Shown here: piece after piece, positions 1 through 64,000 of the stretch
Layout of the letters: each line of letters starts with the position of its first letter
Position numbering within the stretch: the stretch's first letter is position 1
NCBI RefSeq assembly: GCF_003570715.1
Contig: NZ_QXXQ01000003.1
Location: 248,001 to 312,000, forward strand
Reading direction: 5' to 3'
Length of the DNA stretch: 64,000 nucleotides
Origin: Gemmobacter lutimaris
Lineage (GTDB): Bacteria > Pseudomonadota > Alphaproteobacteria > Rhodobacterales > Rhodobacteraceae
The notes under the pieces: model-generated
Databases searched by the model: none
Told to the model about the DNA's origin: nothing
What the model saw: only the letters and a program-made list of their open reading frames with translations
Position numbers and translations under genes: made by a program

Positions 1-230
1 GGCACCATGATCGCCAGCACCCGTTTGTCGAAAGCATGACGATATGCGTAGAGCCCGAACATGTCAGAGACGACATAAATCGGCAGCAGGAGCCCCGCCG
101 CCATGACCGGCGACATCACCAGACTCATCAGTGGCACGGACAGCATGGCGACCACCGGCACACCACCCTTGCCCATGCCGACCAGCATCGCGGCCGGAAT
201 GGCCGCCGCCCAAAACGCCAGATCTTCCAC
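1..230 (-). CDS. TauE/SafE family membrane permease, N-terminal part
   Basis: Partial gene read leftwards from a GTG at 228-230 and running off the window. The visible 76 residues begin VEDLAFWAAAIPAAMLVG and contain the glycine-rich turn GMGKGG followed by two hydrophobic segments, which is the typical N-terminus of the sulfite exporter TauE/SafE (DUF81) family of integral membrane permeases. The start is chosen because GGAGG lies 8 nt upstream and there is no in-frame ATG. Substrate cannot be assigned; members export sulfite, sulfonates or other organic anions. It is divergent from mdh. Confidence 0.75.
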   Translation of the reverse strand, partial: MEDLAFWAAAIPAAMLVGMGKGGVPVVAMLSVPLMSLVMSPVMAAGLLLPIYVVSDMFGLYAYRHAFDKRVLAIMV

Positions 231-306
231 TTGCCCTGCCTCCGCCGCCCGGTAGGCGACCCTGTTCCGGCCGACTCGGGCCAATTGTCGCGCAACTTTC
301 GGCAGC

Positions 307-320
307 CTTTAGCGCAAACA
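307..320. promoter_or_regulatory. possible LacI-type (CceR-like) operator upstream of mdh
   Basis: CTTTAGCGCAAACA is an imperfect palindrome around a central CG, about 110 bp upstream of the mdh start. It resembles LacI-family operators of the TTAGCGCTAA type. In Rhodobacter sphaeroides the LacI-family regulator CceR activates TCA-cycle genes, so a site here would make sense. The match is partial and my memory of the exact CceR motif is imperfect. Confidence 0.3.
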
Positions 321-391
321 ACTTGCGCAGGGCAACTTGGCCTGTCATGCCGCATCGCGGCAGTCTTGCGTGAATCCCGCGAGACGCCTAA

Positions 392-1393
<1,002 letters not shown>

Positions 1394-1414
1394 TCTGCCA
1401 ATCCTGACGAACGG

Positions 1415-1444
1415 AAAAAGCCCGGCTGCGCGCCGGGCTTTTTT
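1415..1444 (+). terminator. intrinsic terminator after mdh
   Basis: The GC-rich stem GCCCGGC/GCCGGGC is flanked by an A-run on the left and six T on the right, 22 bp after the mdh stop. The A-run also lets it work for the convergent PAP2 gene. Confidence 0.9.
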
Positions 1445-1465
1445 ATCAGGCGGCTGTTTGGCGGT

Positions 1466-2005
1466 TCAGAACTGCATCTGATAGCCAAGGGCGACGTGAT
1501 TGCCCGACAGATCGAGGCTCACGCCATTGGCGAGATAGCCCACCAGCGCGCCTGCCAGAACCTGACCCACTGTGTGCTGATCCGCCTTCACGCGCGACAC
1601 GCCGACCAGAGTCGCGGCACCGAAAGCCAGCGCCCCCGCCACTGGCCGGTCGCGCCAGCAGTCGCGCGCAAGGCTGGTGGCGCCGAAAAAGGCCATCGAG
1701 GTATGCCCGGACGGAAAGCCCCGGTCGTGCCCGTTGGGCCTGCGCCCGATACTGCTGCTGCGAGTTGCAGCCTTCAGGCCATGGGTCACGAGTTCGGTCG
1801 TCACCGCGCCTGCGACGAAATCTGCCGTCCGGTGCTGCTGGATCGCACAGACCCCCGCCATGACCGGCAGGATGACCTGAAGCGCATCGCCCGTCCGGGT
1901 CAGGCCGGTCTTGTCCTGCGCCACGGCGGGTGCAGCAAGGGCGAAGCTGGCGGCAAGGCTCGCGGCACGCATCATCTGGCGCGGCCGGACCGGGATCGGG
2001 AACAT
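1466..2005 (-). CDS. PAP2-family phosphatase, exported or membrane-associated
   Basis: A 179-aa protein with an N-terminal signal-like segment ending at APAVAQ. It carries phosphatidic-acid-phosphatase type 2 motifs: a central PSGHTSMAFFG (motif with the catalytic His) and a late SRVKADQHTVGQV (nucleophile-His motif). Motif 1 is weak: GLKAATRSSSIGRRPNGHD fits the KxxxxxxRP pattern loosely. Likely roles are dephosphorylation of lipid phosphates or isoprenyl pyrophosphates at the periplasmic face. The start at MFPIPV has AGGA 8 nt upstream; MMRAAS ten residues further in is an alternative. Convergent with mdh across its terminator. Confidence 0.85.
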   Translation of the reverse strand: MFPIPVRPRQMMRAASLAASFALAAPAVAQDKTGLTRTGDALQVILPVMAGVCAIQQHRTADFVAGAVTTELVTHGLKAATRSSSIGRRPNGHDRGFPSGHTSMAFFGATSLARDCWRDRPVAGALAFGAATLVGVSRVKADQHTVGQVLAGALVGYLANGVSLDLSGNHVALGYQMQF

Positions 2006-2147
2006 GGCTGATTTCCTGAAAGGGGAAGGGTGCCGCACGCTTGTCACCAAAGCCGCGTAGCGCCATGCAACCGGGGTTGCAGACCACCTTGGGGACCAGA
2101 GCGCGCACCCCCTTCCGCACGGCGCAATGCCGTGCTAGCGCCGGGGC

Positions 2148-2828
2148 ATGAGCAAGGGCCACATCTCGCCGTATCACGCGCCTGCCTTCATTCCCGACGC
2201 GCTGGCGAAGGGGCAGCATCGTGCCATCATCGGGGGGCGATGGGAGGAAACCGGTATCATCCAGATGGAGATGCTGCTGGCCGAGGGGCTGCGCCCGCGC
2301 CACCGCATGCTGGACATCGGGTGTGGGCCGCTGCGCACGGGGTGTCGCGTGGTGCCCTATCTGAACCCTGGCCATTACTGGGGCAGCGACCTGTCGCGCG
2401 ACCTGATCCTCAAGGGCTATCGTGCCGAACTGACCGAGGGGGACCGCACCCGTCTGCCCATCGCACAACTGGTGGAGGATGCAGATTTCAGCTTCCCCGG
2501 CATCCCGCGCGATCTGGATTATCTGCTGTGCTTCGCCGTGTTCACCCACCTGCCGGTGAACCACCTGCGCCGGGGCCTCCTGCGGGTGGCCGACCACTTC
2601 ATCCGGTTCGAGAAATTCCTGTTCACGGTGTTCCTTGCCCCCGATGCGCAATCGAGCCTCGGCCCGGTGCGGCAGCCTGATGGCGTGGTGACCCATGACA
2701 TCCGCCCGCCCTATCACCTGCTGGAATCCGACATCCACCATTTCTGCGCGCAGGCCGGATTGGCCGTTGAAATCCGTGCAAACCGGCTGCCACGGGGGCA
2801 GGTTCTCTGCGTGGCGAGTCGGCTCTGA
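2148..2828 (+). CDS. class I SAM-dependent methyltransferase-like protein
   Basis: A 226-aa cytoplasmic protein. The sequence LDIGCGPLRTG near residue 58 is motif I of Rossmann-fold SAM methyltransferases, and YWGSDLSRDLI supplies the acidic motif II region. The DYLLCFAVFTHLP stretch corresponds to motif IV/V of the methyltransferase-11/12 group. The C-terminal third (DIHHFCAQAGLAVEI) fits the last strands of the fold. Substrate is unknown. It is transcribed away from the PAP2 gene and towards sucC, from which it is separated by a 178-bp regulatory region, so it is probably not part of the suc operon. Confidence 0.75.
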   Translation: MSKGHISPYHAPAFIPDALAKGQHRAIIGGRWEETGIIQMEMLLAEGLRPRHRMLDIGCGPLRTGCRVVPYLNPGHYWGSDLSRDLILKGYRAELTEGDRTRLPIAQLVEDADFSFPGIPRDLDYLLCFAVFTHLPVNHLRRGLLRVADHFIRFEKFLFTVFLAPDAQSSLGPVRQPDGVVTHDIRPPYHLLESDIHHFCAQAGLAVEIRANRLPRGQVLCVASRL

Positions 2829-2867
2829 TCACGCTGCGCTGCGGCGTTTGCGGCAACGGCGATGTGC

Positions 2868-2900
2868 TTGTGATCACACTTTTTCAACGTGTGATCACAA
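2868..2900. promoter_or_regulatory. double palindromic operator upstream of sucC
   Basis: The sequence holds TTGTGATCACAC, nine bases, then GTGTGATCACAA. Each 12-mer contains the perfect palindrome TGTGATCACA (2869-2878 and 2890-2899) and the two 12-mers are exact inverted repeats of each other. Centre-to-centre spacing is 21 bp, two helical turns, as expected for two dimers on one DNA face. It lies 107-139 bp before sucC. A GntR-family protein is the likeliest binder; AkgR, a GntR activator of TCA genes in Rhodobacter, is a candidate. Confidence 0.7.
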
Positions 2901-3006
2901 ATGCGATTTTTCTGCGCCAAAAGCTGCCTATCCGGCAAAAGCTGTTTTGAAAGCGCCTTCCATTATGGCATCACGCCCCCAAATCAGCAGCGATGGGACA
3001 TGATCC

Positions 3007-4200
3007 ATGAACATCCATGAATATCAGGCCAAGGCGCTTCTCCGCAGCTATGGCGCCCCGGTTTCGGACGGCCGTGTCGTCCTGAAAGCCGAGGAAGCCA
3101 AGACCGCGGCGGGCGAGATGGACGGGCCGCTCTGGGTCGTCAAGGCGCAGATCCACGCCGGTGGCCGCGGCAAGGGCAAGTTCAAGGAACCGGAAGCCGG
3201 TGAAAAGGGCGGTGTCCGTCTGGCGAAATCGGTGGAAGAAGCCGAAACGCTGGCCAAGCAGATGCTGGGCCGCACGCTGGTCACCCACCAGACCGGCCCG
3301 GCCGGCAAGCAGGTGAACCGCATCTACATCGAGGCCGGTTCGGACATCGCGCGCGAACTCTACCTCGCGCTGCTGGTGGATCGCCAGACCAGCCGCATCT
3401 CTTTCGTCTGCTCGACCGAAGGCGGCATGGACATCGAAGAGGTCGCCGCCTCGACCCCCGAAAAGATCCTGTCCTTCTCGGTTGACCCGGCTTCGGGCCT
3501 GTCGGATTTCCACGGCCGCCGTCTGGCCTTCTCGCTGGGCCTCGAAGGGGCGCAGGTGAAGCAGATGGTTGCGCTGGCCAAGACGCTCTACAAGGCCTTC
3601 GTCGAGAAGGACATGGAGATGCTGGAGATCAACCCGCTGATCGTGACCCCGGAAGGCCAGATCAAGGTGCTGGACGCCAAGGTGTCGTTCGACGGCAACG
3701 CGCTCTATCGCCACGCCGACATTCAGGCGCTGAAAGACGAGACCGAGGAAGACCCCAAGGAACTCGCCGCGTCGAAATTCGACCTGAACTACATTGCGCT
3801 GGACGGTGAGATCGGCTGCATGGTGAACGGCGCGGGCCTTGCCATGGCGACGATGGACATCATCAAGCTCTATGGCGCGGAACCCGCCAACTTCCTCGAC
3901 GTGGGCGGCGGTGCGACGAAAGAGAAGGTGACCGAGGCGTTCAAGATCATCACCTCGGACCCGAACGTCAAAGGCATTCTGGTCAACATCTTCGGCGGCA
4001 TCATGCGCTGCGACGTCATCGCCGAAGGCGTGATCGCCGCGGTGAAGGAAGTGGGCCTGAAGGTTCCGCTGGTCGTGCGTCTGGAAGGCACCAACGTCGA
4101 GCTGGGCAAGAAGATCATCAACGAAAGCGGGCTGAACGTGATCGCGGGTGACAACCTCAGCGACGCGGCGCAGAAGATCGTGAAAGCGGTGAAAGGATGA
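3007..4200 (+). CDS. sucC: succinyl-CoA synthetase beta subunit (ADP-forming)
   Basis: A 397-aa beta subunit of the TCA-cycle ligase that converts succinyl-CoA, ADP/GDP and phosphate to succinate and NTP. It starts [12 protein letters not shown], the classic SucC N-terminus. An ATP-grasp nucleotide-binding domain follows ([24 protein letters not shown]), then the CoA-ligase domain with [13 protein letters not shown] and [14 protein letters not shown]. Length and motifs are standard. It opens the suc gene group behind the double palindrome at 2868-2900 and its stop codon overlaps the start of the next lipoprotein gene (ATGA), so the two are translationally coupled. Confidence 0.97.
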
Positions 4201-4679
4201 GGCTTGCTGCCGCTATCGCCGTCCTGATTGGGCTGGCCGGATGCAATGTCTCCTCGCCTGACGGGCAGGATTCTGTTGGGTTCCTGGCTCAAGAGGCTGC
4301 TTTCGCGACCCGGACTTGCGTTCAGAACAACTTCGCTGCCGCGCCTGTCAAGGCAGCGATGCTTACCCGCGGCTACAAAGTGCTCGAGATCACGACTTCG
4401 AAAGATCTAGAACGTGTCCAGCCAGGGGTGAACTGGATGTCGGCTGCTCGCTTTACCGCTCTTGGAACCAATCCCTGTGCGTGGATGCCGGGTGGCCATT
4501 TCGGACAGGCGGTCATTGACGCGGCTGCCGCGGAGTTGCGCCGACTTGGCTACGTCGAAACGGCAGAGCAGGGTCTCTGGTCGAAGAACGGTGCCAAGGT
4601 GCGGCTGAACGGTCAGCGGATCACACGGCCCGGCGCCGGCATCAATGCGGCCTTTGTCGGTGTATCGGCAGCAAGCTAA
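4197..4679 (+). CDS. putative lipoprotein interleaved in the suc operon
   Basis: A 160-aa protein with a lipoprotein signal peptide ([16 protein letters not shown]; lipobox LAGC, Cys16), so probably anchored in the cell envelope. I do not recognise the remaining domain; it has two further cysteines (TRTCVQNN and NPCAWMP) that could form a disulfide. It overlaps the sucC stop by 4 bp and precedes sucD by 102 bp. Base composition and codon choice look less GC-biased than in sucC and sucD, suggesting weaker selection or later arrival. No TCA-cycle function is implied by the sequence itself. Confidence 0.75.
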
Positions 4680-4716
4680 GGTCCTTGCCTGCCTGCGCAG
4701 GCCAAAACGAAAATCG

Positions 4717-4734
4717 AGGCGGGAGATCCCGCCT
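4717..4734 (+). other. intercistronic hairpin before sucD
   Basis: AGGCGGG-AGAT-CCCGCCT, a perfect 7-bp stem with a 4-nt loop and no U-tract, lies 48 bp before sucD. It could set mRNA stability or partial termination between cistrons. Confidence 0.5.
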
Positions 4735-4781
4735 TACATTCGCAAAACCTGGGTGGTCAATCCCACCAAACGGAGAGACAC

Positions 4782-5666
4782 ATGGCTGTTCTCGTGAATG
4801 AAAATACCAAGGTTATCTGCCAGGGCATCACCGGCTCGCAGGGCACCTTCCACACCGAACAGGCGATTGCCTATGGCACCAAGATGGTCGGTGGTGTGAC
4901 GCCCGGCAAGGGCGGCACCAGCCACCTTGACCTGCCGGTCTTCAACTCGGTTCACGAAGCGAAAGCCGTGACCGAGGCCAATGCGACCGTGATCTACGTT
5001 CCGCCGCCCTTCGCGGCCGACTCGATCCTTGAAGCGATCGACGCCGAGATGGAGCTGATCGTCTGCATCACCGAGGGCATTCCGGTGCTCGACATGATGA
5101 AGGTGAAGCGGGCGCTGGAAGGGTCGAAATCGCGGCTCATCGGGCCGAACTGCCCCGGCGTCATCACACCGGGCGCCTGCAAGATCGGCATCATGCCGGG
5201 CCACATCCACCAGCGCGGCAGCGTCGGCGTGGTGTCGCGTTCGGGCACGCTGACCTATGAGGCGGTGAAGCAGACCTCCGACCTCGGTCTGGGGCAGTCC
5301 TCGGCCGTGGGTATCGGCGGCGACCCGATCAAGGGCACCGAACATATCGACATACTGGAAATGTTCCTCGCGGACCCGGAAACCCATTCGATCATCATGA
5401 TCGGTGAAATCGGTGGCTCGGCCGAAGAAGAAGCGGCGCAATTCCTTGCCGACGAAAAGAAGCGCGGCCGCTGGAAGCCGACCGCCGGTTTCATCGCGGG
5501 CCGCACCGCACCGAAGGGCCGCCGCATGGGCCATGCCGGTGCCATCGTGGCCGGTGGCAAGGGTGATGCGGAATCCAAGATCGAAGCGATGAAATCCGCC
5601 GGGATCGTGGTTGCGGACAGCCCCGCCCATCTGGGCGAAGCTGTGATGAAGGCGCTGGGCAAGTAA
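4782..5666 (+). CDS. sucD: succinyl-CoA synthetase alpha subunit
   Basis: A 294-aa alpha subunit partner of SucC. The N-terminal CoA-binding domain has [10 protein letters not shown] and GVTPGKGG. The active-site phosphohistidine lies in [10 protein letters not shown] (His251), and the ligase domain ends at [11 protein letters not shown]. It starts [10 protein letters not shown] behind the SD-like CGGAGAG 7-8 nt upstream. It is separated from sucC by a lipoprotein gene, unlike the immediate sucCD coupling of enterobacteria. A strong hairpin follows the stop codon. Confidence 0.97.
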
Positions 5667-5671
5667 ATCTC

Positions 5672-5699
5672 GTTCCCCGGGGGTATGCCTCCGGGGAAC
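5672..5699 (+). other. strong hairpin downstream of sucD
   Basis: GTTCCCCGGGGG-TATG-CCTCCGGGGAAC folds into a 12-bp stem with one G-U pair. There is no U-tract, so it is more likely an mRNA-stabilising or attenuating element than a full terminator. Confidence 0.55.
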
Positions 5700-5718
5700 C
5701 TCTCGAAGGGAGGCGAGC

Positions 5719-6069
5719 ATGCGATTTCTGACCATGGCCACGCTGGCGAGTGTTGCACTTGCAGGGTGTGTCACCTCCGGGCCCACAACGGGTGCCCGCA
5801 ATGGCATGGCGGCCGCCGAGGCCGCCACCGGCGTTTCTGCCGCGAATATCGTCGCCTATTCCGCGAACGGGGCGGGTATAGGCGGGCTGGTTATTCAGGG
5901 CGTGCCGAACGTCCTGTTCTACAAGGCGGCCAGCACCGACAAGGCCCAGCTCAAGGCCGCCCCGGCGCGCATTTGCGGCGCCCGTGGCGTCGCATCGGCC
6001 GAGGATCGCGCGCTGGAACATCCCGAACAGATGCCGGGTGTGCGCAAGCTTGTCGTAAGCTGCAAGTGA
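5719..6069 (+). CDS. small lipoprotein between sucD and sucA
   Basis: A 116-aa protein with a lipoprotein signal (MRFLTMATLASVALAGC, lipobox LAGC, Cys17). The mature part is alanine/glycine-rich (GMAAAEAATGVSAANIVAYSANGAGIGGLVIQG) and ends with two cysteines (RICGARG and VVSCK) that might pair. I recognise no catalytic domain. It sits 52 bp after sucD and 38 bp before sucA and has a good ribosome binding site (GAAGGGAGG), so it is almost certainly co-transcribed. Function unknown. Confidence 0.75.
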   Translation: MRFLTMATLASVALAGCVTSGPTTGARNGMAAAEAATGVSAANIVAYSANGAGIGGLVIQGVPNVLFYKAASTDKAQLKAAPARICGARGVASAEDRALEHPEQMPGVRKLVVSCK

Positions 6070-6107
6070 CGCACCCCTTCGTCCATACGTCTCAATGAGG
6101 CACTGAC

Positions 6108-9071
6108 ATGACCGATCAATCCCCCAACGCCACGCTGAACGCGCAATCCTTCATGGACGGCGCCAATGCCGATTACATCGACCAGCTTCAGGCCCGCTAT
6201 GCCGCCGATCCGAATTCGGTCGATGCCGGTTGGGCTGCTTTCTTCAAGGCGCTGGGTGACAGCGAGCTGGAAGCCAAGCGCGCCGCTGCGGGCCCGTCCT
6301 GGGCGCGCAATGACTGGCCGCAGCAACCGGCGGACGAACTGACTGCCGCGCTGACCGGCGAATGGCCGCTGGTGCCGAAAGAGGCCAAGGGCGCGGGCAA
6401 GAAAATCGCCGAAAAGGCGGCCGAGGCCAATGTGGCCCTGACGCAGGAGCAGATTCAGCGCGCCGTGCTGGATTCGATCCGCGCCATCATGATCATCCGC
6501 GCCTACCGGATTCGCGGCCACCTGGCTGCCGACATCGACCCGCTGGGCATGCGCGACAGCGCCAACCACCCGGAACTGGACCCGAAATCCTATGGCTTCA
6601 CCGAGGCTGACATGGACCGGCCGATCTTCATCGACAATGTGCTGGGCCTGACCCATGCCTCGATGCGGCAGATCATGGAGATCGTGAAGCGCACCTATTG
6701 CGGCACCTTCGCGCTGCAATACATGCACATTTCCGACCCGGAACAGGCCGCCTGGCTGAAGGAACGGATCGAAGGCTACGGCAAGGAAATCGCCTTTACC
6801 CGTGAAGGCCGCCGCGCCATCCTCAACAAGCTGGTCGAAGCCGAGGGGTTCGAAAAGTTCCTCCATGTCAAATACATGGGGACCAAGCGTTTCGGTCTGG
6901 ACGGTGGTGAGGCGCTGATTCCCGCGATGGAACAGATCATCAAGCGGGGCGGCAATCTGGGGCTGAAGGAAATCGTCATCGGCATGCCGCACCGTGGCCG
7001 CCTGTCGGTTCTGGCCAATGTTCTGGGCAAGCCCTACCGCGCGATCTTCAACGAATTTCAGGGTGGCAGCTTCAAGCCCGAGGATGTGGACGGGTCGGGC
7101 GACGTGAAATATCACCTCGGCGCCTCGTCGGACCGGACCTTCGACGGGAATACCGTCCACCTGTCGCTGACCGCCAACCCCTCGCACCTTGAGGCGGTGA
7201 ACCCGGTCGTGCTGGGCAAGGTTCGCGCCAAGCAGGACCAGCTTGGCGATACCGAACGCCGTCAGGTTCTGCCGATCCTTCTGCATGGCGACGCGGCTTT
7301 CGCGGGTCAAGGCGTCGTGGCCGAATGCTTCCAGCTTTCGGGCATCAAGGGCCATCGCACCGGCGGCTGCATCCATATCGTCGTGAACAACCAGATCGGC
7401 TTCACCACCGCGCCGCATTTCTCGCGCACCTCACCTTATCCGACCGACATCGCGCTGATGGTCGAGGCGCCGATCTTCCATGTGAACGGCGACGATCCCG
7501 AAGCCGTGGTGCATGCCGCCCGCGTGGCGACCGAGTTCCGGCAGAAGTTCGGCAAAGATGTCGTTCTGGACATCTTCTGCTACCGCCGCTTTGGTCACAA
7601 CGAGGGCGACGAGCCCATGTTCACCAACCCGATCATGTATAACCGCATCAAGCGTCACAAGACGACGCTTCAGCTTTATACCGACCGGCTGGTGAAGGAT
7701 GGCCTGATCCCGGAAGGCGAGATCGAGGACATGAAGGCCGCTTTCCAGGCCCGCCTGAACGAAGAGTTCGAGGCTGGCAAGGAATTCAAGCCGAACAAGG
7801 CCGACTGGCTGGATGGCCGCTGGAAGAACATGTCGCGCGAAGGCGAGGAATATATCGCCGGCAATACCGCGATCAAACCCGAGACTCTGGCCGAGGTCGG
7901 CACCGCGCTGACCCGTGTGCCGGACGGGTTCGAGATCCACAAGACCGTCGCGCGCCAGCTTGAAGCCAAGAAAAAGATGTTCGAGGCCGGCGCCGGTTTC
8001 GACTGGGCCACGGCCGAGGCGCTGGCCTTCGGCTCGCTGCAAACCGAGGGCTATCCGGTGCGCCTGTCCGGTCAGGACTGCACGCGCGGCACCTTCTCGC
8101 AGCGGCATTCGGCCTTCGTCGAGCAGGGCACCGAAGAGCGTTACTATCCGCTGAACCACATCCGGGCCGGTCAGGCGCGGTATGAGGTCATCGATTCGAT
8201 GCTGTCGGAATATGCGGTGCTGGGCTTCGAATACGGCTATTCGCTGTCGGAGCCGAATGCGCTTGTGCTGTGGGAAGCCCAGTTCGGCGATTTCGCCAAC
8301 GGCGCGCAGATCATGTTCGACCAGTTCATCAACTCGGGCGAAAGCAAATGGCTGCGGATGTCCGGTCTGGTCATGCTGCTGCCGCACGGGTTTGAAGGGC
8401 AGGGGCCTGAACATTCGTCGGCACGCCCCGAACGCTTCCTGCAACTTTCGGCGCAGGAAAACTGGATCGTGGCGAACTGCTCGACCCCGGCGAACTACTT
8501 CCACATCCTGCGGCGTCAGATCCACCGCGATTTCCGCAAGCCGCTGGTGCTGATGACGCCGAAGTCGCTGCTGCGGCATCCGATGTGTGTCTCGACGGCT
8601 GAAGATTTCACCACCGGCTCGTATTTCCATCGCGTGCTGTGGGATGACGCCCAGAAGGGCAATTCGACGCTGCAACTGAAGCCCGACGCCGAAATCCGGC
8701 GCGTGGTGATGTGCTCGGGCAAGGTCTACTATGACCTGCTGGCCGAACGGGATGCCCGTGGCGCCGATGATGTCTACCTGCTGCGCGTGGAACAGCTTTA
8801 CCCCTTCCCGGCGCAATCGCTGCGTGCCGAACTGGGGCGCTTCCCGCAGGCCGAGGTGGTCTGGTGTCAGGAAGAACCGAAGAACCAGGGCTACTGGAGC
8901 TTCATCGAGCCGAATATCGAATGGGTGCTGGATCAGGTCGGCGGTGCGGCGAAACGCGCGCGCTATGCGGGCCGCTCGGCCTCGGCCTCGCCCGCCACGG
9001 GCCTCGCCTCCAAACACAAAGCTGAACAGGAAGCGCTTGTGAACGATGCGCTGTCTTTCGAAGGGAAATAA
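6108..9071 (+). CDS. sucA: 2-oxoglutarate dehydrogenase E1 component
   Basis: A 987-aa thiamine-diphosphate-dependent E1 that decarboxylates 2-oxoglutarate and succinylates the lipoyl group of SucB. The N-terminal tail ([14 protein letters not shown]) is the usual E2-binding segment. The TPP-binding half contains [24 protein letters not shown] and [10 protein letters not shown], and the transketolase-like half contains [19 protein letters not shown] and [16 protein letters not shown]. Full family length. The stop is 4 bp before the sucB start, so E1 and E2 are tightly coupled. Residues and order are typical of alphaproteobacterial SucA. Confidence 0.97.
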
Positions 9072-9075
9072 GCCA

Positions 9076-10296
9076 ATGACCGTTGAAGTTCGCGTTCCCG
9101 CCCTTGGCGAAAGCGTCACCGAAGCGACCATCGCCACCTGGTTCAAGAAGCCGGGCGATGCTGTTGCCGTGGATGAAATCCTCTGCGAGCTGGAAACCGA
9201 CAAGGTGAGCCTCGACGTGCCGTCGCCCGCTGCGGGTGTGCTGGGCGAGATCGTCGCACCAGAAGGCGAAACCGTCGCCGCCGCTGCACTGCTGGCCACG
9301 ATCAACGAAGGCGCGGCCGCTGCTGCCGCGCCCGCGCCGAAAGCTGAAGCCGCCGCCGCGGTGAACTCGCCCGGTGCAGGGCCGGAAACCCCGGCTGCCC
9401 GCAAGGACGTGGAAGATGCGCCTTCGGCCAAGAAAGCCATGGCCGAGGCGGGGATTTCCGCCGCACAGGTGCAAGGCTCGGGCCGTGACGGCCGTGTGAT
9501 GAAGGAAGACGTGGCCAAGGCCGTCGCTTCTGCCGCCGCTGCCCCGGCGCCCGCCCCGGTTTCGGTGCCGCGCGCGCCCGTCCCGGCCGATGATGCCGCC
9601 CGCGAAGAGCGCGTCAAGATGACCAAGCTGCGCCAGACCATCGCGCGCCGCCTGAAGGACAGCCAGAATACTGCCGCCATGCTGACCACCTATAACGAGG
9701 TGGACATGTCCGGCATCATGGGCCTGCGCAACGAATACAAGGACGTGTTCGAGAAGAAGCACGGCGTGAAGCTCGGCTTCATGTCCTTCTTCGTGAAAGC
9801 CTGCTGCCACGCGCTGAAGGAAGTCCCCGAAGTCAATGCCGAGATCGACGGCACCGACATCGTCTACAAGAACTACGTCCACATGGGCGTGGCTGTGGGC
9901 ACGCCTTCGGGTCTTGTGGTGCCGGTGGTGCGCGACGCCGACCAGATGGGCTTTGCCGCGATCGAGAAGAAGATCGCCGAACTGGGCGTCCGCGCCCGTG
10001 ACGGCAAGCTGTCGATGGCCGAAATGGCGGGCGGCAGCTTCACCATCTCGAACGGCGGCGTCTATGGCTCGCTGATGTCGTCGCCGATCCTGAACCCGCC
10101 GCAATCGGGGATCCTTGGCATGCACAAGATCCAGGATCGCCCGGTGGTGGTGAACGGCCAGATCGTCATCCGCCCGATGATGTATCTCGCGCTGAGCTAC
10201 GATCACCGCATCGTGGACGGCAAGGGCGCCGTGACCTTCCTCGTGCGCGTGAAGGAAGCGCTGGAAGATCCGCGCCGGTTGTTGATGGATCTGTGA
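9076..10296 (+). CDS. sucB: 2-oxoglutarate dehydrogenase E2, dihydrolipoyl succinyltransferase
   Basis: A 406-aa E2 core of the 2-oxoglutarate dehydrogenase complex. It has a single N-terminal lipoyl domain with lipoylated Lys43 in ETDKVSLDV, an alanine/proline-rich linker, a peripheral-subunit-binding domain ([29 protein letters not shown]), another Ala/Pro linker, and the catalytic acyltransferase domain ending in SYDHRIVDG (His377, Asp381). The start at 9076 is used rather than the upstream in-frame ATG at 9046, which lies inside sucA; the chosen start gives [15 protein letters not shown] hairpin and a secreted-protein gene follow before lpd. Confidence 0.97.
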
Positions 10297-10322
10297 TGGC
10301 GTCGGGCTGAAGCCCGACTTAT

Positions 10323-10354
10323 GGCGCAGGGCAGTCTTTAGTCTGCCTTGCGCC
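10323..10354 (+). other. strong hairpin downstream of sucB
   Basis: GGCGCAGGGCAG-TCTTTAGT-CTGCCTTGCGCC forms a 12-bp stem with one G-U pair, preceded by a smaller stem (GTCGGG/CCCGAC, 10301-10318). There is no U-run. It may protect the sucAB message 3' end or attenuate readthrough. Confidence 0.5.
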
Positions 10355-10409
10355 TGTTCCCGCCTGTTCAGGGCGGGGTCAGCGCCCACCGCAAGGGACA
10401 TCATCCCCC

Positions 10410-10841
10410 ATGCCTCTCAAGCTCACTGCCCTTACGCTCGCCGCCTTGGCTGTGGCTTTTCCCCTGAATGCGCAGCCGAGCCAGAGCCAAACTGCCAAGG
10501 TCAATGCACTTTGGCTGATCGCGATTGACGATTGGGGACCGCTTTTCACCTGCGGTGCGACCAATGCCGACTCGGATGAGTTCATCCGAAACGCCTGGTC
10601 CAAGACAAGAAAAAGGGCGCTAGAGGCGATGGCTGGTGCAAATTGGCCCAAAGATGATCTTGCGCGATGGCAGTCCAGGTCCGAACCTGACGCGATGCGT
10701 CTGCCGCTGGACACGCCCTTTGCCAAAGTGATCGCCTATTGTTCCAGACGGAAGGATTGGGTCGAACACTCTTTCAAAGTCGATATGCTGCCGATCGGAG
10801 CCGAAGTTGAAAAGATACTGAAGCCGGTGACTGTGCCATGA
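10410..10841 (+). CDS. secreted hypothetical protein
   Basis: A 143-aa protein with an N-terminal signal peptide (MPLKLTALTLAALAVAFPLNAQ, likely cleaved after LNA). The mature region has two cysteines (LFTCGAT, IAYCSRR) and many charged residues, but no family I recognise. Like the lipoprotein at 4197-4679 it has a visibly lower GC content than the adjacent sucB and lpd. It overlaps the MAPEG gene start by 4 bp (ATGA), so the pair is translationally coupled. Expression probably follows the suc operon through the hairpin at 10323. Confidence 0.7.
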   Translation: MPLKLTALTLAALAVAFPLNAQPSQSQTAKVNALWLIAIDDWGPLFTCGATNADSDEFIRNAWSKTRKRALEAMAGANWPKDDLARWQSRSEPDAMRLPLDTPFAKVIAYCSRRKDWVEHSFKVDMLPIGAEVEKILKPVTVP

Positions 10842-11233
10842 CCCCCGAACTCACCGCCCTCGCCCTCGCGGGCCTGCTGCAAGCAGCCCAATACCTGCTC
10901 TTTGCCATCCCGGCGAACCGGGAGCTGGGGACGGGGTATACTTCCTCGGCGCGGGACCGGCCGCCGTCGCGGCAGCTTTCGCAGACCACCGCCCGGTTGC
11001 AACGCGCATTGAACAACCATTTCGAAGGGCTGATCTTGTTCACCCTCGCGGTTGTGGTGGTCACGCTGGGCGGCAAGGCATCGGGCCTGACCGCGGCCTG
11101 CGGCTGGGTCTACCTCGGTGCCCGCATCCTCTACGTTCCGGCCTATGCCCTTGGCTGGCGCCCCTGGCGCTCGGCCATCTGGGGGCTGGGCTTCCTCGCA
11201 ACCCTCACCATGATCGTGGCCAGTCTGACCTGA
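10838..11233 (+). CDS. MAPEG family membrane protein
   Basis: A 131-aa integral membrane protein with about four hydrophobic helices. The pattern [16 protein letters not shown] near residue 55-70 and the terminal [24 protein letters not shown] are the signature of the MAPEG superfamily (membrane-associated proteins in eicosanoid and glutathione metabolism). In bacteria these are of uncertain function. A MAPEG gene next to lpd is a recurrent arrangement in Rhodobacterales as far as I know. It overlaps the preceding secreted-protein gene by 4 bp. Confidence 0.85.
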
Positions 11234-11240
11234 CCTTTAT

Positions 11241-11285
11241 CTTGGTATAAATATCCTCGGGGGTCCGGGGGCAGACAGCCCCCGG
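11241..11285 (+). repeat. intergenic repeat-like element with hairpin before lpd
   Basis: CTTGGTATAAATATCCTCGG is followed by a perfect 8-bp hairpin CCGGGGGC-AGACA-GCCCCCGG at 11265-11285. The first part resembles the dispersed element seen at 12789-12809 and 37095-37115. It sits 25 bp before lpd and may be a 3'-UTR element of the MAPEG message or a processing site. Confidence 0.45.
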
Positions 11286-11309
11286 CGCTCGACACCAAAG
11301 GAGACCGAA

Positions 11310-12698
11310 ATGGCAGAATTCGATGTGATCGTGATCGGCGGCGGCCCCGGCGGCTATGTCTGCGCCATCCGCTGCGCGCAACTGGGCCTCAAGACCGCCG
11401 TGGTCGAAGGGCGCGAGACGCTGGGCGGCACCTGCCTGAACGTCGGCTGCATCCCGTCCAAGGCGCTGCTGCACGCGACGCATAACCTGCATGAAGTCCA
11501 TGAAAACTTTGAAAAGATGGGCCTGATGGGCGCCAAGGTCAAAGTCGATTGGGACAAGATGCAGGCCTACAAGCAGGATGTGGTGAACGGCAACACCAAG
11601 GGCATTGAATTCCTGTTCAAGAAGAACAAGGTGACCTGGCTGAAGGGCTGGGGCTCGATCCCTGCCGCCGGTCAGGTCAAGGTCGGCGACGAGGTTCACA
11701 GCGCGAAGAGCATCGTTATCGCCACCGGCTCGGAACCCGCGAGCCTGCCGGGCGTGACCGTGGATGAAGAGGTGGTTGTCACCTCCACCGGCGCGCTGTC
11801 GCTGAAATCGGTGCCGAAATCGCTGGTGGTGATCGGTGCGGGTGTGATCGGGCTGGAGATGGGCTCGGTCTATGCCCGTCTGGGCGCCGAGGTGACTGTG
11901 GTCGAATATCTGGATGCCATCACCCCCGGCATGGATGCCGAAGTGGCCAAGAGCTTCCAGAAGCTGCTGGCCAAGCAGGGCATCAAATTCGTGCTGGGCG
12001 CGGCGGTGCAGGGCACTGAGCGCACCAAGAAGGGCGCGAAAGTGTCCTACAAGCTGCGCAAGGACGAAAGCGCGCATGAGATCGAGGCCGATGCCGTGCT
12101 GGTCGCCACCGGCCGCAAACCCTATACCACCGGTCTGGGGCTGGAAGCCGTGGGCGTGGCGATGGAGCCGCGCGGGCAGGTCACCATCGACAGCCATTTC
12201 CAGACCAGCGTGAAGGGCATCTATGCCATCGGTGACGCCGTGGTCGGCCCGATGCTGGCCCACAAGGCCGAGGATGAGGGCATGGCGGTGGCCGAGGTTC
12301 TGGCCGGCAAGCATGGTCATGTGAACTACGATGTCATCCCCGGCGTGATCTACACCGCGCCCGAGGTGGCTTCGGTCGGCAAGACGGAAGAGCAACTGAA
12401 GGCCGAAGGCCGCGCCTACAAGGTGGGCAAGTTCCCCTTCATGGGCAATGCGCGCGCCAAGGCGATCTTCCAGGCCGATGGCTTCGTCAAGATGCTGGCC
12501 GACAAGGAGACCGACCGGGTTCTGGGTTGCCACATCATCGGGCCGGGCGCGGGTGATCTGATCCACGAAGTCTGCGTGGCGATGGAATTCGGTGCCTCGG
12601 CCCAGGACATCGCGCTGACCTGCCATGCCCACCCGACCTATTCGGAAGCGGTGCGAGAGGCGGCGCTGGCCTGTGGTGACGGCGCGATCCACGCCTGA
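11310..12698 (+). CDS. lpd: dihydrolipoyl dehydrogenase (E3)
   Basis: A 462-aa FAD enzyme that reoxidises the dihydrolipoyl group of SucB with NAD+. The N-terminal FAD fingerprint is GGGPGG, and the redox-active disulfide lies in [13 protein letters not shown] (Cys42/Cys47). The NAD-binding fingerprint is [10 protein letters not shown], a second FAD motif is [19 protein letters not shown], and the catalytic His-Glu pair lies in [10 protein letters not shown]. The SD AAAGGAGA is 7 nt upstream. It is the E3 of the adjacent 2-oxoglutarate dehydrogenase and possibly serves other 2-oxoacid complexes as well. Confidence 0.97.
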
Positions 12699-12717
12699 GG
12701 GACGCTTATCAAGCGGA

Positions 12718-12745
12718 AACGCCCCGGCCTGATGGCCGGGGCGTT
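12718..12745 (+). terminator. terminator hairpin after lpd
   Basis: AACGCCCCGGCC-TGAT-GGCCGGGGCGTT is a perfect 12-bp stem 19 bp after the lpd stop, followed by GCTGTTTT. The U-tract is weak but the stem is very stable. Confidence 0.75.
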
Positions 12746-12760
12746 GCTGTTTTCCGTATC

Positions 12761-12781
12761 ATGGCCCGCGATGCGGGCCAT
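12761..12781 (-). terminator. hairpin downstream of ethylmalonyl-CoA mutase gene
   Basis: ATGGCCCGC-GAT-GCGGGCCAT is a perfect 9-bp stem 41 bp beyond the stop of the minus-strand gene. No U-tract on either side. It probably defines the 3' end of that message together with the lpd hairpin. Confidence 0.5.
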
Positions 12782-12788
12782 GGAAGAT

Positions 12789-12809
12789 GAGTATTTGGGC
12801 AAGAAGCAA
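12789..12809 (-). repeat. dispersed 3'-end repeat, copy 1
   Basis: Read on the minus strand the 21 bases run TTGCTTCTTGCCC then AAATACTC. The copy at 37095-37115 matches at 20 of 21 positions. Both lie between convergent genes next to a terminator hairpin. Confidence 0.6.
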
Positions 12810-12821
12810 AGGCGCTTCGGG

Positions 12822-14789
12822 TTATTCGGCCGCCACCGGGGTCGGGTCGACCAGCGCCACGATGTCGAGCATGATGCGGTTCAGTTCGAAATCCTTCGGC
12901 GTATAGATGGCAGCGACGCCCATGGCGCGCAGTTTCGCGGCGTCATCCTCGGGGATGATGCCGCCGACGACCACCGGGATGTCGCCGAGGCCTGCGGCCT
13001 TCATGCGCTCCATCGTTTCTGCGATCAGCGGCAGGTGGCTGCCCGAGAGGATCGAGAGGCCGACGACATGCGCCTCTTGTTCCGCGGCGGCGGCGACGAT
13101 TTCGGCGGGCGTCAGGCGGATACCATCGTAGTGGATGTCCATGCCACAATCGCGGGCGCGGGCGGCGATCTGTTCAGCGCCATTGGAATGGCCGTCGAGC
13201 CCCGGTTTGCCGACGAGAAACTTGAGTTGCCGGCCAAGGCGCGACGACACGGCCGAGACCGCCTCGCGGATCGGGTCCAGCCCCTCGGTGCGGTTGGAGC
13301 GGTTCTTGGACACGCCGGTCGGGCCGCGATACTGGCCGAAGGCGGCGCGCACGGTGGCACCCCATTCGCCGGTGGTGGCACCGGCCTTCGCGGCTGCGAT
13401 GGAAGCGGGCATGACGTTGCGGCCATCGGCGCAGGCTTCGCGCAGGGTGGTGAGTGCGGCCTTCACTGCGGCCTCGTCCCGGGTTGCGCGCCATTGGGTC
13501 AGGCGTTCGATCTGGTCGCGTTCGGCGGCTTCATCCACCACCATGATGGCGCCGTCGCCGGCGGTCAGCGGCGAGGGGGCGGCCTCGGTCCAGCGGTTCA
13601 CGCCGACGACCACGGTTTCATTGCCTTCGATCCGGGCGATGCGTTCAGCATTGGCCTCGACCAGCCGGCCCTTCATGTATTCGATGGAGGCGACGGCACC
13701 GCCCATGGCGTCGATCTGCGCCAGTTCCTCGCGCGCGCCCTGTTTCAGGGCCGCGACCTTCGCGTCCACCGCCGGGTTGCCGTCGAACAGATCGCCATAC
13801 TCCAGCAGGTCGGTTTCATAGGCGAGGATTTGCTGCATGCGCAGCGACCATTGCTGATCCCAAGGGCGCGGCAGGCCGAGCGCCTCGTTCCAGGCGGGCA
13901 GTTGCACCGCGCGGGCGCGGGCCTTTTTCGATAGCGTCACTGCCAGCATCTCGATCAGGATGCGGTAGACGTTGTTTTCCGGCTGCTGTTCGGTCAGGCC
14001 GAGCGAGTTGACCTGCACACCATAGCGGAAACGGCGATACTTCGCATCGGTGATGCCATAGCGGTCGAGCAGGATTTCATCCCACAGGTCCACGAAGGCG
14101 CGCATCTTGCACATTTCGGTGACGAAGCGGATGCCGGCGTTCACGAAGAACGAGATGCGGCCGACCATGTTCGGGAAATCCTCGGGCGCGACCTTGCCCT
14201 TGAGGTCATCCAGCACCGCACAGGCGGTGGCGAGGGCGAAGGCAAGCTCCTGCTCGGGTGTCGCGCCCGCCTCTTGCAGGTGGTAGGAACACACGTTCAT
14301 CGGGTTCCATTTCGGCAGGTGCTTTTGCGTATAGGCCGCGACATCGGTGATCATGCGCAGGCTGGGCTTCGGTGGGCAGATATAGGTGCCGCGCGACAGA
14401 TATTCCTTGATGATGTCGTTCTGCACGGTGCCTTGCAGTTTCGACACATCGGCGCCCTGTTCCTCTGCCACCGCGATGTAAAGCGCCAGCAGCCAGGGGG
14501 CGGTGGCGTTGATCGTCATCGAGGTGTTCATCTGTTCCAGCGGGATCTGGTCGAACAGTGCCCGCATGTCGCCCAGATGATTCACCGGCACGCCGACCTT
14601 GCCCACCTCACCGCGGGACAATTCGTGATCGCTGTCATAGCCGGTCTGGGTAGGCAGGTCGAAGGCGACGGAAAGTCCGGTCTGCCCCTTGGCGAGGTTG
14701 GTGCGGTAAAGCGCATTCGACGCCTTCGCCGTGGAGTGGCCCGCATAGGTGCGGAACAGCCAGGGGGCATCTTTCTTGGCTTCGGTCAT
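12822..14789 (-). CDS. ecm: ethylmalonyl-CoA mutase, coenzyme B12-dependent
   Basis: A 655-aa single-chain acyl-CoA mutase. The large N-terminal TIM-barrel part contains TYAGHSTAKASN, LSVAFDLPTQTGYDSDH and LQGTVQNDIIKEY, and the C-terminal B12-binding domain has GKPGLDGHSNG (cobalt-ligating His534). The lack of a separate small subunit, the length and the N-terminal KDAPWLFRTYAG fit ethylmalonyl-CoA mutase (Ecm/MeaA) better than methylmalonyl-CoA mutase, implying the ethylmalonyl-CoA pathway for acetyl-CoA assimilation. Methylmalonyl-CoA mutase remains the alternative call. The start at 14789 is supported by GAGG 6-7 nt upstream. It is divergent from the acyltransferase at 14924 and convergent with lpd. 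Confidence 0.85.
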   Translation of the reverse strand: MTEAKKDAPWLFRTYAGHSTAKASNALYRTNLAKGQTGLSVAFDLPTQTGYDSDHELSRGEVGKVGVPVNHLGDMRALFDQIPLEQMNTSMTINATAPWLLALYIAVAEEQGADVSKLQGTVQNDIIKEYLSRGTYICPPKPSLRMITDVAAYTQKHLPKWNPMNVCSYHLQEAGATPEQELAFALATACAVLDDLKGKVAPEDFPNMVGRISFFVNAGIRFVTEMCKMRAFVDLWDEILLDRYGITDAKYRRFRYGVQVNSLGLTEQQPENNVYRILIEMLAVTLSKKARARAVQLPAWNEALGLPRPWDQQWSLRMQQILAYETDLLEYGDLFDGNPAVDAKVAALKQGAREELAQIDAMGGAVASIEYMKGRLVEANAERIARIEGNETVVVGVNRWTEAAPSPLTAGDGAIMVVDEAAERDQIERLTQWRATRDEAAVKAALTTLREACADGRNVMPASIAAAKAGATTGEWGATVRAAFGQYRGPTGVSKNRSNRTEGLDPIREAVSAVSSRLGRQLKFLVGKPGLDGHSNGAEQIAARARDCGMDIHYDGIRLTPAEIVAAAAEQEAHVVGLSILSGSHLPLIAETMERMKAAGLGDIPVVVGGIIPEDDAAKLRAMGVAAIYTPKDFELNRIMLDIVALVDPTPVAAE

Positions 14790-14834
14790 GGCGGCCTCGT
14801 GAATCGGGTTGGCAATTTTATTGCTTGGAAGATG

Positions 14835-14863
14835 ATATGCGGGAAAGATTATGGCAATGTCAA
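14835..14863 (-). promoter_or_regulatory. possible sigma70 promoter of ecm
   Basis: On the minus strand a perfect TTGACA (14863-14858) is followed after 17 bp by GCATAT (14840-14835), a poor -10. Transcription would begin about 40 bp before the ecm ATG. Confidence 0.4.
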
Positions 14864-14923
14864 TTCGCCGCGTCGCAGCATGGCCGGATTTACGCAGATG
14901 CGGCGATGGCCTAGGCTCGGACA

Positions 14924-16270
14924 ATGACAGAAACGGTGGAGCTTCCCCTCTGGCTGGTGGTGCTGGCCCTTGCGCTGGCGGCGATTGGTGCGCTGGAGCG
15001 GGTGCTGATGCCTTCGGCGCGTTGGTTTTTGCGGCGACGGGCAGAGCGGCTGGTGGCGCGGCTGAACACCCATCTGGCGCGGCCGATCCGGCCGTTCCGC
15101 CTGATGGCGCGGGCGGATCGTATCGTGCAACTGACCTATGATCCGAAAGTGGTGCAGGCCGCGATGGACCATGCGCAGGACACTGGCATGCCGGAGCCGG
15201 TCGCCTTCGAGGCCGCCCGCAAGGCCGCGCGCGAAATCGTGCCGGGCTTTTCGGCGCTGGTCTATTTTGGTGTGGCGACGCGATTGGCGCGCTGGCTTAG
15301 CCGGGCGCTTTACACGGTGCGGGTGCGGCCGGTGGATGCGGCGCTGGCCGGGATCGACCGTGAGGCGACGGTGGTTTTCGTGATGAACCACCGCAGCAAT
15401 ATGGATTATGTGCTGGTCACATGGCTGGTCGCCAACCGTTCGGCGCTAAGCTATGCGGTGGGGGAATGGGCGCGGGTCTGGCCGCTGTCGGCGATGATCC
15501 GGGCAATGGGTGCCTATTTCATCCGGCGCGGCTCGCGCGATCCGCTCTATCGCCGGGTGCTGGCGCGCTATGTGCAGATCATCACCGCCGAAGGGGTGAC
15601 GCAGGCGATCTTCCCCGAAGGGGGGCTGAGCCTCGATGGCCGGGTCGGGGCAGCGCGGATGGGGTTGCTTTCCTACATCTTGCAGGACTTCGGGCCAGAT
15701 CACCGCGATGTGGTGTTTGTGCCCGTCGGCATCGGATATGATCGGGTGCTGGAGGATCGGCTGCTGGTCGAGGCGGCGGCGAAGGGCGAACGCAAGTTCC
15801 GTGCCGGGCCGCTGGGAGTTCTGGGGTTCCTTTGGCGCATGGCGCGGCGCAAGTGGAAGGGCACCTATTCCGGCTTTGGCCATGCCGGAGTTGCTTTCGG
15901 GGCACCGCTGTCCCTGCGCGACTGGCTGGCCACGCATCCGGCCGATGCCGGAGCCTTGGGAACGACCCTGATGGCGCGCGTGGCTGAGGCTGTGCCCGTT
16001 CTGCCGGTGCAGCTGGCTGCTGCCGCGTTGCGCATGGGGGCGGCGCCGGTGCCCGAACTGGTCGGGCGAGCCATGCGGTTGGCGCAGGAACTGGAGGCGC
16101 GGGGGCTGGTGACGGATCTGGGGGAGCGGCGGGAGGAGGCTTTGGCCGCTGCTTTCGAGGTTCTGCGCCTGCGGGGCCTGATGGATGCGGCGGGGCAGGT
16201 GCCAGAGGGGCAGATGCCGCTTCTGGCCTTTCAGGCGGCACCCGCCGAGCAGGGATTACAAATTCAATAA
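14924..16270 (+). CDS. glycerol-3-phosphate 1-O-acyltransferase-like (PlsB-type) protein
   Basis: A 448-aa membrane-associated acyltransferase. One hydrophobic N-terminal helix (LPLWLVVLALALAAIG) is followed by the acyltransferase core: the HX4D catalytic motif in NHRSNMD (His156, Asp161), then MGAYFIRRGSRDPLYR, IFPEGGLSLDGR and VFVPVGIGYDR, which correspond to blocks II-IV of PlsB/LPLAT enzymes. The order and spacing resemble PlsB more than PlsC. Predicted role is acylation of glycerol-3-phosphate in phospholipid synthesis. Its TAA stop lies inside the operator of the following gene, so expression of the two is not independent in space. Confidence 0.85.
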   Translation: MTETVELPLWLVVLALALAAIGALERVLMPSARWFLRRRAERLVARLNTHLARPIRPFRLMARADRIVQLTYDPKVVQAAMDHAQDTGMPEPVAFEAARKAAREIVPGFSALVYFGVATRLARWLSRALYTVRVRPVDAALAGIDREATVVFVMNHRSNMDYVLVTWLVANRSALSYAVGEWARVWPLSAMIRAMGAYFIRRGSRDPLYRRVLARYVQIITAEGVTQAIFPEGGLSLDGRVGAARMGLLSYILQDFGPDHRDVVFVPVGIGYDRVLEDRLLVEAAAKGERKFRAGPLGVLGFLWRMARRKWKGTYSGFGHAGVAFGAPLSLRDWLATHPADAGALGTTLMARVAEAVPVLPVQLAAAALRMGAAPVPELVGRAMRLAQELEARGLVTDLGERREEALAAAFEVLRLRGLMDAAGQVPEGQMPLLAFQAAPAEQGLQIQ

Positions 16271-16281
16271 GTTGAATTTGT
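16258..16281. promoter_or_regulatory. SqrR/BigR-type operator
   Basis: ACAAATTCAA-TAAG-TTGAATTTGT is a perfect 10-bp inverted repeat containing ATTC-N8-GAAT (16262-16277), the half-site pattern known for the persulfide-responsive repressors SqrR and BigR. It is 63 bp upstream of a DUF2892 gene, a family usually found in BigR/SqrR regulons, and overlaps the stop codon of the acyltransferase. Confidence 0.7.
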
Positions 16282-16343
16282 ATATGCGATGTGCTATCCG
16301 AGTCGCAAGGGCGTATTCCGCGCTCATGGAAATGGAGCTTCAC

Positions 16344-16547
16344 ATGACCCTCGATCGCACGATCTTCCTTTTCGCTGGTGTTATGGTGCTGCTCAGCGTC
16401 GCGCTGACTGTCTGGGTATCGCCCTATTTCGTCTGGTTCACCGTTTTCATCGGTGTGAACCTGATCCAGTCGTCATTCACCGGCTTCTGCCCGGCCGCCA
16501 TGGTGTTCCGCGCGCTGGGTGTGAAAGCCGGTTGCGCTTTCCAGTAA
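16344..16547 (+). CDS. DUF2892 (YgaP-like) inner-membrane protein
   Basis: A 67-aa protein with two transmembrane helices (IFLFAGVMVLLSVALTVWV and YFVWFTVFIGVNLIQS) followed by GFCPAAMVFRALGVKAGC. The GFCP...GC cysteine pair is diagnostic of DUF2892, the membrane domain of the rhodanese YgaP, and of small proteins encoded with sulfide-detoxification genes. The start is chosen by GGAG 6 nt upstream and because MTLDRTIF begins the family. The operator at 16258-16281 suggests induction by sulfide or persulfide stress. No rhodanese, Sqr or regulator gene is next to it, so it appears to be an isolated member of that regulon. Confidence 0.85.
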   Translation: MTLDRTIFLFAGVMVLLSVALTVWVSPYFVWFTVFIGVNLIQSSFTGFCPAAMVFRALGVKAGCAFQ

Positions 16548-16563
16548 GGAAATCCGCGCCCGC

Positions 16564-16577
16564 TTGACGCAGATCAT
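16564..16577. promoter_or_regulatory. possible FNR-type box upstream of usp
   Basis: TTGAC-GCAG-ATCAT matches the FNR/FnrL consensus TTGAT-N4-ATCAA at 8 of 10 specified positions. Its centre lies about 61 bp upstream of the start predicted from the -10 at 16620, the usual class I activator distance. Confidence 0.45.
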
Positions 16578-16619
16578 GGCGGGCGCAAAATCCTCGTGTG
16601 AAAATTTGTTGCATTGTAG

Positions 16620-16625
16620 TATAAT
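16620..16625 (+). promoter_or_regulatory. -10 element of the universal stress protein promoter
   Basis: A perfect TATAAT lies 26 bp before the start codon of the usp gene. No good -35 is present at 16-18 bp spacing, which fits an activator-dependent promoter. Confidence 0.55.
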
Positions 16626-16650
16626 GCGCGAGCAACACGAGGAGGATTGA

Positions 16651-17064
16651 ATGACCCACAAGATCCTGTGCCCCACCGATGGCACCGACCATTCGAATAT
16701 CGCAGTTGCCTATGCCGCCGAACTCGCGGCGCAAACTGGCGCACCGCTGTCGATCTGCGTTGTGAACGTGGCCCACGGTGGCGCGAAAGGCCCTCTGATT
16801 CATCACTGGACCGATGCCGAGGTTGTGGCGATCCTGGATGCGGCAGTCGCTCTGGCCGGCGAGCGTGGCGCAAAGGAAGTGAAGCGCGTCGATATTGTCA
16901 GCCGCGAGGCGGCGGCTGGTGTTGTGCATTATGCCGAACAGAACGGCTATGATCACATCGTGGTTGGCACCGGCGACAAGCGCGGAATTTCGCGGCTGAT
17001 GTTGGGTTCGGTTGCCGCCGATGTCATGGCGCGCGCGCATTGCACGGTGACTGTGGCACGGTGA
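16651..17064 (+). CDS. universal stress protein (UspA family)
   Basis: A 137-aa single-domain Usp. The N-terminus MTHKILCPTDGTDHSNIAVAY contains the conserved ILCPTDGT strand and aspartate, and the C-terminal YDHIVVGTGDKRGISRLMLGSVA fits the G-x2-G-x9-GS nucleotide-binding pattern of ATP-binding Usp proteins. The ribosome binding site GAGGAGG is strong. The upstream FNR-like box and clean TATAAT suggest induction under low oxygen. Physiological role cannot be read from the sequence. Confidence 0.9.
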   Translation: MTHKILCPTDGTDHSNIAVAYAAELAAQTGAPLSICVVNVAHGGAKGPLIHHWTDAEVVAILDAAVALAGERGAKEVKRVDIVSREAAAGVVHYAEQNGYDHIVVGTGDKRGISRLMLGSVAADVMARAHCTVTVAR

Positions 17065-17120
17065 CGCTGTTTGCCCCGTCTTGTTTTCGCTATGCTGCAT
17101 TGCAGAAATGGGGGAATCGG

Positions 17121-17756
17121 ATGGGCAAGGTCATCACGGTCGCACAGCAGAAGGGCGGGGCGGGCAAGACTACGCTTGCCGCGAACCTTGCTGTCTGTCT
17201 GGTGCGGCAGGGGCTGGATGTGGCGTTGGTGGACAGCGATCCGCAGGGCAGCCTTGGACGCTGGTTCATGACCCGGCTCGACCGTCTGGGCGAGCCGGAT
17301 ATGGATTTTTCCACCGCCTCGGCATGGGGCGTGGGCTATGAATGCAAGAAATTGCGTGCCCACCATGACGTCGTGATCGTGGATACTCCGCCAAAGGTGG
17401 ATAGCGATCTGCGCCCCGCGCTGCGCGAGGCCGATCTTGTGCTGGTGCCGGTTGCCGCCAGCCATGTGGATCTTTGGGCCACTGATGGTGTGCTGGATCT
17501 GGTGGCGCGGGAAAGCGGGCGGGCATTGATCGTGCTGAACCGGATGAATACCGGAACCCGTCTGGCCGAGGATGTGGCCAAGGCAGCAGAAGGTGTGGCC
17601 CGCGTTGCGAAATCGCGCCTTGCCGCCCGCGTGGCTTTTGCCGAAACGCTGGGGCAGGGTTTGGGCGTTGCAGAAGGGCGCGGCGCCGCGGCGAGTGAGG
17701 CGCGCGCGCTTATGGCCGAAGTTCTTGCCGAACTCGATCTTGAGGCGGACGCCTAG
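17121..17756 (+). CDS. orphan ParA/MinD-like ATPase
   Basis: A 211-aa P-loop protein with the deviant Walker A KGGAGKTT at residues 11-18, DSDPQGSLGRWF (Walker A'), and VIVDTPPK (Walker B). This is the ParA/Soj fold used to position DNA or protein cargo. No parB, replication gene or chemoreceptor cluster is adjacent, so it is an orphan member rather than the chromosomal partition gene. The start at 17121 gives the MGKVITVAQQKGG N-terminus with GGGG upstream. Its end overlaps by 4 bp the stop of a tiny convergent gene. Confidence 0.85.
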   Translation: MGKVITVAQQKGGAGKTTLAANLAVCLVRQGLDVALVDSDPQGSLGRWFMTRLDRLGEPDMDFSTASAWGVGYECKKLRAHHDVVIVDTPPKVDSDLRPALREADLVLVPVAASHVDLWATDGVLDLVARESGRALIVLNRMNTGTRLAEDVAKAAEGVARVAKSRLAARVAFAETLGQGLGVAEGRGAAASEARALMAEVLAELDLEADA

Positions 17757-17830
17757 AACACGTCGAACAGGTAAAGCAGGATGATGAGCGGGATCGGTAT
17801 TCCGATCAGCCAAGCCAGAATGCCCTTCAT
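17753..17830 (-). CDS. 25-residue membrane peptide
   Basis: A minus-strand gene of 25 codons: MKGILAWLIGI followed by a hydrophobic stretch PIPLIILLYLFDVF, essentially one transmembrane helix. GGAGG 5-8 nt before the ATG is the best ribosome binding site in this neighbourhood, which argues that it is translated. It converges on the ParA-like gene with a 4-bp overlap. I cannot place it in a family; KdpF-like or other small single-helix membrane proteins are comparable only in size. Confidence 0.5.
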   Translation of the reverse strand: MKGILAWLIGIPIPLIILLYLFDVF

Positions 17831-17953
17831 GTCTTCCTCCGTCAGTTTCTGAAAAAGCAACGCAGGCGGGCTCTGGCGGTTCCATGCGCACGCCGTATCA
17901 CGCTTTCGCGCAAGGGGGATGTTCGGCGACGCGGGCGCGATTATATTGCGACC

Positions 17954-18553
17954 ATGATGCTTCGTTCCGCCCTTCTGGCCCCGCTCGCCGCGCTTGTTTT
18001 CGCCCTGCCCGCGCAGGCCGAGAAGATTTCGCTGTCCGCCCTGTCGAAATACCTCAACGGGCTGACCACCGTTGAATCGCAGTTCACGCAAGTAAACAGC
18101 GATGGCAGTATCGGCACCGGCACCATCTATATCTCGCGTCCCGGCCGGGTGCGCTTTGAATATGCTCCACCCGACAAATCGCTGGTGCTGGCAAGCTCGG
18201 GCAATGTGGCGATCTTTGATCGCAAGTCGAACCAGCCGCCGGAACAATATCCGCTGGCAAAGACACCGCTGAACCTGATCCTTGCCAAGAACGTCGATCT
18301 GGCGCAGGCGAAAATGGTGATCGGGCACCGTGAGGACGGCAACACCACGCGTGTCTTGGCGCAAGACCCAAAGCACCCGGAATATGGCAGCATCGAAATG
18401 GTGTTTACCGCCAATCCGGTAGAGCTGCGTCAGTGGATCATCACCGATGACGCGGGCAGCAAGACGACGGTTATTCTGGGCGAGATGGCCAAGGGCCGCA
18501 GTTTCAAGTCCGGCTTCTTCGACATTCCGCTGGAAATGGAACGGCGCAACTGA
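17954..18553 (+). CDS. lolA: outer-membrane lipoprotein carrier LolA-like protein
   Basis: A 199-aa periplasmic protein with signal peptide MMLRSALLAPLAALVFALPAQA. The mature part begins EKISLSALSKYLNGLTTVESQFTQV, the LolA start, and contains GTIYISRPGRVRFEYAPPD, a hallmark block of the family. It ferries lipoproteins from LolCDE to the outer membrane. The start is uncertain by one codon (ATGATG at 17954). No ribosome binding site precedes it and a TATATT lies 7 nt upstream, so the message may be leaderless. It ends 9 bp before the convergent lytic-transglycosylase-like gene. Confidence 0.85.
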   Translation: MMLRSALLAPLAALVFALPAQAEKISLSALSKYLNGLTTVESQFTQVNSDGSIGTGTIYISRPGRVRFEYAPPDKSLVLASSGNVAIFDRKSNQPPEQYPLAKTPLNLILAKNVDLAQAKMVIGHREDGNTTRVLAQDPKHPEYGSIEMVFTANPVELRQWIITDDAGSKTTVILGEMAKGRSFKSGFFDIPLEMERRN

Positions 18554-18562
18554 GGCGCCGCC

Positions 18563-19147
18563 TTACCGCCCACAGCCTGACAGTTGCGCCGCATAATTGT
18601 CGGCGCGCTGCTGCACCCGGTTCGCCACATCCACCAGCCAGGTTTTCGCATTGTAGCTGCCATTGGCAAAGCCGGTGCGACCTTCGTGATAGGCAAGATA
18701 TTGGCTGCGGGCATCCCATTTTGAAACGCCCAGACGTTTCTCGGTGCCATCCATATACCAGCCCATGAAATCGGTCGCGTCGTCGATCCGGTCGCGTTTT
18801 GCGCGACCGTTGCGCGTTTCCTTCTGGTATTCCTCCCAAGTGCCATCCAGCGCCTGACTGTAGCCATAGGCCGTGCTTTGCCGCCCCATCGGAATGATGC
18901 CCAGCGCAAAACGATGCGGGGTGCGGGCATTGCCGATGAATTTGCTTTCCTGATGGATGGTTGCCATCTGCACATGCACAGGCACGCCCCAGCGGCGTTC
19001 GGTGGCCTTCATGGCCCGATAATACTCAGGGCGCTCCCTCAGGATCGCACAGGCATCCTCGAGATTGCGCGGCGCCGCAAATCTGCTGCCCCCGCCGCAA
19101 GAGGCGAGGAGAAGAAGAAGGATCGACGCACGGAGAAGTCTGCTCAT
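18563..19147 (-). CDS. lytic-transglycosylase-like lipoprotein
   Basis: A 194-aa protein with lipoprotein signal MSRLLRASILLLLLASC (lipobox LASC). The mature domain has MATIHQESKF, with a likely catalytic Glu in QES, then AYGYSQALDGTWEEY and YLAYHEGRTGF, in line with a transglycosylase SLT-type lysozyme fold acting on peptidoglycan. The start at 19147 has GAGGGG 4 nt upstream and places the lipobox correctly; a longer frame exists but lacks these. It is divergent from hspQ and convergent with lolA. Confidence 0.8.
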   Translation of the reverse strand: MSRLLRASILLLLLASCGGGSRFAAPRNLEDACAILRERPEYYRAMKATERRWGVPVHVQMATIHQESKFIGNARTPHRFALGIIPMGRQSTAYGYSQALDGTWEEYQKETRNGRAKRDRIDDATDFMGWYMDGTEKRLGVSKWDARSQYLAYHEGRTGFANGSYNAKTWLVDVANRVQQRADNYAAQLSGCGR

Positions 19148-19358
19148 CTGCCCCTCGCGTGTCGTTGTTTTGTCGCAGGATATGCGATTTCGGAGGAAGG
19201 GGAAATGGCCCGCGACAGCATTTCGCATCAGTATTCCGCGAGCCATACGCCAAACTGTGAGGCGATGCCTTACAGACTGTTTCCTTCCGAATCACCTCGG
19301 CACTGTGGACCTGCGATCCTCAAAGGATTAGGAATTTCCAATAGGGGGTCCGTAACGA

Positions 19359-19685
19359 ATGCTCAAAGCGCAGGCGAAATATCATCTCGGCCAGGTGCTG
19401 CGGCATCGGAAACACCCGTTCCGCGGGGTGGTTTTCGACGTGGATGCGATGTTTTCCAATACCGAGGAATGGTATGCCGCCATCCCGGAGGACAGCCGCC
19501 CCGAGCGCGACCAGCCCTTTTATCATCTCTTGGCCGAAAACGACCAAAGCTATTACGTCGCCTATGTGTCGGAACAGAACCTGATCCCGGACGAAACGGG
19601 TGAGCCGGTGGATCACCCGGACCTGCATGACCTGTTCGGCGATTTTGAAGACGGGCGTTACCCGCTGCATTTCAACCTGAATTGA
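19359..19685 (+). CDS. hspQ: heat shock protein HspQ
   Basis: A 108-aa HspQ (YccV-like, hemimethylated-DNA-binding domain) protein. The core KYHLGQVLRHRKHPFRGVVFDVD and QPFYHLLAENDQSYYVAYVSEQNL is the full signature of the family. In enterobacteria HspQ modulates Lon-dependent proteolysis. The start at ATG 19359 is preceded by GGGGGT at 9 nt. I found no convincing sigma32 promoter in the 211 bp upstream. Confidence 0.93.
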   Translation: MLKAQAKYHLGQVLRHRKHPFRGVVFDVDAMFSNTEEWYAAIPEDSRPERDQPFYHLLAENDQSYYVAYVSEQNLIPDETGEPVDHPDLHDLFGDFEDGRYPLHFNLN

Positions 19686-19752
19686 GGCTGCTCGGCCATT
19701 AACCCGGTCGCTGCGTCAGCCGGTTTCAGAGGCGGGTTTGACCCGGATCGCG

Positions 19753-21330
19753 CTAGTAGCCCAATGCGCAACCGTCCTTGCGCGGGTCAGACCCACCTTC
19801 CAGAACGCCAGAGGGATGGATGACAATGGCCTGAGCGCCGCCAATCGGTTCTTCCGCCTCGCGCACGGTATGACCCATGTCCGCGAGCTCGGCCGCAACG
19901 GACGGGGCATAGCCGCGTTCCAGCGTGAATCCTTCGGGTGTGGTAAAGCCGCGCGGGGCGTCGATGGCTTCCTGTAGCTCCATCCCGTAGTCACGCAGGT
20001 TGGTTACCAACCGGGCGTGGCCGCAGGGCTGATAGGCACCCCCCATGACGCCGAAGGGCATGGTGACATGGCCGCCTTCGGCCAGCATGCCGGGGATGAT
20101 TGTGTGCATCGGGCGCTTGCCGCCCGCGGCCTCGTTCGGGTGACCCTGTGTCAGGCTGAAGCCCGCGCCTCGGTTCTGGAAATTGATGCCGAATTTGGTT
20201 GAGGCAAGCCCCGCGCCGAAGCCCCAGAAGATCGAATAAATCAGAGAGACCGCCATGCGGTCCCGATCTACCACAGTGATATAGACGGTATCCTTGTGCA
20301 CCGCTTCGGTCAGTGCGGCAGGATTGGCGCTGGCGCGGCGCGGGTTGATCAGTGCTGCGAGCCGTGCAGCCGTCTCGGGGGCGAGCATATGAGCCAGCCG
20401 TGCCGTATGGTCGGGGTCGGCAAGGAAGCGGTTGCGGGCATCATAGGCCAGTTTCGCGGCCTCAGCCTCGATATGGGCGCGGGTAGCCCCGAAGGGGGCC
20501 ATGGCGGGCAGATCGAAATGCGACAGGATGTTCAGCAACAGAAGTGCGGTCGCGCCCTGACCATTCGGCGGATGTTCGATCACCTCGGCGCCTTTGTAGG
20601 GGGCGGCGACCGGATCGGTATAGAAGCTTCGCACCCCGGCCAGATCGTCCATCGTATGCGGCCCACCCAGTGCGTTCAGCGATGCGATCATGTCCTCGGC
20701 CACTTCGCCTTCGTAAAAGCCTGCACGCCCCTCGCATGCAACGCGGCGCAACACCTCGGCCTGGCCCGGTGCGCGGAAGATCTGCCCCACTTCCGGCACC
20801 TTGCCATTCAGCAGGAAATGCCGTCGGGCCTCACCCTGCAAGACTGCCGCATCGGTGCCCCAGTCAAAGGCGACACGCGGGGCGACGGGCACGCCTTCCT
20901 CTGCGTAGCGGATGGCAGGGGCGAGGGTTTCGGCCAGCCCGATCCGTCCCCAGTCTGCGCTCAGCCGACAGAAGGCGTCCATGGCGCCAGGCAGCGTGAC
21001 GGCATCAATGCCGTGGATCGGCATGGCTGTCAGACCCCTGGCGCGCAGGGCATCTGCCGACAGGCCCGCAGGGGCGGGGCCTGATCCGTTCAGGGCGATG
21101 ACCCTTTCTTCGCCCGCGGGTTTCAGAAGCACGAAGCAATCGCCGCCGATCCCGGTCATCTGCGGCTCGCAAATCCCCAAGAGCACCGCGCCCGCAATCG
21201 CGGCATCCGCCGCATTGCCGCCGGCTTGCAACACATCCAGCGCGACCTTGGCCGCAAGCGGGTGTGAGGTGGCGCACAGGCCATTGCTGGCAAGCACTGC
21301 CGACCGACCGGGTTTCTGGAAATCACGCAT
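19753..21330 (-). CDS. ggt: gamma-glutamyltransferase family N-terminal-nucleophile hydrolase
   Basis: A 525-aa Ntn-hydrolase. The N-terminal half has NGLCATSHPLAAKVALDVLQAGGNAADAAIA and MTGIGGDCF, the standard GGT blocks. The predicted autocleavage and catalytic Thr is Thr348 in HKDTVYITVVD. The small subunit retains GKRPMHTIIPGM, FGVMGGAYQP and EEPIGGAQAI. No signal peptide is visible, so it may be cytoplasmic and act as a glutathione hydrolase or as a related acylase (cephalosporin acylase-like members look similar). The start at 21330 is preferred over an ATG four codons upstream because GGAGGGG precedes it. Confidence 0.9.
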   Translation of the reverse strand: MRDFQKPGRSAVLASNGLCATSHPLAAKVALDVLQAGGNAADAAIAGAVLLGICEPQMTGIGGDCFVLLKPAGEERVIALNGSGPAPAGLSADALRARGLTAMPIHGIDAVTLPGAMDAFCRLSADWGRIGLAETLAPAIRYAEEGVPVAPRVAFDWGTDAAVLQGEARRHFLLNGKVPEVGQIFRAPGQAEVLRRVACEGRAGFYEGEVAEDMIASLNALGGPHTMDDLAGVRSFYTDPVAAPYKGAEVIEHPPNGQGATALLLLNILSHFDLPAMAPFGATRAHIEAEAAKLAYDARNRFLADPDHTARLAHMLAPETAARLAALINPRRASANPAALTEAVHKDTVYITVVDRDRMAVSLIYSIFWGFGAGLASTKFGINFQNRGAGFSLTQGHPNEAAGGKRPMHTIIPGMLAEGGHVTMPFGVMGGAYQPCGHARLVTNLRDYGMELQEAIDAPRGFTTPEGFTLERGYAPSVAAELADMGHTVREAEEPIGGAQAIVIHPSGVLEGGSDPRKDGCALGY

Positions 21331-21517
21331 ATGCCCCTCCATCTTGCGGTGAGGTTAGGATGCGCGGAAGGGAAGGGGAAGAGCCTCGGCGCCGCGATCT
21401 GGGTGGGGGCTTTCTCACGGCACCGAGGGAAGCCTTGTGCAGCTACCCGGAGAATGTTGCAAAACAGGGCGGCGCTATTGAGGGGGAAATGTGGCATGAA
21501 TCTGTCATGGCGTCCGG

Positions 21518-21529
21518 ATTGGCGCCAAT
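21518..21529. promoter_or_regulatory. palindrome upstream of ggt
   Basis: ATTGGCGCCAAT is a perfect 12-bp palindrome in the 214-bp gap between the anti-sigma gene and ggt, 188 bp upstream of ggt. It could be an operator, but palindromes this short occur by chance. Confidence 0.25.
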
Positions 21530-21544
21530 GCGGGGTGCGGCGCC

Positions 21545-21967
21545 TCATTGACGCCAAGGCACGATCAATGTCAGTTCATTCCCTTCTGCGTCGCGGCGAT
21601 ACTGCAATTCGGTGCAGAGGCTTCGAATCAGAAACCAGCCAAAGCCACCCTCGGGCAGATTTGCGCCGCCAAGGGAAGGTGAAAGCCCCAAGGGCGCCTC
21701 AAGTCCGGGCATCGGCAAGCCCTGATCTGCAATGCGGCAGGTCATTCCGGCAGCGCAAGCGGCAAGCTGCAGGTCGATCCGGCCCGGAACGGTCGGATAG
21801 GCATGTTCGACGATATTGTTCAGCACTTCGGCCAGAACGATTTCCAGCCGTTGCCGGAAATCGGCGTCACCGGCGAGGCGCGGCTGTGCCATCAACCGGG
21901 ACAGGGCGGCGCGCACTTCTGCGGATGTTCCCCCAAGCCGCAGGCAGATTTCCGTCGTGTCGGTCAT
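21545..21967 (-). CDS. anti-sigma factor-type serine kinase (RsbW/SpoIIAB-like)
   Basis: A 140-aa GHKL ATPase of the HATPase_c_2 type. The N box is LAEVLNNIVEHAY, the G1 box is RIADQGLPMP, and the lid/G2 region is GGFGWFLIRSLC. Such proteins bind a sigma factor or other target and phosphorylate a STAS partner. The gene lies 19 bp downstream of a STAS gene on the same strand, forming a partner-switching pair. No PP2C phosphatase or sigma factor is present nearby. Confidence 0.88.
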   Translation of the reverse strand: MTDTTEICLRLGGTSAEVRAALSRLMAQPRLAGDADFRQRLEIVLAEVLNNIVEHAYPTVPGRIDLQLAACAAGMTCRIADQGLPMPGLEAPLGLSPSLGGANLPEGGFGWFLIRSLCTELQYRRDAEGNELTLIVPWRQ

Positions 21968-21986
21968 GTCTGGGGGACGCCGTCGG

Positions 21987-22322
21987 TCAGCCGGCTTCCC
22001 GCAGCGCGGCGGGCAAATCAGGATGAATGCGAAAAACGCTGTCCATCCGGGTCAGACGGAACACCTTGTCCACGGCGGGCGTCAGTCCCGCCAGTTCCAA
22101 TCGCCGCTCTGGCCCCAGCAGCTTCATCACCGCCACCACGGCGCCGAGGCCCGAGCTGTCCAGAAACCTGACGCGTGCCATGTCGATCAGCACACGCCCT
22201 TCGGCCTTGGCCACCAGTTCACGCATCCTGTCCTTGAACTGGATCGCACAGGCGGCGTCGATTCTGTCTTCCTCCACCTCCACCAGCAGGGTATCCGCCA
22301 GCGTTTTTGCATGCAGGTTCAT
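21987..22322 (-). CDS. STAS-domain anti-anti-sigma factor
   Basis: A 111-aa single STAS domain. The phosphorylatable serine lies in RFLDSSGLGAVVAV (DSSGLGA motif), and VLIDMARV precedes it as in SpoIIAA/RsbV. When dephosphorylated it should sequester the kinase encoded directly downstream. It is transcribed divergently from msrC across 86 bp, which must hold both promoters. The output of the switch is not identifiable from this window. Confidence 0.9.
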   Translation of the reverse strand: MNLHAKTLADTLLVEVEEDRIDAACAIQFKDRMRELVAKAEGRVLIDMARVRFLDSSGLGAVVAVMKLLGPERRLELAGLTPAVDKVFRLTRMDSVFRIHPDLPAALREAG

Positions 22323-22408
22323 CTGCCGCTCCTTCTCGTCATCCGCTTGCAGGTTACGGTGCGTTCGTTAGCATCCGGTAAGCGCCAGATGCGATTGCAG
22401 GAGATCCG

Positions 22409-22867
22409 ATGACCCCCGACTATGCTGAACTCAGCCGCAGTATTGCGGCCCTTTGCGAGGGTGAAACCGATACTGTGGCGCTGATGGCGACGGTGGTGTG
22501 CGAGCTGCATCACGGTCACCCCCTGTCAGACTGGACCGGGTTCTATCGGGTCACCGCGCCTGAAACGCTGAAGATCGGTCCCTATCAGGGCGGTCATGGC
22601 TGTCTGGTGATTCCCTTCGCGCGCGGGGTCTGTGGTGCAGCGGCGCGCACGGGCGAGGTGCAGCTCGTCCCCGATGTGGAGGCTTTCGAGGGTCACATCG
22701 CCTGTTCCTCGACCACCCGGTCCGAACTGGTGATTCCCGTCCGCAATGGTGCAGGCAAACTGCTGGGCGTGCTGGATCTGGACAGCAATTCCGAAGCCGC
22801 CTTCACCGAAGAGGACGTGCGCCATCTGACCGCAATTCTGGACGAGGTGTTCCGGCATGCCGAATGA
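22409..22867 (+). CDS. msrC: free methionine-(R)-sulfoxide reductase (GAF type)
   Basis: A 152-aa GAF-domain enzyme reducing free L-methionine-R-sulfoxide. The catalytic cysteines are Cys65 (GGHGCLVIP), Cys75 (ARGVCGAA) and Cys99 (GHIACSS); their spacing of 10 and 24 residues is the same as Cys84/94/118 of E. coli fRMsr. SELVIPV and LDLDSNSEAAFTEED complete the family pattern. The last 11 bp overlap the start of the tandem GFA gene, so the two are coupled. A role in oxidative-stress repair follows from the family. Confidence 0.93.
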   Translation: MTPDYAELSRSIAALCEGETDTVALMATVVCELHHGHPLSDWTGFYRVTAPETLKIGPYQGGHGCLVIPFARGVCGAAARTGEVQLVPDVEAFEGHIACSSTTRSELVIPVRNGAGKLLGVLDLDSNSEAAFTEEDVRHLTAILDEVFRHAE

Positions 22868-23636
22868 CATTCATCGCGGATCGTGCCTCTGTGGCGAAGT
22901 CGTGTTCGAGGTCGAGGGGCCGCTGCGCGACGTGATCGCCTGTCATTGCACGCAATGCCGCAAGACCTCGGGCCACTACTGGGCGGCGACTTCCGCGGCA
23001 CATGAACGGTTCCGGCTGGTGCGCGATGCGGGTCTGGTGTGGTATCGGTCTTCCCCGACGGCGCAACGCGGTCATTGTGGCCATTGCGGCGCCACCCTGT
23101 TCTGGCAGCCCGAGGGCGAGGCGCGGATTTCCTTTTCGCCCGGTGCGCTGGAGGGGGTGACCGGGGTGCAGACGGCCGAACACATCTTCACCGAAGATGG
23201 TGGCGACTATTACCCGGAAAGCACCGCGCCCCGAACGGCACCGGGTGCACGCTTGCGGTCTTCTTGCCTGTGCGGCGCCTGTGCTTTCAATCTGCCCGCC
23301 CCGGCAGGGCCGATCACCGCCTGCCATTGCACACAATGCCGCAAGCTTTCCGGCCATTTCAGCGCAAGTTTCGATGTGCCAGAGACGGCACTGGTCTGGG
23401 AGAGCCGCGGGGCGCTGGCAGAATTTACCACTCCGGGTGGCGGCACACGGGGGTTCTGCCGGGACTGCGGATCAAGCCTGTGGTTTCGCGCGGCCGATGG
23501 TGCGTTTTCAGTCGAGGCCGGCGGGATCGACGGCCCGACGGGCGGGCATCTGGCCGCGCATATCTTCACAGCAGATGGTGGCGACTATTACAGCCTTGAT
23601 GACGGTCTGCCGCAGTTCGCCGGGGCCGAGCCTTGA
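22857..23636 (+). CDS. tandem GFA-domain protein
   Basis: A 259-aa protein made of two copies of the GFA (glutathione-dependent formaldehyde-activating) zinc fold. Copy 1 spans about residues 1-120 (GSCLCGEV, CHCTQCRKTSG, GHCGHCGATLFW) and copy 2 about 135-250 (SSCLCGACAF, CHCTQCRKLSG, GFCRDCGSSLWF). Each copy retains the full set of zinc-binding cysteines. The 18 bases GATGGTGGCGACTATTAC occur identically near the end of each copy, so the duplication is recent or conserved. Most GFA proteins have one domain. Substrate is unknown; formaldehyde handling is not proven for the family. Confidence 0.88.
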   Translation: MPNDIHRGSCLCGEVVFEVEGPLRDVIACHCTQCRKTSGHYWAATSAAHERFRLVRDAGLVWYRSSPTAQRGHCGHCGATLFWQPEGEARISFSPGALEGVTGVQTAEHIFTEDGGDYYPESTAPRTAPGARLRSSCLCGACAFNLPAPAGPITACHCTQCRKLSGHFSASFDVPETALVWESRGALAEFTTPGGGTRGFCRDCGSSLWFRAADGAFSVEAGGIDGPTGGHLAAHIFTADGGDYYSLDDGLPQFAGAEP

Positions 23637-23691
23637 CGCCACGTCCGCCACCGCCGACAGTGCGGAACAACAGCCAACCGAGAGGGTGCCC

Positions 23692-24465
23692 GTGGCGCTG
23701 AGTTTCCGGCAGACCGAAATCCTCGCCATCGCGCGCAGCGAGGGCCGCGTGGTGGTCGAAACCCTGGCGGAACGCTTTGGCGTGACGCTGCAAACCATCC
23801 GCCGCGACCTGACCGATCTGGCCGAAGCGGGGCATCTGGATCGTGTGCATGGTGGCGCCGTGATCCGGGCCGGCGTCAGCAATATCGGTTACGAGGAACG
23901 GCGTGGCATGCACGGCAATGCCAAGGCTGCCATCGGCCGCGCCTGCGCGCAGGCGATCCCCGACAATTGTTCGATGATCCTCAACCTCGGCACCACGACC
24001 GAGGCGGTGGCGCGGGAGTTGCTGCACCACCGCGAAATCACCGTGGTCACCAACAACATGAACGTAGCCAATATCCTTGTCACTAACCCGTCCTGCGAGA
24101 TCATGGTGGCGGGCGGCACGCTGCGCCGGTCCGATGGTGGGCTGGTGGGCGATCTGACCTCGCAATTCATGGAGCAGTTCAAGGTCGATTACGGCATCAT
24201 CGGGATTTCCGCGCTGGACCCGGATGGTGACCTTCTGGATTATGACGTGAACGAGGTAAGGGTGTCGAAGGCGATCATCCGCCAGTCTCGCCGGGTCTAT
24301 CTGGTCACCGATGCGTCAAAGCTGGAACGCTCGGCCCCCGCGCGGCTGGCAAGCCTTGCCGACATCGACGCCATCTTCATCGACCGCCCGCTGCCGGAGC
24401 CACTGATGCAGCGCTGCCGCGACTGGGGCACCGAGGTGCATGTGGCGGTTCAGCCCGCCGGGTGA
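23692..24465 (+). CDS. DeoR-family transcriptional regulator (GlpR-like)
   Basis: A 257-aa regulator starting at GTG 23692 (an in-frame GTG lies two codons upstream; AGAGGG is well placed for 23692). The N-terminal DeoR helix-turn-helix reads RQTEILAIARSEGRVVVETLAERFGVTLQTIRRDL, with VHGGAV at its end. The C-terminal sugar-phosphate-sensing domain (DeoRC) contains LNLGTTTEAVA, VVTNNMN and VAGGTLRRSDGGLVG. It most resembles GlpR, the glycerol-3-phosphate repressor, but no glp genes are in the window. It overlaps the convergent VOC gene by 16 bp. Confidence 0.88.
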   Translation: MALSFRQTEILAIARSEGRVVVETLAERFGVTLQTIRRDLTDLAEAGHLDRVHGGAVIRAGVSNIGYEERRGMHGNAKAAIGRACAQAIPDNCSMILNLGTTTEAVARELLHHREITVVTNNMNVANILVTNPSCEIMVAGGTLRRSDGGLVGDLTSQFMEQFKVDYGIIGISALDPDGDLLDYDVNEVRVSKAIIRQSRRVYLVTDASKLERSAPARLASLADIDAIFIDRPLPEPLMQRCRDWGTEVHVAVQPAG

Positions 24466-24887
24466 ATGGGCCGGCTGGGCACCCAGGCATAGCCTTCGGG
24501 GCAAAGGATCACTGTTTCACGCAGCGCATGGCCCGGCTTGTCGGTCGGCGGTTGCAGGATCACCGCCTCCCCCTCGGCGGCGGCCCTTCCGGCTGCGACA
24601 TCCGGGTCGGTATCATAAAGCCGGATCTCTGCACCCGCACCGCGCGGCCCGCTTTCCGGCAGCAAGGCAAACAGAGGATGCGCGGCGAAAGTGCCGTCGG
24701 AATGCAATTGGAATGGCTGGCCCGCATAGACCATGATGGCGAAATCCTTGCTGAGCCGGTGCACACCCATCCCGAACACCACTTGCAGAAACGCCGCCTC
24801 GCGCAGCACGTCGCGGCACAAGAGGTTCAGCCCCATGCCACGCAGGCTGTGGCCGAAGGCGGGGGCGGGAACGGTTTCGTAATCCAT
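24450..24887 (-). CDS. VOC-family (glyoxalase-like) protein
   Basis: A 145-aa protein with the beta-alpha-beta-beta-beta pattern of vicinal-oxygen-chelate proteins. The first module holds GMGLNLLCRDVLREAAFLQVVFGMGVHRLSKDFAIMVYAG and the second holds RLYDTDPDVAAGRAAAEG and ETVILCPEGYAW. Metal ligands are not obvious, so it may be a non-catalytic or binding-type member. Substrate unknown. Convergent with the DeoR gene, with overlapping 3' ends. Confidence 0.75.
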   Translation of the reverse strand: MDYETVPAPAFGHSLRGMGLNLLCRDVLREAAFLQVVFGMGVHRLSKDFAIMVYAGQPFQLHSDGTFAAHPLFALLPESGPRGAGAEIRLYDTDPDVAAGRAAAEGEAVILQPPTDKPGHALRETVILCPEGYAWVPSRPIHPAG

Positions 24888-25063
24888 GGCATCCTCAACG
24901 TGAACACGGCTTCATTCTGGGCCGGAAAAAGCTTCAGGGAATGCAAAATGCGACAGGATGGGACAGCAAAGTGCTTTCTGCCGCACACTCTGGCCATATC
25001 GTCGCCATATGCGCGTGCATTTTCGTGCGAGAAGCCTCTTTGGTTGTATGAAGTGTCGGCTGA

Positions 25064-25774
25064 ATGAAACGCCTTCCTGTTCTTGCACTTTTCCTTGTTC
25101 TGTTACCCATGCAGGGGGCGTATGCCTCGCGGCTCGACGATGCGGAATATATAGCCGCCCAGCAGATTTCCGATGCTTTCGTGCTGACTTTGCGCGCCGC
25201 TGCCGCCACGCGTTTCGCCGCACGATTGGAACGGCCGCTGGCCAAACTTGGCGGGCGGGTGGTTGACCCGGAACGTCTTGCCGCGATGCTGCCCGAAAGC
25301 GTGTCCGATCCGGCGGTCGGCCATCTGCACAAGGCGCTTGCTGTCGGCTATCGCCGGGCGGTCCCGGATGAGCATTTGACCGCCATTGCCGCCTTCCTGC
25401 GCAGCGATACCGGCACTATGTTGCACGCCGTCGTGGTGGAACGGCAGCAGGCCGTCGCCGCTCGTGCGGATGGTATCACCATACCAAGGATACTGCCGGA
25501 GGGATGCCTTGAGGATCTCGGAGTCCTGACCGAGCAGGAAACCGAAAGTTGCCGCACGTTCATGGCAAGTCCGGCGGCCGAAGCCTTGCGGTCCCCGGTG
25601 GCAGGTATCGAACTGGTGTTTCTTCTGCAGGCCAGCCTTGCACAGGTGGACCGAATCCCCATCCAGCTGAACGCCTCCTACATGATCCGCATTCTTGAAG
25701 CCGATGGCGTGGTCACCTTCCCGAACCGGGTCGCGCGGAGGAACGTCATCGACCAGCTTCGCCAACAGCAGTAG
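25064..25774 (+). CDS. secreted hypothetical protein, DUF2059-like
   Basis: A 236-aa protein with signal peptide MKRLPVLALFLVLLPMQGAYA. The body is largely helical; the middle segment DEHLTAIAAFLRSDTGTMLH resembles the 'FY-SP-G' block of DUF2059 and appears again loosely at RTFMASPAAEALRSP, suggesting two helical repeats. Two cysteines (PEGCLED, ESCRTF) may pair. Function unknown; probably periplasmic. Its own promoter should lie in the 176-bp gap upstream. Confidence 0.6.
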   Translation: MKRLPVLALFLVLLPMQGAYASRLDDAEYIAAQQISDAFVLTLRAAAATRFAARLERPLAKLGGRVVDPERLAAMLPESVSDPAVGHLHKALAVGYRRAVPDEHLTAIAAFLRSDTGTMLHAVVVERQQAVAARADGITIPRILPEGCLEDLGVLTEQETESCRTFMASPAAEALRSPVAGIELVFLLQASLAQVDRIPIQLNASYMIRILEADGVVTFPNRVARRNVIDQLRQQQ

Positions 25775-25836
25775 GGCCTTGCCTTCCGCCTGACACAGCC
25801 CGACTGTGGCGGTAACAGCGCCCAGAGGAGGCCCGG

Positions 25837-26460
25837 ATGTTCGACCTGCTTGCCCTGATCCCCGCGCCCGAACTTGCGGCTTTTCTGGCCGCCGGGATCG
25901 TGCTGAACCTGACGCCCGGCGCGGATGTGATCTTCGCCACCGCCTCGGGCATGGCAGGCGGGCCGCGCGCGGGGGCAGTGGCAGGGCTGGGCGTCGGGTT
26001 GGGCGGGCTTTGGCATGTCGGCCTGGCGGCGGCCGGGGTCAGCGCCTTGGTCGCGGCGCATCCCGGCGCGCTGGTGGCGCTGAAATGGCTGGGCGCGGCC
26101 TATCTTCTGTGGCTGGCGTGGAAAAGCTGGACTGCCGGACCAGCCACCGAGGCGGGGCGTGGCATCGCCAGCCCCCTGCGCGCACTATGGCGCGGGTTTC
26201 TGACCAATGCCTTCAACCCGAAGGTGGCGCTGTTCGTCATCGCCTTCCTGCCACAGTTCACCGATCCGGCGCGCGGCCCGGTCTGGCAGCAAATCCTTGT
26301 GCTGGGCGTGCTGTTCACATTCACCGGCACCTTGATTACATGCAGCTATGGCGCGCTGGCGGGCTGGGCCGGTCAGGCGCTGGGCCGCCGGATGGGCGTC
26401 TTGAACAAGGTGGCGGCCGTGATGTTCGGCGGACTTGCCGCCCGGCTGGTGTGGGAGTGA
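25837..26460 (+). CDS. LysE-family amino acid exporter
   Basis: A 207-aa inner-membrane transporter with about six hydrophobic helices. NLTPGADVIFATASGMAGG near the N-terminus is the conserved LysE/RhtB block, and GFLTNAFNPKVALFVIAFLPQF is the second signature. It would export an amino acid or homoserine-lactone-type solute; the substrate cannot be read. Only 3 bp separate it from the homocysteine-methyltransferase-like gene, so the two form an operon. Confidence 0.92.
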   Translation: MFDLLALIPAPELAAFLAAGIVLNLTPGADVIFATASGMAGGPRAGAVAGLGVGLGGLWHVGLAAAGVSALVAAHPGALVALKWLGAAYLLWLAWKSWTAGPATEAGRGIASPLRALWRGFLTNAFNPKVALFVIAFLPQFTDPARGPVWQQILVLGVLFTFTGTLITCSYGALAGWAGQALGRRMGVLNKVAAVMFGGLAARLVWE

Positions 26461-26463
26461 ACC

Positions 26464-27360
26464 ATGGCACAGATCGCGCTGCTTGACGGCGGCATGGGGC
26501 AGGAACTGGTGGCGCGGTCGGGCGACGATCCGACGCCGCTGTGGGCGACGCGGGTGATGCTGGATCATCCGGGACTGGTGCGGGCCATCCACGACGATTA
26601 CTTCGCCGCAGGGGCCACCATCGCCACCACCAATACCTATGCCATTCATCACGACCGGCTGGAACGCTTCGGGCTGGATGGGCAATTCGCCGCGCTGCAC
26701 ATGGCGGCGCTGGAGGCGGCAGAGGCCGCCCGCGCCGCGCATGGATCGGGGCGCATCGCCGGGTCCATCGGCCCGCTGGTCGCCACCTACCGCGACGATG
26801 TGGTCCTGCCGGTGGACGAGGCCGCGCCGAAAGTGGCCGAGGTCGCGCGCCTTCTGGCCCCGAAGGTGGATTTCATCCTTCTGGAGACACTCTCCACCGT
26901 CGCGCAGGCCGAAGGCGCGCTGAAAGGGGCGGTGCAGGCGGGCAAGCCGGTGTGGCTGTCGGTCTCGGTCCATGACCGGCAGGGCGATCGCCTGCGCTCG
27001 GGCGAGCCGCTGACCGATCTGGCGCCGTTGGTGGCGCAGTATCGCCCTGCCGCCGTTCTGGCGAATTGTTCCGTCCCCGAGGCGATGGGCGATGCGCTTT
27101 CCGTGCTGGGCAGCTTCGGCCCGCCGTTCGGAGCCTATGCAAATGGGTTCACCCACATTTCGGACGGGTTTCTGGAAGACGCGCCGACCGTGGCCGAACT
27201 GACCCATCGCCACGATTTGACGCCGCAAAAATATGCGGATTTTGCAATGGGATGGGTTGCGCAGGGCGCCAGCATCGTCGGGGGCTGCTGCGATGTCGGC
27301 CCGGCGCATATCGCGGAACTGGCCCGTCGCCTGCGGGCCGAGGGTCACGAGATCGTCTGA
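26464..27360 (+). CDS. homocysteine S-methyltransferase family protein
   Basis: A 298-aa zinc-dependent methyltransferase fold (S-methylmethionine:homocysteine type). The N-terminus LLDGGMGQEL and TTNTYAI are family blocks. The zinc ligands are the Cys in LANCSVPEA and the pair in SIVGGCCDVGP. The methyl donor could be S-methylmethionine, betaine or another methylated compound. It is co-transcribed with the LysE exporter upstream and overlaps the RluA gene start (TGATG), giving a three-gene operon. Confidence 0.88.
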   Translation: MAQIALLDGGMGQELVARSGDDPTPLWATRVMLDHPGLVRAIHDDYFAAGATIATTNTYAIHHDRLERFGLDGQFAALHMAALEAAEAARAAHGSGRIAGSIGPLVATYRDDVVLPVDEAAPKVAEVARLLAPKVDFILLETLSTVAQAEGALKGAVQAGKPVWLSVSVHDRQGDRLRSGEPLTDLAPLVAQYRPAAVLANCSVPEAMGDALSVLGSFGPPFGAYANGFTHISDGFLEDAPTVAELTHRHDLTPQKYADFAMGWVAQGASIVGGCCDVGPAHIAELARRLRAEGHEIV

Positions 27361-28010
27361 TGCCGCCCTATGAATACAATCCGCCCGATGTGCCGCTGTC
27401 GATCCTGCATCACGACAGCGCCATTCTGATCGTGGACAAACCTGCCGGTCTGCTGTCGGTGCCGGGAAAAGACCCCGGCAAGGAAGATTGCCTGATCGAA
27501 CGCCTGCGGGGGGCCTTCCCCGAGGTGCTGCTGGTGCACCGGCTGGATTGCGATACGTCTGGGGTGATGGTCTTTGCGCTGAACAAGGCGGCGCAGGGCA
27601 ATCTGGGCCAGCAGTTTGAAAAGCGGCAGACGAAGAAAGTCTACATGGCGCGGCTCTGGGGTCATCTGAAACCGAAAGAGGGCACGGTGGACCTGCCGCT
27701 CTGTGTGGACTGGCCCAACCGCCCGCGGCAGCATGTGAACCACGAACAGGGCAAGCCCGCAATCACGGACTGGCGGGTGCAGCGCCATGACGGCAAGACG
27801 ACGCGCGTGCGGCTGATGCCGCAGACCGGGCGCAGCCACCAGTTGCGGGTGCATATGCTGGAGCTTGGCCACCCCATTCTGGGCGACCCGATCTATGCCA
27901 CAGGCGAGGCGCTGGATTATCCGCGCATGATGCTGCACGCCGAAAGTCTGCGTCTCCGTCACCCGGAAACCGGCAAAAGTCAGACCTTCAGCGCCCCGGT
28001 GCCGTTCTAG
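27360..28010 (+). CDS. RluA-family pseudouridine synthase
   Basis: A 216-aa pseudouridine synthase without an S4 domain. The catalytic aspartate is Asp63 in VHRLDCDTSGV. Other blocks are IVDKPAGLLSVPG, RLMPQTGRSHQLRVHM and LGHPILGDPIYA. It modifies uridines in tRNA or rRNA; the small size and YNPPDVPLSILHHD start suggest the RluA-type enzyme for tRNA/23S rRNA. The start at 27360 overlaps the preceding stop by one base (TGATG). The 3' end overlaps the convergent membrane-protein gene by 4 bp. Confidence 0.9.
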   Translation: MPPYEYNPPDVPLSILHHDSAILIVDKPAGLLSVPGKDPGKEDCLIERLRGAFPEVLLVHRLDCDTSGVMVFALNKAAQGNLGQQFEKRQTKKVYMARLWGHLKPKEGTVDLPLCVDWPNRPRQHVNHEQGKPAITDWRVQRHDGKTTRVRLMPQTGRSHQLRVHMLELGHPILGDPIYATGEALDYPRMMLHAESLRLRHPETGKSQTFSAPVPF

Positions 28011-28423
28011 CGCCTGATCCTCAGCGCCAACAGCAACCCGGCAAGGAAAGCGCCACCCATGGTGACCATGGGGGCCTTGCCAAGGGCCTCGGCCCCGGTG
28101 CCCAGCAGCGCGGCCATTTCGGCCTGGCGCGCGGCCAGTTCAGCCTCAACCTTGCGGTGGCGATGCCGCTTACCGCCCAGCGTTACCGTAAGTGCGGCAA
28201 TCAGCGCAAGGATCAGGAACCCTCCCGCCATTATCAGCGAGGCCACGACCGGCCCTTGCCAGCGATCCAGCGCGACCCATGCGGCGGCGGTCAGAAACCC
28301 GAGCGCGATCAGCGCCAGCAATGCGGCCACCAACATCAGCAGCGCCCGGCGCAGGGCCTGTCCTGCCTGCGCCGCCGCATTGGCAGAAGCAGCCCCGGCC
28401 GCCAGCCGCAACAGGCCAAGCAT
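28007..28423 (-). CDS. phage-holin-like (Holin_X) small membrane protein
   Basis: A 138-aa protein with two adjacent transmembrane helices (ALLMLVAALLALIALGFLTAAAWVAL and PVVASLIMAGGFLILALIAALTVTL), then a charged helical region and a third hydrophobic C-terminal segment (MGGAFLAGLLLALRI). The arrangement fits the 'phage holin family / Hol_X' membrane proteins found next to DUF883 genes; no phage context is present. Its start overlaps the stop of the DUF883 gene (TGATG). Confidence 0.65.
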   Translation of the reverse strand: MLGLLRLAAGAASANAAAQAGQALRRALLMLVAALLALIALGFLTAAAWVALDRWQGPVVASLIMAGGFLILALIAALTVTLGGKRHRHRKVEAELAARQAEMAALLGTGAEALGKAPMVTMGGAFLAGLLLALRIRR

Positions 28424-28815
28424 CAGCGCCGGCCCAGCAGCAGGCCAAGGAACAGCCCCGCCAGCGCTGCGATGCCCGCAGCCTTCAGGGGATGGGCGCG
28501 GATTTCATCTTCCAGATCGGCGAGGCCCTGTTCGGCCTGCGCCTTGGCTGCGCGGCCCTGATCGGCGAGCTTCGCCGCCGTAGCCTCGCCCTTGGCGCGC
28601 AGTTTTTCGGCCTCTTCCTTCACCGTCTCGCCGACAGCGGCCCCTTGTGCGGCCCCGAAATCGGCGAGCGTCTGTGCGATACGCGCCAGATCGGCGCGCA
28701 GATCTGCGATCTGGCCTTCCAGACGTGCACCTTCGGACCCGGCGAGCGCATCCTCGGCGGCGCTGGCGGCCTCGTTCACGGCATTGGCGGCGGCTTGAGC
28801 GGTGTTGCGGGCCAT
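28423..28815 (-). CDS. DUF883 (ElaB/YqjD-like) membrane-anchored protein
   Basis: A 130-aa protein, mostly alanine-rich amphipathic helix of coiled-coil character (LEGQIADLRADLARIAQTLADFG and KEEAEKLRAKGEATAAKLADQG), ending in AHPLKAAGIAALAGLFLGLLLGRR, one C-terminal transmembrane helix closed by Arg-Arg. This is the ElaB/YqjD plan, whose members associate with ribosomes at the membrane in stationary phase. The start at 28815 is preferred over a longer frame because the protein then begins MARNTAQAA. Coupled to the Holin_X-like gene downstream. Confidence 0.8.
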   Translation of the reverse strand: MARNTAQAAANAVNEAASAAEDALAGSEGARLEGQIADLRADLARIAQTLADFGAAQGAAVGETVKEEAEKLRAKGEATAAKLADQGRAAKAQAEQGLADLEDEIRAHPLKAAGIAALAGLFLGLLLGRR

Positions 28816-28840
28816 GGAATCTTCCTCTTCTCCTGAAATT

Positions 28841-30790
28841 TCATGTCGTCGATGCCGCAACCTTGCGGCTGCGCGGTCGCGGTTTTGCCCGTGCGGTCTC
28901 TGGCAGGATGCGGGCTTCTACCTTGGAAACGCTTCCAAGCATCGCCGGTTCCATCGCGGTGGCCACGAAATCGGCGCCGATTTCCTCGGCCTCGGCCAGT
29001 TTCTCGGGGTCGGCCTTGCCGATCAGGCGCCATCCGGCATCGGGCGGCAAGCCTTCGGGCATCTGCCACAGCACCACCCCCACCCGCAGGCCGGGATGCG
29101 CCCGTTTCAGCCTGCGCACATGCAGAAGCGAAGCGCGCGAGGGAGACGGATCAAGAAAGCACAGTGCAACGCAATCCTGCGCGCCGGGGTCCAGCGCCTT
29201 CAGGCGCGAGGGCGACAGATCGGTATGCGGGTGATGCGCGGCCTCGGCTCCCTCCGCGGCCAAAGCCTGCGCCAGCATCGCGGCAGAGACGTCATCAAGT
29301 GCCGATCGGCCACCAATGCACAGGATACGGCGCCCCTCGGCCAGAAGCGGTTCGGCATCGCTCTCGGCGCGCGCCTCATCCAGCTCCTCTTCGATGACCA
29401 CCTGAAGATCCCCGATCATGGTCATCGCCACGCGGGCCAGTCGTGCTTCCTGTTCGCCCGACAGCACCCCGCGCGACCAGTCCGCCTGCGCCATCATCAG
29501 CGCAGGGAGCCCGACATCACGGTAGTAATCGGAGAGCCAGTCATGCTCCAGCGCCTCTTCGGCGCGGAAGGTAGCCTCGATCGCGTCCCCCGCCAGCCAG
29601 CGTTGGTAAAGCCGGGCATGGGGGGCCAGAACGGGCTCGTCTCCGAACAGGATGTCGAACAGCTCGAACTGTGGGATATGACGACCCAGCACGACAAGGC
29701 ACACGGTCAGCGGCGTTGACAGCACAAGGCCAAGCGGCCCCCAGATCCATGTCCAGAAGATCGCGCTGACAATGATGGCCAGTGGCGAAACACCTGTCCG
29801 CGAGCCGTAAAGCCATGGCTCGATCACATTCGAGGTAATCAGTTCCACTGCAATGAACAGCGCCGCGGTCCACAGCAGTGCAGACCATTCGGGGCTGACC
29901 GCGAAAGCCAGAAACAGCGGGAAGGCCGCCGACAGGACCGAACCGATATAGGGCACGAAGCGCAGAACCAGCGTCAGCAACCCCCAAAGCAGCGCATTGG
30001 GCACCCCGATCAGCCACAGCCCGATCCCGATGGGCAGGGCGTAAATGATGTTCACAAGCAACTGGATCAGCAGATAGCTGGCGACGCGCGATCCGGCATC
30101 CTCCAGCACCTGCGTTGTGCGGTGCAGATCGTTCGAGCCGATCAGCCGAATGAATCGGTCGCGCAATTCCTCGCGTTCCAGCAGCATGAAGACCACGACC
30201 ACGATGACAAGGCCGGTGGTGGCGATGGGGCTGACCAACGGCAGCACCAGATCCTGCAACATGGCGACCGGGCTTTGCGGCTCAACCACCTGAACCTTGA
30301 GAGGGGTTGGGTCGGCGGCTTCCGCGCCCTCGTCACCCGGCAGGGCGGTGCTGATCTCGTCATTGATCGCGGTAACCATGCCGGTCACCCGTGCGATGAT
30401 GCCGTGCCGGTCGCCCTGTTCCTGCAATCCTTCCAGTTTTGTGATGATATTGGCCTGAAATTCCGGCAAGTTGCGGGCCAGTGTCGAAAGCTGCCCCGCC
30501 ACCACCAGTGAAAACGCCCCGATGAGGGTGAAGGCCAGAAACACCACCACCAGAACCGAGGCGGTCAGCGGAACCCCTCGCCGCCGGATGCGATTGACCA
30601 GCGGCGACAGCGCGAAGGTTAACAGCATGGCAATGGCCAGCGGCAGAAATACCGCCTGCCCGACATAAAGCACTGCCGCGACAGCGGTGATCGTGGCAAG
30701 GCCCGGCAGGGTGATGCGCCGTGCCTGCGGCACCTCCTCCGCATCTGTCCGGGGCGTGGCTGCGGCAAGGCGCAGCGCGGAATTCGGCAT
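28841..30790 (-). CDS. AI-2E family transporter with long cytoplasmic tail
   Basis: A 649-aa protein. Residues about 35-370 hold eight or so hydrophobic helices with the AI-2E/PerM blocks PLAIAMLLTFALSPLVNRIRRRG, IGLWLIGVPNALLWGLL, LRFVPYIGSVLSA and ELITSNVIEPWLYG. The remaining roughly 270 residues are soluble, acidic and alanine-rich, including RILCIGGRSALDDVSAAMLAQ, which looks like a Rossmann or response-regulator-like fold; this tail is absent from ordinary 350-aa members. AI-2 transport is only a historical name; many members are Na+/H+ antiporters. The ATG at 30790 has only a weak AGG upstream. Confidence 0.82.
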   Translation of the reverse strand: MPNSALRLAAATPRTDAEEVPQARRITLPGLATITAVAAVLYVGQAVFLPLAIAMLLTFALSPLVNRIRRRGVPLTASVLVVVFLAFTLIGAFSLVVAGQLSTLARNLPEFQANIITKLEGLQEQGDRHGIIARVTGMVTAINDEISTALPGDEGAEAADPTPLKVQVVEPQSPVAMLQDLVLPLVSPIATTGLVIVVVVFMLLEREELRDRFIRLIGSNDLHRTTQVLEDAGSRVASYLLIQLLVNIIYALPIGIGLWLIGVPNALLWGLLTLVLRFVPYIGSVLSAAFPLFLAFAVSPEWSALLWTAALFIAVELITSNVIEPWLYGSRTGVSPLAIIVSAIFWTWIWGPLGLVLSTPLTVCLVVLGRHIPQFELFDILFGDEPVLAPHARLYQRWLAGDAIEATFRAEEALEHDWLSDYYRDVGLPALMMAQADWSRGVLSGEQEARLARVAMTMIGDLQVVIEEELDEARAESDAEPLLAEGRRILCIGGRSALDDVSAAMLAQALAAEGAEAAHHPHTDLSPSRLKALDPGAQDCVALCFLDPSPSRASLLHVRRLKRAHPGLRVGVVLWQMPEGLPPDAGWRLIGKADPEKLAEAEEIGADFVATAMEPAMLGSVSKVEARILPETARAKPRPRSRKVAASTT

Positions 30791-30865
30791 GGGGCACCTG
30801 ACGGGTAGCGGACTACCGGATACAACGCCAAGGCTGGCGCTGCGGTTCCCGTTCGTCAAGCTCTG

Positions 30866-32842
30866 TCAGAGCGTCAGCGCCACCTTGCGCCCTTCGTGGA
30901 AGGCATAGGCCGCCAGTCGTGGCGCGGCACAATCGCCAATCCGGTGCAGGCGTTTCCCCGGCAGCGTTTCGGGGAAGGGATCGAAGGCGATATTGGTCGT
31001 CGCCATCACGAGCGCCGAGGTGGGCAGAGTGACTTCGGCCCCGGTCAGCAAGCTGCGGATCGTCGCGCCATTGCCGTGCCAGCGGGCAATGACGTGTTCG
31101 GTATGGAATTCTGCCCCCGCTCGTGCCAGCCGGGCTCGCGCCGGACCATCGGCGGAGGTGCGGGTGACCTCTTTCCCGACATAGGCATCGGGGGTGACAA
31201 GGATTACCTTCTTCCCCTGTTCCGCCAGCGCCAGCGCCGTACCGACCCCGCGCCAGTTGCCCCCCTCGTCATACAGCATCACCGTATCGCCCAGCCGCGC
31301 CTCGCGCCGCATCACCTCTTCCGGCGACCAGACGTGCCCCGCCTCCAGCCCTGGCAATTGTGGCTCGGCCGGAAGCCAGCGCTGCCGGGCCTCGGGATCG
31401 GGCAGCGAGCCGGTGGCAAGGATCACCTCGGTCGCCGGATGGGTGGCAAGGTCATCCTCGTCCAGATAGGTGTTCAGCCGCAGGCGCACGTCCAGCCGGT
31501 CGAACTGGCGTTCATACCACTCCATCAGGTCAAGGATCTGCGCACGTCGTGGCTGCATCCCTGCCAGCCGGAACTGCCCGCCGATCTGGCCCGAGGCCTC
31601 CACAATCTCGACCCGGTGGCCGCGTTCCGCTGCCGCCCGCGCGGCCTCCAGTCCCGCCGGGCCGGCGCCCACCACCAGCACGTCGCGCGGCACCTCGGCC
31701 GGGGTGAAGCGGTCGCCACCCCATTCGAATTCGCGCCCCGCGGAAGGATTGATGAGACAGGAAATCCAGTAGTCCCGCGACCGCCGCCCCCAGCACATCT
31801 GGTTGCAGGAAATGCAGCCCCGCACATCGCCCGCCCGCCCCTCGGCCGTCTTGCGCGCCAGATGCGGGTCGGCGATCTGCCCGCGCACAATGGACACAAG
31901 ATCTGCCTGCCCCGAGGCGATGACCGATTCCGCATTATCGGGTGTGCGGATATGCGCCTCCGACGTGATTTTGGCATGTTTCATCACCGATTTAAGTTGT
32001 TCGGTGACCGGCGCGGTCATCTTGTCAGCGAAGAAGAAAGTCGGGATCAGCCGTTCAAAATCCAGATAGCCGCCATGGCCGACGGTGACGTAATCGACAT
32101 GGCCGGTCGCATCATGCAGCGCCAAGATTTCGCACAGCGATTCATTCGACAGCGTGACGCTGTGGGCATCGGAACTCGACACCGCAAGCCCGATGATGAA
32201 ATCCTCGCCACAGGCGCGGCGGATGTTCTCGATCACCAACCGCGACAGGCGGGTGCGGTTTTCAAGGCTGCCGCCCCATTTGTCATCACGGGTATTGGAC
32301 CATGGCGTCCAGAACTGATCCAGCAGCGAGTGATAGGCAGCCCAGACCTCCACCCCCTGAAAGCCCGCCTTCTGACAGCGGATCGCGGCGGCGGTATGGG
32401 CCGCGATGATCTCTTCGATCTCGGCCTCTGTCATGCGGTGCGAGCCGTCGCTGTCGTGATAGCTCGGCCCGCCCGAGGGTGACCAGTGCGGCGCAAAGCT
32501 CAGGTCGGAATCGCCATGCGCCCCGACATGGTAAAGCTGTTGCAGGATCACCGATCCAGCCGCCTTCACATCTTCGGTAATCCGCTGGAACGGCTTGATA
32601 ACCTCGTCCGAGCCATGCAGGAAATTGCCGCGCGTCAGCACCCCGGTCCGATGCAGCGGCACCGGCTCGCACACGATCATCGCGGCGCCCCCAAGCGCGC
32701 GTTCCAGCAGATAGCCATGCGTGCGTGCGCCGGGCAGGCCCATCTCGGCCATGTTGTTGGTATGGGCACCAAAGACGATGCGATTGCGCAGGGTCTGCCC
32801 CCGCAGGGTCAGCGGCGACATCAGGCGGGGGTGCTGGGTCAT
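30866..32842 (-). CDS. NADH:flavin oxidoreductase with Fe-S cluster (trimethylamine dehydrogenase / dienoyl-CoA reductase type)
   Basis: A 658-aa three-domain flavoprotein. The N-terminal old-yellow-enzyme barrel has LRNRIVFGAHTNNMAE and GFQGVEVWAAYHSLLDQF. A 4Fe-4S binding motif follows, CISCNQMC then YWISC (C-x2-C-x3-C-x11-C), and then a nucleotide-binding domain with VVGAGPAGLEAARAA. This plan is shared by trimethylamine/dimethylamine dehydrogenase, 2,4-dienoyl-CoA reductase and N-methylproline demethylases. Retention of HTNNMAEMGLP and SLLDQFWTPWSN suggests an N-demethylase or dehydrogenase rather than dienoyl-CoA reductase, but substrate is not determined. Followed by a nucleosidase and aldehyde dehydrogenase gene on the same strand. 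Confidence 0.83.
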   Translation of the reverse strand: MTQHPRLMSPLTLRGQTLRNRIVFGAHTNNMAEMGLPGARTHGYLLERALGGAAMIVCEPVPLHRTGVLTRGNFLHGSDEVIKPFQRITEDVKAAGSVILQQLYHVGAHGDSDLSFAPHWSPSGGPSYHDSDGSHRMTEAEIEEIIAAHTAAAIRCQKAGFQGVEVWAAYHSLLDQFWTPWSNTRDDKWGGSLENRTRLSRLVIENIRRACGEDFIIGLAVSSSDAHSVTLSNESLCEILALHDATGHVDYVTVGHGGYLDFERLIPTFFFADKMTAPVTEQLKSVMKHAKITSEAHIRTPDNAESVIASGQADLVSIVRGQIADPHLARKTAEGRAGDVRGCISCNQMCWGRRSRDYWISCLINPSAGREFEWGGDRFTPAEVPRDVLVVGAGPAGLEAARAAAERGHRVEIVEASGQIGGQFRLAGMQPRRAQILDLMEWYERQFDRLDVRLRLNTYLDEDDLATHPATEVILATGSLPDPEARQRWLPAEPQLPGLEAGHVWSPEEVMRREARLGDTVMLYDEGGNWRGVGTALALAEQGKKVILVTPDAYVGKEVTRTSADGPARARLARAGAEFHTEHVIARWHGNGATIRSLLTGAEVTLPTSALVMATTNIAFDPFPETLPGKRLHRIGDCAAPRLAAYAFHEGRKVALTL

Positions 32843-32931
32843 GGCGTGGCTCCTTGGCTGGGGTCAGCCTAGCCGCAGCCTTTGCCGCCTGCGTCTGCCG
32901 GGGGCGACATCGGAAGGGCGCAAATGCGACC

Positions 32932-33609
32932 TCAGGGCCGCAGGGCTGCCATTCCGCCGGTTTCCAGCGCCTGTGTCAGCAAGCCGACCGCCTCGGCCAG
33001 CCGTTCATCGACGACATGCAGATATTCGTGCCAGTCGTGCACGCCCTCCAACTCCTTGTCGCCGTCGGAAATCCCGCGCAACGCGATCAGCGGCACGTCA
33101 AAGCCCTGACAGGCCCGCAGCGCCGCCCAGGTTTCCATGTCCACCATATCCTCGGGGATGGTCTGATAGGCGGCGCCAGAAACCACATTGGCGCCTGTCG
33201 ACAGGCTCGCCTCCGGCACGCCGGGAATGCGCAGGGGCAGAGGCAGCGTGGCTGGCAGGCCCGACAGCGGGGTGATGCCCTTCGGAAACCCTAGCGCCGA
33301 GGCGTCGATGTCGCGCCAGCTGACACTGGTGGCCTGATACACGCCCGTCTTGTGCAACCGCGCCGATCCGGCGGAACCGAGCGAGACCACCAGATCGGGC
33401 AGCGTGCCCTGTGCCAGAAACACCCCCAGCGCGCGGGTCAGCGTCACCCCCGCCTCCACCGGGCCGATACCGCAGAGCAGCGGGCGGAACAGCGCCGCCA
33501 GATGCGGGCCATATTCCGCCTCGGCCGCCATCACGAACAGCACGTTGAGACCGGCAATGCGGGTCAGCTCGACAGTCTGGCCAGAGGGGCCGGGCAGGGG
33601 ATGGATCAT
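32932..33609 (-). CDS. 5'-methylthioadenosine/S-adenosylhomocysteine nucleosidase-like protein
   Basis: A 225-aa purine nucleoside phosphorylase-fold protein. NVLFVMAAEAEYGPHL at the start, CGIGPVEAGVTL, VVSLGSAGSARL and the nucleoside-binding block EDMVDMETWAAL (ME-x-E type) with RGISDGDKEL (catalytic Asp) match MTA/SAH nucleosidase. It would cleave adenine from methylthioadenosine or S-adenosylhomocysteine. The start at 33609 has only a weak ribosome binding site. It lies 57 bp downstream of the aldehyde dehydrogenase gene, in the same direction. Confidence 0.8.
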   Translation of the reverse strand: MIHPLPGPSGQTVELTRIAGLNVLFVMAAEAEYGPHLAALFRPLLCGIGPVEAGVTLTRALGVFLAQGTLPDLVVSLGSAGSARLHKTGVYQATSVSWRDIDASALGFPKGITPLSGLPATLPLPLRIPGVPEASLSTGANVVSGAAYQTIPEDMVDMETWAALRACQGFDVPLIALRGISDGDKELEGVHDWHEYLHVVDERLAEAVGLLTQALETGGMAALRP

Positions 33610-33666
33610 GGCAGGAACTTTCTGAAACGGCCCCCGGAAGGTGGCCGTTTCAACGCGCGCGGTCAA

Positions 33667-35112
33667 TCAGTCGGCGTCGCTGTCCCAGCCGGAGATTGCC
33701 TTGACCTCAAGGAATTCCTCGATCCCCCAGTGACCGCCCTCGCGCGCGCGCCCTGACGCCTTTACCCCGCCGAAGGGTGAACCGGCGCCGCGCGACTTGC
33801 CGTTCATCTCGACCATGCCCGACCGCAGCCGCCGCGCGAGACGGTTGCGTCGCGCGCCATCGCCGCTTTGCACATAATTGGTCAGGCCATAGGGCGTGTC
33901 ATTGGCGATGCGCACCGCATCCTCTTCGGTGTCGAAGGGGATGATGCTCAGCACCGGACCAAAGATTTCCTCGCGCTCGATGGTCATGCCGGGGGTGACA
34001 TCGGCAAAGACGGTGGGCTTGACGTAGAAGCCGCGGTTCAGATGCTCGGGCCGGCCAAGACCCCCCGCCACCAGCCGCGCGCCTTCCTCAATGCCCTTCT
34101 GGATATAGCCCTGAATCTGCTCCCACTGACGCTTGTTCACCACCGGGCCGATGTGGCGGCCTTCGGCCGAAGCCGGGCCGACCTCGATCGAGGCCGCGAC
34201 TTCCGCAGCCTTTTCCACCGTCCGGTCATAGACCGAGCGTTCCACCAGCATGCGCGAGGGCGCGTTGCAGGACTGGCCCGAGTTGTTCATCATGTGCCGC
34301 ACGCCGCGTTCCACCGCCTTTTCATCGGCATCGGCGAAGATCAGATTGGCGCCCTTGCCACCCAGTTCCAGCGTCACACGCTTCAGCGTCTCGGCCGCGG
34401 CCTTGCTGATGGCGCGGCCCGCACGGGTAGAGCCGGTGAAAGAAATCATCTCGACATCCGGGTGTTCCGACAGGCGGGTGCCCACACCCATGCCATCGCC
34501 GTTCACCAGATTGAACACGCCCGCAGGCAGCCCCGCATCATGGCAGAATTCGGCGAACAGCATCGAGGACAGCGGCGCCTCTTCCGAGGGTTTCAGCACG
34601 CAGGTGCAGCCCGCCAGCAGCGCCGGAATGACCTTGAGCGTGACCTGATTCATCGGCCAGTTCCACGGCGTGATCAGGCCGACGACGCCAATCGGTTCCA
34701 GCGCAATCCGGTCGTTCGGCGCATGCGGTCCCAGCGGGCGCACCCATTCGATTTCGTCGAAGGCCGTCAGGAAGTTCGACAGGTGCCACGGCAGGCAGGG
34801 TGCCTGGCTTTCGCGTGCCAGCTTGATCGGCGCACCCATTTCCATGCTGATCGCCTGCGCCATTTCCTCGGCGCGCTTTTCGTATTCGGCAAGGATCTTC
34901 GCCACATAGGCGCGGCGTTCTGCCGGGGGAGTGACCGACCAGCTTTCAAAGGCAGTTTTCGCAGCAGCCACCGCGCGGTCGCAATCGGCCGCCGTGCCCA
35001 GCGAGATCACCGCACAGGGCTCTTCGGTGGAAGGGTCGATGACCGCACAGTCATTGGGGGCCAGCGGGGCGACCCAGCCGCCATCGATATAGAAGTCGCG
35101 TTTCTCGATCAT
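33667..35112 (-). CDS. NAD(P)-dependent aldehyde dehydrogenase
   Basis: A 481-aa enzyme of the ALDH superfamily. The catalytic Cys282 lies in NNSGQSCNAPSR, the general base in LELGGKGANLIF, the cofactor-binding region in TPWNWPMNQVTLKVIPALLAGC and SFTGSTRAGR, and the late motif EEIFGPVLSIIPF is present. It resembles broad-specificity betaine/aminoaldehyde or aliphatic aldehyde dehydrogenases; substrate unknown. GGAGG 6 nt before the ATG is a strong ribosome binding site. Upstream is the AAATTTGATCAAATTT palindrome shared with the divergent glycosyltransferase gene. Confidence 0.92.
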   Translation of the reverse strand: MIEKRDFYIDGGWVAPLAPNDCAVIDPSTEEPCAVISLGTAADCDRAVAAAKTAFESWSVTPPAERRAYVAKILAEYEKRAEEMAQAISMEMGAPIKLARESQAPCLPWHLSNFLTAFDEIEWVRPLGPHAPNDRIALEPIGVVGLITPWNWPMNQVTLKVIPALLAGCTCVLKPSEEAPLSSMLFAEFCHDAGLPAGVFNLVNGDGMGVGTRLSEHPDVEMISFTGSTRAGRAISKAAAETLKRVTLELGGKGANLIFADADEKAVERGVRHMMNNSGQSCNAPSRMLVERSVYDRTVEKAAEVAASIEVGPASAEGRHIGPVVNKRQWEQIQGYIQKGIEEGARLVAGGLGRPEHLNRGFYVKPTVFADVTPGMTIEREEIFGPVLSIIPFDTEEDAVRIANDTPYGLTNYVQSGDGARRNRLARRLRSGMVEMNGKSRGAGSPFGGVKASGRAREGGHWGIEEFLEVKAISGWDSDAD

Positions 35113-35167
35113 GGTATCCTCCGGGTGGTCGCCGCGATCATAGGCCGGGCGCGCGGATCAGCAAGGA

Positions 35168-35183
35168 AAATTTGATCAAATTT
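35168..35183. promoter_or_regulatory. 16-bp perfect palindrome between aldehyde dehydrogenase and GT92 genes
   Basis: AAATTTGATCAAATTT is a perfect palindrome in an AT-rich patch of an otherwise GC-rich region, 55 bp upstream of the aldehyde dehydrogenase start and 115 bp upstream of the glycosyltransferase start. It probably binds a dimeric repressor; which family is not clear. Confidence 0.55.
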
Positions 35184-35298
35184 CCCCATGCGGTTCAGCC
35201 CAGTTTATCAGCCAGCAAGACGGGTGAAAGCCCCGGCGCGACAAATCCTGTCGCTCGCAGGGTTTTGCACCGGGCTGCGCGGGCTGATAGGAAGGGCC

Positions 35299-36198
35299 AT
35301 GTTCGGATTCCTGTCACGCACGCGCAGCATCACCAGCCTCGGCCTCACGCCGCCCGCCCCGTTGCCCGGTCGGCAGGGGCTTGCGCTGGTGCTGATCGTG
35401 CGTAACGAAGCGCGCCACATCGGCGAATGGGCGCGCTTTCACCAGCGCGCGGGCGTGGCGCATATCCATGTCTACGACAATGGCTCCACCGACGGCACGC
35501 TGGCGGCTCTGGAACAGGCGGTCGGCGATCTGGCCAGCATCATCCCCTGGGACCAGAAGCTGCGCGACACCCGCCGCGGGCTGGAGATCCACAATCAGGT
35601 GCTGGCCTATGCCCATGCCGTCCGCAATTTCGGTGGCCGCTATCGGTGGATGAGCTTCATCGACGTCGATGAATTTCTCGTCCCGAAACAGGCCGCCTCG
35701 CTGCCCGAGGCGCTGGCGCATCTGGAAGGCTGCGCCAATATCAGCCTGCCCTGGCACATGTTTGGCCGCTCTGGCCATGTTGAACCGCCGGAGGGCGGCG
35801 TTCTGCCCAATTACACCCGCCGCAACCCCGACCCGATGAGCGAGGCCAAAGGCCTGCGTAACTTCAAGATGATTGTTGATCCCTGCGCGGTGACGGCGCT
35901 GAAGGTGCATGAGATCGAAACCGGCGGCGGTATCACCTGCAACGACCGGGGCGAGGCCTTCACCAACCGCAGCCGCACCGACCGCAGTTTTTATTCCGCC
36001 GATCACATCCAGCTTAACCACTACTACACCCGATCCGACAGCGAGTTGCGCGCCAAGATCGCGCGCGGTCCCAACCTGACCACCCCCGACGCCGATCATC
36101 TGCGCCGCGTCATGCGCAAGGTCGCCGCCATCGAGGCTGACGAGGTGCAAGATACCGCCGCCGCAGATTTCCTTGCCCGCAGCGGCGGCCCGCTCTGA
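35299..36198 (+). CDS. glycosyltransferase family 92/2-like protein
   Basis: A 299-aa GT-A fold protein. LVLIVRNEARHIGEWARFHQRAGVAHIHVYDNGSTDGT is the N-terminal sugar-nucleotide fold, FIDVDEFLVP carries the metal-binding DxD, and WHMFGRSGH and HIQLNHYYTRS follow as in the family-92 (DUF23) transferases. It probably adds a sugar during cell-surface polysaccharide synthesis and marks the left edge of the exopolysaccharide region. The start at 35299 has AGGAAG 4 nt upstream; an upstream ATG at 35188 lies right after the palindrome and lacks an SD. Confidence 0.8.
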   Translation: MFGFLSRTRSITSLGLTPPAPLPGRQGLALVLIVRNEARHIGEWARFHQRAGVAHIHVYDNGSTDGTLAALEQAVGDLASIIPWDQKLRDTRRGLEIHNQVLAYAHAVRNFGGRYRWMSFIDVDEFLVPKQAASLPEALAHLEGCANISLPWHMFGRSGHVEPPEGGVLPNYTRRNPDPMSEAKGLRNFKMIVDPCAVTALKVHEIETGGGITCNDRGEAFTNRSRTDRSFYSADHIQLNHYYTRSDSELRAKIARGPNLTTPDADHLRRVMRKVAAIEADEVQDTAAADFLARSGGPL

Positions 36199-36393
36199 AC
36201 GGCGGAACAATATGATCGCTGCCGCCGCCCTGCCTGAACGGGGCAGGGCAGGCGCGCACGCTGCCGGATTGATGTTCCGAAACCCTGCCGGATCGGCAAC
36301 CGGCAGTCCTTTTTGCCGCAGATGCGGAAAAGGGGGTGTATCGGCGGGGCGAATCTCCTATCTCACATTCAGCAATTGTCATGTGAGGAAACC

Positions 36394-37050
36394 ATGTCCG
36401 TCCGCATCAACGACACCGCCCCCGATTTCACCGCTGAAAGCACGGCCGGAACGATCAGGTTCCACGACTGGCTGGGCGACAGCTATGGTATCATCTTCAG
36501 CCATCCGCGCGATTTCACGCCGGTCTGCACCACCGAATTTGGCGCCGTGGCGCAGCTTTCGGGCGAGTTTGCCAAGCGCAACACCAAGGTCATCGGTGTT
36601 TCGGTGGATTCGGTCGAGGAACACCAGAAATGGAAGCGCGACATCGAGGCTTTCGCCGGCTCGCCCGCCGATTTCCCGATCATCGACGACACCTCGCTGA
36701 CCGTCGCCAAGGCCTATGACATGCTGCCGGCCGATTATTACCTGCCGACCGAAGGTCGCACCCCGGCAAACACCGCCACCGTGCGCACCGTCTATATCGT
36801 GGGGCCGGACAAGAAGGTCCGCCTGACGATGTCTTACCCGATGTCGGTTGGCCGCAACTTCGCGGAAATCCTGCGCGCCCTCGACGCCGTGCAGGCCACC
36901 GATGGCGTGCCGGTCGCCACCCCGGCCAACTGGGTGCCCGGTCAGGATGTCATCGTCGCGCTGAGCCTCAACGATGCGCAGGCGAAAGAGAAATTCGGCG
37001 AGATCGACATCAAGCTGCCCTATCTGCGCTTCGCCAAACCGCAGAACTGA
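36394..37050 (+). CDS. 1-Cys peroxiredoxin (Prx6 type)
   Basis: A 218-aa peroxiredoxin. The peroxidatic Cys45 lies in SHPRDFTPVCTTE, and it is the only cysteine in the protein, which makes it a 1-Cys Prx6-type enzyme. The C-terminal domain with GRTPANTATVRTVYIVGPDKKVRL and LPYLRFAKPQ is complete. It reduces peroxides using an external thiol. GAGGAAACC precedes the ATG. It interrupts the glycosyltransferase genes and is probably an independent transcription unit, with its own terminator. Confidence 0.93.
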   Translation: MSVRINDTAPDFTAESTAGTIRFHDWLGDSYGIIFSHPRDFTPVCTTEFGAVAQLSGEFAKRNTKVIGVSVDSVEEHQKWKRDIEAFAGSPADFPIIDDTSLTVAKAYDMLPADYYLPTEGRTPANTATVRTVYIVGPDKKVRLTMSYPMSVGRNFAEILRALDAVQATDGVPVATPANWVPGQDVIVALSLNDAQAKEKFGEIDIKLPYLRFAKPQN

Positions 37051-37055
37051 GCCTG

Positions 37056-37090
37056 AAAAAGCCCCGCAGTGGTATTGCGCTGCGGGGCTT
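37056..37090 (+). terminator. terminator after the peroxiredoxin gene
   Basis: GCCCCGCAG (37061-37069), a 10-nt loop and CTGCGGGGC (37080-37088) form a 9-bp stem, flanked by AAAAA on the left and TT on the right. It is shared with the convergent glycosyltransferase gene. Confidence 0.7.
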
Positions 37091-37094
37091 GCCC

Positions 37095-37115
37095 TTGCTT
37101 CTTGCCTAAATACTC
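37095..37115 (+). repeat. dispersed 3'-end repeat, copy 2
   Basis: TTGCTTCTTGCCT followed by AAATACTC. It differs from the copy at 12789-12809 by one base and lies directly after a terminator hairpin, in a convergent gene gap. Confidence 0.6.
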
Positions 37116-37141
37116 GAAAGGCGTCCGCCATCCGTGCCAGT

Positions 37142-37930
37142 TCAGGCCGAGGCGCCCAGATCCAGCCAGCCGCAGCGCCGGGCCAGATCTTCGGCGGCGA
37201 TCTCCGTTCCTACTGCCATACCGGCCCTGAAGCCGGCAGAGCGTCGCGCCCGCCACAGGTCGCGCCGCAGATGCAGGCCTGACCGGCTGATCTTGGTGAT
37301 CGGTGTCACCAATGGCAGCCGAGCCGACCATTTCCGCTGCATCGCGCGGTAGCAGTCCACATAATCCGGCCCCAGCGCCTCGTGATAGCGATCATTGTGG
37401 ATGCAGGGCAGGCCGACGGCCCATGCACCCAGCCCGCGTTCCCGCGCTTGCGTCACGATGTCGGTGCCATACATGTGCCAGCCCGGCAGGGATTCGTCGA
37501 AGCGCAGGCCCGAGGCGCGGTTCAGCACGATCACCATTTCATCGAAGCTTTGCACCGGCACAGGGGCCATGGGCACGCGCCCCACGATCATGCCCAGCGA
37601 GGACGACCAGACCGGCCCGATATGCGCCCCGTCCAATCCGACGCCGAAGGCCCCGATCAAGCCCCAGTTCGGATCGGCCGTCGCCACCTCAGCAATGCGG
37701 GTGGCCAGCAGACGCTCCCAGCCCGCGGGGAAATAGACGTCCTGATGGGCAAGGATGACCACGGATGCTGTGGTCGCATCCAGCGCACGGTTATAGGCCT
37801 GCGCGGCTGAAGCGGCATTCCATTCCTCGTGCAGCGCCACGCCTGCGCCCAGCAGGGGCGAGCGGGCCAGATTGGCCCCAAGGATCTCCGGCGATGAACA
37901 GGCCGCCGCGACAACAAGGCGTTCAGCCAT
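37142..37930 (-). CDS. putative GT-A glycosyltransferase
   Basis: A 262-aa protein. The order AAQAYNRALDATTASVVILAHQDVYFPAGWERLL, WGLIGAFGVGLDG, EMVIVLNRASGLRFDESLPGWHMYGTDI and HNDRYHEA resembles the N-terminal GT-A domain of family-2-like transferases in which HQDVYFP replaces DxD. It is short and its sugar specificity is unknown. Its start overlaps the 3' end of the GT4 gene upstream by 8 bp, so the two are coupled. Confidence 0.68.
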   Translation of the reverse strand: MAERLVVAAACSSPEILGANLARSPLLGAGVALHEEWNAASAAQAYNRALDATTASVVILAHQDVYFPAGWERLLATRIAEVATADPNWGLIGAFGVGLDGAHIGPVWSSSLGMIVGRVPMAPVPVQSFDEMVIVLNRASGLRFDESLPGWHMYGTDIVTQARERGLGAWAVGLPCIHNDRYHEALGPDYVDCYRAMQRKWSARLPLVTPITKISRSGLHLRRDLWRARRSAGFRAGMAVGTEIAAEDLARRCGWLDLGASA

Positions 37931-39122
37931 TGGTCACGCCCCGGATCAGCAGGGCCAGCCGTCCGGCCTCGGTATCCACATTATGCCGTGCAAAAACGCG
38001 GTAACGCGCAGCCACCCCCATCGAAGCGAGGCGCTCGGGTGGGGTTTCCGCCAATGTGCCGATGGCAGAGACCAGTGCCCCCACATCCCCCGCGGGCACC
38101 AGCCAGCCGGTATCGGGCGTCACCAGTTCCGGCAGGCCCGCGATGGCGGTGGCGATGACAGGGCGTCCGGCCGCCATCGCCTCCATCGCCACGACCGGCA
38201 GCCCCTCGGCGAAGGAGGGCAGGATCAATGCCTGCGCCGCCGCCAGTTCCTCGCGGACCTGCGCGCCGGTCTTCCAGCCGCTGAGAGTGACATGGCGGCG
38301 CAACGTCAGGCTTTCGATCCGCGCTTCGATCTCGCCGCGCAATTCGCCGTCTCCCACGAGTGTCAGATGCAGCCCCGGATGTTGCCGCGCCGCCTGCGCC
38401 ACCGCCTCGATAAGCAGGGGAAAGCCCTTCTGTTCAAAGAAGCGCCCGATAGCCACCAGCCGCAGCTTGGGCGGGATCGGGGCCGGGGCGGGGAAATGCC
38501 TGGTTTCGATGCCGCAATGCACGACCTTGATCTTGGGCCAGTGCTCCAGTGCGGCCCAGCGGCACAACTGGCTGCGCCCGAACGAGGACACCGCCACAGC
38601 AAATTCTGCGCCCGCCACCTTTTCGCCCAGCGACAGGGCCACGGGGGCATCGAATTCCTCTGGGCCGTGGGTCGTGAAAGACCAGCGCGGCCCGCCAAGG
38701 AGCCGGCACAGATGGGCAACAGTGGCGGGGTTCGTGCCGAAATGGGCGTGCAGATGCGCGATCCCCAGATCCTTGCAGCGCCCGGCCAGAAAGGCTGCCT
38801 CGATCAGATAGACCAGATGTTTGTTCCGGGTGCAGGCGCGCGCGCCCATGCGCAGCGCGGCCGAGACTGCCTGCGCCGCGCGGAAGGGATGGCGCAGCAT
38901 CCAGCCCAAAGCCGCAGCAAGAAGCGAAAGCTTGCCCCGTTCCAGCACATGCTCGGTGCGCAGATCCTCGGCCTTGTCGTCCGGGTCGTTCAGCATGGCG
39001 CGATCAGATCGCATGGCGAAGCGGTGCACGGTGAAGCCCAGCCGCTCCAGCGCCTGAATCTCGCGTCGGATGAAAGTGTGCGAGGCACGGGGATAGGTGT
39101 TCACAAGGTAGGCGATTTTCAC
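37923..39122 (-). CDS. glycosyltransferase family 4
   Basis: A 399-aa GT-B transferase. The N-terminal KIAYLVNTYPRASHTFIRREI and HLHAHFGTNPATVA define the acceptor domain; VAIGRFFEQKGFPLLIEA, LVGDGELR, LPSFAEGLPVVAMEAMAAGRPVIAT and GLPELV are the GT4 donor-binding blocks with the EX7E motif region. It would transfer a sugar to a lipid-linked glycan. The GTG at 39122 is chosen because it begins the family N-terminus; an in-frame TTG at 39143 is the alternative and neither has a good SD. Divergent from the flippase gene. Confidence 0.87.
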   Translation of the reverse strand: MKIAYLVNTYPRASHTFIRREIQALERLGFTVHRFAMRSDRAMLNDPDDKAEDLRTEHVLERGKLSLLAAALGWMLRHPFRAAQAVSAALRMGARACTRNKHLVYLIEAAFLAGRCKDLGIAHLHAHFGTNPATVAHLCRLLGGPRWSFTTHGPEEFDAPVALSLGEKVAGAEFAVAVSSFGRSQLCRWAALEHWPKIKVVHCGIETRHFPAPAPIPPKLRLVAIGRFFEQKGFPLLIEAVAQAARQHPGLHLTLVGDGELRGEIEARIESLTLRRHVTLSGWKTGAQVREELAAAQALILPSFAEGLPVVAMEAMAAGRPVIATAIAGLPELVTPDTGWLVPAGDVGALVSAIGTLAETPPERLASMGVAARYRVFARHNVDTEAGRLALLIRGVTNG

Positions 39123-39237
39123 GGGTGCGGCCGGGGTCTGCAAAGGGTGTGTCCAGATTTCCTACCCTATTGGCATAAGCTTGTGGCCGAAGAATGGCGC
39201 GATTGACCGGATCGAGGCCCCCGCCTAGGGTCGCGCC

Positions 39238-40575
39238 ATGACCGAAGCGGCCCGATCCAGCCTGTTCGCCCGCGTGATGCGTGGATCGGCCCTGACTGCG
39301 GGGTCTTATGCGATTACGCAGGCGCTGCGGCTTGCTTCCAACCTCATCCTGACACGCTTGCTGTTCCCCGAGGCGTTCGGGCTGATGGCGCTGGTTTCCG
39401 TGTTTCTGGTCGGTCTGGCGATGTTTTCCGATGTTGGAATCGGCCCCGCCATTTCGCGCAGTCCGCGCGGGGATGACCCGGCCTTTCTGGACACGGCATG
39501 GAGCCTTCAGGTCGGGCGCGGCCTGATCCTGTGGCTGGCGACCTGTGCGCTGGCATGGCCTGCCGCCCGGTTCTACGAAGCCCCCGATCTTGCGGCTTTG
39601 CTGCCCGCGGCCGGGCTGACGCTGCTGATCGCCGGTTTCAACCCGACGCGGATCGAGACGGCAAACCGCCATCTGCTGATTGGTCGGCTGACAGCTTTGG
39701 ATCTGACGGCGCAGAGTGTCGGCATCGTGGCCATGGTGGTTCTGGCACTGATCTGGCCATCGGTCTGGGCGCTGGTGCTGGGGGCGATGGTTGGCTCGGT
39801 CGCCAAGCTGGCGCTGACGCATTTCCTGCTGCCCGGCCCTCGCAACCACCTGCGATGGGAGCCGGAGGCGGGGCGGGAGCTGATCCATTTCGGCAAGTGG
39901 ATCTTCCTCTCCACAGCCTGCGGCTTTCTTTTGTCGCAAGGCGACAAGGCCATCCTCGGGGCCTTTCTCAGGCTGGACGAATTGGGCGTCTACAACATCG
40001 GCTATTTCCTCGCCTCCTTTCCGGTTCTGCTGGCCGGGGCTGTCACCTCGCGCATCCTGATCCCGATCTACCGAGACCAGCATCCCGCAGCCGCGCCCCA
40101 GAACTTTGCCCGCCTGAGGCGTCTGCGATTCGGGCTGACGGGCGGCATCCTGACGCTGTTGGCGGTGATGGCCTTTGCCGGACAGCCGTTGGTGCATGTG
40201 CTGTATGACGCGCGATATGCACAGGCCGGGATCATTGTCGTGATGATCGCCTGCGCCCAGATGCCGCTGGTCGTGGGGATGACCTATGATCAATCCGCGC
40301 TCGCGGCGGGCGATGCCCGCAGCTATTTCTGGGTGATGGCCGCCCGCGCGGCTGCGCAAAGCGGGGCCTTCCTCGCCGGTGCCGCGTATTGGGGATTGGG
40401 CGGCGCGCTGGCCGGACAGGCGCTGGCCTATCTGGCGATGCATCCTTTGCTGGTCTGGCTGGCGCGGCGTCACCGGGCCTGGGATGCGCTGCACGATGTG
40501 GTGTTCTTCAGCCTTGCCGCAGCTTTGGCGCTTGCCGCGCTCTGGGCCAATCACGCCGAGATTTTTTGGATCTGA
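39238..40575 (+). CDS. polysaccharide flippase (Wzx-like, oligosaccharide translocase)
   Basis: A 445-aa polytopic membrane protein with about twelve to fourteen hydrophobic helices and almost no soluble domain. ALTAGSYAITQALRLASNLILTRLLFPEAFGLMALVSVF is the typical opening of the polysaccharide-synthesis MOP flippases (RfbX/Wzx and the ExoT/LpsE-like group), and SQGDKAILGAFLRLDELGVYNIGYFLASFP is the second repeat. It should move the lipid-linked repeat unit across the inner membrane. It is the natural partner of the Wzy-like protein at 47511. Confidence 0.9.
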   Translation: MTEAARSSLFARVMRGSALTAGSYAITQALRLASNLILTRLLFPEAFGLMALVSVFLVGLAMFSDVGIGPAISRSPRGDDPAFLDTAWSLQVGRGLILWLATCALAWPAARFYEAPDLAALLPAAGLTLLIAGFNPTRIETANRHLLIGRLTALDLTAQSVGIVAMVVLALIWPSVWALVLGAMVGSVAKLALTHFLLPGPRNHLRWEPEAGRELIHFGKWIFLSTACGFLLSQGDKAILGAFLRLDELGVYNIGYFLASFPVLLAGAVTSRILIPIYRDQHPAAAPQNFARLRRLRFGLTGGILTLLAVMAFAGQPLVHVLYDARYAQAGIIVVMIACAQMPLVVGMTYDQSALAAGDARSYFWVMAARAAAQSGAFLAGAAYWGLGGALAGQALAYLAMHPLLVWLARRHRAWDALHDVVFFSLAAALALAALWANHAEIFWI

Positions 40576-40682
40576 CTGCCTTGCCGTCAAACTGCTGAAG
40601 TCATGCCCTGTTTTGGCCGCAATTCGCCAACACGGTGAATGCAGGTCGCAGGATGCGGTCGGGCAGTAGTGAGGATGGCGCC

Positions 40683-40928
40683 ATGTTGATCGGAATGCTC
40701 CTTTGCGGTGTGCTGGCCGGGTTTGGCGGTGTGCTCTGGGGTCTGATCGCGGCAGAATCCGTTATTCTGGCCATCGTGCTGTATCCGTTGGCAGGAATCG
40801 CGGGCATATTGGCGTTCGTCTGTCTTGCCATGCTGCGTTCTACCCCGTCCCGTCATCCGGCGGTTTCGGCAGGCTATCCTGTGGGGCAATCGAGCCCGGT
40901 CCATACGCAAAGCGCACATACCGCCTGA
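40683..40928 (+). CDS. small two-helix membrane protein
   Basis: An 81-aa protein with two hydrophobic helices (MLIGMLLCGVLAGFGGVLWGLIAAES and VILAIVLYPLAGIAGILAFVCLAML), then a polar, proline- and serine-containing tail of about 30 residues. GAGG lies 8 nt before the ATG. The helix-turn-helix is typical of small polysaccharide-locus or envelope proteins but no family is recognised. It lies between the flippase and the ExoY-like gene and is separated from the latter by a 421-bp gap. Confidence 0.55.
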   Translation: MLIGMLLCGVLAGFGGVLWGLIAAESVILAIVLYPLAGIAGILAFVCLAMLRSTPSRHPAVSAGYPVGQSSPVHTQSAHTA

Positions 40929-41349
40929 ATCCTTTCTGGAAACAGTTCCGCAATGCCGCAAACACGCCACCGTCCGGTTTGGGCAGGCGTCTCTTTTGCG
41001 TTTGCGGTGAGTGACGTAGGGGCAGGCGTGCGAATCACCTGAAGCCTTCCTACCGGCCAATCTGAAACGATATCTCCCCAGGGTTGTGTTTTCTGATTTG
41101 TGGCATCATTGGGGCGGCAATGCGGCAAAATTTCCCCCTCAAAACTCAATTAACAGAACCCTAATTTCAGCGATTGCAGTCGCCAATCGGGGGCTGTCCC
41201 CGGTAAAATGCAAATTGGGGGCGTTACTTCTGAGTGCTTGCGATGTTCTGCGAAACACATGGGTCTTGCCGTATTGCGCGGGCCGCCATTCTGGCGGTCT
41301 GACCAGGTTTCGTCTGGAGTGTCAGAGCTTTGTTGACGGGTGACGAACA
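40929..41349 (+). promoter_or_regulatory. 421-bp regulatory gap upstream of the ExoY-like gene
   Basis: There is no credible gene here and base composition is less GC-rich than the surroundings. It contains stem CGATTG-7 nt-CAATCG (41171-41189), a GGGG-CTGT-CCCC stem just after it, the related words CAATCGGGGGC and CAAATTGGGGGC, and hairpin CCGCCA-TTC-TGGCGG (41283-41297) 52 bp before the start codon. I could not pick a convincing -35/-10 pair. The long leader suggests post-transcriptional or multi-factor control of exopolysaccharide initiation. Confidence 0.45.
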
Positions 41350-42051
41350 ATGACTATTGGACTGCCTCGCCTTCAGGCGGCTGCCACAGGTGCACTGGAT
41401 GGCCGGATCGTCTTGCCGCCGGCCACGATTGCCGCGTCACGGCGCGGCATTTATCGGCGTGTGCTGAAACGCACCATTGATGTGGGCGCTGTGCTGCTGG
41501 CTGCTCCGATCATCGTGCCGCTGGTGGCGGCGCTGGCCGTGGTTGTCACCCGCGACGGCGGGCATGCTTTCTATTCACAACAACGTGTCGGTCATCAGGG
41601 GCGGGCCTTCCGCATGTGGAAGCTGCGCTCCATGGTCAGCGATGCGGATGCACGGATGAGCCAGTATCTCGCTGCCAATCCCGACGCGCGGATCGAATGG
41701 GACGAGACGCAAAAGCTCAAGAACGATCCGCGCGTCACGCCGCTGGGCCGGTTTCTGCGCAAAAGCTCGCTCGATGAACTGCCGCAACTCTGGAATGTGC
41801 TGATTGGCGACATGAGCCTTGTCGGTCCGCGTCCGATGATGCTGAACCAGCAGGCGCTGTATCCGGGCACGGCCTATTATGCGCTGCGTCCGGGGATCAC
41901 CGGGCTTTGGCAGACGGCGGGTCGTAATCGCACCACCTTTGAGGCGCGTGCCGAGTTCGATGCGCAATATGAACGGGATCTGTCGCTGGTGAACGACGCG
42001 AAGATCATGCTGCGCACCGTGGGTGTGGTGATGAACGGCACTGGCTACTGA
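41350..42051 (+). CDS. exoY: initiating sugar-phosphate transferase (ExoY/WbaP-type)
   Basis: A 233-aa polyisoprenyl-phosphate hexose-1-phosphate transferase. One N-terminal membrane segment (VGAVLLAAPIIVPLVAALAVVV) is followed by the cytoplasmic catalytic block: VTRDGGHAFYSQQRVGHQGRAFRMWKLRSMV, KNDPRVTPLGRFLRKSSLDELPQLWNVLIGDMSLVGPRP and RPGITGLWQ. This is the complete ExoY signature. It primes the repeat unit by putting the first sugar phosphate on the lipid carrier. The gene is followed by a strong bidirectional terminator. Confidence 0.93.
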   Translation: MTIGLPRLQAAATGALDGRIVLPPATIAASRRGIYRRVLKRTIDVGAVLLAAPIIVPLVAALAVVVTRDGGHAFYSQQRVGHQGRAFRMWKLRSMVSDADARMSQYLAANPDARIEWDETQKLKNDPRVTPLGRFLRKSSLDELPQLWNVLIGDMSLVGPRPMMLNQQALYPGTAYYALRPGITGLWQTAGRNRTTFEARAEFDAQYERDLSLVNDAKIMLRTVGVVMNGTGY

Positions 42052-42076
42052 TCACTGACCGCCCTGAAGGATCGAA

Positions 42077-42107
42077 AAAACCCCGCATCGGACCGATGCG
42101 GGGTTTT
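42077..42107. terminator. bidirectional terminator between exoY and wzz-like genes
   Basis: AAAACCCCGCATCG-GAC-CGATGCGGGGTTTT is a perfect 14-bp stem with A-run and T-run ends, 25 bp after the exoY stop and before the stop of the convergent chain-length gene. Confidence 0.92.
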
Positions 42108-42120
42108 CCTGTCAGGGGGC

Positions 42121-43395
42121 TTAGCTGCTGCGAAGCTGGTAGCGGCGCAATCTGTGCCACATGCGGGTGATCCAGGGGTCGGATGCGGCGGGATGCAGGT
42201 TCAGCACGGGCAGGGTGATGACCGGGCGGATGTCCAGCTCGCGCTCCATCTGCCGTGCAGAACGCAGGACGGGGTTCAGCAGGTCCATCAGAAACGCCAG
42301 TGCGATGCCGAGGATCACACTGGAGACGGCACCGGCCAGCGCGATCTTGCGCCCGCCACCGCCCGTTGCATAGGCGGGCGCGATGGCACGTTCCAGTAGC
42401 GAGAAATGCTCGGCGTGGTTTTCCTCTTCCAGCCGCAGCGCGGTATCCGCCTCGGCCTTTCGGGCCGAAATCAGGTCATACTGGCTTTGCAATTGCTGCA
42501 ACTGACGCGCATAGGCCGAAAGCTGGCGCTCTACCTCGGGCGCCTGTGCCGCCTGCTGTTCCAGTGCCGCGCGCTGGGCCTGCAAGGCAACCTGCTGGCT
42601 TTGCAGCACACCTTCCTGCACCTTCAGCTCGTCAATGCGGCGTCGGTCGGTCTCGCGCAGCCGATCCTTGCCTTCCAGCGCGCTGCGTTCGCCCTGAACC
42701 GCCAGAAGATCCTGCGTCAGGCGACGCAGATCGCTGTCCAGTGCCGCGCGGTCGGTTGTGGCGACGGTGCCCGCCTGCGCGGCCGGATTGGCATTCTTGA
42801 AACTGGCGATTTCCGCCTCCAGTGCCACGATCTCCTGTGACACGCGCGCTTCCTCAGCCTGGAAAAAGCGCACCGTATCCATGGCGCGGTTCGTTTGTCG
42901 TGCGACAGACATGTCCAGCACACTTTGCGCCAGATCGTTGGCCACCCGCGCCGCCTTTTCTGGATCGTCCAGCCGCGTCGTGATCATCAGTGCCGAAACC
43001 GTGGTTGGCGCACCGAAGTTCTGCTGTGCGGCCGAGGCGATGCTTTGGAAGGTGATCGAGGCGCGCAGCGCCGAAATCTGCTTGTCCAGTGGCAGGCCGG
43101 CTGCATCGCCGCCGAACAGGTTGTGGCGTTCGATCATCGCGGCAAGGTTTTCGCGTGTGGTCAGCCGCTGTTCGATCACTTGCAGGACGCGGGCCGACTG
43201 TGCGCCGGCATTCTGTTCCTGCCCGTCGATTACCGGGCTTTCCACCTGAATCACTGCGCCGGTTTCATAGGTCTTGGGCCGGGTAACACCCACCATGAAC
43301 GAAACGATGGCGCCGAACAGCACCACGGCAGCAATCAGCAAGCGGCGACGGCGCAGCAGGCTCAGGAATTCCTCGACGCTCTGGATCGGTCCCAT
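42121..43395 (-). CDS. GumC/Wzz-family chain-length or export co-polymerase
   Basis: A 424-aa inner-membrane protein. A transmembrane helix at about residues 20-37 (LLIAAVVLFGAIVSFMVGV), a periplasmic region rich in coiled coil (FFQAEEARVSQEIVALEAEIASF and QQVALQAQRAALEQQAAQ), a proline-containing second transmembrane helix near residue 360 (KIALAGAVSSVILGIALAFL) and a short cytoplasmic end form the Wzz/GumC plan. It lacks a kinase domain; the kinase is the separate next gene, as in split Wzc systems. The stop of the kinase gene is 6 bp before its start. It should control chain length of the exported polysaccharide. Confidence 0.88.
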   Translation of the reverse strand: MGPIQSVEEFLSLLRRRRLLIAAVVLFGAIVSFMVGVTRPKTYETGAVIQVESPVIDGQEQNAGAQSARVLQVIEQRLTTRENLAAMIERHNLFGGDAAGLPLDKQISALRASITFQSIASAAQQNFGAPTTVSALMITTRLDDPEKAARVANDLAQSVLDMSVARQTNRAMDTVRFFQAEEARVSQEIVALEAEIASFKNANPAAQAGTVATTDRAALDSDLRRLTQDLLAVQGERSALEGKDRLRETDRRRIDELKVQEGVLQSQQVALQAQRAALEQQAAQAPEVERQLSAYARQLQQLQSQYDLISARKAEADTALRLEEENHAEHFSLLERAIAPAYATGGGGRKIALAGAVSSVILGIALAFLMDLLNPVLRSARQMERELDIRPVITLPVLNLHPAASDPWITRMWHRLRRYQLRSS

Positions 43396-43401
43396 GCAGA
43401 T

Positions 43402-44343
43402 CTACCTTTTTCCCTTGCCATAGCGATAGCGGCGGCGGCGGCCGTCATCGGCGCGGTTCAGCACAACTCCCATCAGCGGCACACGGCCCTCGAACAGGCG
43501 TTCGCAGGCGCGGACATCCTCGGCGCTGGTGCGGGTGGCGTCGGCGATCAGCAGCACGCAATCCACCTGTGGCAGCACCGAGATCACATCGTCATTGCCA
43601 AGCGCGTGCGGCAGGTCGATGACCACCGCCGACGGGTCCAGGTGATCCACGATTGCCTTCAGCGTTCCGGCGCTGCGCGGATCAAGCAGCGTTTCCGACC
43701 CCGCTGCAACCGCTTCGCCGTTCAGCGCCAGCGCCAGCCGGTCGCCGACGCGGCGCAGATGCGATTCCAGCGGTTGTTCGCCGGTCAGAACCTCGTGCAG
43801 CGGGCCGCATTGCACGCCGAACAGCCGCGCCAGATCGGGGTGGCGCAGTTCCAGATCCATCAGCACGGTGCGACATCCCGGCAGCCGCGCCAGTGCCAGC
43901 GCCAGATTGGCCGCCACGAGGCTCTTGCCGCAGCCATGGGTGGGCGAGGTTACGGCGATGCGTTTCCAGCCGCGCTCCTGCATCGCCTGCCAGACGCGGG
44001 TGCGCAGAATGTCGAATTGTGCGGTGACCGGGTTTTGTTCCGCATGTGCGAAAACACCGTTTCCGGCCAGAAAATCAGGGTTCAGAACGGTCTTGCCCAG
44101 TGATTCCCACACCTTGAGCGGATCGTGCCGCGGCTCGGTTGCGGCGGGCACGACCTGAATGGTCTCGGCGCGCGGGGCAAGCCGTGCCAGTTCCGTCGTC
44201 CGGGGGCGGAACAGCGCAATGGCCCCCGGCCGGGGGGGCAGGTCAGGCTCAAGCCGCGCGGTAAAATCGTTGTCCTTACGCATCCCTGGCCCAATATCTG
44301 CACGCACAATGTGCTGTGGGACCAATATCCTGTGTGTCGTCAT
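43402..44343 (-). CDS. CpsD/CapB-type bacterial tyrosine kinase or ParA-like regulator
   Basis: A 313-aa P-loop protein. The Walker A is THGCGKS, the Walker A' VLMDLELRHPDLARLF with the DxExR pattern of BY-kinases, and VVIDLPHALG is Walker B. The C-terminus RRRRYRYGKGKR has two tyrosines only, not the full tyrosine cluster of Wzc or CpsD. The N-terminal 90 residues are low-complexity. It should phosphorylate itself and regulate the Wzz partner. The start is uncertain between ATGs at 44343 and 44283; the former has GGAG 13 nt upstream. Divergent from the GT2 gene at 44611. Confidence 0.8.
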   Translation of the reverse strand: MTTHRILVPQHIVRADIGPGMRKDNDFTARLEPDLPPRPGAIALFRPRTTELARLAPRAETIQVVPAATEPRHDPLKVWESLGKTVLNPDFLAGNGVFAHAEQNPVTAQFDILRTRVWQAMQERGWKRIAVTSPTHGCGKSLVAANLALALARLPGCRTVLMDLELRHPDLARLFGVQCGPLHEVLTGEQPLESHLRRVGDRLALALNGEAVAAGSETLLDPRSAGTLKAIVDHLDPSAVVIDLPHALGNDDVISVLPQVDCVLLIADATRTSAEDVRACERLFEGRVPLMGVVLNRADDGRRRRYRYGKGKR

Positions 44344-44442
44344 CGGTCGCAGCGGGCTCCGGGCCATGCAGCCACCGGGGCTGCGGTTAAGGGTCGGCCC
44401 GATGCAAGGCGAGCCGGTGAACCGGATATAGTGCCGATCCCT

Positions 44443-44459
44443 GTGCTGCGAAACAGCAC
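44443..44459. promoter_or_regulatory. hairpin in the divergent gap between the kinase and GT2 genes
   Basis: GTGCTG-CGAAA-CAGCAC is a 6-bp perfect inverted repeat in the 267-bp gap that must hold two divergent promoters. Operator or structured leader; function unknown. Confidence 0.3.
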
Positions 44460-44610
44460 CTGACCGGATTCGTCCGGGCCCCCGCCCAGTCCTGAATGGC
44501 TAGCAGAATTGTGCGGAAAATGAAAGGGCGGCGGGGGCTTGCAGGCAGGCGGCGTTGCGCGCAAGTCTCGGTCATGGGCCGGTTTTCCGGCAGGCGGATG
44601 CGAGGGGCGG

Positions 44611-45564
44611 ATGGCCGGTGATCTGGTGGATGCGGTGGTGATCGGGCGCAATGAAGGCGCGCGGCTGATCGCCTGCCTCGACAGCCTCGCGGGCCGTGTC
44701 CGGCGGCTGGTCTATGTGGACAGCGGCTCCGCCGATGGCAGCGTGGCAGCAGCAGAGGCGCGCGGGGCCGAGGTGGTGGCGCTGGACATGACGCAACCCT
44801 TTACCGCCGCGCGGGCCCGCAACGCCGGGCTGGCACGGCTGGCCAACGATCCGCCGGACTTCGTGCAGTTCGTCGATGGCGATTGCGAATTGCGTCCTGA
44901 CTGGATCGCCACGGCGGCAGCCTTCCTGCGCGACCATCCCGATGTTGTCGTGGCCTGCGGCAGGCGACGCGAGCGGTTTCCAGAAACCTCGGTCTGGAAC
45001 CGCCTGTGTGACCGGGAGTGGAATACCCCTGTGGGCGAGGCAGCCGCCTGTGGCGGGGATGCGCTGATGCGCCACGCGGCGGTGGCGGCGGTGGGCGGCT
45101 ACGATCCGTCCCTCATCGCCGGGGAAGAGCCCGACCTGTGCCTGCGCCTGCGTCGCGCCGGAGGGCGCATCTGGCGGCTGGAGGCCGAGATGACGCTGCA
45201 TGATGCCGCCATGACCCGGTTTGGCCAGTGGTGGCGCCGCACCCGGCGGGCGGGTCATGCCTTTGCCGAGGGGGCGTGGCGCCACCGTGCCGGCCCGGAA
45301 GGGCATTGGCGGCACGAGACGCGCCGGGCACTGATCTGGGGGGCGGGGGTGCCACTGGCGGCGCTGCTGGCCGGGTTGTGGCATCCGGCGGGTTGGCTGA
45401 TCCTTGGCCTCTGGCCAGCGCAGGTGGTGCGGCTCGCCCCGCGGATGGGGCTGGAGGCCGCGCTTTTCACCGTGTTGGGCAAACTGCCCGAAGCGCAGGG
45501 GGTGATCGGCTATCACCTCGGGCGGCTGACGGGGAAGCGGCGCGGGCTGATCGAATACAAATAG
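44611..45564 (+). CDS. glycosyltransferase family 2
   Basis: A 317-aa protein with a GT2 domain (VVIGRNEGARLIACLDSL, VYVDSGSADGSVAAA, FVQFVDGDCELRPDW; the DGD is the metal-binding DxD) and two hydrophobic segments near the C-terminus (LIWGAGVPLAALLAGLW and GWLILGLWPAQVV) that would anchor it to the membrane. GAGGGG 3 nt before the ATG supports the start. It could add an internal sugar of the repeat unit. It ends 3 bp before the convergent WecB/TagA/CpsF gene. Confidence 0.9.
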   Translation: MAGDLVDAVVIGRNEGARLIACLDSLAGRVRRLVYVDSGSADGSVAAAEARGAEVVALDMTQPFTAARARNAGLARLANDPPDFVQFVDGDCELRPDWIATAAAFLRDHPDVVVACGRRRERFPETSVWNRLCDREWNTPVGEAAACGGDALMRHAAVAAVGGYDPSLIAGEEPDLCLRLRRAGGRIWRLEAEMTLHDAAMTRFGQWWRRTRRAGHAFAEGAWRHRAGPEGHWRHETRRALIWGAGVPLAALLAGLWHPAGWLILGLWPAQVVRLAPRMGLEAALFTVLGKLPEAQGVIGYHLGRLTGKRRGLIEYK

Positions 45565-45567
45565 CGG

Positions 45568-46350
45568 CTACAGCAGGTTTTGCGCAGTGCCGCCTTTCCG
45601 GGCATTCCGAAGGGCCAGCGCCTTGCGCGCCTCGTCCGGCAACAGCTTGGCGCAGGCCCAGTAGCGTGGCACCAGCCGGCGCGGATCACCCAGCATGCGC
45701 CACGCCCATTCCATCGCCATGTTCTGCACCCAGTCGGGTGCCCGCACCTGCGTTCCGGCCAGAAAATCCAGCCCCGCGCCGATGCTTGCAAAACCGACAT
45801 GCGGCGCCAGTTCGCGGCCGCGCGCGGCAAGGATTTCCTGCTTGGGTGCGCCAAGGGCAAGGAAGCACAGCCCGATCCCGGCGGTTTCCATCATGCGCAG
45901 ATAGCGTGTGGCTTCCTCTCCGGCTGGATCAAAGCCCATGGGCGGGGCGATGGTCAGGGCGACGTCCAGGCCGCGCACCTCAAGCTTCAGGGCTTCGGCC
46001 GCGGCGTCGAGCGCCTCCTGCGTAGAGCCGAGGAGCGCGATTTTCACCCCGGCCTGCGCGGCCAGCCGTGCCAGCGGCGCCACCATGGCAGACCCCGGCA
46101 CCAGATCGACCGGCCGCCGCGCCAGCCGCGACAGCCAGACAATCGGGTTGCCATCCGCCACGACGAAATCCTGGGCGGCATAGGCAGCGCGGAAGGCCGG
46201 GTCACTGCGCAGCTTCACCAGATGGTCAAGGTTGATCGTGGCAAGTGCAAAGCCCTGACGCAGCGCCAGCCGTTCGCGCACGGCGGACAAAAGGCCCGCC
46301 GCATGCGGCACGTTCACGGCAAGGGTGGTATCGGCTATGGTGAATTGCAC
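45568..46350 (-). CDS. WecB/TagA/CpsF-family glycosyltransferase (GT26)
   Basis: A 260-aa transferase. The core ATINLDHLVKLRSDPAFRAAYAAQDFVVADGNPIVWLSRL, ALLGSTQEALDAAAE, LCFLALGAPKQEILAA and GFASIGAGLDFLAG is the WecG/TagA/CpsF fingerprint; GAPKQE is the donor-site block. It adds UDP-ManNAcA or a related N-acetylmannosaminuronic or glucuronic-type sugar to a lipid-linked acceptor. It starts with GTG and a weak SD. Opposite in direction to the neighbouring GT2 genes. Confidence 0.9.
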   Translation of the reverse strand: MQFTIADTTLAVNVPHAAGLLSAVRERLALRQGFALATINLDHLVKLRSDPAFRAAYAAQDFVVADGNPIVWLSRLARRPVDLVPGSAMVAPLARLAAQAGVKIALLGSTQEALDAAAEALKLEVRGLDVALTIAPPMGFDPAGEEATRYLRMMETAGIGLCFLALGAPKQEILAARGRELAPHVGFASIGAGLDFLAGTQVRAPDWVQNMAMEWAWRMLGDPRRLVPRYWACAKLLPDEARKALALRNARKGGTAQNLL

Positions 46351-46522
46351 GGCATCTACTCGATAAAGGGAGGCCTAGCGGTATCACGGAATCGCCGGGC
46401 ATTCACCCCGGCGCGGGGGCCGGAGTCGTGGCTGTGTCAAAAACACTCTGTTTCCCGCAAACCGCAGGCTGGTGCCTGCATGCCTGTTGCCCGGACAGGG
46501 CACGCTCGCGTAGCGGTGAAAC

Positions 46523-47431
46523 ATGAGCATTGCTGCGCCCAGCAAACCCGCCGTGCAACACCGGCAGTCGATGGACCTTGCCCGGTTCGTCGCCGCCTTC
46601 GGGGTGGTGGCCGCGCATGCGCTGGCCTCGCCGCGCGACTGGGTGGGCCATCTTTCGCTTGGGCTTTTCCTGATCCTCACTGCCTTTCTGGCGATCCAGT
46701 CGGCGGAACGTGCGGGCGGCCGTTATCCGTGGATCGCGCGGGCACGGCGGCTGGTGCTGCCATGGCTGTTCTGGTCGGCGGTGTTCCGACTGCTGGACAT
46801 TCTGCTTTCTCATGATCCCGCGCGGTTCATCCCGCTGACCAATCCGTGGAGCCTGCTGATCGGTTCGACCATCCATCTGTGGTTTCTGCCGTTTGTCATG
46901 CTGGCCATGGCCTTGGTGCAGCCGGTGGCGCGGCTGGTGCGCAGCCCGGCCAGCCTGATGGCGGGGTCCGGCTTGATGCTTGCCGTGGGGCTGCCGTTGT
47001 TCTGGCTGCATGAATTCCTGCCGATGCCCGACCCGCTGCCGCAATGGGCCTTTGGCTTGCCGCTCTATGTCTATGGCCTGTTGCTGGCGCCTGCACACCG
47101 GCTGAACCGGCCGCTGCTGCCGCTGGCGGCGATGGCGCTGCTGACGGCGGCAGGCTGGGCGATGGCGGGCAAGCCCTGGGCCTTGACCGCGTTGATCGCT
47201 GCATTGGCGTTCGAACTGTTCTGGCGGCTGCCCCTGCGCCACCCGCTGCTGCCCGCGCTGGGCCGCGTGGCTTTTGGCATTTACCTGATGCATCCGTTCT
47301 TCATGCTGGTGGCTTACAAGATTTTCGGCCCGGATGCCGGGTTCTGGACCAAGACGTTCACCGCCTTCCTGCTGTCCTGGGCTGCGACGGTCATCGCGCT
47401 GCGGCTGCCCGTCATCCGCCGGTTGGTCTGA
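46523..47431 (+). CDS. acyltransferase-3 family membrane protein
   Basis: A 302-aa protein with about ten hydrophobic helices. MDLARFVAAFGVVAAHALA holds the conserved (M/V)DxxR...H block of acyltransferase family 3 (OafA/ExoZ-like), and HPFFMLVAYKIF and VAFGIYLMHPFF form the late family block. It probably O-acetylates the polysaccharide at the periplasmic face. No SGNH tail. The upstream 172-bp gap with a GCCGGG...CCCGGC inverted repeat contains its promoter region. Confidence 0.87.
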   Translation: MSIAAPSKPAVQHRQSMDLARFVAAFGVVAAHALASPRDWVGHLSLGLFLILTAFLAIQSAERAGGRYPWIARARRLVLPWLFWSAVFRLLDILLSHDPARFIPLTNPWSLLIGSTIHLWFLPFVMLAMALVQPVARLVRSPASLMAGSGLMLAVGLPLFWLHEFLPMPDPLPQWAFGLPLYVYGLLLAPAHRLNRPLLPLAAMALLTAAGWAMAGKPWALTALIAALAFELFWRLPLRHPLLPALGRVAFGIYLMHPFFMLVAYKIFGPDAGFWTKTFTAFLLSWAATVIALRLPVIRRLV

Positions 47432-47510
47432 GAGGCCGTGCGATGCTAGACTCGCGCGGCCACAACCACGGAGCCGGCCCCTGATCACCCCGAACCCCCT
47501 TGCATGGCTG

Positions 47511-48896
47511 ATGCTGTTGATCTGGCCCTTGGTCATGGTGGTGCTGTGGCGTCGCCTGCCGCCGGATCTGGCGCTGATCTGGTCGATCCTTGGGGCATAC
47601 CTGATCCTGCCGCCGGTCATCGCGCTGGACCTGCCGGTGGTGCCCGATCTTGGCAAGGACAGCATTCCGCCGCTGGTCGCACTTGCGATGGTGCTGTTCG
47701 CGCGCAAGGAAACCATTCCGGTCCTGCCAGAGTCCTGGGTCGGCCGGGCGCTTCTGGTGGTCTTCGTCCTGTCGCCCTTCGCCACGGTGCTGACCAATGC
47801 CGAGCCGATGCCGAAAGGCCGGTTCGAGGTCATACAGGGCATGCGCATCTATGACAGTGTGGCGGCAGTAACCAATCAGGCCATTGCGGTGCTGCCCTAT
47901 TTCCTTGCCCGCCGCTACCTTTCCAGCCCCGAGTCCATGCGGGCGATCCTTGTCGCACTGGTGGCGGGGGGGCTGGCCTATTCGGTGCCCATGCTGATCG
48001 AGACGCGGCTGTCACCGCAGATGAACGTCTGGGTCTATGGCTATTTCCAGCACGATTTCTTTCAGACGATCCGCTTTGGCGGTTACCGGCCCGTTGTATT
48101 CCTGCCGCACGGGCTGTGGGTTGCCTTCTTTGCGATGATGGCGGCGATGAGTGCGGTGACACTGTTCCGCGTCGGGCCTTCCGACCGACGGCCGATGCAG
48201 TTCGGGGTGATGCTGTATCTGTCGGCGGTGCTGGTACTGTGCAAAAGCGCGGGGCCGATGGTCTATGCGTTCGGGCTTGGTCCGCTCATCGTGCTGGCGC
48301 CGCGGCACTGGCAGGTGATCGTTGCGGCGGCGCTGGCGGGCATGGTCATCACCTATCCGCTGCTGCGCGGGGCGCATCTGGTTCCGCTGGACCAGATCAT
48401 CGCGCTGGCCGAGCGGCTGTCGCCGGACCGGGCCTATTCCTTCGCCTTCCGCGTCGGCAATGAAGAGACGTTGCTGGACCGCGCCGCGCTGAAGCCGTGG
48501 TTCGGCTGGGGCGGGTACGGCCGCAACCTGATCTATGATCCGATGACGGGCGCGGGCACATCGATCGCCGATGGCGCATGGATCATCACGCTGGGGATCT
48601 ATGGCTGGCTGGGCTATCTGGCGCAGTTTGGCCTGCTTGTGTTGCCGCTGCTGCTGATGGGGCGCGAGATGCTGTCACGGCGCGCGCCGGTCTCGCCCTG
48701 GGTTGCGGCGGTCTGCCTGTTGGTGGCAGCCAATCTGGTGGACATGCTGCCCAATGCGACGCTGGTGCCGCTGACATGGATGATGGCGGGGGCCGTGCTG
48801 GGCCATGCCGAGGGGCTGGCCCGTGCCCGGCGCGCGGCCCGCGCGGCAGCGATCCGGGCGCGCTGGCATCCGAAAGCCGGACGGACGGTGTTGTGA
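47511..48896 (+). CDS. O-antigen ligase/Wzy-like membrane protein
   Basis: A 461-aa polytopic protein with about twelve hydrophobic segments. The soluble loop around RLSPDRAYSFAFRVGNEETLLDRAALKPWFGWGGYGRNL resembles the periplasmic loop of WaaL/Wzy proteins. It is the likely repeat-unit polymerase. The first ATG in frame (47511) lacks an SD, while a CTG at 47481 is preceded by GGAG at the right distance and would add ten residues LITPNPLAWL; initiation there is plausible. The stop overlaps the next GT2 start (TGATG). Confidence 0.8.
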   Translation: MLLIWPLVMVVLWRRLPPDLALIWSILGAYLILPPVIALDLPVVPDLGKDSIPPLVALAMVLFARKETIPVLPESWVGRALLVVFVLSPFATVLTNAEPMPKGRFEVIQGMRIYDSVAAVTNQAIAVLPYFLARRYLSSPESMRAILVALVAGGLAYSVPMLIETRLSPQMNVWVYGYFQHDFFQTIRFGGYRPVVFLPHGLWVAFFAMMAAMSAVTLFRVGPSDRRPMQFGVMLYLSAVLVLCKSAGPMVYAFGLGPLIVLAPRHWQVIVAAALAGMVITYPLLRGAHLVPLDQIIALAERLSPDRAYSFAFRVGNEETLLDRAALKPWFGWGGYGRNLIYDPMTGAGTSIADGAWIITLGIYGWLGYLAQFGLLVLPLLLMGREMLSRRAPVSPWVAAVCLLVAANLVDMLPNATLVPLTWMMAGAVLGHAEGLARARRAARAAAIRARWHPKAGRTVL

Positions 48897-49885
48897 TGCA
48901 GGTCGATCTGGGGGTCTTCGCGCATAACGAGGCGGCAGGCATCGCGACCATGGTCGCGCGGCTCACCGCGCAGACGGTGCCGGGGCTCGACCTGCGCATC
49001 CTCGTTCTGGCCAATGGTTGCACCGACGATACGGCCGCCCTTGCCCGTGCGGCCGGGGCCGAGGTCGCAGACCTGCCGGAGGGCGGCAAGAGCCGGACGT
49101 GGAACCGTTTCGTCCATGACCTGTCACGCCCCGAGGCCAGGGTGCTGATCTTCGCGGACGCCGATATCCAGTTGCCCGATGCCGACGCGCTGGCGCGGTT
49201 GGTTGCGGCACTTCAGGCACGACCGGAGCTGCATGTGATGAACTCGCGCCCGGTGAAGGACATCGTGGCCGATCCGCGGGGCCTTGGCTGGCAGGACCGG
49301 CTGATCGCCATGGCGGGTGGCACGCTGGATGACTGGCAGACCGCGATCTGTGGCCAGCTTTACGCCATGCCCGCCACCTGCGCCCGCCTGCGCTGGCTGC
49401 CTGCCGGCTTGCCGGTGGAAGACGGCTTTCTGCGTGCCATGGTCCTGACTGACGATCTGACTGTGTCCGAGGATCTGCCGCGCATCGGTGGCGCCGATGT
49501 CTGGCACATCTATGAAAGCGAGCGCAGCATTGCGGGCCTGATCCGGCATCAGGTGCGCATCGTCATCGGTTCGGCCCTGAACATGGCGGCTTTCGATGCC
49601 CTGCGCGAGATGGCGCCCCCGGTTCGGAAGGCGACCCTGCAACTGGCTGCCCGCGATCAGGGTTGGTTGCGCCGAATTGCCCAAGCCCGGCTACCACGCT
49701 GGCCGGACGGATTCGTTCCCCTGCACTTTCTGGTGAAGCGCAGTCGTAACCTGCTGTGCAACCCGCGCCGCCTGCTGCGCCCGAAGGGCTTGCTGCTTCT
49801 GGTCGCAGGTTTCGGATTTGACCTGATCGTCTGGCTGATTGCGCAGATCCGCATGGCGCGGGGCACCGGCGCGGGCCATTGGTAG
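48896..49885 (+). CDS. glycosyltransferase family 2, membrane-anchored
   Basis: A 329-aa GT2 protein. VFAHNEAAGIATMVARL, VLANGCTDDTAALARA, VLIFADADIQLPDADAL (DAD as DxD) and PVEDGFLRAMVL (ED acidic motif) are canonical. The C-terminal GLLLLVAGFGFDLIVWLIAQI is a membrane anchor. It overlaps the Wzy-like stop codon by one base. It is the last gene of the Wzx/Wzy-type part of the locus before the polyketide synthase. Confidence 0.9.
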   Translation: MQVDLGVFAHNEAAGIATMVARLTAQTVPGLDLRILVLANGCTDDTAALARAAGAEVADLPEGGKSRTWNRFVHDLSRPEARVLIFADADIQLPDADALARLVAALQARPELHVMNSRPVKDIVADPRGLGWQDRLIAMAGGTLDDWQTAICGQLYAMPATCARLRWLPAGLPVEDGFLRAMVLTDDLTVSEDLPRIGGADVWHIYESERSIAGLIRHQVRIVIGSALNMAAFDALREMAPPVRKATLQLAARDQGWLRRIAQARLPRWPDGFVPLHFLVKRSRNLLCNPRRLLRPKGLLLLVAGFGFDLIVWLIAQIRMARGTGAGHW

Positions 49886-49890
49886 CGGTG

Positions 49891-49934
49891 TTTTGCCACA
49901 GTCCTGCGGAGAATCTGGCAGGAATGTGGCAAAA
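49891..49934. promoter_or_regulatory. 17-bp inverted repeat upstream of the polyketide synthase gene
   Basis: TTTTGCCACAGTCCTGC, a 10-nt loop, then GCAGGAATGTGGCAAAA gives a stem with a single mismatch. The T-run is on the left and the A-run on the right, the wrong way for an intrinsic terminator, so an operator or regulatory stem is likelier. Its right half also reads TGGCAG-N5-TGGCA (49916-49931), with GG and GC ten bases apart as in sigma54 promoters, 142 bp before the PKS start. Confidence 0.5.
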
Positions 49935-50073
49935 GCGTGGCATTGTCACCAACTCCGGGATGGACCGTTGATCCTGCCCCCATGGCTATCGCCAATAGCG
50001 TGTTTACGTTAAGGTTTGCGGGGTTGTGAGGAGTGGCCGCAGTTTTGCGCGGCTGCCGGATTGGTGAAAGTGG

Positions 50074-53000
50074 ATGTCTGAAAAGGGGATTGAGCAGCGC
50101 GGGATTTCCGAAACCGACATAGCAATTGTCGGGATGGCGGCGCATCTGCCCGGTGCGCCTTCGATAGAGGCCTATTGGCAGAACCTGCGGGACGGGATCG
50201 AAAGTATCCGCCATCTGACCGAGGCTGAATTGCTGACCAATGGCGAAACCCCGGCAAAGCTGCGCAACCCGAATTATGTGCCTGCCGCCGCGCCGCTGGA
50301 CGGCTTTGCCGATTTCGATGCTGACTTCTTCGGCTTCTCCCCGAAAGAGGCCGCGATCCTCGATCCGCAGCACCGCCAGTTCCTTGAAGTGGCGTGGGAG
50401 GCGATGGAAAACGCGGGCCATGTGCCCGAGGCGTTCCGCGGCGCCATCGGCGTCTATGCCGGTTGCGGCATGGGCAGCTATTTCTACTTCAACCTCTGCT
50501 CCAACCGGGATCTGGTCGATGGCACCGGCATGTTCCTGCTGCGCCATACCGGCAACGACAAGGATTTCCTGTCCACCCGCGTCAGCCATATCTTCGACCT
50601 CAAGGGGCCGAGCATCAACCTTCAGACCGCCTGTTCCACTTCGCTGGTGGCGGTGCATTATGCCTCGCAGGCGCTGCTGAACGGCGAATGTGACATGGCG
50701 CTGGCGGGCGGTGTGACCATCGAACTGCCGCAAGGCAGGGGCTATGTGTTCCACGAGGGCGAGATCCTGTCGCCCGACGGCCATTGCCACGCCTTCGACC
50801 ATCGCGCGCAGGGCACGGTTTTCGGCTCGGGTGCGGGTTGCGTGGTGCTGCGCCGCGCGGTCGATGCGATCCGCGATGGCGACCATATCTGGGCCATCGT
50901 GAAGGGCAGCGCAGTCAATAATGACGGCGCGGCGAAGGCGGGCTATCTGGCGCCCTCGGTCGAGGGGCAGGCGCGGTGCGTGGCCGAGGCGCAGGCGATC
51001 GCAGGCGTGACTTCGGATACGGTCGATTACATCGAATGCCACGGCACCGGCACCTATCTGGGGGACCCGATCGAGGTAGCGGCGCTGACACAAGGCTTTG
51101 CCGAAAGCGCGCAAAGCGTGGGCACCTGCCGCATCGGCAGCGTCAAGACCAACATCGGCCATCTGGATACTGCCGCCGGGGTGGCGAGCCTGATCAAGGT
51201 CGCGCTGAGCCTGCATCACCGCGAGATGCCGCCCTCGCTGGGCTATGAGGCGCCGAACCCGGCGATTGATTTCGAAACCTCGCCCTTTCGGGTGAATGAC
51301 CGGCTGACCGCGTGGGAGGGCAAGGGCCGCCCGCGTCGCGCCGGGGTCAACAGCCTTGGCGTTGGCGGCACCAATGCCCATGCCGTTCTGGAAGAGGCGC
51401 CGGTCCGTGAGGTGTCGGACGCCTCTGACTGGCCGTTCCAGCCCATCGTGATTTCCGCGAAATCGAAGGCCGCGCTGGATGCGCAGGCGGCGCGGCTGGC
51501 CGCGCATCTGCGGGCGCACCCCGAACAGCCGCTGGCTGATGTGGCCTTCACGCTGAAGGAAGGTCGCAGGGCCTTTGAAAAGCGCCGGGTTCTGGTGGCG
51601 GAAAACCACGCCGAGGCTGCCGACCTGCTGGAGGGCAAAGACCCGCGTCGGGTGTTCAACCATGACCATCTGGATGCCCCCGAGGTTGTTTTCATGTTTC
51701 CCGGCGGTGGCGCGCAATTCGCGGGCATGGGGCGCGATCTTTACGAAACGGAACCCGAGTTCCGCGACTGGATGGATCGTGGCCTTGCGGTGCTGCAACC
51801 GAAGCTCGATTATGACATCCGCGCCCTTTGGCTGCCCGAGCCGGGGGCAGAGGCGGAGGCGGATGAGCGACTGAAGCGGCCTTCGGTGCAGCTTCCCTTG
51901 ATCATGATTGTCGAATATGCGCTGGCGAAGCTTTACCAAAGCTGGGGCGTGCAGCCCGCCGCACTGATCGGGCATTCCATGGGCGAAAACACCGCCGCCT
52001 GTCTGGCGGGGGTGATGAGCTTCGAGGATTGCATCGGCCTCGTGCATCTGCGCGGGCAGTTGTTCGACACCGTGCCGCCGGGGGGGATGCTGTCGGTCCC
52101 GCTGGATGAGGCCGCGCTGCGCCCGCGCCTGACTGGCGATCTGGACATGGCCAGCGTGAATGCGCCGGGGCTTTGTGTTGTGTCCGGCCCGGATGCGGCA
52201 CTGGCGGCGCTGGCGGCCGAACTGGCGGCGGAAGAAGTGGAAACCCGCCGCATCCCCATCGACATCGCCGCGCATAGCCGGATGCTGGAGCCGATTCTTG
52301 ATCGCTTCGGCGCTTATCTGCGGTCGATCCCGCTGCATGCGCCGACGCTGCCGGTGATTTCGAACCGCACCGGGCTGCCCTTGACGGTGGCCGAGGCAAC
52401 AGACCCCGATTACTGGGTCCGCCATCTGCGCAACACGGTGCTGTTCCGGCAGGGGATGGAGTATCTGACGGCGACACCGGGCCGGGTCTATCTGGAAATG
52501 GGGCCGGGCCGCGCGCTGTCGTCGCTGGCCCAGGCCAATGGCGTGGCACCGGGGCAGGTGGTCGCGGCGCTGCGCCACCCCGAACAGCAGATGGCGGATG
52601 ACGCCTGGCATATCGCCAGCATCGCGCGGCTTTGGGCCTGTGGTGTGCCGGTGGATTGGGAGCCGGTCTGGGGCGGCGCGCGGCGCCTGCGCGTGCCGCT
52701 GCCGGGCTATGCCTTCCAGCGCAAGACCTATTTCATCGAACCGGCACAGCCGCAGGCGGCCGGGGTTGAGGAAACACCCGCGCGGATCGCGGATGTCGCG
52801 GGCTGGGGCTGGCGCCCGGTCTGGCGTGCCCGTGCCGCCGAGGAAGAGGACGAACCCGCAGCGCACAGCTGGCTGGTCTTCGCCGACGAGGCGGGACTCG
52901 CCGTGCCGGTCGTGACGCGGTTGCGTGCCGAGGGGCATCGCGTGACCGTGGTGCGCAGCGGCGATGCTTTCGCCCGTGATGGCGAGGGGAATTATCTCCT

Positions 53001-56000
53001 CAATCCCGAACGCGGGCGCGAAGGCTATGATGCGCTGATCCGCGATCTGGTGGCGCATGGCCATGCCCCCGATCGCATCGCGCATTTCTGGCTGGTGACG
53101 GAGGGCGAAAGCTACCGACCCGGATCAAGCTTTTTCCATCGCAATATCGAACAGGGTTTCTATGCCCTGATGTTCCTCGGGCAGGCGATTGCCGGGGAAA
53201 ATCTGCCCCAGCCCGTTCACATGACCGTGGTGACCACCGGCGCGGTGCAGGTGGCCGGGGAAGGGCTGCCTTATCCCGAGAAGGCCGCGATTGCCGGGCC
53301 GGTGCGGGTGATCCCGCGCGAACTGCCGGGAATGACCTGCGCGACGCTGGATTTGCGCTTGCCCACCCCCGCGCGCGGCTGGTGGGCAAAGCCGGATGCG
53401 GCGGCGATGGAGCATCTTGCGGCCGAGGTCTGCGAGGATTTGCTTGCCCCGCCGGGTAACCGCATGGCGGCGCTGCGCGATGGCAAGCGGCTGGAGCGCG
53501 GGCTGAGGAAACTGCCGCTGCCAGAGGCGGGGCTGGACCTGCCGGAAGGTGCGCCGGTGCTGATCACCGGCGGTTTCGGCGGTATCGGGCTGACGCTGGC
53601 CGAAAAGCTGGCGGTTGCAGCGAAGGCAAAGATCCTGCTGATCGCGCGGCGCGATCTGCCGCCGCGCGCCGGTTGGGCTGCGCATCTGTCGCGGCATGGT
53701 GCTGCCGATCCGCTGTCGCGGCGCATCCTCGCGGTGCAGCGGCTGGAAAGCCTTGGCGCCGAGGTGCGGGTGGCCCGTGCCGATGTCTGCAACACCGAGG
53801 AGATGCGCGCGGCGATCACGGAGGCGGAGGCCGAATTCGGCCGCATCCGCGCGGTGATCCATGCGGCGGGTGTGGTGGATGACGGCCCGCTGCTGACCAA
53901 GAGCCCGGCGGCGGTGGAGGAAGTCTTTGCGCCGAAGCTGCACGGCACGCAGGTGCTGGATACGCTGTTCCCTGACGGGTCGCTGGATCTGCTGGTGCTG
54001 TTTTCTTCGACCTCCACCATCACCGGCCCGGCGGGGCAGGTGGATTATGTGGCGGCGAACGAATACCTGAACGCCTTTGCGCAGGCACGGGCCGGAGGCA
54101 AGACGCGGGTTCTGGCGCTGAACTGGGGTATCTGGTCCGATGTCGGCATGGCGGCAGAGGCGTTGGCCGACCGCACTGGCAACCGCCCACCCGCGCCGAA
54201 ACTGCCGGTCAGCGGGCGCCCCCTGCTGGCCGAGAGCACCTTTGACCGCGAGGGCGCGCGACTTTACGAGACCGATCTGAATACCGAAAGCTGGCTGCTG
54301 GATGGCCACCGCACGACGGCCGGTCAGGCCCTGGTGCCCGGCACCGGCTATCTGGAAATCGCGGCCGAGGCGGCGGCGGAAGAAGGCTGGACTGCCTTTG
54401 AATTGCGCGATCTGATGTTCTTCCGCGCGCTTGAGGTGGCGGATGACGCGTCGCGCACGATGCGGTTGCGACTGGCAGCCACGGACGAGGGTTTCGCCTT
54501 CGAGGTCCGTTCCGCGCAGGATTTCCGCGGGCGGCAGGGCTTCACGCTGAATGCGCAGGGCCGGTTGATGCCGCTGCGGGGAACGGCGGCCACGGTCGAT
54601 CTGGCGGCGATTGCCGCGCGGATGGGGCCGGCGGTGGAGGATGCGAAGGGCATCCGCTCGCCGCAAGAAGACCACCTTGCCTTCGGCCCGCGCTGGCGTG
54701 TGCTGCATCGCATGGCGCTGGGGCAGGGCGAGGGGCTGGCGGTGCTGACCCTGCCGCTGGCCGCGCAGGTTGATCTGACAAATGGTTGGCTGATGCATCC
54801 CGCGCTGATGGATCTGGCGACCGGCTGGGCCATAGGTCTGATCGAAGGCTATCGTCCCGATCACCTCTGGGTGCCGGTGTCCTATGGCCGTGTGCGGGTC
54901 TGGGGGGCGATCCCGGCGCGGCTCCACAGTTGGGTGCGCAATGCCGCCGCCAACCGGGGCGAAGGGCCGGTGGCGGTTTTCGACATCACGCTGGCGGACG
55001 ACACCGGCCGCGTGCTGGCCGAGATCGAGGGCTTCACCATCCGTCGGCTGGACGCGGGTTTTACCGCCCCGCCGCTGGCCGAACGCGATCTGACCTTCGA
55101 CGCCGATCCCGCAGGCGCCCGCCCGGCCTCGCCGCAAGAGGAACGGCTGCTGCACAACCTGTCGCAGGGCATCCGGGCCGAAGAGGGCGCCGATGCCTTC
55201 CTGCGTGCCGTGGCAACCGGGCAGTCGCAGGTCATCGTCTCGTCGCTGGACCTGCCCGCGCTGGTGCGGCAGGCCGACCGGGTCGAGACTGCCGCACGAC
55301 CGGAGGGGCAGAGCTTTGCCCGCCCGGATCTGGACAGCGACTACATCGAGCCACGCAATGACATCGAACGCACGCTGGTCGGCTTCTGGCAGGATCTGCT
55401 GGGGGTCGGGCAGGTCGGGGTCGAGGATGATTTCTTCGCGCTGGGCGGGCACAGCCTCATTGCGGTGCGCCTGTTCGCCATGGTGAAAAAAGCGTTCCGG
55501 GTGGATTTCCCGATCTCTGTGCTTTTCGAGGCGCCGACCATCGCCGCCTGTGCCCGACTGATCGAGAAACGCATTGGTCCGCAGGACAGCGTGGCCGAGA
55601 AGGCGCCGCAGCCGACCCGTCGCTTCACGCATCTGGTGGCGATGCACGAAGGCGCGGGCGGGCCGAAGCAGCCGTTTTTCCTTGTCGCGGGTATGTTCGG
55701 CAATGTGCTGAACCTGCGCCATCTGGCACAGCTTCTGGGGGCAGACCGTCCGTTCTATGGCCTGCAAGCACGCGGGCTGTTCGGCGAGGACGAGCCACAC
55801 CGCACCCTGCCCGAGGCCGCCCGCGACTATATCGCCGAACTGCGGCAGGTGCAGCCGCAGGGGCCTTACCTGCTGGGTGGTTTCTCGGGTGGCGGTCTGA
55901 CCGCATGGGAAATGGCGCGACAACTGGAGGCCGAGGGTGAAGCGGTTTCGCTTCTGGTACTGCTCGATACGCCGCTGCCGTTGCGCCCGCCGCTGTCGGG

Positions 56001-56466
56001 CCGCGACAAGGCGCTGATCAAGCTGGCGGAAATGCAGGCGCGCGGGCCGGGTTATCTGCTGGACTGGGCGAAAGCGCGCTGGGCGTGGGAGGTGCAGAAG
56101 CGTCGCCCCAAAGCCGTGACGGAAACCTCAAACCAGTTCCACAATGCCGAGATCGAGGCCGCCTTCCGGGCCGCCCTGCCGCAATATGCGCTGCCGCTTC
56201 GCAAAGGGCCGACCGCCCTGTTCCGTCCGCCGCTGGACCGCAAGTGGAAGGTGTCCAACGGTCAGTGGGTCAGCGCCGCGAAGGAATATGTGTTCGCAGA
56301 CAATGACCTGACCCGTTTCGCCCCGGCGCTGGTGGTGCAGGAGGTTCCGGGCGATCACGACAGCATGGTGCTGGAGCCGAATGTCCGCGTGCTGGCGGCG
56401 CGTCTGCGCGAGGTCATTGCAGCCGCCGAAACCCCGGCACCGCATCTGCGCGAGGCGGCGGAGTGA
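50074..56466 (+). CDS. type I polyketide synthase, KS-AT-KR-DH-ACP-TE
   Basis: A 2130-aa modular enzyme carrying one extension module and a release domain. KS (about 14-440) has Cys187 in TACSTSL, His323 in ECHGTGTYLGDP and His363 in NIGHLDTAAG. AT (about 540-840) has Ser635 in GHSMGENTA; the specificity stretch is IAAHS (731-735), neither clearly malonyl HAFH nor methylmalonyl YASH. KR has GGFGGIG (1166-1172) and catalytic Tyr1325 in DYVAANEY. DH (about 1390-1680) has His1412 in DGHRTTAGQALVPG, one residue longer than HxxxGxxxxP, and Asp1580 in HPALMD. ACP Ser1794 is in GGHSL. TE has Ser1938 in GGFSGGG. KR before DH departs from the usual DH-KR order. Confidence 0.92.
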   Translation: MSEKGIEQRGISETDIAIVGMAAHLPGAPSIEAYWQNLRDGIESIRHLTEAELLTNGETPAKLRNPNYVPAAAPLDGFADFDADFFGFSPKEAAILDPQHRQFLEVAWEAMENAGHVPEAFRGAIGVYAGCGMGSYFYFNLCSNRDLVDGTGMFLLRHTGNDKDFLSTRVSHIFDLKGPSINLQTACSTSLVAVHYASQALLNGECDMALAGGVTIELPQGRGYVFHEGEILSPDGHCHAFDHRAQGTVFGSGAGCVVLRRAVDAIRDGDHIWAIVKGSAVNNDGAAKAGYLAPSVEGQARCVAEAQAIAGVTSDTVDYIECHGTGTYLGDPIEVAALTQGFAESAQSVGTCRIGSVKTNIGHLDTAAGVASLIKVALSLHHREMPPSLGYEAPNPAIDFETSPFRVNDRLTAWEGKGRPRRAGVNSLGVGGTNAHAVLEEAPVREVSDASDWPFQPIVISAKSKAALDAQAARLAAHLRAHPEQPLADVAFTLKEGRRAFEKRRVLVAENHAEAADLLEGKDPRRVFNHDHLDAPEVVFMFPGGGAQFAGMGRDLYETEPEFRDWMDRGLAVLQPKLDYDIRALWLPEPGAEAEADERLKRPSVQLPLIMIVEYALAKLYQSWGVQPAALIGHSMGENTAACLAGVMSFEDCIGLVHLRGQLFDTVPPGGMLSVPLDEAALRPRLTGDLDMASVNAPGLCVVSGPDAALAALAAELAAEEVETRRIPIDIAAHSRMLEPILDRFGAYLRSIPLHAPTLPVISNRTGLPLTVAEATDPDYWVRHLRNTVLFRQGMEYLTATPGRVYLEMGPGRALSSLAQANGVAPGQVVAALRHPEQQMADDAWHIASIARLWACGVPVDWEPVWGGARRLRVPLPGYAFQRKTYFIEPAQPQAAGVEETPARIADVAGWGWRPVWRARAAEEEDEPAAHSWLVFADEAGLAVPVVTRLRAEGHRVTVVRSGDAFARDGEGNYLLNPERGREGYDALIRDLVAHGHAPDRIAHFWLVTEGESYRPGSSFFHRNIEQGFYALMFLGQAIAGENLPQPVHMTVVTTGAVQVAGEGLPYPEKAAIAGPVRVIPRELPGMTCATLDLRLPTPARGWWAKPDAAAMEHLAAEVCEDLLAPPGNRMAALRDGKRLERGLRKLPLPEAGLDLPEGAPVLITGGFGGIGLTLAEKLAVAAKAKILLIARRDLPPRAGWAAHLSRHGAADPLSRRILAVQRLESLGAEVRVARADVCNTEEMRAAITEAEAEFGRIRAVIHAAGVVDDGPLLTKSPAAVEEVFAPKLHGTQVLDTLFPDGSLDLLVLFSSTSTITGPAGQVDYVAANEYLNAFAQARAGGKTRVLALNWGIWSDVGMAAEALADRTGNRPPAPKLPVSGRPLLAESTFDREGARLYETDLNTESWLLDGHRTTAGQALVPGTGYLEIAAEAAAEEGWTAFELRDLMFFRALEVADDASRTMRLRLAATDEGFAFEVRSAQDFRGRQGFTLNAQGRLMPLRGTAATVDLAAIAARMGPAVEDAKGIRSPQEDHLAFGPRWRVLHRMALGQGEGLAVLTLPLAAQVDLTNGWLMHPALMDLATGWAIGLIEGYRPDHLWVPVSYGRVRVWGAIPARLHSWVRNAAANRGEGPVAVFDITLADDTGRVLAEIEGFTIRRLDAGFTAPPLAERDLTFDADPAGARPASPQEERLLHNLSQGIRAEEGADAFLRAVATGQSQVIVSSLDLPALVRQADRVETAARPEGQSFARPDLDSDYIEPRNDIERTLVGFWQDLLGVGQVGVEDDFFALGGHSLIAVRLFAMVKKAFRVDFPISVLFEAPTIAACARLIEKRIGPQDSVAEKAPQPTRRFTHLVAMHEGAGGPKQPFFLVAGMFGNVLNLRHLAQLLGADRPFYGLQARGLFGEDEPHRTLPEAARDYIAELRQVQPQGPYLLGGFSGGGLTAWEMARQLEAEGEAVSLLVLLDTPLPLRPPLSGRDKALIKLAEMQARGPGYLLDWAKARWAWEVQKRRPKAVTETSNQFHNAEIEAAFRAALPQYALPLRKGPTALFRPPLDRKWKVSNGQWVSAAKEYVFADNDLTRFAPALVVQEVPGDHDSMVLEPNVRVLAARLREVIAAAETPAPHLREAAE

Positions 56467-56470
56467 CGCG

Positions 56471-57472
56471 ATGCCCCGGCTTCTGACTGTCATCCTCAAC
56501 TGGCGGACGCCTGACATGACGCTGCGCGCCTGCGAGGCGACGCTGCGCGAAATGGCCGGGCTCGAAGGCGCCATCACCATTGTTGACAATGCGTCGGGCG
56601 ATGGTTCGTTTGAGGCGATGCAGGCAGGCGTCACCGCGCGCGGCTGGGACAGTGGCGCGGTGCCGGTGCGGGTGCTGCAATCGGGCTGCAACGGCGGCTT
56701 CGGTGCGGGCAACAACTTTGGCATTCGTGCGGGGCTGCCGGGCGGCGCGCGGCCCGATTACGTCTATATCCTGAACTCGGATGCTTTCCCCGATCCCGGT
56801 GCCATTCGCGCGCTGCTGGATCATCTTGAGACCCATCCCGCCACAGGCTTTGCGGGCAGCTATATCCATGGTGATGATGGCGCGCCGCATCGCACGGCCT
56901 TCCGCTTTCCGACCCTCTGGTCGGAACTTGAAGGCGCCGCGCGCTTCGGCCCGATCTCGCGCCTGTTGCGACGCCATATCGTTGCACAGCCGATCCCGCA
57001 GGTGAGCACGCGGGTCGATTGGCTGGCGGGGGCCAGCCTGATGATGCGGCAAGATGTGCTGGACCGGATCGGGTTGTTCGACGAAACTTTCTTCCTTTAC
57101 TTTGAAGAAACAGACCTGTGCCTGCGCGCGGCCCGTGCGGGGTGGCCCACGGATTATGTGCGCGGCTCCGAGGTCACACATATCGGCTCGGTCTCGACCG
57201 GCATGAAGACCTGGGCGCGCATTCCGCAATTCTGGCTGGACAGCCGTCGCCATTATTTTACCAAGAACCACGGGCATATCTATGCCGCTGCCGCGACGCT
57301 GGCTCATGTGGCGGGCGGGGTTCTCTGGCGTCTGCGCCTTCTGGTGCAGCGCAAGGACCGGGGCGATCCGCCGCATTTCCTGCGCGATCTGATCGTGCAT
57401 TCCTTGCGACGGGTCGGGCGGCGCGATCCGGGGCAACCTCGGATCGGTAAGGATGTGCGCCCCGCGGAATAG
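56471..57472 (+). CDS. glycosyltransferase family 2 within the PKS/NRPS operon
   Basis: A 333-aa GT2 transferase (rhamnosyltransferase-like group). LLTVILNWRTPDMTLRAC, VDNASGDGSFEAM, GFGAGNNFGIR and LNSDAFPDPGAIRAL, then VDWLAGASLMMRQDVLDRIGLFDETFFLYFEETDLCLRA form the complete pattern; the acidic ETDLCLRA block follows DETFFLYFEE. It starts 5 bp after the PKS stop and is followed within 40 bp by the NRPS gene, so it is part of the same transcript. It may glycosylate the polyketide-peptide product or extend the glycan. Confidence 0.9.
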   Translation: MPRLLTVILNWRTPDMTLRACEATLREMAGLEGAITIVDNASGDGSFEAMQAGVTARGWDSGAVPVRVLQSGCNGGFGAGNNFGIRAGLPGGARPDYVYILNSDAFPDPGAIRALLDHLETHPATGFAGSYIHGDDGAPHRTAFRFPTLWSELEGAARFGPISRLLRRHIVAQPIPQVSTRVDWLAGASLMMRQDVLDRIGLFDETFFLYFEETDLCLRAARAGWPTDYVRGSEVTHIGSVSTGMKTWARIPQFWLDSRRHYFTKNHGHIYAAAATLAHVAGGVLWRLRLLVQRKDRGDPPHFLRDLIVHSLRRVGRRDPGQPRIGKDVRPAE

Positions 57473-57510
57473 GGGCATCGCCGCTCGCAAGGGGGCGGAA
57501 GGAGTGTTTG

Positions 57511-60500
57511 ATGAACCCGGTTTCCTGTTACCTGATTGGCAATGAAAGCCTGACACGCGAATGCGGTGCGATGTGGCTGGCGCGCGGTCATGCCATCGCG
57601 GCGCTTATCACCCGCAATGCGGATGTCGCCGCCTGGGGCGTGGGGCAGGGGCTGACGGTGATCGCGCAGGAACCGGGGTGGGAGGCCGCGCTGCCCGGCA
57701 ATGTGGACTGGCTCTTGTCGGTCGCCAACCTTTCGCTGGTGCCCGATGCCGCCTTGCAATGCGCGGCGAAGGGCGGCGTGAACTTCCACGACGGGCCGTT
57801 GCCGCGTCATGCCGGGCTGAACGCCCCCATCTGGGCCATTCTGGGTGGCGAGGCGGAACATGGCATCACTTGGCATCGCATCACCGATGGTGTGGACGAA
57901 GGCGCTATTCTGGTGCAGCGCCGTTTTGCCATCGCTGCGGCCGACACCGCATTGACGCTGAACACCCGCTGCTTCGAGGCAGCTTTGGACAGCTTCCCGG
58001 AACTGATGGCGGCGCTGGAGGCCGATGCGCCGGGCGTGGCGCAGGATTTCACGCAGCGCAGCCTGCATCTGCGGGCGGATCGCCCGGCAGCGGCAGGGCG
58101 GATCGATTTCACCCAAAGCGCCGATCAGGTGGCCGCCTTGGTGCGGGCGCTGGACCATGGCAGCTACTGGAATCCGCTGACCACGGCAAAGCTGTGGGAT
58201 GGGCGGCGTTACGTCGTGGCAGGCGGGGCCGAAGTGGTGCCGGGCGTCGGTGTGCCGGGGCAGGTGCTGGCGGCATCGGAAGACGCGATAACGGTGGCTT
58301 GCGGCACAGGCGCGGTGCGGCTGTCGCGGCTGACCTGCCAGAAGGGCTTTCCGGTCTCGGGTCTCAGCCTGCCGAACCCGCTGGAGTCTGCCACCCCGGC
58401 GGAGGCCGAGGCGCTGACCCGCGCGCTGGCCGGGGCGGTGCCGAAGGAACTGGCGCATCGCAGGGCGCTGCTGACGCTCGACCCCACCGAGGTGCCGGGG
58501 GCCACCGCCGCTACGGGACCGGCGCTTTGGCGATCCGTGCCGCTGTCCCTGTCGTCACTGGCATTGGCCGCCCTCGGAGCGGTGCGGCTATCTGGCAAGC
58601 CGGTGGCCGATCTGGCCTATGGCGCGGCCCATGTGACCGAGGGGATCCTGTCGGACTGGGTGCCGCTGCGGGTGGCGGCCGAGGGCAGCCTGCCCGAGGC
58701 CGTCGCCCGCGTCGCGGCGGATTTGCAGGCGGCGTCCGCGCATCCGGCCTTTGCGCTCGATCTGCTGGCTCGTGAGCGGTGGCTGTTCGGGCTGGCCCCG
58801 CCCGCCTTTGGCATCGGCCTTGCGCCGGTGCCGGGCACGGTGGTCACGCTTTCCCCCGACGCACTGCATTATGACGCGAGCCGCCTGAGCGTGGAACAGG
58901 CGGAGGCGCTGGCCGCCCGCCTGACAACCTTTGCCGCTGCCGCGCAGGGCGGGGCGCGGGTGGAAAGTCTGCCGGTTCTGACTGAAGCGGAGCGCGAGAT
59001 GGCACTGGTCGCCCCGAACCGCACGGTGAAGGCCTACGACCCCTCGCAATGCGTGCATCAGGCCTTTGAGGCGCAGGTGGCGCGTTCCCCTGATGCCGTC
59101 GCGGTGGTCTTCGAGGGCGAAAGCCTGACCTATGCCCAACTGAACGCCCGCGCCAATCGCGCCGCGCATGTGCTGACCGACATGGGGGTCGTGCCCGGCA
59201 CGCTGGTCGGCCTGCATTGCCGCCGCTCGCTTGATCTGCTGGTGGGCGCCCTGGCGATTCTCAAGGCCGGTGGGGCCTATGTGCCGATGGACCCGGCCTA
59301 TCCGGCCGAGCGCACAGCGCTGTTCATCGAAGACAGCGCCTGCCCGGTGATCGTGACGCAAGCGGCGCTGGCCGGGGCCTTGCCCGTTGGTCCGGCGACG
59401 CTGTGCCTTGATACCGACGCCCGGCTGGCCACGACACCCGGGAGCAATCCGCACAGCGGCGTCACCTCCGCCGATCTGGCCTATATGATCTATACCTCCG
59501 GCTCAACCGGACGCCCCAAGGGGGTGATGGTCGAACATCGCAATGTCGCCAATTTCTTCGCCGGCATGGATGACCGCATCGACCACACGACAGGGGCGGT
59601 CTGGCTGGCCGTCACTTCGTTGTCCTTCGACATCTCGGTGCTGGAACTGTTCTGGACGCTGGCGCGCGGGTTCAAGCTGGTGCTGACCAGCGATGAAAAC
59701 CGGGCTCTGGTGTCGAACGGGCGGATCGGGTCGGCCAAGGGGATGGAGTTCTCGCTTTATTACTGGGGCAATGACGACGGCGCCGGGCCGAAGAAATACG
59801 AGTTGCTGCTGGAGGGCGCGAAATTCGCCGACAGCCACGGCTTCTGCGCGGTCTGGACGCCAGAGCGGCATTTTCACGCCTTTGGCGGCCCCTACCCGAA
59901 TCCGGCGGTGACCGGCGCGGCGGTGGCGGCGGTGACGCGGAATATCGGCGTTCGCTCCGGCTCGGTCGTTTTGCCCTTGCATCACCCCGCGCGGGTGGCC
60001 GAAGATTGGGCGGTGATCGACAATTTGACAAACGGGCGGGCCGCTTTGGCCGTCGCCTCGGGTTGGCAGCCGGACGATTTTGTCCTGCGCCCCGAAAACA
60101 CTCCGCCGAATAACCGCGCCGCGATGTTCGAGGGGATTGAGCAGGTTCGCCGTCTGTGGCGGGGCGAGGCCGTGGATTTCCCGACGAAGACCGGAACCTT
60201 CGGCGTGGTGACGCAGCCGCGCCCGGTGTCGAAGGAATTGCCGGTCTGGATCACCACCGCCGGCAACCCCGCGACCTGGCGCGAGGCAGGCGAGATCGGT
60301 GCCAATGTGCTGACCCATCTGCTTGGGCAAAGCATCGACGAGGTCGCCGACAAGATCCGCATCTATCACGACGCGCTGCGCAAGGCAGGCCATGATCCGG
60401 CGGATTTCAAGGTGACGCTGATGCTGCACACCTATGTCTGCCGCGACCGTGATCAGGCGCGGCGGGGGGCGGAAAAGCCGATGAAGGATTACCTCGCCTC

Positions 60501-62025
60501 CGCCGTGGGCCTGGTGAAGCAATATGCCTGGGCCTTCCCGGCCTTCAAGAAACCGCAGGGCATCGAAAATCCGCAGGACATTGACCTGCGCAGCCTCTCG
60601 GACGAGGAGAATGAGGCGATCCTCGATTTTGCCTTCCACCGCTATTTCGAGGATTCGGGCCTGTTCGGCACGGTCGAGGATGCGCTGGACCGGGTCGAAA
60701 GCCTGAAACGCATCGGCGTGACCGAGGTGGCCTGTCTGATCGACTATGGCATTGCGCCCGAGGCGGTGATGGAGGGGCTCTATCCGCTGGCCGAGGTGCT
60801 GCGCCGCGCCAATGCGGGCGGGGAGCCTGCGGCAGACGATTTCTCGATTGCCGCGCAGATCCTGCGCCACAAGGTGACGCATCTGCAATGCACACCCTCG
60901 ATGGCGCGGATGATCCTGATGAATGCCGAGGCGCAGATGGCGCTGGGGCAGGTGAAGACCCTGATGCTGGGCGGTGAGGCGCTGCCGGGCGCTTTCGTCC
61001 GCGATCTGCGCAAGGTGACCGGGGCGCGTATCCTCAACATGTATGGGCCGACCGAAACGACGATCTGGTCCACGGTCGAGGAAGCGGGCGATGGCGAAGG
61101 CGTGGTGAACATCGGCACCCCCATTGCCAATACACAGGTCTATGTGCTGGACGACCGGCAGCAGCCGGTGCCCCCCGGCGTGGCGGGCGAGTTGTGGATT
61201 GGCGGCGATGGCGTGACGCGCGGCTACTGGCTGCGTGAAGACTTGACGGCGGAACGCTTCCTGCCCGATCCGTTCGGGGCGGGCGGCCGGATGTATCGCA
61301 CCGGCGATCTGGTGCGGCTGCGCGGGGATGGCAAGCTCGACTACCTCGGTCGGGCCGATTTCCAGGTGAAGCTGCGCGGCTACCGGATCGAACTGGGCGA
61401 GATCGAAAGCCGGATGGAGGCGCTGCCGGGCGTCACGCAGGCGGTGGTTCTGGCGCGCGAGGATCAGCCGGGCGACCTGCGGCTGGTGGCCTATTACACC
61501 GGCACGGCGCAGGAGGCTGCGCTGCGGGCAGCGCTGGCTGACAGCCTGCCCGAACATATGGTGCCCGCGCATTTCCTGCGGCTGGAGGTCTTCCCGCTGA
61601 CCCCCAACCGCAAGGTGGACCGCAAGGCGCTGCCCGCGCCGCAGGCGCAGGTGGCCGTTGTGATGCACGAGGCGCCGCAGACGGGCCTTCAGGCGCAGAT
61701 CGCCGAGGTCTGGCAGCGTGTGCTGGGCGTGCCCAAGGTGGGGGCGAAGGACAATTTCTTTGCGCTGGGCGGGCATTCGCTTCTGGCGGTGCAGGCCCAC
61801 CGCGAATTGCGTGACGGGTTGGGGCTGTCAAAGCTGTCGATCACCGACATTTTCCGCTTCCCCGTGCTGTCGGCGCTGGCCGCGCATCTGGGGGACGCCG
61901 CGAAACCCGTGGTCACCCCGGCTGCCAATACAACCGCGCCACCGCCGGTGACGGAAGACCGGGCGGCCACGCGGGCCGACATGATGGCGCGGCGGCGTGC
62001 GCTGCGGACGGGGCGCGATGGCTGA
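57511..62025 (+). CDS. NRPS: formyltransferase - adenylation domain with inserted luciferase-like monooxygenase - PCP
   Basis: A 1504-aa synthetase. Residues 1 to about 275 form a methionyl-tRNA-formyltransferase-like domain: NFHDGPLPRHAG with Asn91 and His93, and GVDEGAIL with Asp129, the Fmt triad at the same 38-residue spacing as E. coli Fmt. Residues about 290-490 show no known domain and no HHxxxDG condensation motif. The adenylation domain begins near 510 (LTYAQLN 539, TSGSTG 662-667, FDIS 706-709), is interrupted at about 745-1100 by a luciferase-like FMN monooxygenase (MEFSLYYWG start, LPLHHPARVAEDWAVID), then resumes with YGPTE 1178-1182 and NRKVDRK. PCP Ser1423 is in GGHSLLAV. Pocket residues D707 I708 L711 Q1126 M1152 G1154 M1177 I1185 W1186 K1368 match the glycine code. 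Confidence 0.93.
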   Translation: MNPVSCYLIGNESLTRECGAMWLARGHAIAALITRNADVAAWGVGQGLTVIAQEPGWEAALPGNVDWLLSVANLSLVPDAALQCAAKGGVNFHDGPLPRHAGLNAPIWAILGGEAEHGITWHRITDGVDEGAILVQRRFAIAAADTALTLNTRCFEAALDSFPELMAALEADAPGVAQDFTQRSLHLRADRPAAAGRIDFTQSADQVAALVRALDHGSYWNPLTTAKLWDGRRYVVAGGAEVVPGVGVPGQVLAASEDAITVACGTGAVRLSRLTCQKGFPVSGLSLPNPLESATPAEAEALTRALAGAVPKELAHRRALLTLDPTEVPGATAATGPALWRSVPLSLSSLALAALGAVRLSGKPVADLAYGAAHVTEGILSDWVPLRVAAEGSLPEAVARVAADLQAASAHPAFALDLLARERWLFGLAPPAFGIGLAPVPGTVVTLSPDALHYDASRLSVEQAEALAARLTTFAAAAQGGARVESLPVLTEAEREMALVAPNRTVKAYDPSQCVHQAFEAQVARSPDAVAVVFEGESLTYAQLNARANRAAHVLTDMGVVPGTLVGLHCRRSLDLLVGALAILKAGGAYVPMDPAYPAERTALFIEDSACPVIVTQAALAGALPVGPATLCLDTDARLATTPGSNPHSGVTSADLAYMIYTSGSTGRPKGVMVEHRNVANFFAGMDDRIDHTTGAVWLAVTSLSFDISVLELFWTLARGFKLVLTSDENRALVSNGRIGSAKGMEFSLYYWGNDDGAGPKKYELLLEGAKFADSHGFCAVWTPERHFHAFGGPYPNPAVTGAAVAAVTRNIGVRSGSVVLPLHHPARVAEDWAVIDNLTNGRAALAVASGWQPDDFVLRPENTPPNNRAAMFEGIEQVRRLWRGEAVDFPTKTGTFGVVTQPRPVSKELPVWITTAGNPATWREAGEIGANVLTHLLGQSIDEVADKIRIYHDALRKAGHDPADFKVTLMLHTYVCRDRDQARRGAEKPMKDYLASAVGLVKQYAWAFPAFKKPQGIENPQDIDLRSLSDEENEAILDFAFHRYFEDSGLFGTVEDALDRVESLKRIGVTEVACLIDYGIAPEAVMEGLYPLAEVLRRANAGGEPAADDFSIAAQILRHKVTHLQCTPSMARMILMNAEAQMALGQVKTLMLGGEALPGAFVRDLRKVTGARILNMYGPTETTIWSTVEEAGDGEGVVNIGTPIANTQVYVLDDRQQPVPPGVAGELWIGGDGVTRGYWLREDLTAERFLPDPFGAGGRMYRTGDLVRLRGDGKLDYLGRADFQVKLRGYRIELGEIESRMEALPGVTQAVVLAREDQPGDLRLVAYYTGTAQEAALRAALADSLPEHMVPAHFLRLEVFPLTPNRKVDRKALPAPQAQVAVVMHEAPQTGLQAQIAEVWQRVLGVPKVGAKDNFFALGGHSLLAVQAHRELRDGLGLSKLSITDIFRFPVLSALAAHLGDAAKPVVTPAANTTAPPPVTEDRAATRADMMARRRALRTGRDG

Positions 62026-62644
62026 TCTCAAGGCGTTGTCTATTGCGGCACGGGATCTTCTGCCCGCAGCCGTCGGGGTTGGTGTGAGCGATCCGCAGGG
62101 CGATCATCCGCCCTTTCCGGGCGAGCAGGCGGGCGGCCTGCCGCAGCGGCTGGCCGAGTTTCGCGCCGGTCGTGTGGCCGCGCGCGAGGCGATGGCCGCG
62201 ATTGGTCTGCCGCCCTTGCCGGTGCCAATGGGCGAGGACCGCGCGCCGGTCTGGCCCAGGGGGCTGATCGGCTCGATCAGTCATTCGGCGCAGCTTTGCC
62301 TTGCCGCCGTGGCCGTGCCTTCGCCTCTGCGGGGGCTTGGTGTCGATCTGGAACCGACGCTGCCGCTGGAAGACGAGTTGCGCGCGGCAGTCCTGCGCCC
62401 CGAGGAAGATCACTACGATCCGCACAGGGCCAAGCTGGTCTTTGCGGCGAAGGAAGCCGCCTACAAGGCGCAATATGGCCTCAGCCGCACGCTGTTCGAT
62501 TTTCATGTCCTGTCGGTCGATCTGCAACCGGGCAGCTTTACGGCTACCTTTCAGGAAGAGATCACCCCGTTCCGCAGCGGTCATGTGTTGCGTGGCAGAT
62601 GGGCCGAGGTGGCTGGCCATTTCCTGTGCGCGGTAACGCTCTGA
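62018..62644 (+). CDS. 4'-phosphopantetheinyl transferase (Sfp/EntD type)
   Basis: A 208-aa enzyme that loads the phosphopantetheine arm from CoA onto carrier proteins. GSISHS (85-90) and GLGVDLEPT with Asp110 and Glu112 bind the metal, and KLVFAAKEAAYKAQYG supplies the WxxKEAxxK block (Lys145, Glu146, Lys150), here with FAAKEAAYK. It resembles the EntD branch of Sfp-type enzymes. Its start lies inside the NRPS 3' end (8-bp overlap), so expression is coupled, and it is the obvious activator of the PCP Ser1423 and PKS ACP Ser1794. Confidence 0.95.
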   Translation: MADLKALSIAARDLLPAAVGVGVSDPQGDHPPFPGEQAGGLPQRLAEFRAGRVAAREAMAAIGLPPLPVPMGEDRAPVWPRGLIGSISHSAQLCLAAVAVPSPLRGLGVDLEPTLPLEDELRAAVLRPEEDHYDPHRAKLVFAAKEAAYKAQYGLSRTLFDFHVLSVDLQPGSFTATFQEEITPFRSGHVLRGRWAEVAGHFLCAVTL

Positions 62645-62681
62645 TCTTTTCGCGGCGCTGCGGCGCGGCTATGACAGGATC

Positions 62682-63776
62682 ATGCGCGAGACCCTGACCC
62701 AGATCTACGAAGCCCGTGTCGCTGCCGGACGGCTGCGGCCCGATCCGGCACAATACGCGGTATTGCCCATCCTTGAGGATCTGCGCCGCTGGCTGGAGGA
62801 AAACGCCAACCGCAAGGTCGGGCTGTTCGCGGGCCTGTTCGCCCGCCCGGTGACGCCACCCAAGGGGCTGTATCTCTGGGGCGGGGTGGGGCGCGGCAAG
62901 TCCATGGTGATGGACCTGTTTGTCGAAAGTCTCGACATCCCGCAGAAACGCCGGGTGCATTTCCATGCTTTCATGCAGGAAATCCACAAGGGCATGCATG
63001 AGGCACGGCAGCGCGGGGTCGAAGATGCGCTGAAGCCCGTGGCCGACCGCGTGGCCAAGGATGTGCGACTGCTGGCCTTCGATGAAATGCAGATCACCGA
63101 CATTACGGACGCGATGATCGTCGGGCGGCTGTTCCAGCTGCTGACCGATCAGGGGGTGGTTGTTGTCACCACCTCGAACCGGGTGCCCGAGGATCTCTAC
63201 AAGAACGGGCTCAATCGCGGACTGTTCGTGCCCTTCATCACCTGGCTGCGCGAGAGATTCATCGTGCACGAGCTGGAAAGCCCGAATGATTACCGTCAGC
63301 ACCGGCTGCAAGGTGCGCAGGTCTATTTTCATCCGGCAGGGCAAAGCGGCCCGGCGATCGAGGCGATCTGGCGTGATCTGGTGGGTGGGGTCTCTGGTCA
63401 ACCGCTGCTGCTGGAGGTGAATGGCCGACAGGTGGAAATCCCGCGCTTTGCCAATGGTGTGGGGCGCGCGACGTTCTGGGATCTTTGCGCCCGCCCGCTG
63501 GGGCCAGCGGATTATCTGGCCATCGCGCAGGCGCTGCGCGTGCTGGTGCTGGAGGATGTGCCACAGCTTTCCGCCTCCAACTACAACGAGGCGAAGCGCT
63601 TCGTGACGCTGATTGACGCCTTGTATGAGGCGAAGGTGCGGCTGATCTGTTCGGCGGCGGATGTGCCCGAACGGCTTTATGCCGAGGGCACGGGGGCGTT
63701 TGAATTTGAACGCACCGCCAGCCGTCTGCGCGAAATGCAGGATGCCGCCTGGGGCAGCGAGGCGGCGGCGGATTAA
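62682..63776 (+). CDS. zapE: cell division ATPase ZapE (AFG1 family)
   Basis: A 364-aa P-loop ATPase. Walker A is GGVGRGKS at 67-74, FHAFMQEIHKGMHEARQ follows, and RLLAFDEMQITDITDAMIV is Walker B with the sensor region VVTTSNRVPEDLYKNGLNR. This is the AFG1/ZapE signature. In gammaproteobacteria ZapE affects the Z-ring under stress. It starts 37 bp after the phosphopantetheinyl transferase gene in the same direction but is a conserved housekeeping gene, so cotranscription may be incidental. Confidence 0.94.
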   Translation: MRETLTQIYEARVAAGRLRPDPAQYAVLPILEDLRRWLEENANRKVGLFAGLFARPVTPPKGLYLWGGVGRGKSMVMDLFVESLDIPQKRRVHFHAFMQEIHKGMHEARQRGVEDALKPVADRVAKDVRLLAFDEMQITDITDAMIVGRLFQLLTDQGVVVVTTSNRVPEDLYKNGLNRGLFVPFITWLRERFIVHELESPNDYRQHRLQGAQVYFHPAGQSGPAIEAIWRDLVGGVSGQPLLLEVNGRQVEIPRFANGVGRATFWDLCARPLGPADYLAIAQALRVLVLEDVPQLSASNYNEAKRFVTLIDALYEAKVRLICSAADVPERLYAEGTGAFEFERTASRLREMQDAAWGSEAAAD

Positions 63777-63786
63777 CCGCCGCCGC
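63762..63786. terminator. hairpin over the zapE stop codon
   Basis: GCGGCGGCGG-ATTAA-CCGCCGCCGC is a perfect 10-bp stem whose loop holds the TAA stop. There is no U-tract; it lies between convergent genes and may act as a weak bidirectional terminator. Confidence 0.45.
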
Positions 63787-63792
63787 GAAGGC

Positions 63793-64000
63793 TCAGAACG
63801 GCACGAAGGCCTTGGCTGCCGGGTCGTATTGTTCCAGCCCGCCTTCGCCGATGTCGTTCCACAACCCGTGCAGGGTCAGGATTTCTGATTCGACCGCTTC
63901 GCGCACGAAGGGGAAGGTCATCAGGTTTTCCAGACTGACCAGCACAGCTTCCTTTTCCAGCGCGCGGGCGCGGTCTGCATCGGGCAGATGGGCGACCCGT
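63793..64000 (-). CDS. beta-carbonic anhydrase, C-terminal part
   Basis: The minus-strand gene enters from the right edge; its stop is at 63793-63795. The 69 visible codons include VLVSLENLMTFPFVREAVES, LTLHGLWNDIGEGGLEQYDP and FVPF, the C-terminal third of beta-class carbonic anhydrases. The zinc ligands lie outside the window. It would interconvert CO2 and bicarbonate. Convergent with zapE. Confidence 0.88.
   Translation of the reverse strand, partial: RVAHLPDADRARALEKEAVLVSLENLMTFPFVREAVESEILTLHGLWNDIGEGGLEQYDPAAKAFVPF

Follow-up and report, generated by a model that had tools for sequence, protein, structure and literature searches.

Flavin monooxygenases within adenylation (A) domains have been described for natural-product assembly lines. 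The myxothiazol and melithiazol monooxygenase (MOx) is reported to lie between motifs a4 and a5 and to hydroxylate the glycyl C-alpha, after which the carbinolamide breaks and a glyoxylyl thioester remains; according to the same source, solanimycin B keeps the hydroxyglycine (PMC10204066). A MOx within glycine A domains was also reported for 38 crz-like pathways (PMC11342130). The specificity code DILQLGMIWK is given as common to four glycine domains carrying a MOX, and every MOX module in that study was located in a glycine domain (PMC12283262). Formyltransferases are reported at the start of chains: in linear gramicidin an F domain adds the formyl group to the amino acid on its carrier, and for CongA, found via OzmO, polyketide initiation by means of a formyltransferase, a glycine A domain and a PCP has been proposed (PMC4504003). 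Alpha-hydroxylation of acyl thioesters was proposed for PuwE and for the palmerolide LLM (PMC4219810, PMC8739492), and alpha-hydroxycarboxylate formation for FbnE, which is compared here by description (PMC12971057); epoxidation and Baeyer-Villiger-type reactions are also named for other LLMs (PMC8739492). An antiSMASH survey of Roseibaca and relatives reported, for 18 of 37 species, a hybrid of NRPS-like/T1PKS type whose MIBiG match was low or absent; its NRPS gene of 4,527 nt and T1PKS gene of 6,333 nt are about 1 kb apart (PMC10584327). In roseobacters, two uncharacterised NRPS-like genes resembling luciferase-like monooxygenases have been mentioned (PMC9769649).

The window analysed here is a stretch of 64,000 nucleotides from Gemmobacter lutimaris (assembly GCF_003570715.1, contig NZ_QXXQ01000003.1, positions 248,001 to 312,000 of the forward strand). 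It carries four consecutive genes in the order polyketide synthase (PKS), family 2 glycosyltransferase (GT2), synthetase and 4'-phosphopantetheinyl transferase (PPTase), with polysaccharide-type genes upstream. The features are:

39238..49885, polysaccharide-type genes: flippase, sugar transferase, Wzz-like protein, P-loop ATPase, WecG-like and family 2 glycosyltransferases, acyltransferase (Pfam)
47418-48896, protein without a Pfam family, within the polysaccharide-type genes above
50074..56466, + strand, one-module PKS, KS-AT-KR-DH-ACP-TE (Pfam; active-site motifs conserved)
56471..57472, + strand, family 2 glycosyltransferase between PKS and synthetase (PF13641/PF00535)
57511..62025, + strand, synthetase FT-linker-A(MOx)-PCP, 1504 aa (Pfam, NCBIfam)
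57511..58044, + strand, formyltransferase (FT) N domain, residues 1-178, with N91/H93/D129 (PF00551, best stretch 65-164 counted from the TTG)
58093..58359, + strand, formyltransferase C-terminal domain (PF02911, 4.3e-08)
58408..58980, + strand, linker, possible remnant of a condensation C-lobe (predicted fold; profile match to McyB 8hlk)
59065..59703, + strand, A domain, first part, motifs through A4 (FDISV, 706-710; PF00501, Foldseek, VIA-align)
59749..60798, + strand, inserted FMN luciferase-like monooxygenase, TIGR04020 (472 bits; Foldseek 6ket)
60835..61614, + strand, A domain, second part, A5 onward and C-terminal subdomain with Lys1368 (TIGR01733, PF13193, 1amu_B)
61696..61890, + strand, peptidyl carrier protein (PCP), GGHSLLAVQ (PF00550)
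61963..62022, + strand, basic C-terminal tail with a DAMxRRRxMR-type motif, possible docking peptide (motif; putative function)
62018..62644, + strand, 4'-phosphopantetheinyl transferase (PF17837, PF01648)

The synthetase is read from an ATG at 57511; an in-frame TTG lies 3 bases earlier at 57508, and some residue numbers are counted from it. Pfam finds, in order, Formyl_trans_N, Formyl_trans_C, AMP-binding in two pieces with Bac_luciferase between them, AMP-binding_C and PP-binding, and a scan of the whole protein gave no Condensation domain. A preliminary description, made from the sequence alone, had proposed a formyltransferase at the front, an A domain split around a monooxygenase at about 745-1100 and the absence of a condensation domain. 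The profile searches recovered this layout, and the motif positions given there (FDISV at 706-710, YGPTE from 1178) are exact; what that account lacked is a linker of about 190 residues between FT and A domain. The MupA/Atu3671 luciferase-like monooxygenase model TIGR04020 (NCBIfam) matches residues 748-1097 (counted from the TTG), between the A motifs, with 472.2 bits against a cut-off of 244.45 and is covered at positions 1-340 of 341. The closest PDB entry by sequence is linear gramicidin synthase LgrA for the whole synthetase and PuwE (6ket) for the monooxygenase.

A structure model of residues 481-1470, built from 35 sequences (mean pLDDT 79, pTM 0.63), predicts the MOx as a loop insertion. 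The GrsA adenylation domain (1amu_B) aligns over 501 of 508 residues (Z 48.2, rmsd 2.4), spanning model residues 8 to 901, around an intact MOx fold, which over a stretch of 357 columns matches the PuwE Ox domain (6ket) with 47% identity and a TM of 0.89 to the target (Foldseek); together with the TIGR04020 match above cut-off, this agrees with the luciferase-like flavin fold first suspected. How the two predicted folds are placed relative to each other is less certain than either fold, because the pTM is modest. The MOx sits between A4 and A5 of an otherwise complete A domain, as in the myxothiazol type; the junctions fall after the strand following FDISVLELF and before the helix leading to THLQCTPS, and their position is shared by the alpha- and betaproteobacterial, Deinococcus and Streptomyces copies that were compared (the Nostoc row, L193, was left out).

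In the genus, the oxygenase lies inside an open frame of 1513-1562 aa in 10 of 11 genomes, that of the window included, the single genome without such a frame being 87% complete. The core motifs of the A domain, the FT residues Asn91, His93 and Asp129 and the serine motif of the carrier are invariant in alignments of 35 sequences, and both halves of the A domain keep their core motifs. The open frames in the genus, and the occurrence of the A-MOx-A-PCP part across the order, show that the gene is neither broken nor a chance join, and the functional insertion that had been proposed is supported. Mean column conservation over 53 sequences (omitting the Paracoccus marcusii copy L038, whose frame is broken between FT and the rest) was 0.83 for the MOx, 0.74 and 0.76 for the two A parts, 0.67 for the FT N domain, 0.66 for the PCP and lowest, 0.47, for the linker; 162 of the 357 MOx columns were conserved at 98% or more. 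Being the most conserved domain of the synthetase, the MOx is under strong constraint. That the monooxygenase is only structural, in a module making plain formylglycyl starters, would fit an operon whose four genes include no flavin reductase gene (Pfam), so that FMNH2 must come from elsewhere; the conservation of the domain speaks against such a relic, which is regarded as extremely improbable.

A model of residues 1-520 (pLDDT 93.7) superposes on the ArnA formyltransferase (2bln_A) at residues 4-291 with Z 26.8, 279 aligned residues and rmsd 2.5. N91, H93 and D129, which we take to be the catalytic residues, align with those of solved formyltransferases, and the domain belongs to that family. 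By sequence, sugar and tRNA formyltransferases score higher than the F domain of LgrA, and the aminoacyl substrate is therefore suggested by the fused architecture. The specificity code reads DILQMGMIWK (D707, I708, L711, Q1126, M1152, G1154, M1177, I1185, W1186, K1368), at ten positions that we presume to be located correctly by the GrsA numbering. The form DILQ[MLFV]GM[IV]WK was found in all 39 of the 53 sequences that could be parsed by a text pattern, which the other 14 failed; in the 35-row alignment 8 of the 10 columns show no variation and I1185 almost none, and 1152 is variable. The code is one residue off the published DILQLGMIWK (PMC12283262), and on this ground the A domain appears to be glycine-activating.

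A single protein uniting a formyltransferase, a glycine A domain and a PCP, partnered by a PKS, corresponds to the CongA/OzmO type, and since a loading architecture of FT, glycine A domain and PCP there feeds a PKS (PMC4504003), the N-formylglycyl unit might cyclise to an oxazole starter as for conglobatin or oxazolomycin, the monooxygenase only adjusting the ring. This is judged very unlikely: a CongE/OzmP-like ATP-using enzyme is absent from the four operon genes (Pfam), and the CongA account, as far as its cited passages go, mentions no monooxygenase. Another use of the oxygenase would be N-oxygenation of formylglycine to a hydroxamate, giving a siderophore-like metal chelator. A standalone MupA/Atu3671 protein does occur in an Agrobacterium cluster whose annotation includes siderophore biosynthesis genes, but among the 14 window proteins scanned there is no siderophore gene, and the literature cases of MOx and TIGR04020 proteins are, in the cited sources, mostly proposed alpha-carbon hydroxylations (PMC10204066, PMC4219810, PMC8739492), which makes a chelator highly improbable. 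A genome of the same genus (G001, L016) has, besides the fused copy, a second TIGR04020 match above cut-off, in an open frame of 431 aa.

The linker is poorly conserved and has a confident predicted fold (pLDDT mostly above 90). Pfam gave nothing on the window's own linker, nothing on those of three out of four relatives and only sub-threshold matches on the fourth. A 49-row profile of the linker matched the C-A linker of McyB (8hlk) at E 2.6e-05, and two further chains weakly, probably by chance; the linker is possibly the leftover of a condensation C-lobe. The tail motif occurs in a loose form in 48 of 53 sequences, preceded by a variable linker, and this basic tail is possibly a docking peptide for the PKS.

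In the PKS, the motifs of all six domains are conserved in 53 sequences, including the three TE residues, and presumably have the roles usual for such domains. The AT motif IAAHS is, as we understand it, a departure from the textbook malonyl motif, and the extender is uncertain for this reason. Over 53 loci (49 genomes and 4 plasmids) homologues were found for KS in 53, FT in 53, GT2 in 52 and PPTase in 48. The PKS is divergent from the synthetase in Aminobacter and Shinella; in Aminobacter (L037) it is reversed and the GT2 is absent. Among the best 80 of 558 matching stretches, FT and GT2 were each present in 77 and KS and PPTase each in 74, and the six stretches lacking KS are all from contigs that are short or cut. 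In Deinococcus, Methylobacterium and Aliiroseovarius the synthetase is immediately upstream of a PKS-type gene, which fits the prediction of co-linear transfer.

Some copies depart from this arrangement. In the Deinococcus actinosclerus plasmid the FT is in a separate ORF, followed by A(MOx)-PCP and then the PKS. A longer variant, next to nos genes, is seen in Aliiroseovarius M344 (L191 13001-26740), where an NRPS/PKS gene of 9.2 kb comes after FT-A(MOx)-PCP. In a Streptomyces, the A(MOx) gene (L192 8585-14373) has a flavin reductase gene immediately behind it, a likely supplier of FMNH2. In Hydrogenophaga pseudoflava (L108 15059-21064) the region downstream of the set holds an NRPS made up of AMP-binding, PCP, condensation and TE domains. 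In Paracoccus marcusii CP157 (L038 17980-22571) the annotation splits the gene into two ORFs that overlap (formyltransferase; monooxygenase protein), and in a second record of the species it is in many pieces; broken copies or sequencing errors are proposed.

In the order, the A-MOx-A-PCP part was found at E<=1e-100 in 125 of 292 genomes, the window's own included and one with an internal stop, and in 50 of 112 genera; PKS and FT were both present in all 40 checked of the 125, taken one each from 40 other genera. A query covering the FT as well matched, at E<=1e-150, 7 of 385 genomes in the class and 16 of 398 in the phylum, two of the 16 without the FT part, and the window's own family supplies 5 and 10 of these matches, respectively. 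These counts in genus, order, class and phylum make the gene set typical of Rhodobacterales and sporadic elsewhere. The matches listed (best 80 of 558) include Gemmobacter, Ruegeria, Shimia, Roseovarius, Salipiger, Thalassovita, Paracoccus and Hydrogenophaga, and the nearest relative among them is Gemmobacter caeni, at 96%. The synthetase also occurs in Betaproteobacteria and has a relative in Deinococcota. In a tree of the sequences the eight betaproteobacterial rows form one clade (100/100), nested in a 31-row group (98/98) that is otherwise Rhodobacterales, with Aminobacter and Shinella outside; the tree is midpoint-rooted, its deepest joins are long branches and a fork inside the 31-row group is left open. 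Transfer of the synthetase between Alpha- and Betaproteobacteria is likely on this evidence.

The neighbourhood was compared with five window proteins as queries, including the one without a Pfam family, at a match threshold of 1e-10, in one 20-kb cassette stretch from each of 40 other genera and in 20 control stretches, taken from 20 of these 40 genomes. At least one polysaccharide-cluster homologue was found in 38 of the 40 cassette stretches against 0 of 20 controls, a contrast to be read with queries that come from the window and so favour related clusters, and with arbitrary control coordinates. Without the query lacking a Pfam family the counts were 34 of 40 against 0 of 20, and two or more queries matched in 31 of 40. 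When 19.5 kb further upstream was read in 20 of the 40 genomes, 16 of the 20 stretches matched; the two stretches without a match (L053, L076) are outside these 20. Polysaccharide matches were seen in 52 of the best 80 of 558 stretches, which extend only slightly past the PKS start, and in 4 of 11 outlying loci, of which seven are betaproteobacterial and belong to the 80. None of the five queries matched in Deinococcus, Methylobacterium, Aliiroseovarius or four of the seven betaproteobacterial loci; the Deinococcus actinosclerus plasmid record annotates capsule and polysaccharide genes nearby. The contrast is thus large within the order, and the link is weaker outside it and partly annotation-based.

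An XrtD near the Ruegeria copy and an AAA ATPase gene just upstream of, and adjoining, the Hydrogenophaga pseudoflava PKS had prompted the idea of a link to exosortases. It was rejected: 39 of the 292 genomes have both against 47 expected (Fisher p 0.05, towards fewer), and the window's own genome has no exosortase at E<=1e-8.

The synthetase is considered, with somewhat better than even confidence, a starter module that loads glycine, N-formylates it, oxidises its C-alpha and passes the unit to the PKS, the product going to a polysaccharide pathway. Beyond the observed domain make-up, intact active-site motifs, A4-A5 insertion, glycine code, gene set and polysaccharide neighbourhood, we infer the order of the reactions, the C-alpha as the site, the transfer to the PKS and the fate of the product. 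The PPTase would arm the carrier protein, the A domain would activate glycine and load it onto the PCP, and the FT domain would N-formylate the carrier-bound glycine. The built-in FMN monooxygenase would then oxidise the glycyl C-alpha on the carrier, giving an N-formyl-alpha-hydroxyglycyl unit, or a glyoxylyl unit if the carbinolamide collapses. This unit would pass to the KS of the neighbouring PKS for one extension, followed by reduction by the KR, dehydration by the DH and release of a small acyl product by the TE. The product would most likely be used in the polysaccharide pathway of the same cluster; the neighbourhood and the GT2 suggest a glycan or a free acid as final acceptor. Oxidation of a formylated aminoacyl thioester on the carrier, as the preliminary description had suggested, is supported as likely chemistry by analogy with the described precedents.

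The alpha-hydroxy intermediate might instead collapse with release of formamide and leave glyoxylyl-S-PCP, the formyl group being a sacrificial N-acyl cap that mimics a peptide end. The insertion site is the same as in cleaving modules and the glycine code is near-identical; such modules act on N-acylated glycine, of which formyl is the smallest N-acyl group, the corallorazine paper gives the same glycine A(MOx) logic (PMC11342130), and PMC12283262 calls the MOX a Gly-backbone-cleaving domain. The formyl group would, however, be spent merely to be discarded, and solanimycin B is described as retaining hydroxyglycine although its FMO is also within an A domain (a8-a9; PMC10204066), so that cleavage is rated as rather unlikely here. 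For the starter module preferred here we lean slightly towards retention of the nitrogen, which is not assured because the myxothiazol/melithiazol enzyme, as described, ends the chain and cleaves it. Only tentatively, the set may serve exopolysaccharide decoration in about four in ten of the sampled genomes of the order: with the formyl group as a throw-away cap by which the chain-cutting monooxygenase yields a glyoxylyl (aldehyde) starter, or with N-formyl-hydroxyglycyl kept, PKS, TE and GT2 would put the reactive acyl group on a surface glycan.

The synthetase shares its F-A-PCP architecture with the initiation module of LgrA, which reportedly has no monooxygenase and no linker of such size, and feeds an NRPS condensation domain instead of a PKS. 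In MupA, the palmerolide LLM and FbnE the monooxygenase is said not to be inside an A domain. The PuwE Ox domain has the fold of the window MOx and lies, as described, between PKS and NRPS modules, outside any A domain (PMC4219810). CongA (conglobatin) and OzmO (oxazolomycin) resemble the window synthetase in that FT, glycine A domain and carrier start a polyketide, and differ in a candidate ATP-dependent cyclodehydratase (CongE/OzmP), in making free natural products and in that the source mentions no monooxygenase in the passages cited (PMC4504003). The myxothiazol, melithiazol and corallorazine-like systems are alike, by description and code, in having a flavin monooxygenase in a glycine A domain, and the preliminary description had rightly named myxothiazol as a precedent for the insertion, the MOx being placed at a4-a5 (PMC10204066). 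In myxothiazol and melithiazol the oxidation is described as cutting the finished chain off as an amide, whereas the window has a starter with an FT in front and a PKS partner; a synthetase without a condensation domain and with an FT at its N terminus does not have the make-up of a terminal chain-cleaving module. The gene sizes and spacing of the Roseibaca hybrid match those of the window, and it is probably the same gene set; the main text of that survey uses none of the words formyl, monooxygenase, adenylation, glycosyltransferase or exopolysaccharide (PMC10584327), and there and in PMC9769649 the set appears to be listed or mentioned and not dissected. The proposal of a previously undescribed system therefore has to be narrowed, since MOx domains in glycine A domains had been described (PMC10204066, PMC11342130, PMC12283262), the NCBIfam model TIGR04020 exists and a like-sized hybrid had been listed (PMC10584327). 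An account of an FT-A(MOx)-PCP starter with PKS, glycosyltransferase and polysaccharide setting, or of its product, was not found in the open-licence papers searched. As a single-copy, highly conserved gene present in 125 of the 292 genomes sampled from the order, the synthetase resembles a standard trait more than it does an occasional antibiotic, and if the acyl product goes onto a polysaccharide, glycans would be decorated by way of an assembly line. The four-gene set is small and convenient for reconstitution, and makes testable whether a myxothiazol-type chain-cutting unit was reused as a chain starter. A MOx within an A domain and starters with an FT were each known; new are the combination of both, the oxidising starter behind an FT, and the set of PKS, GT2, synthetase and PPTase.
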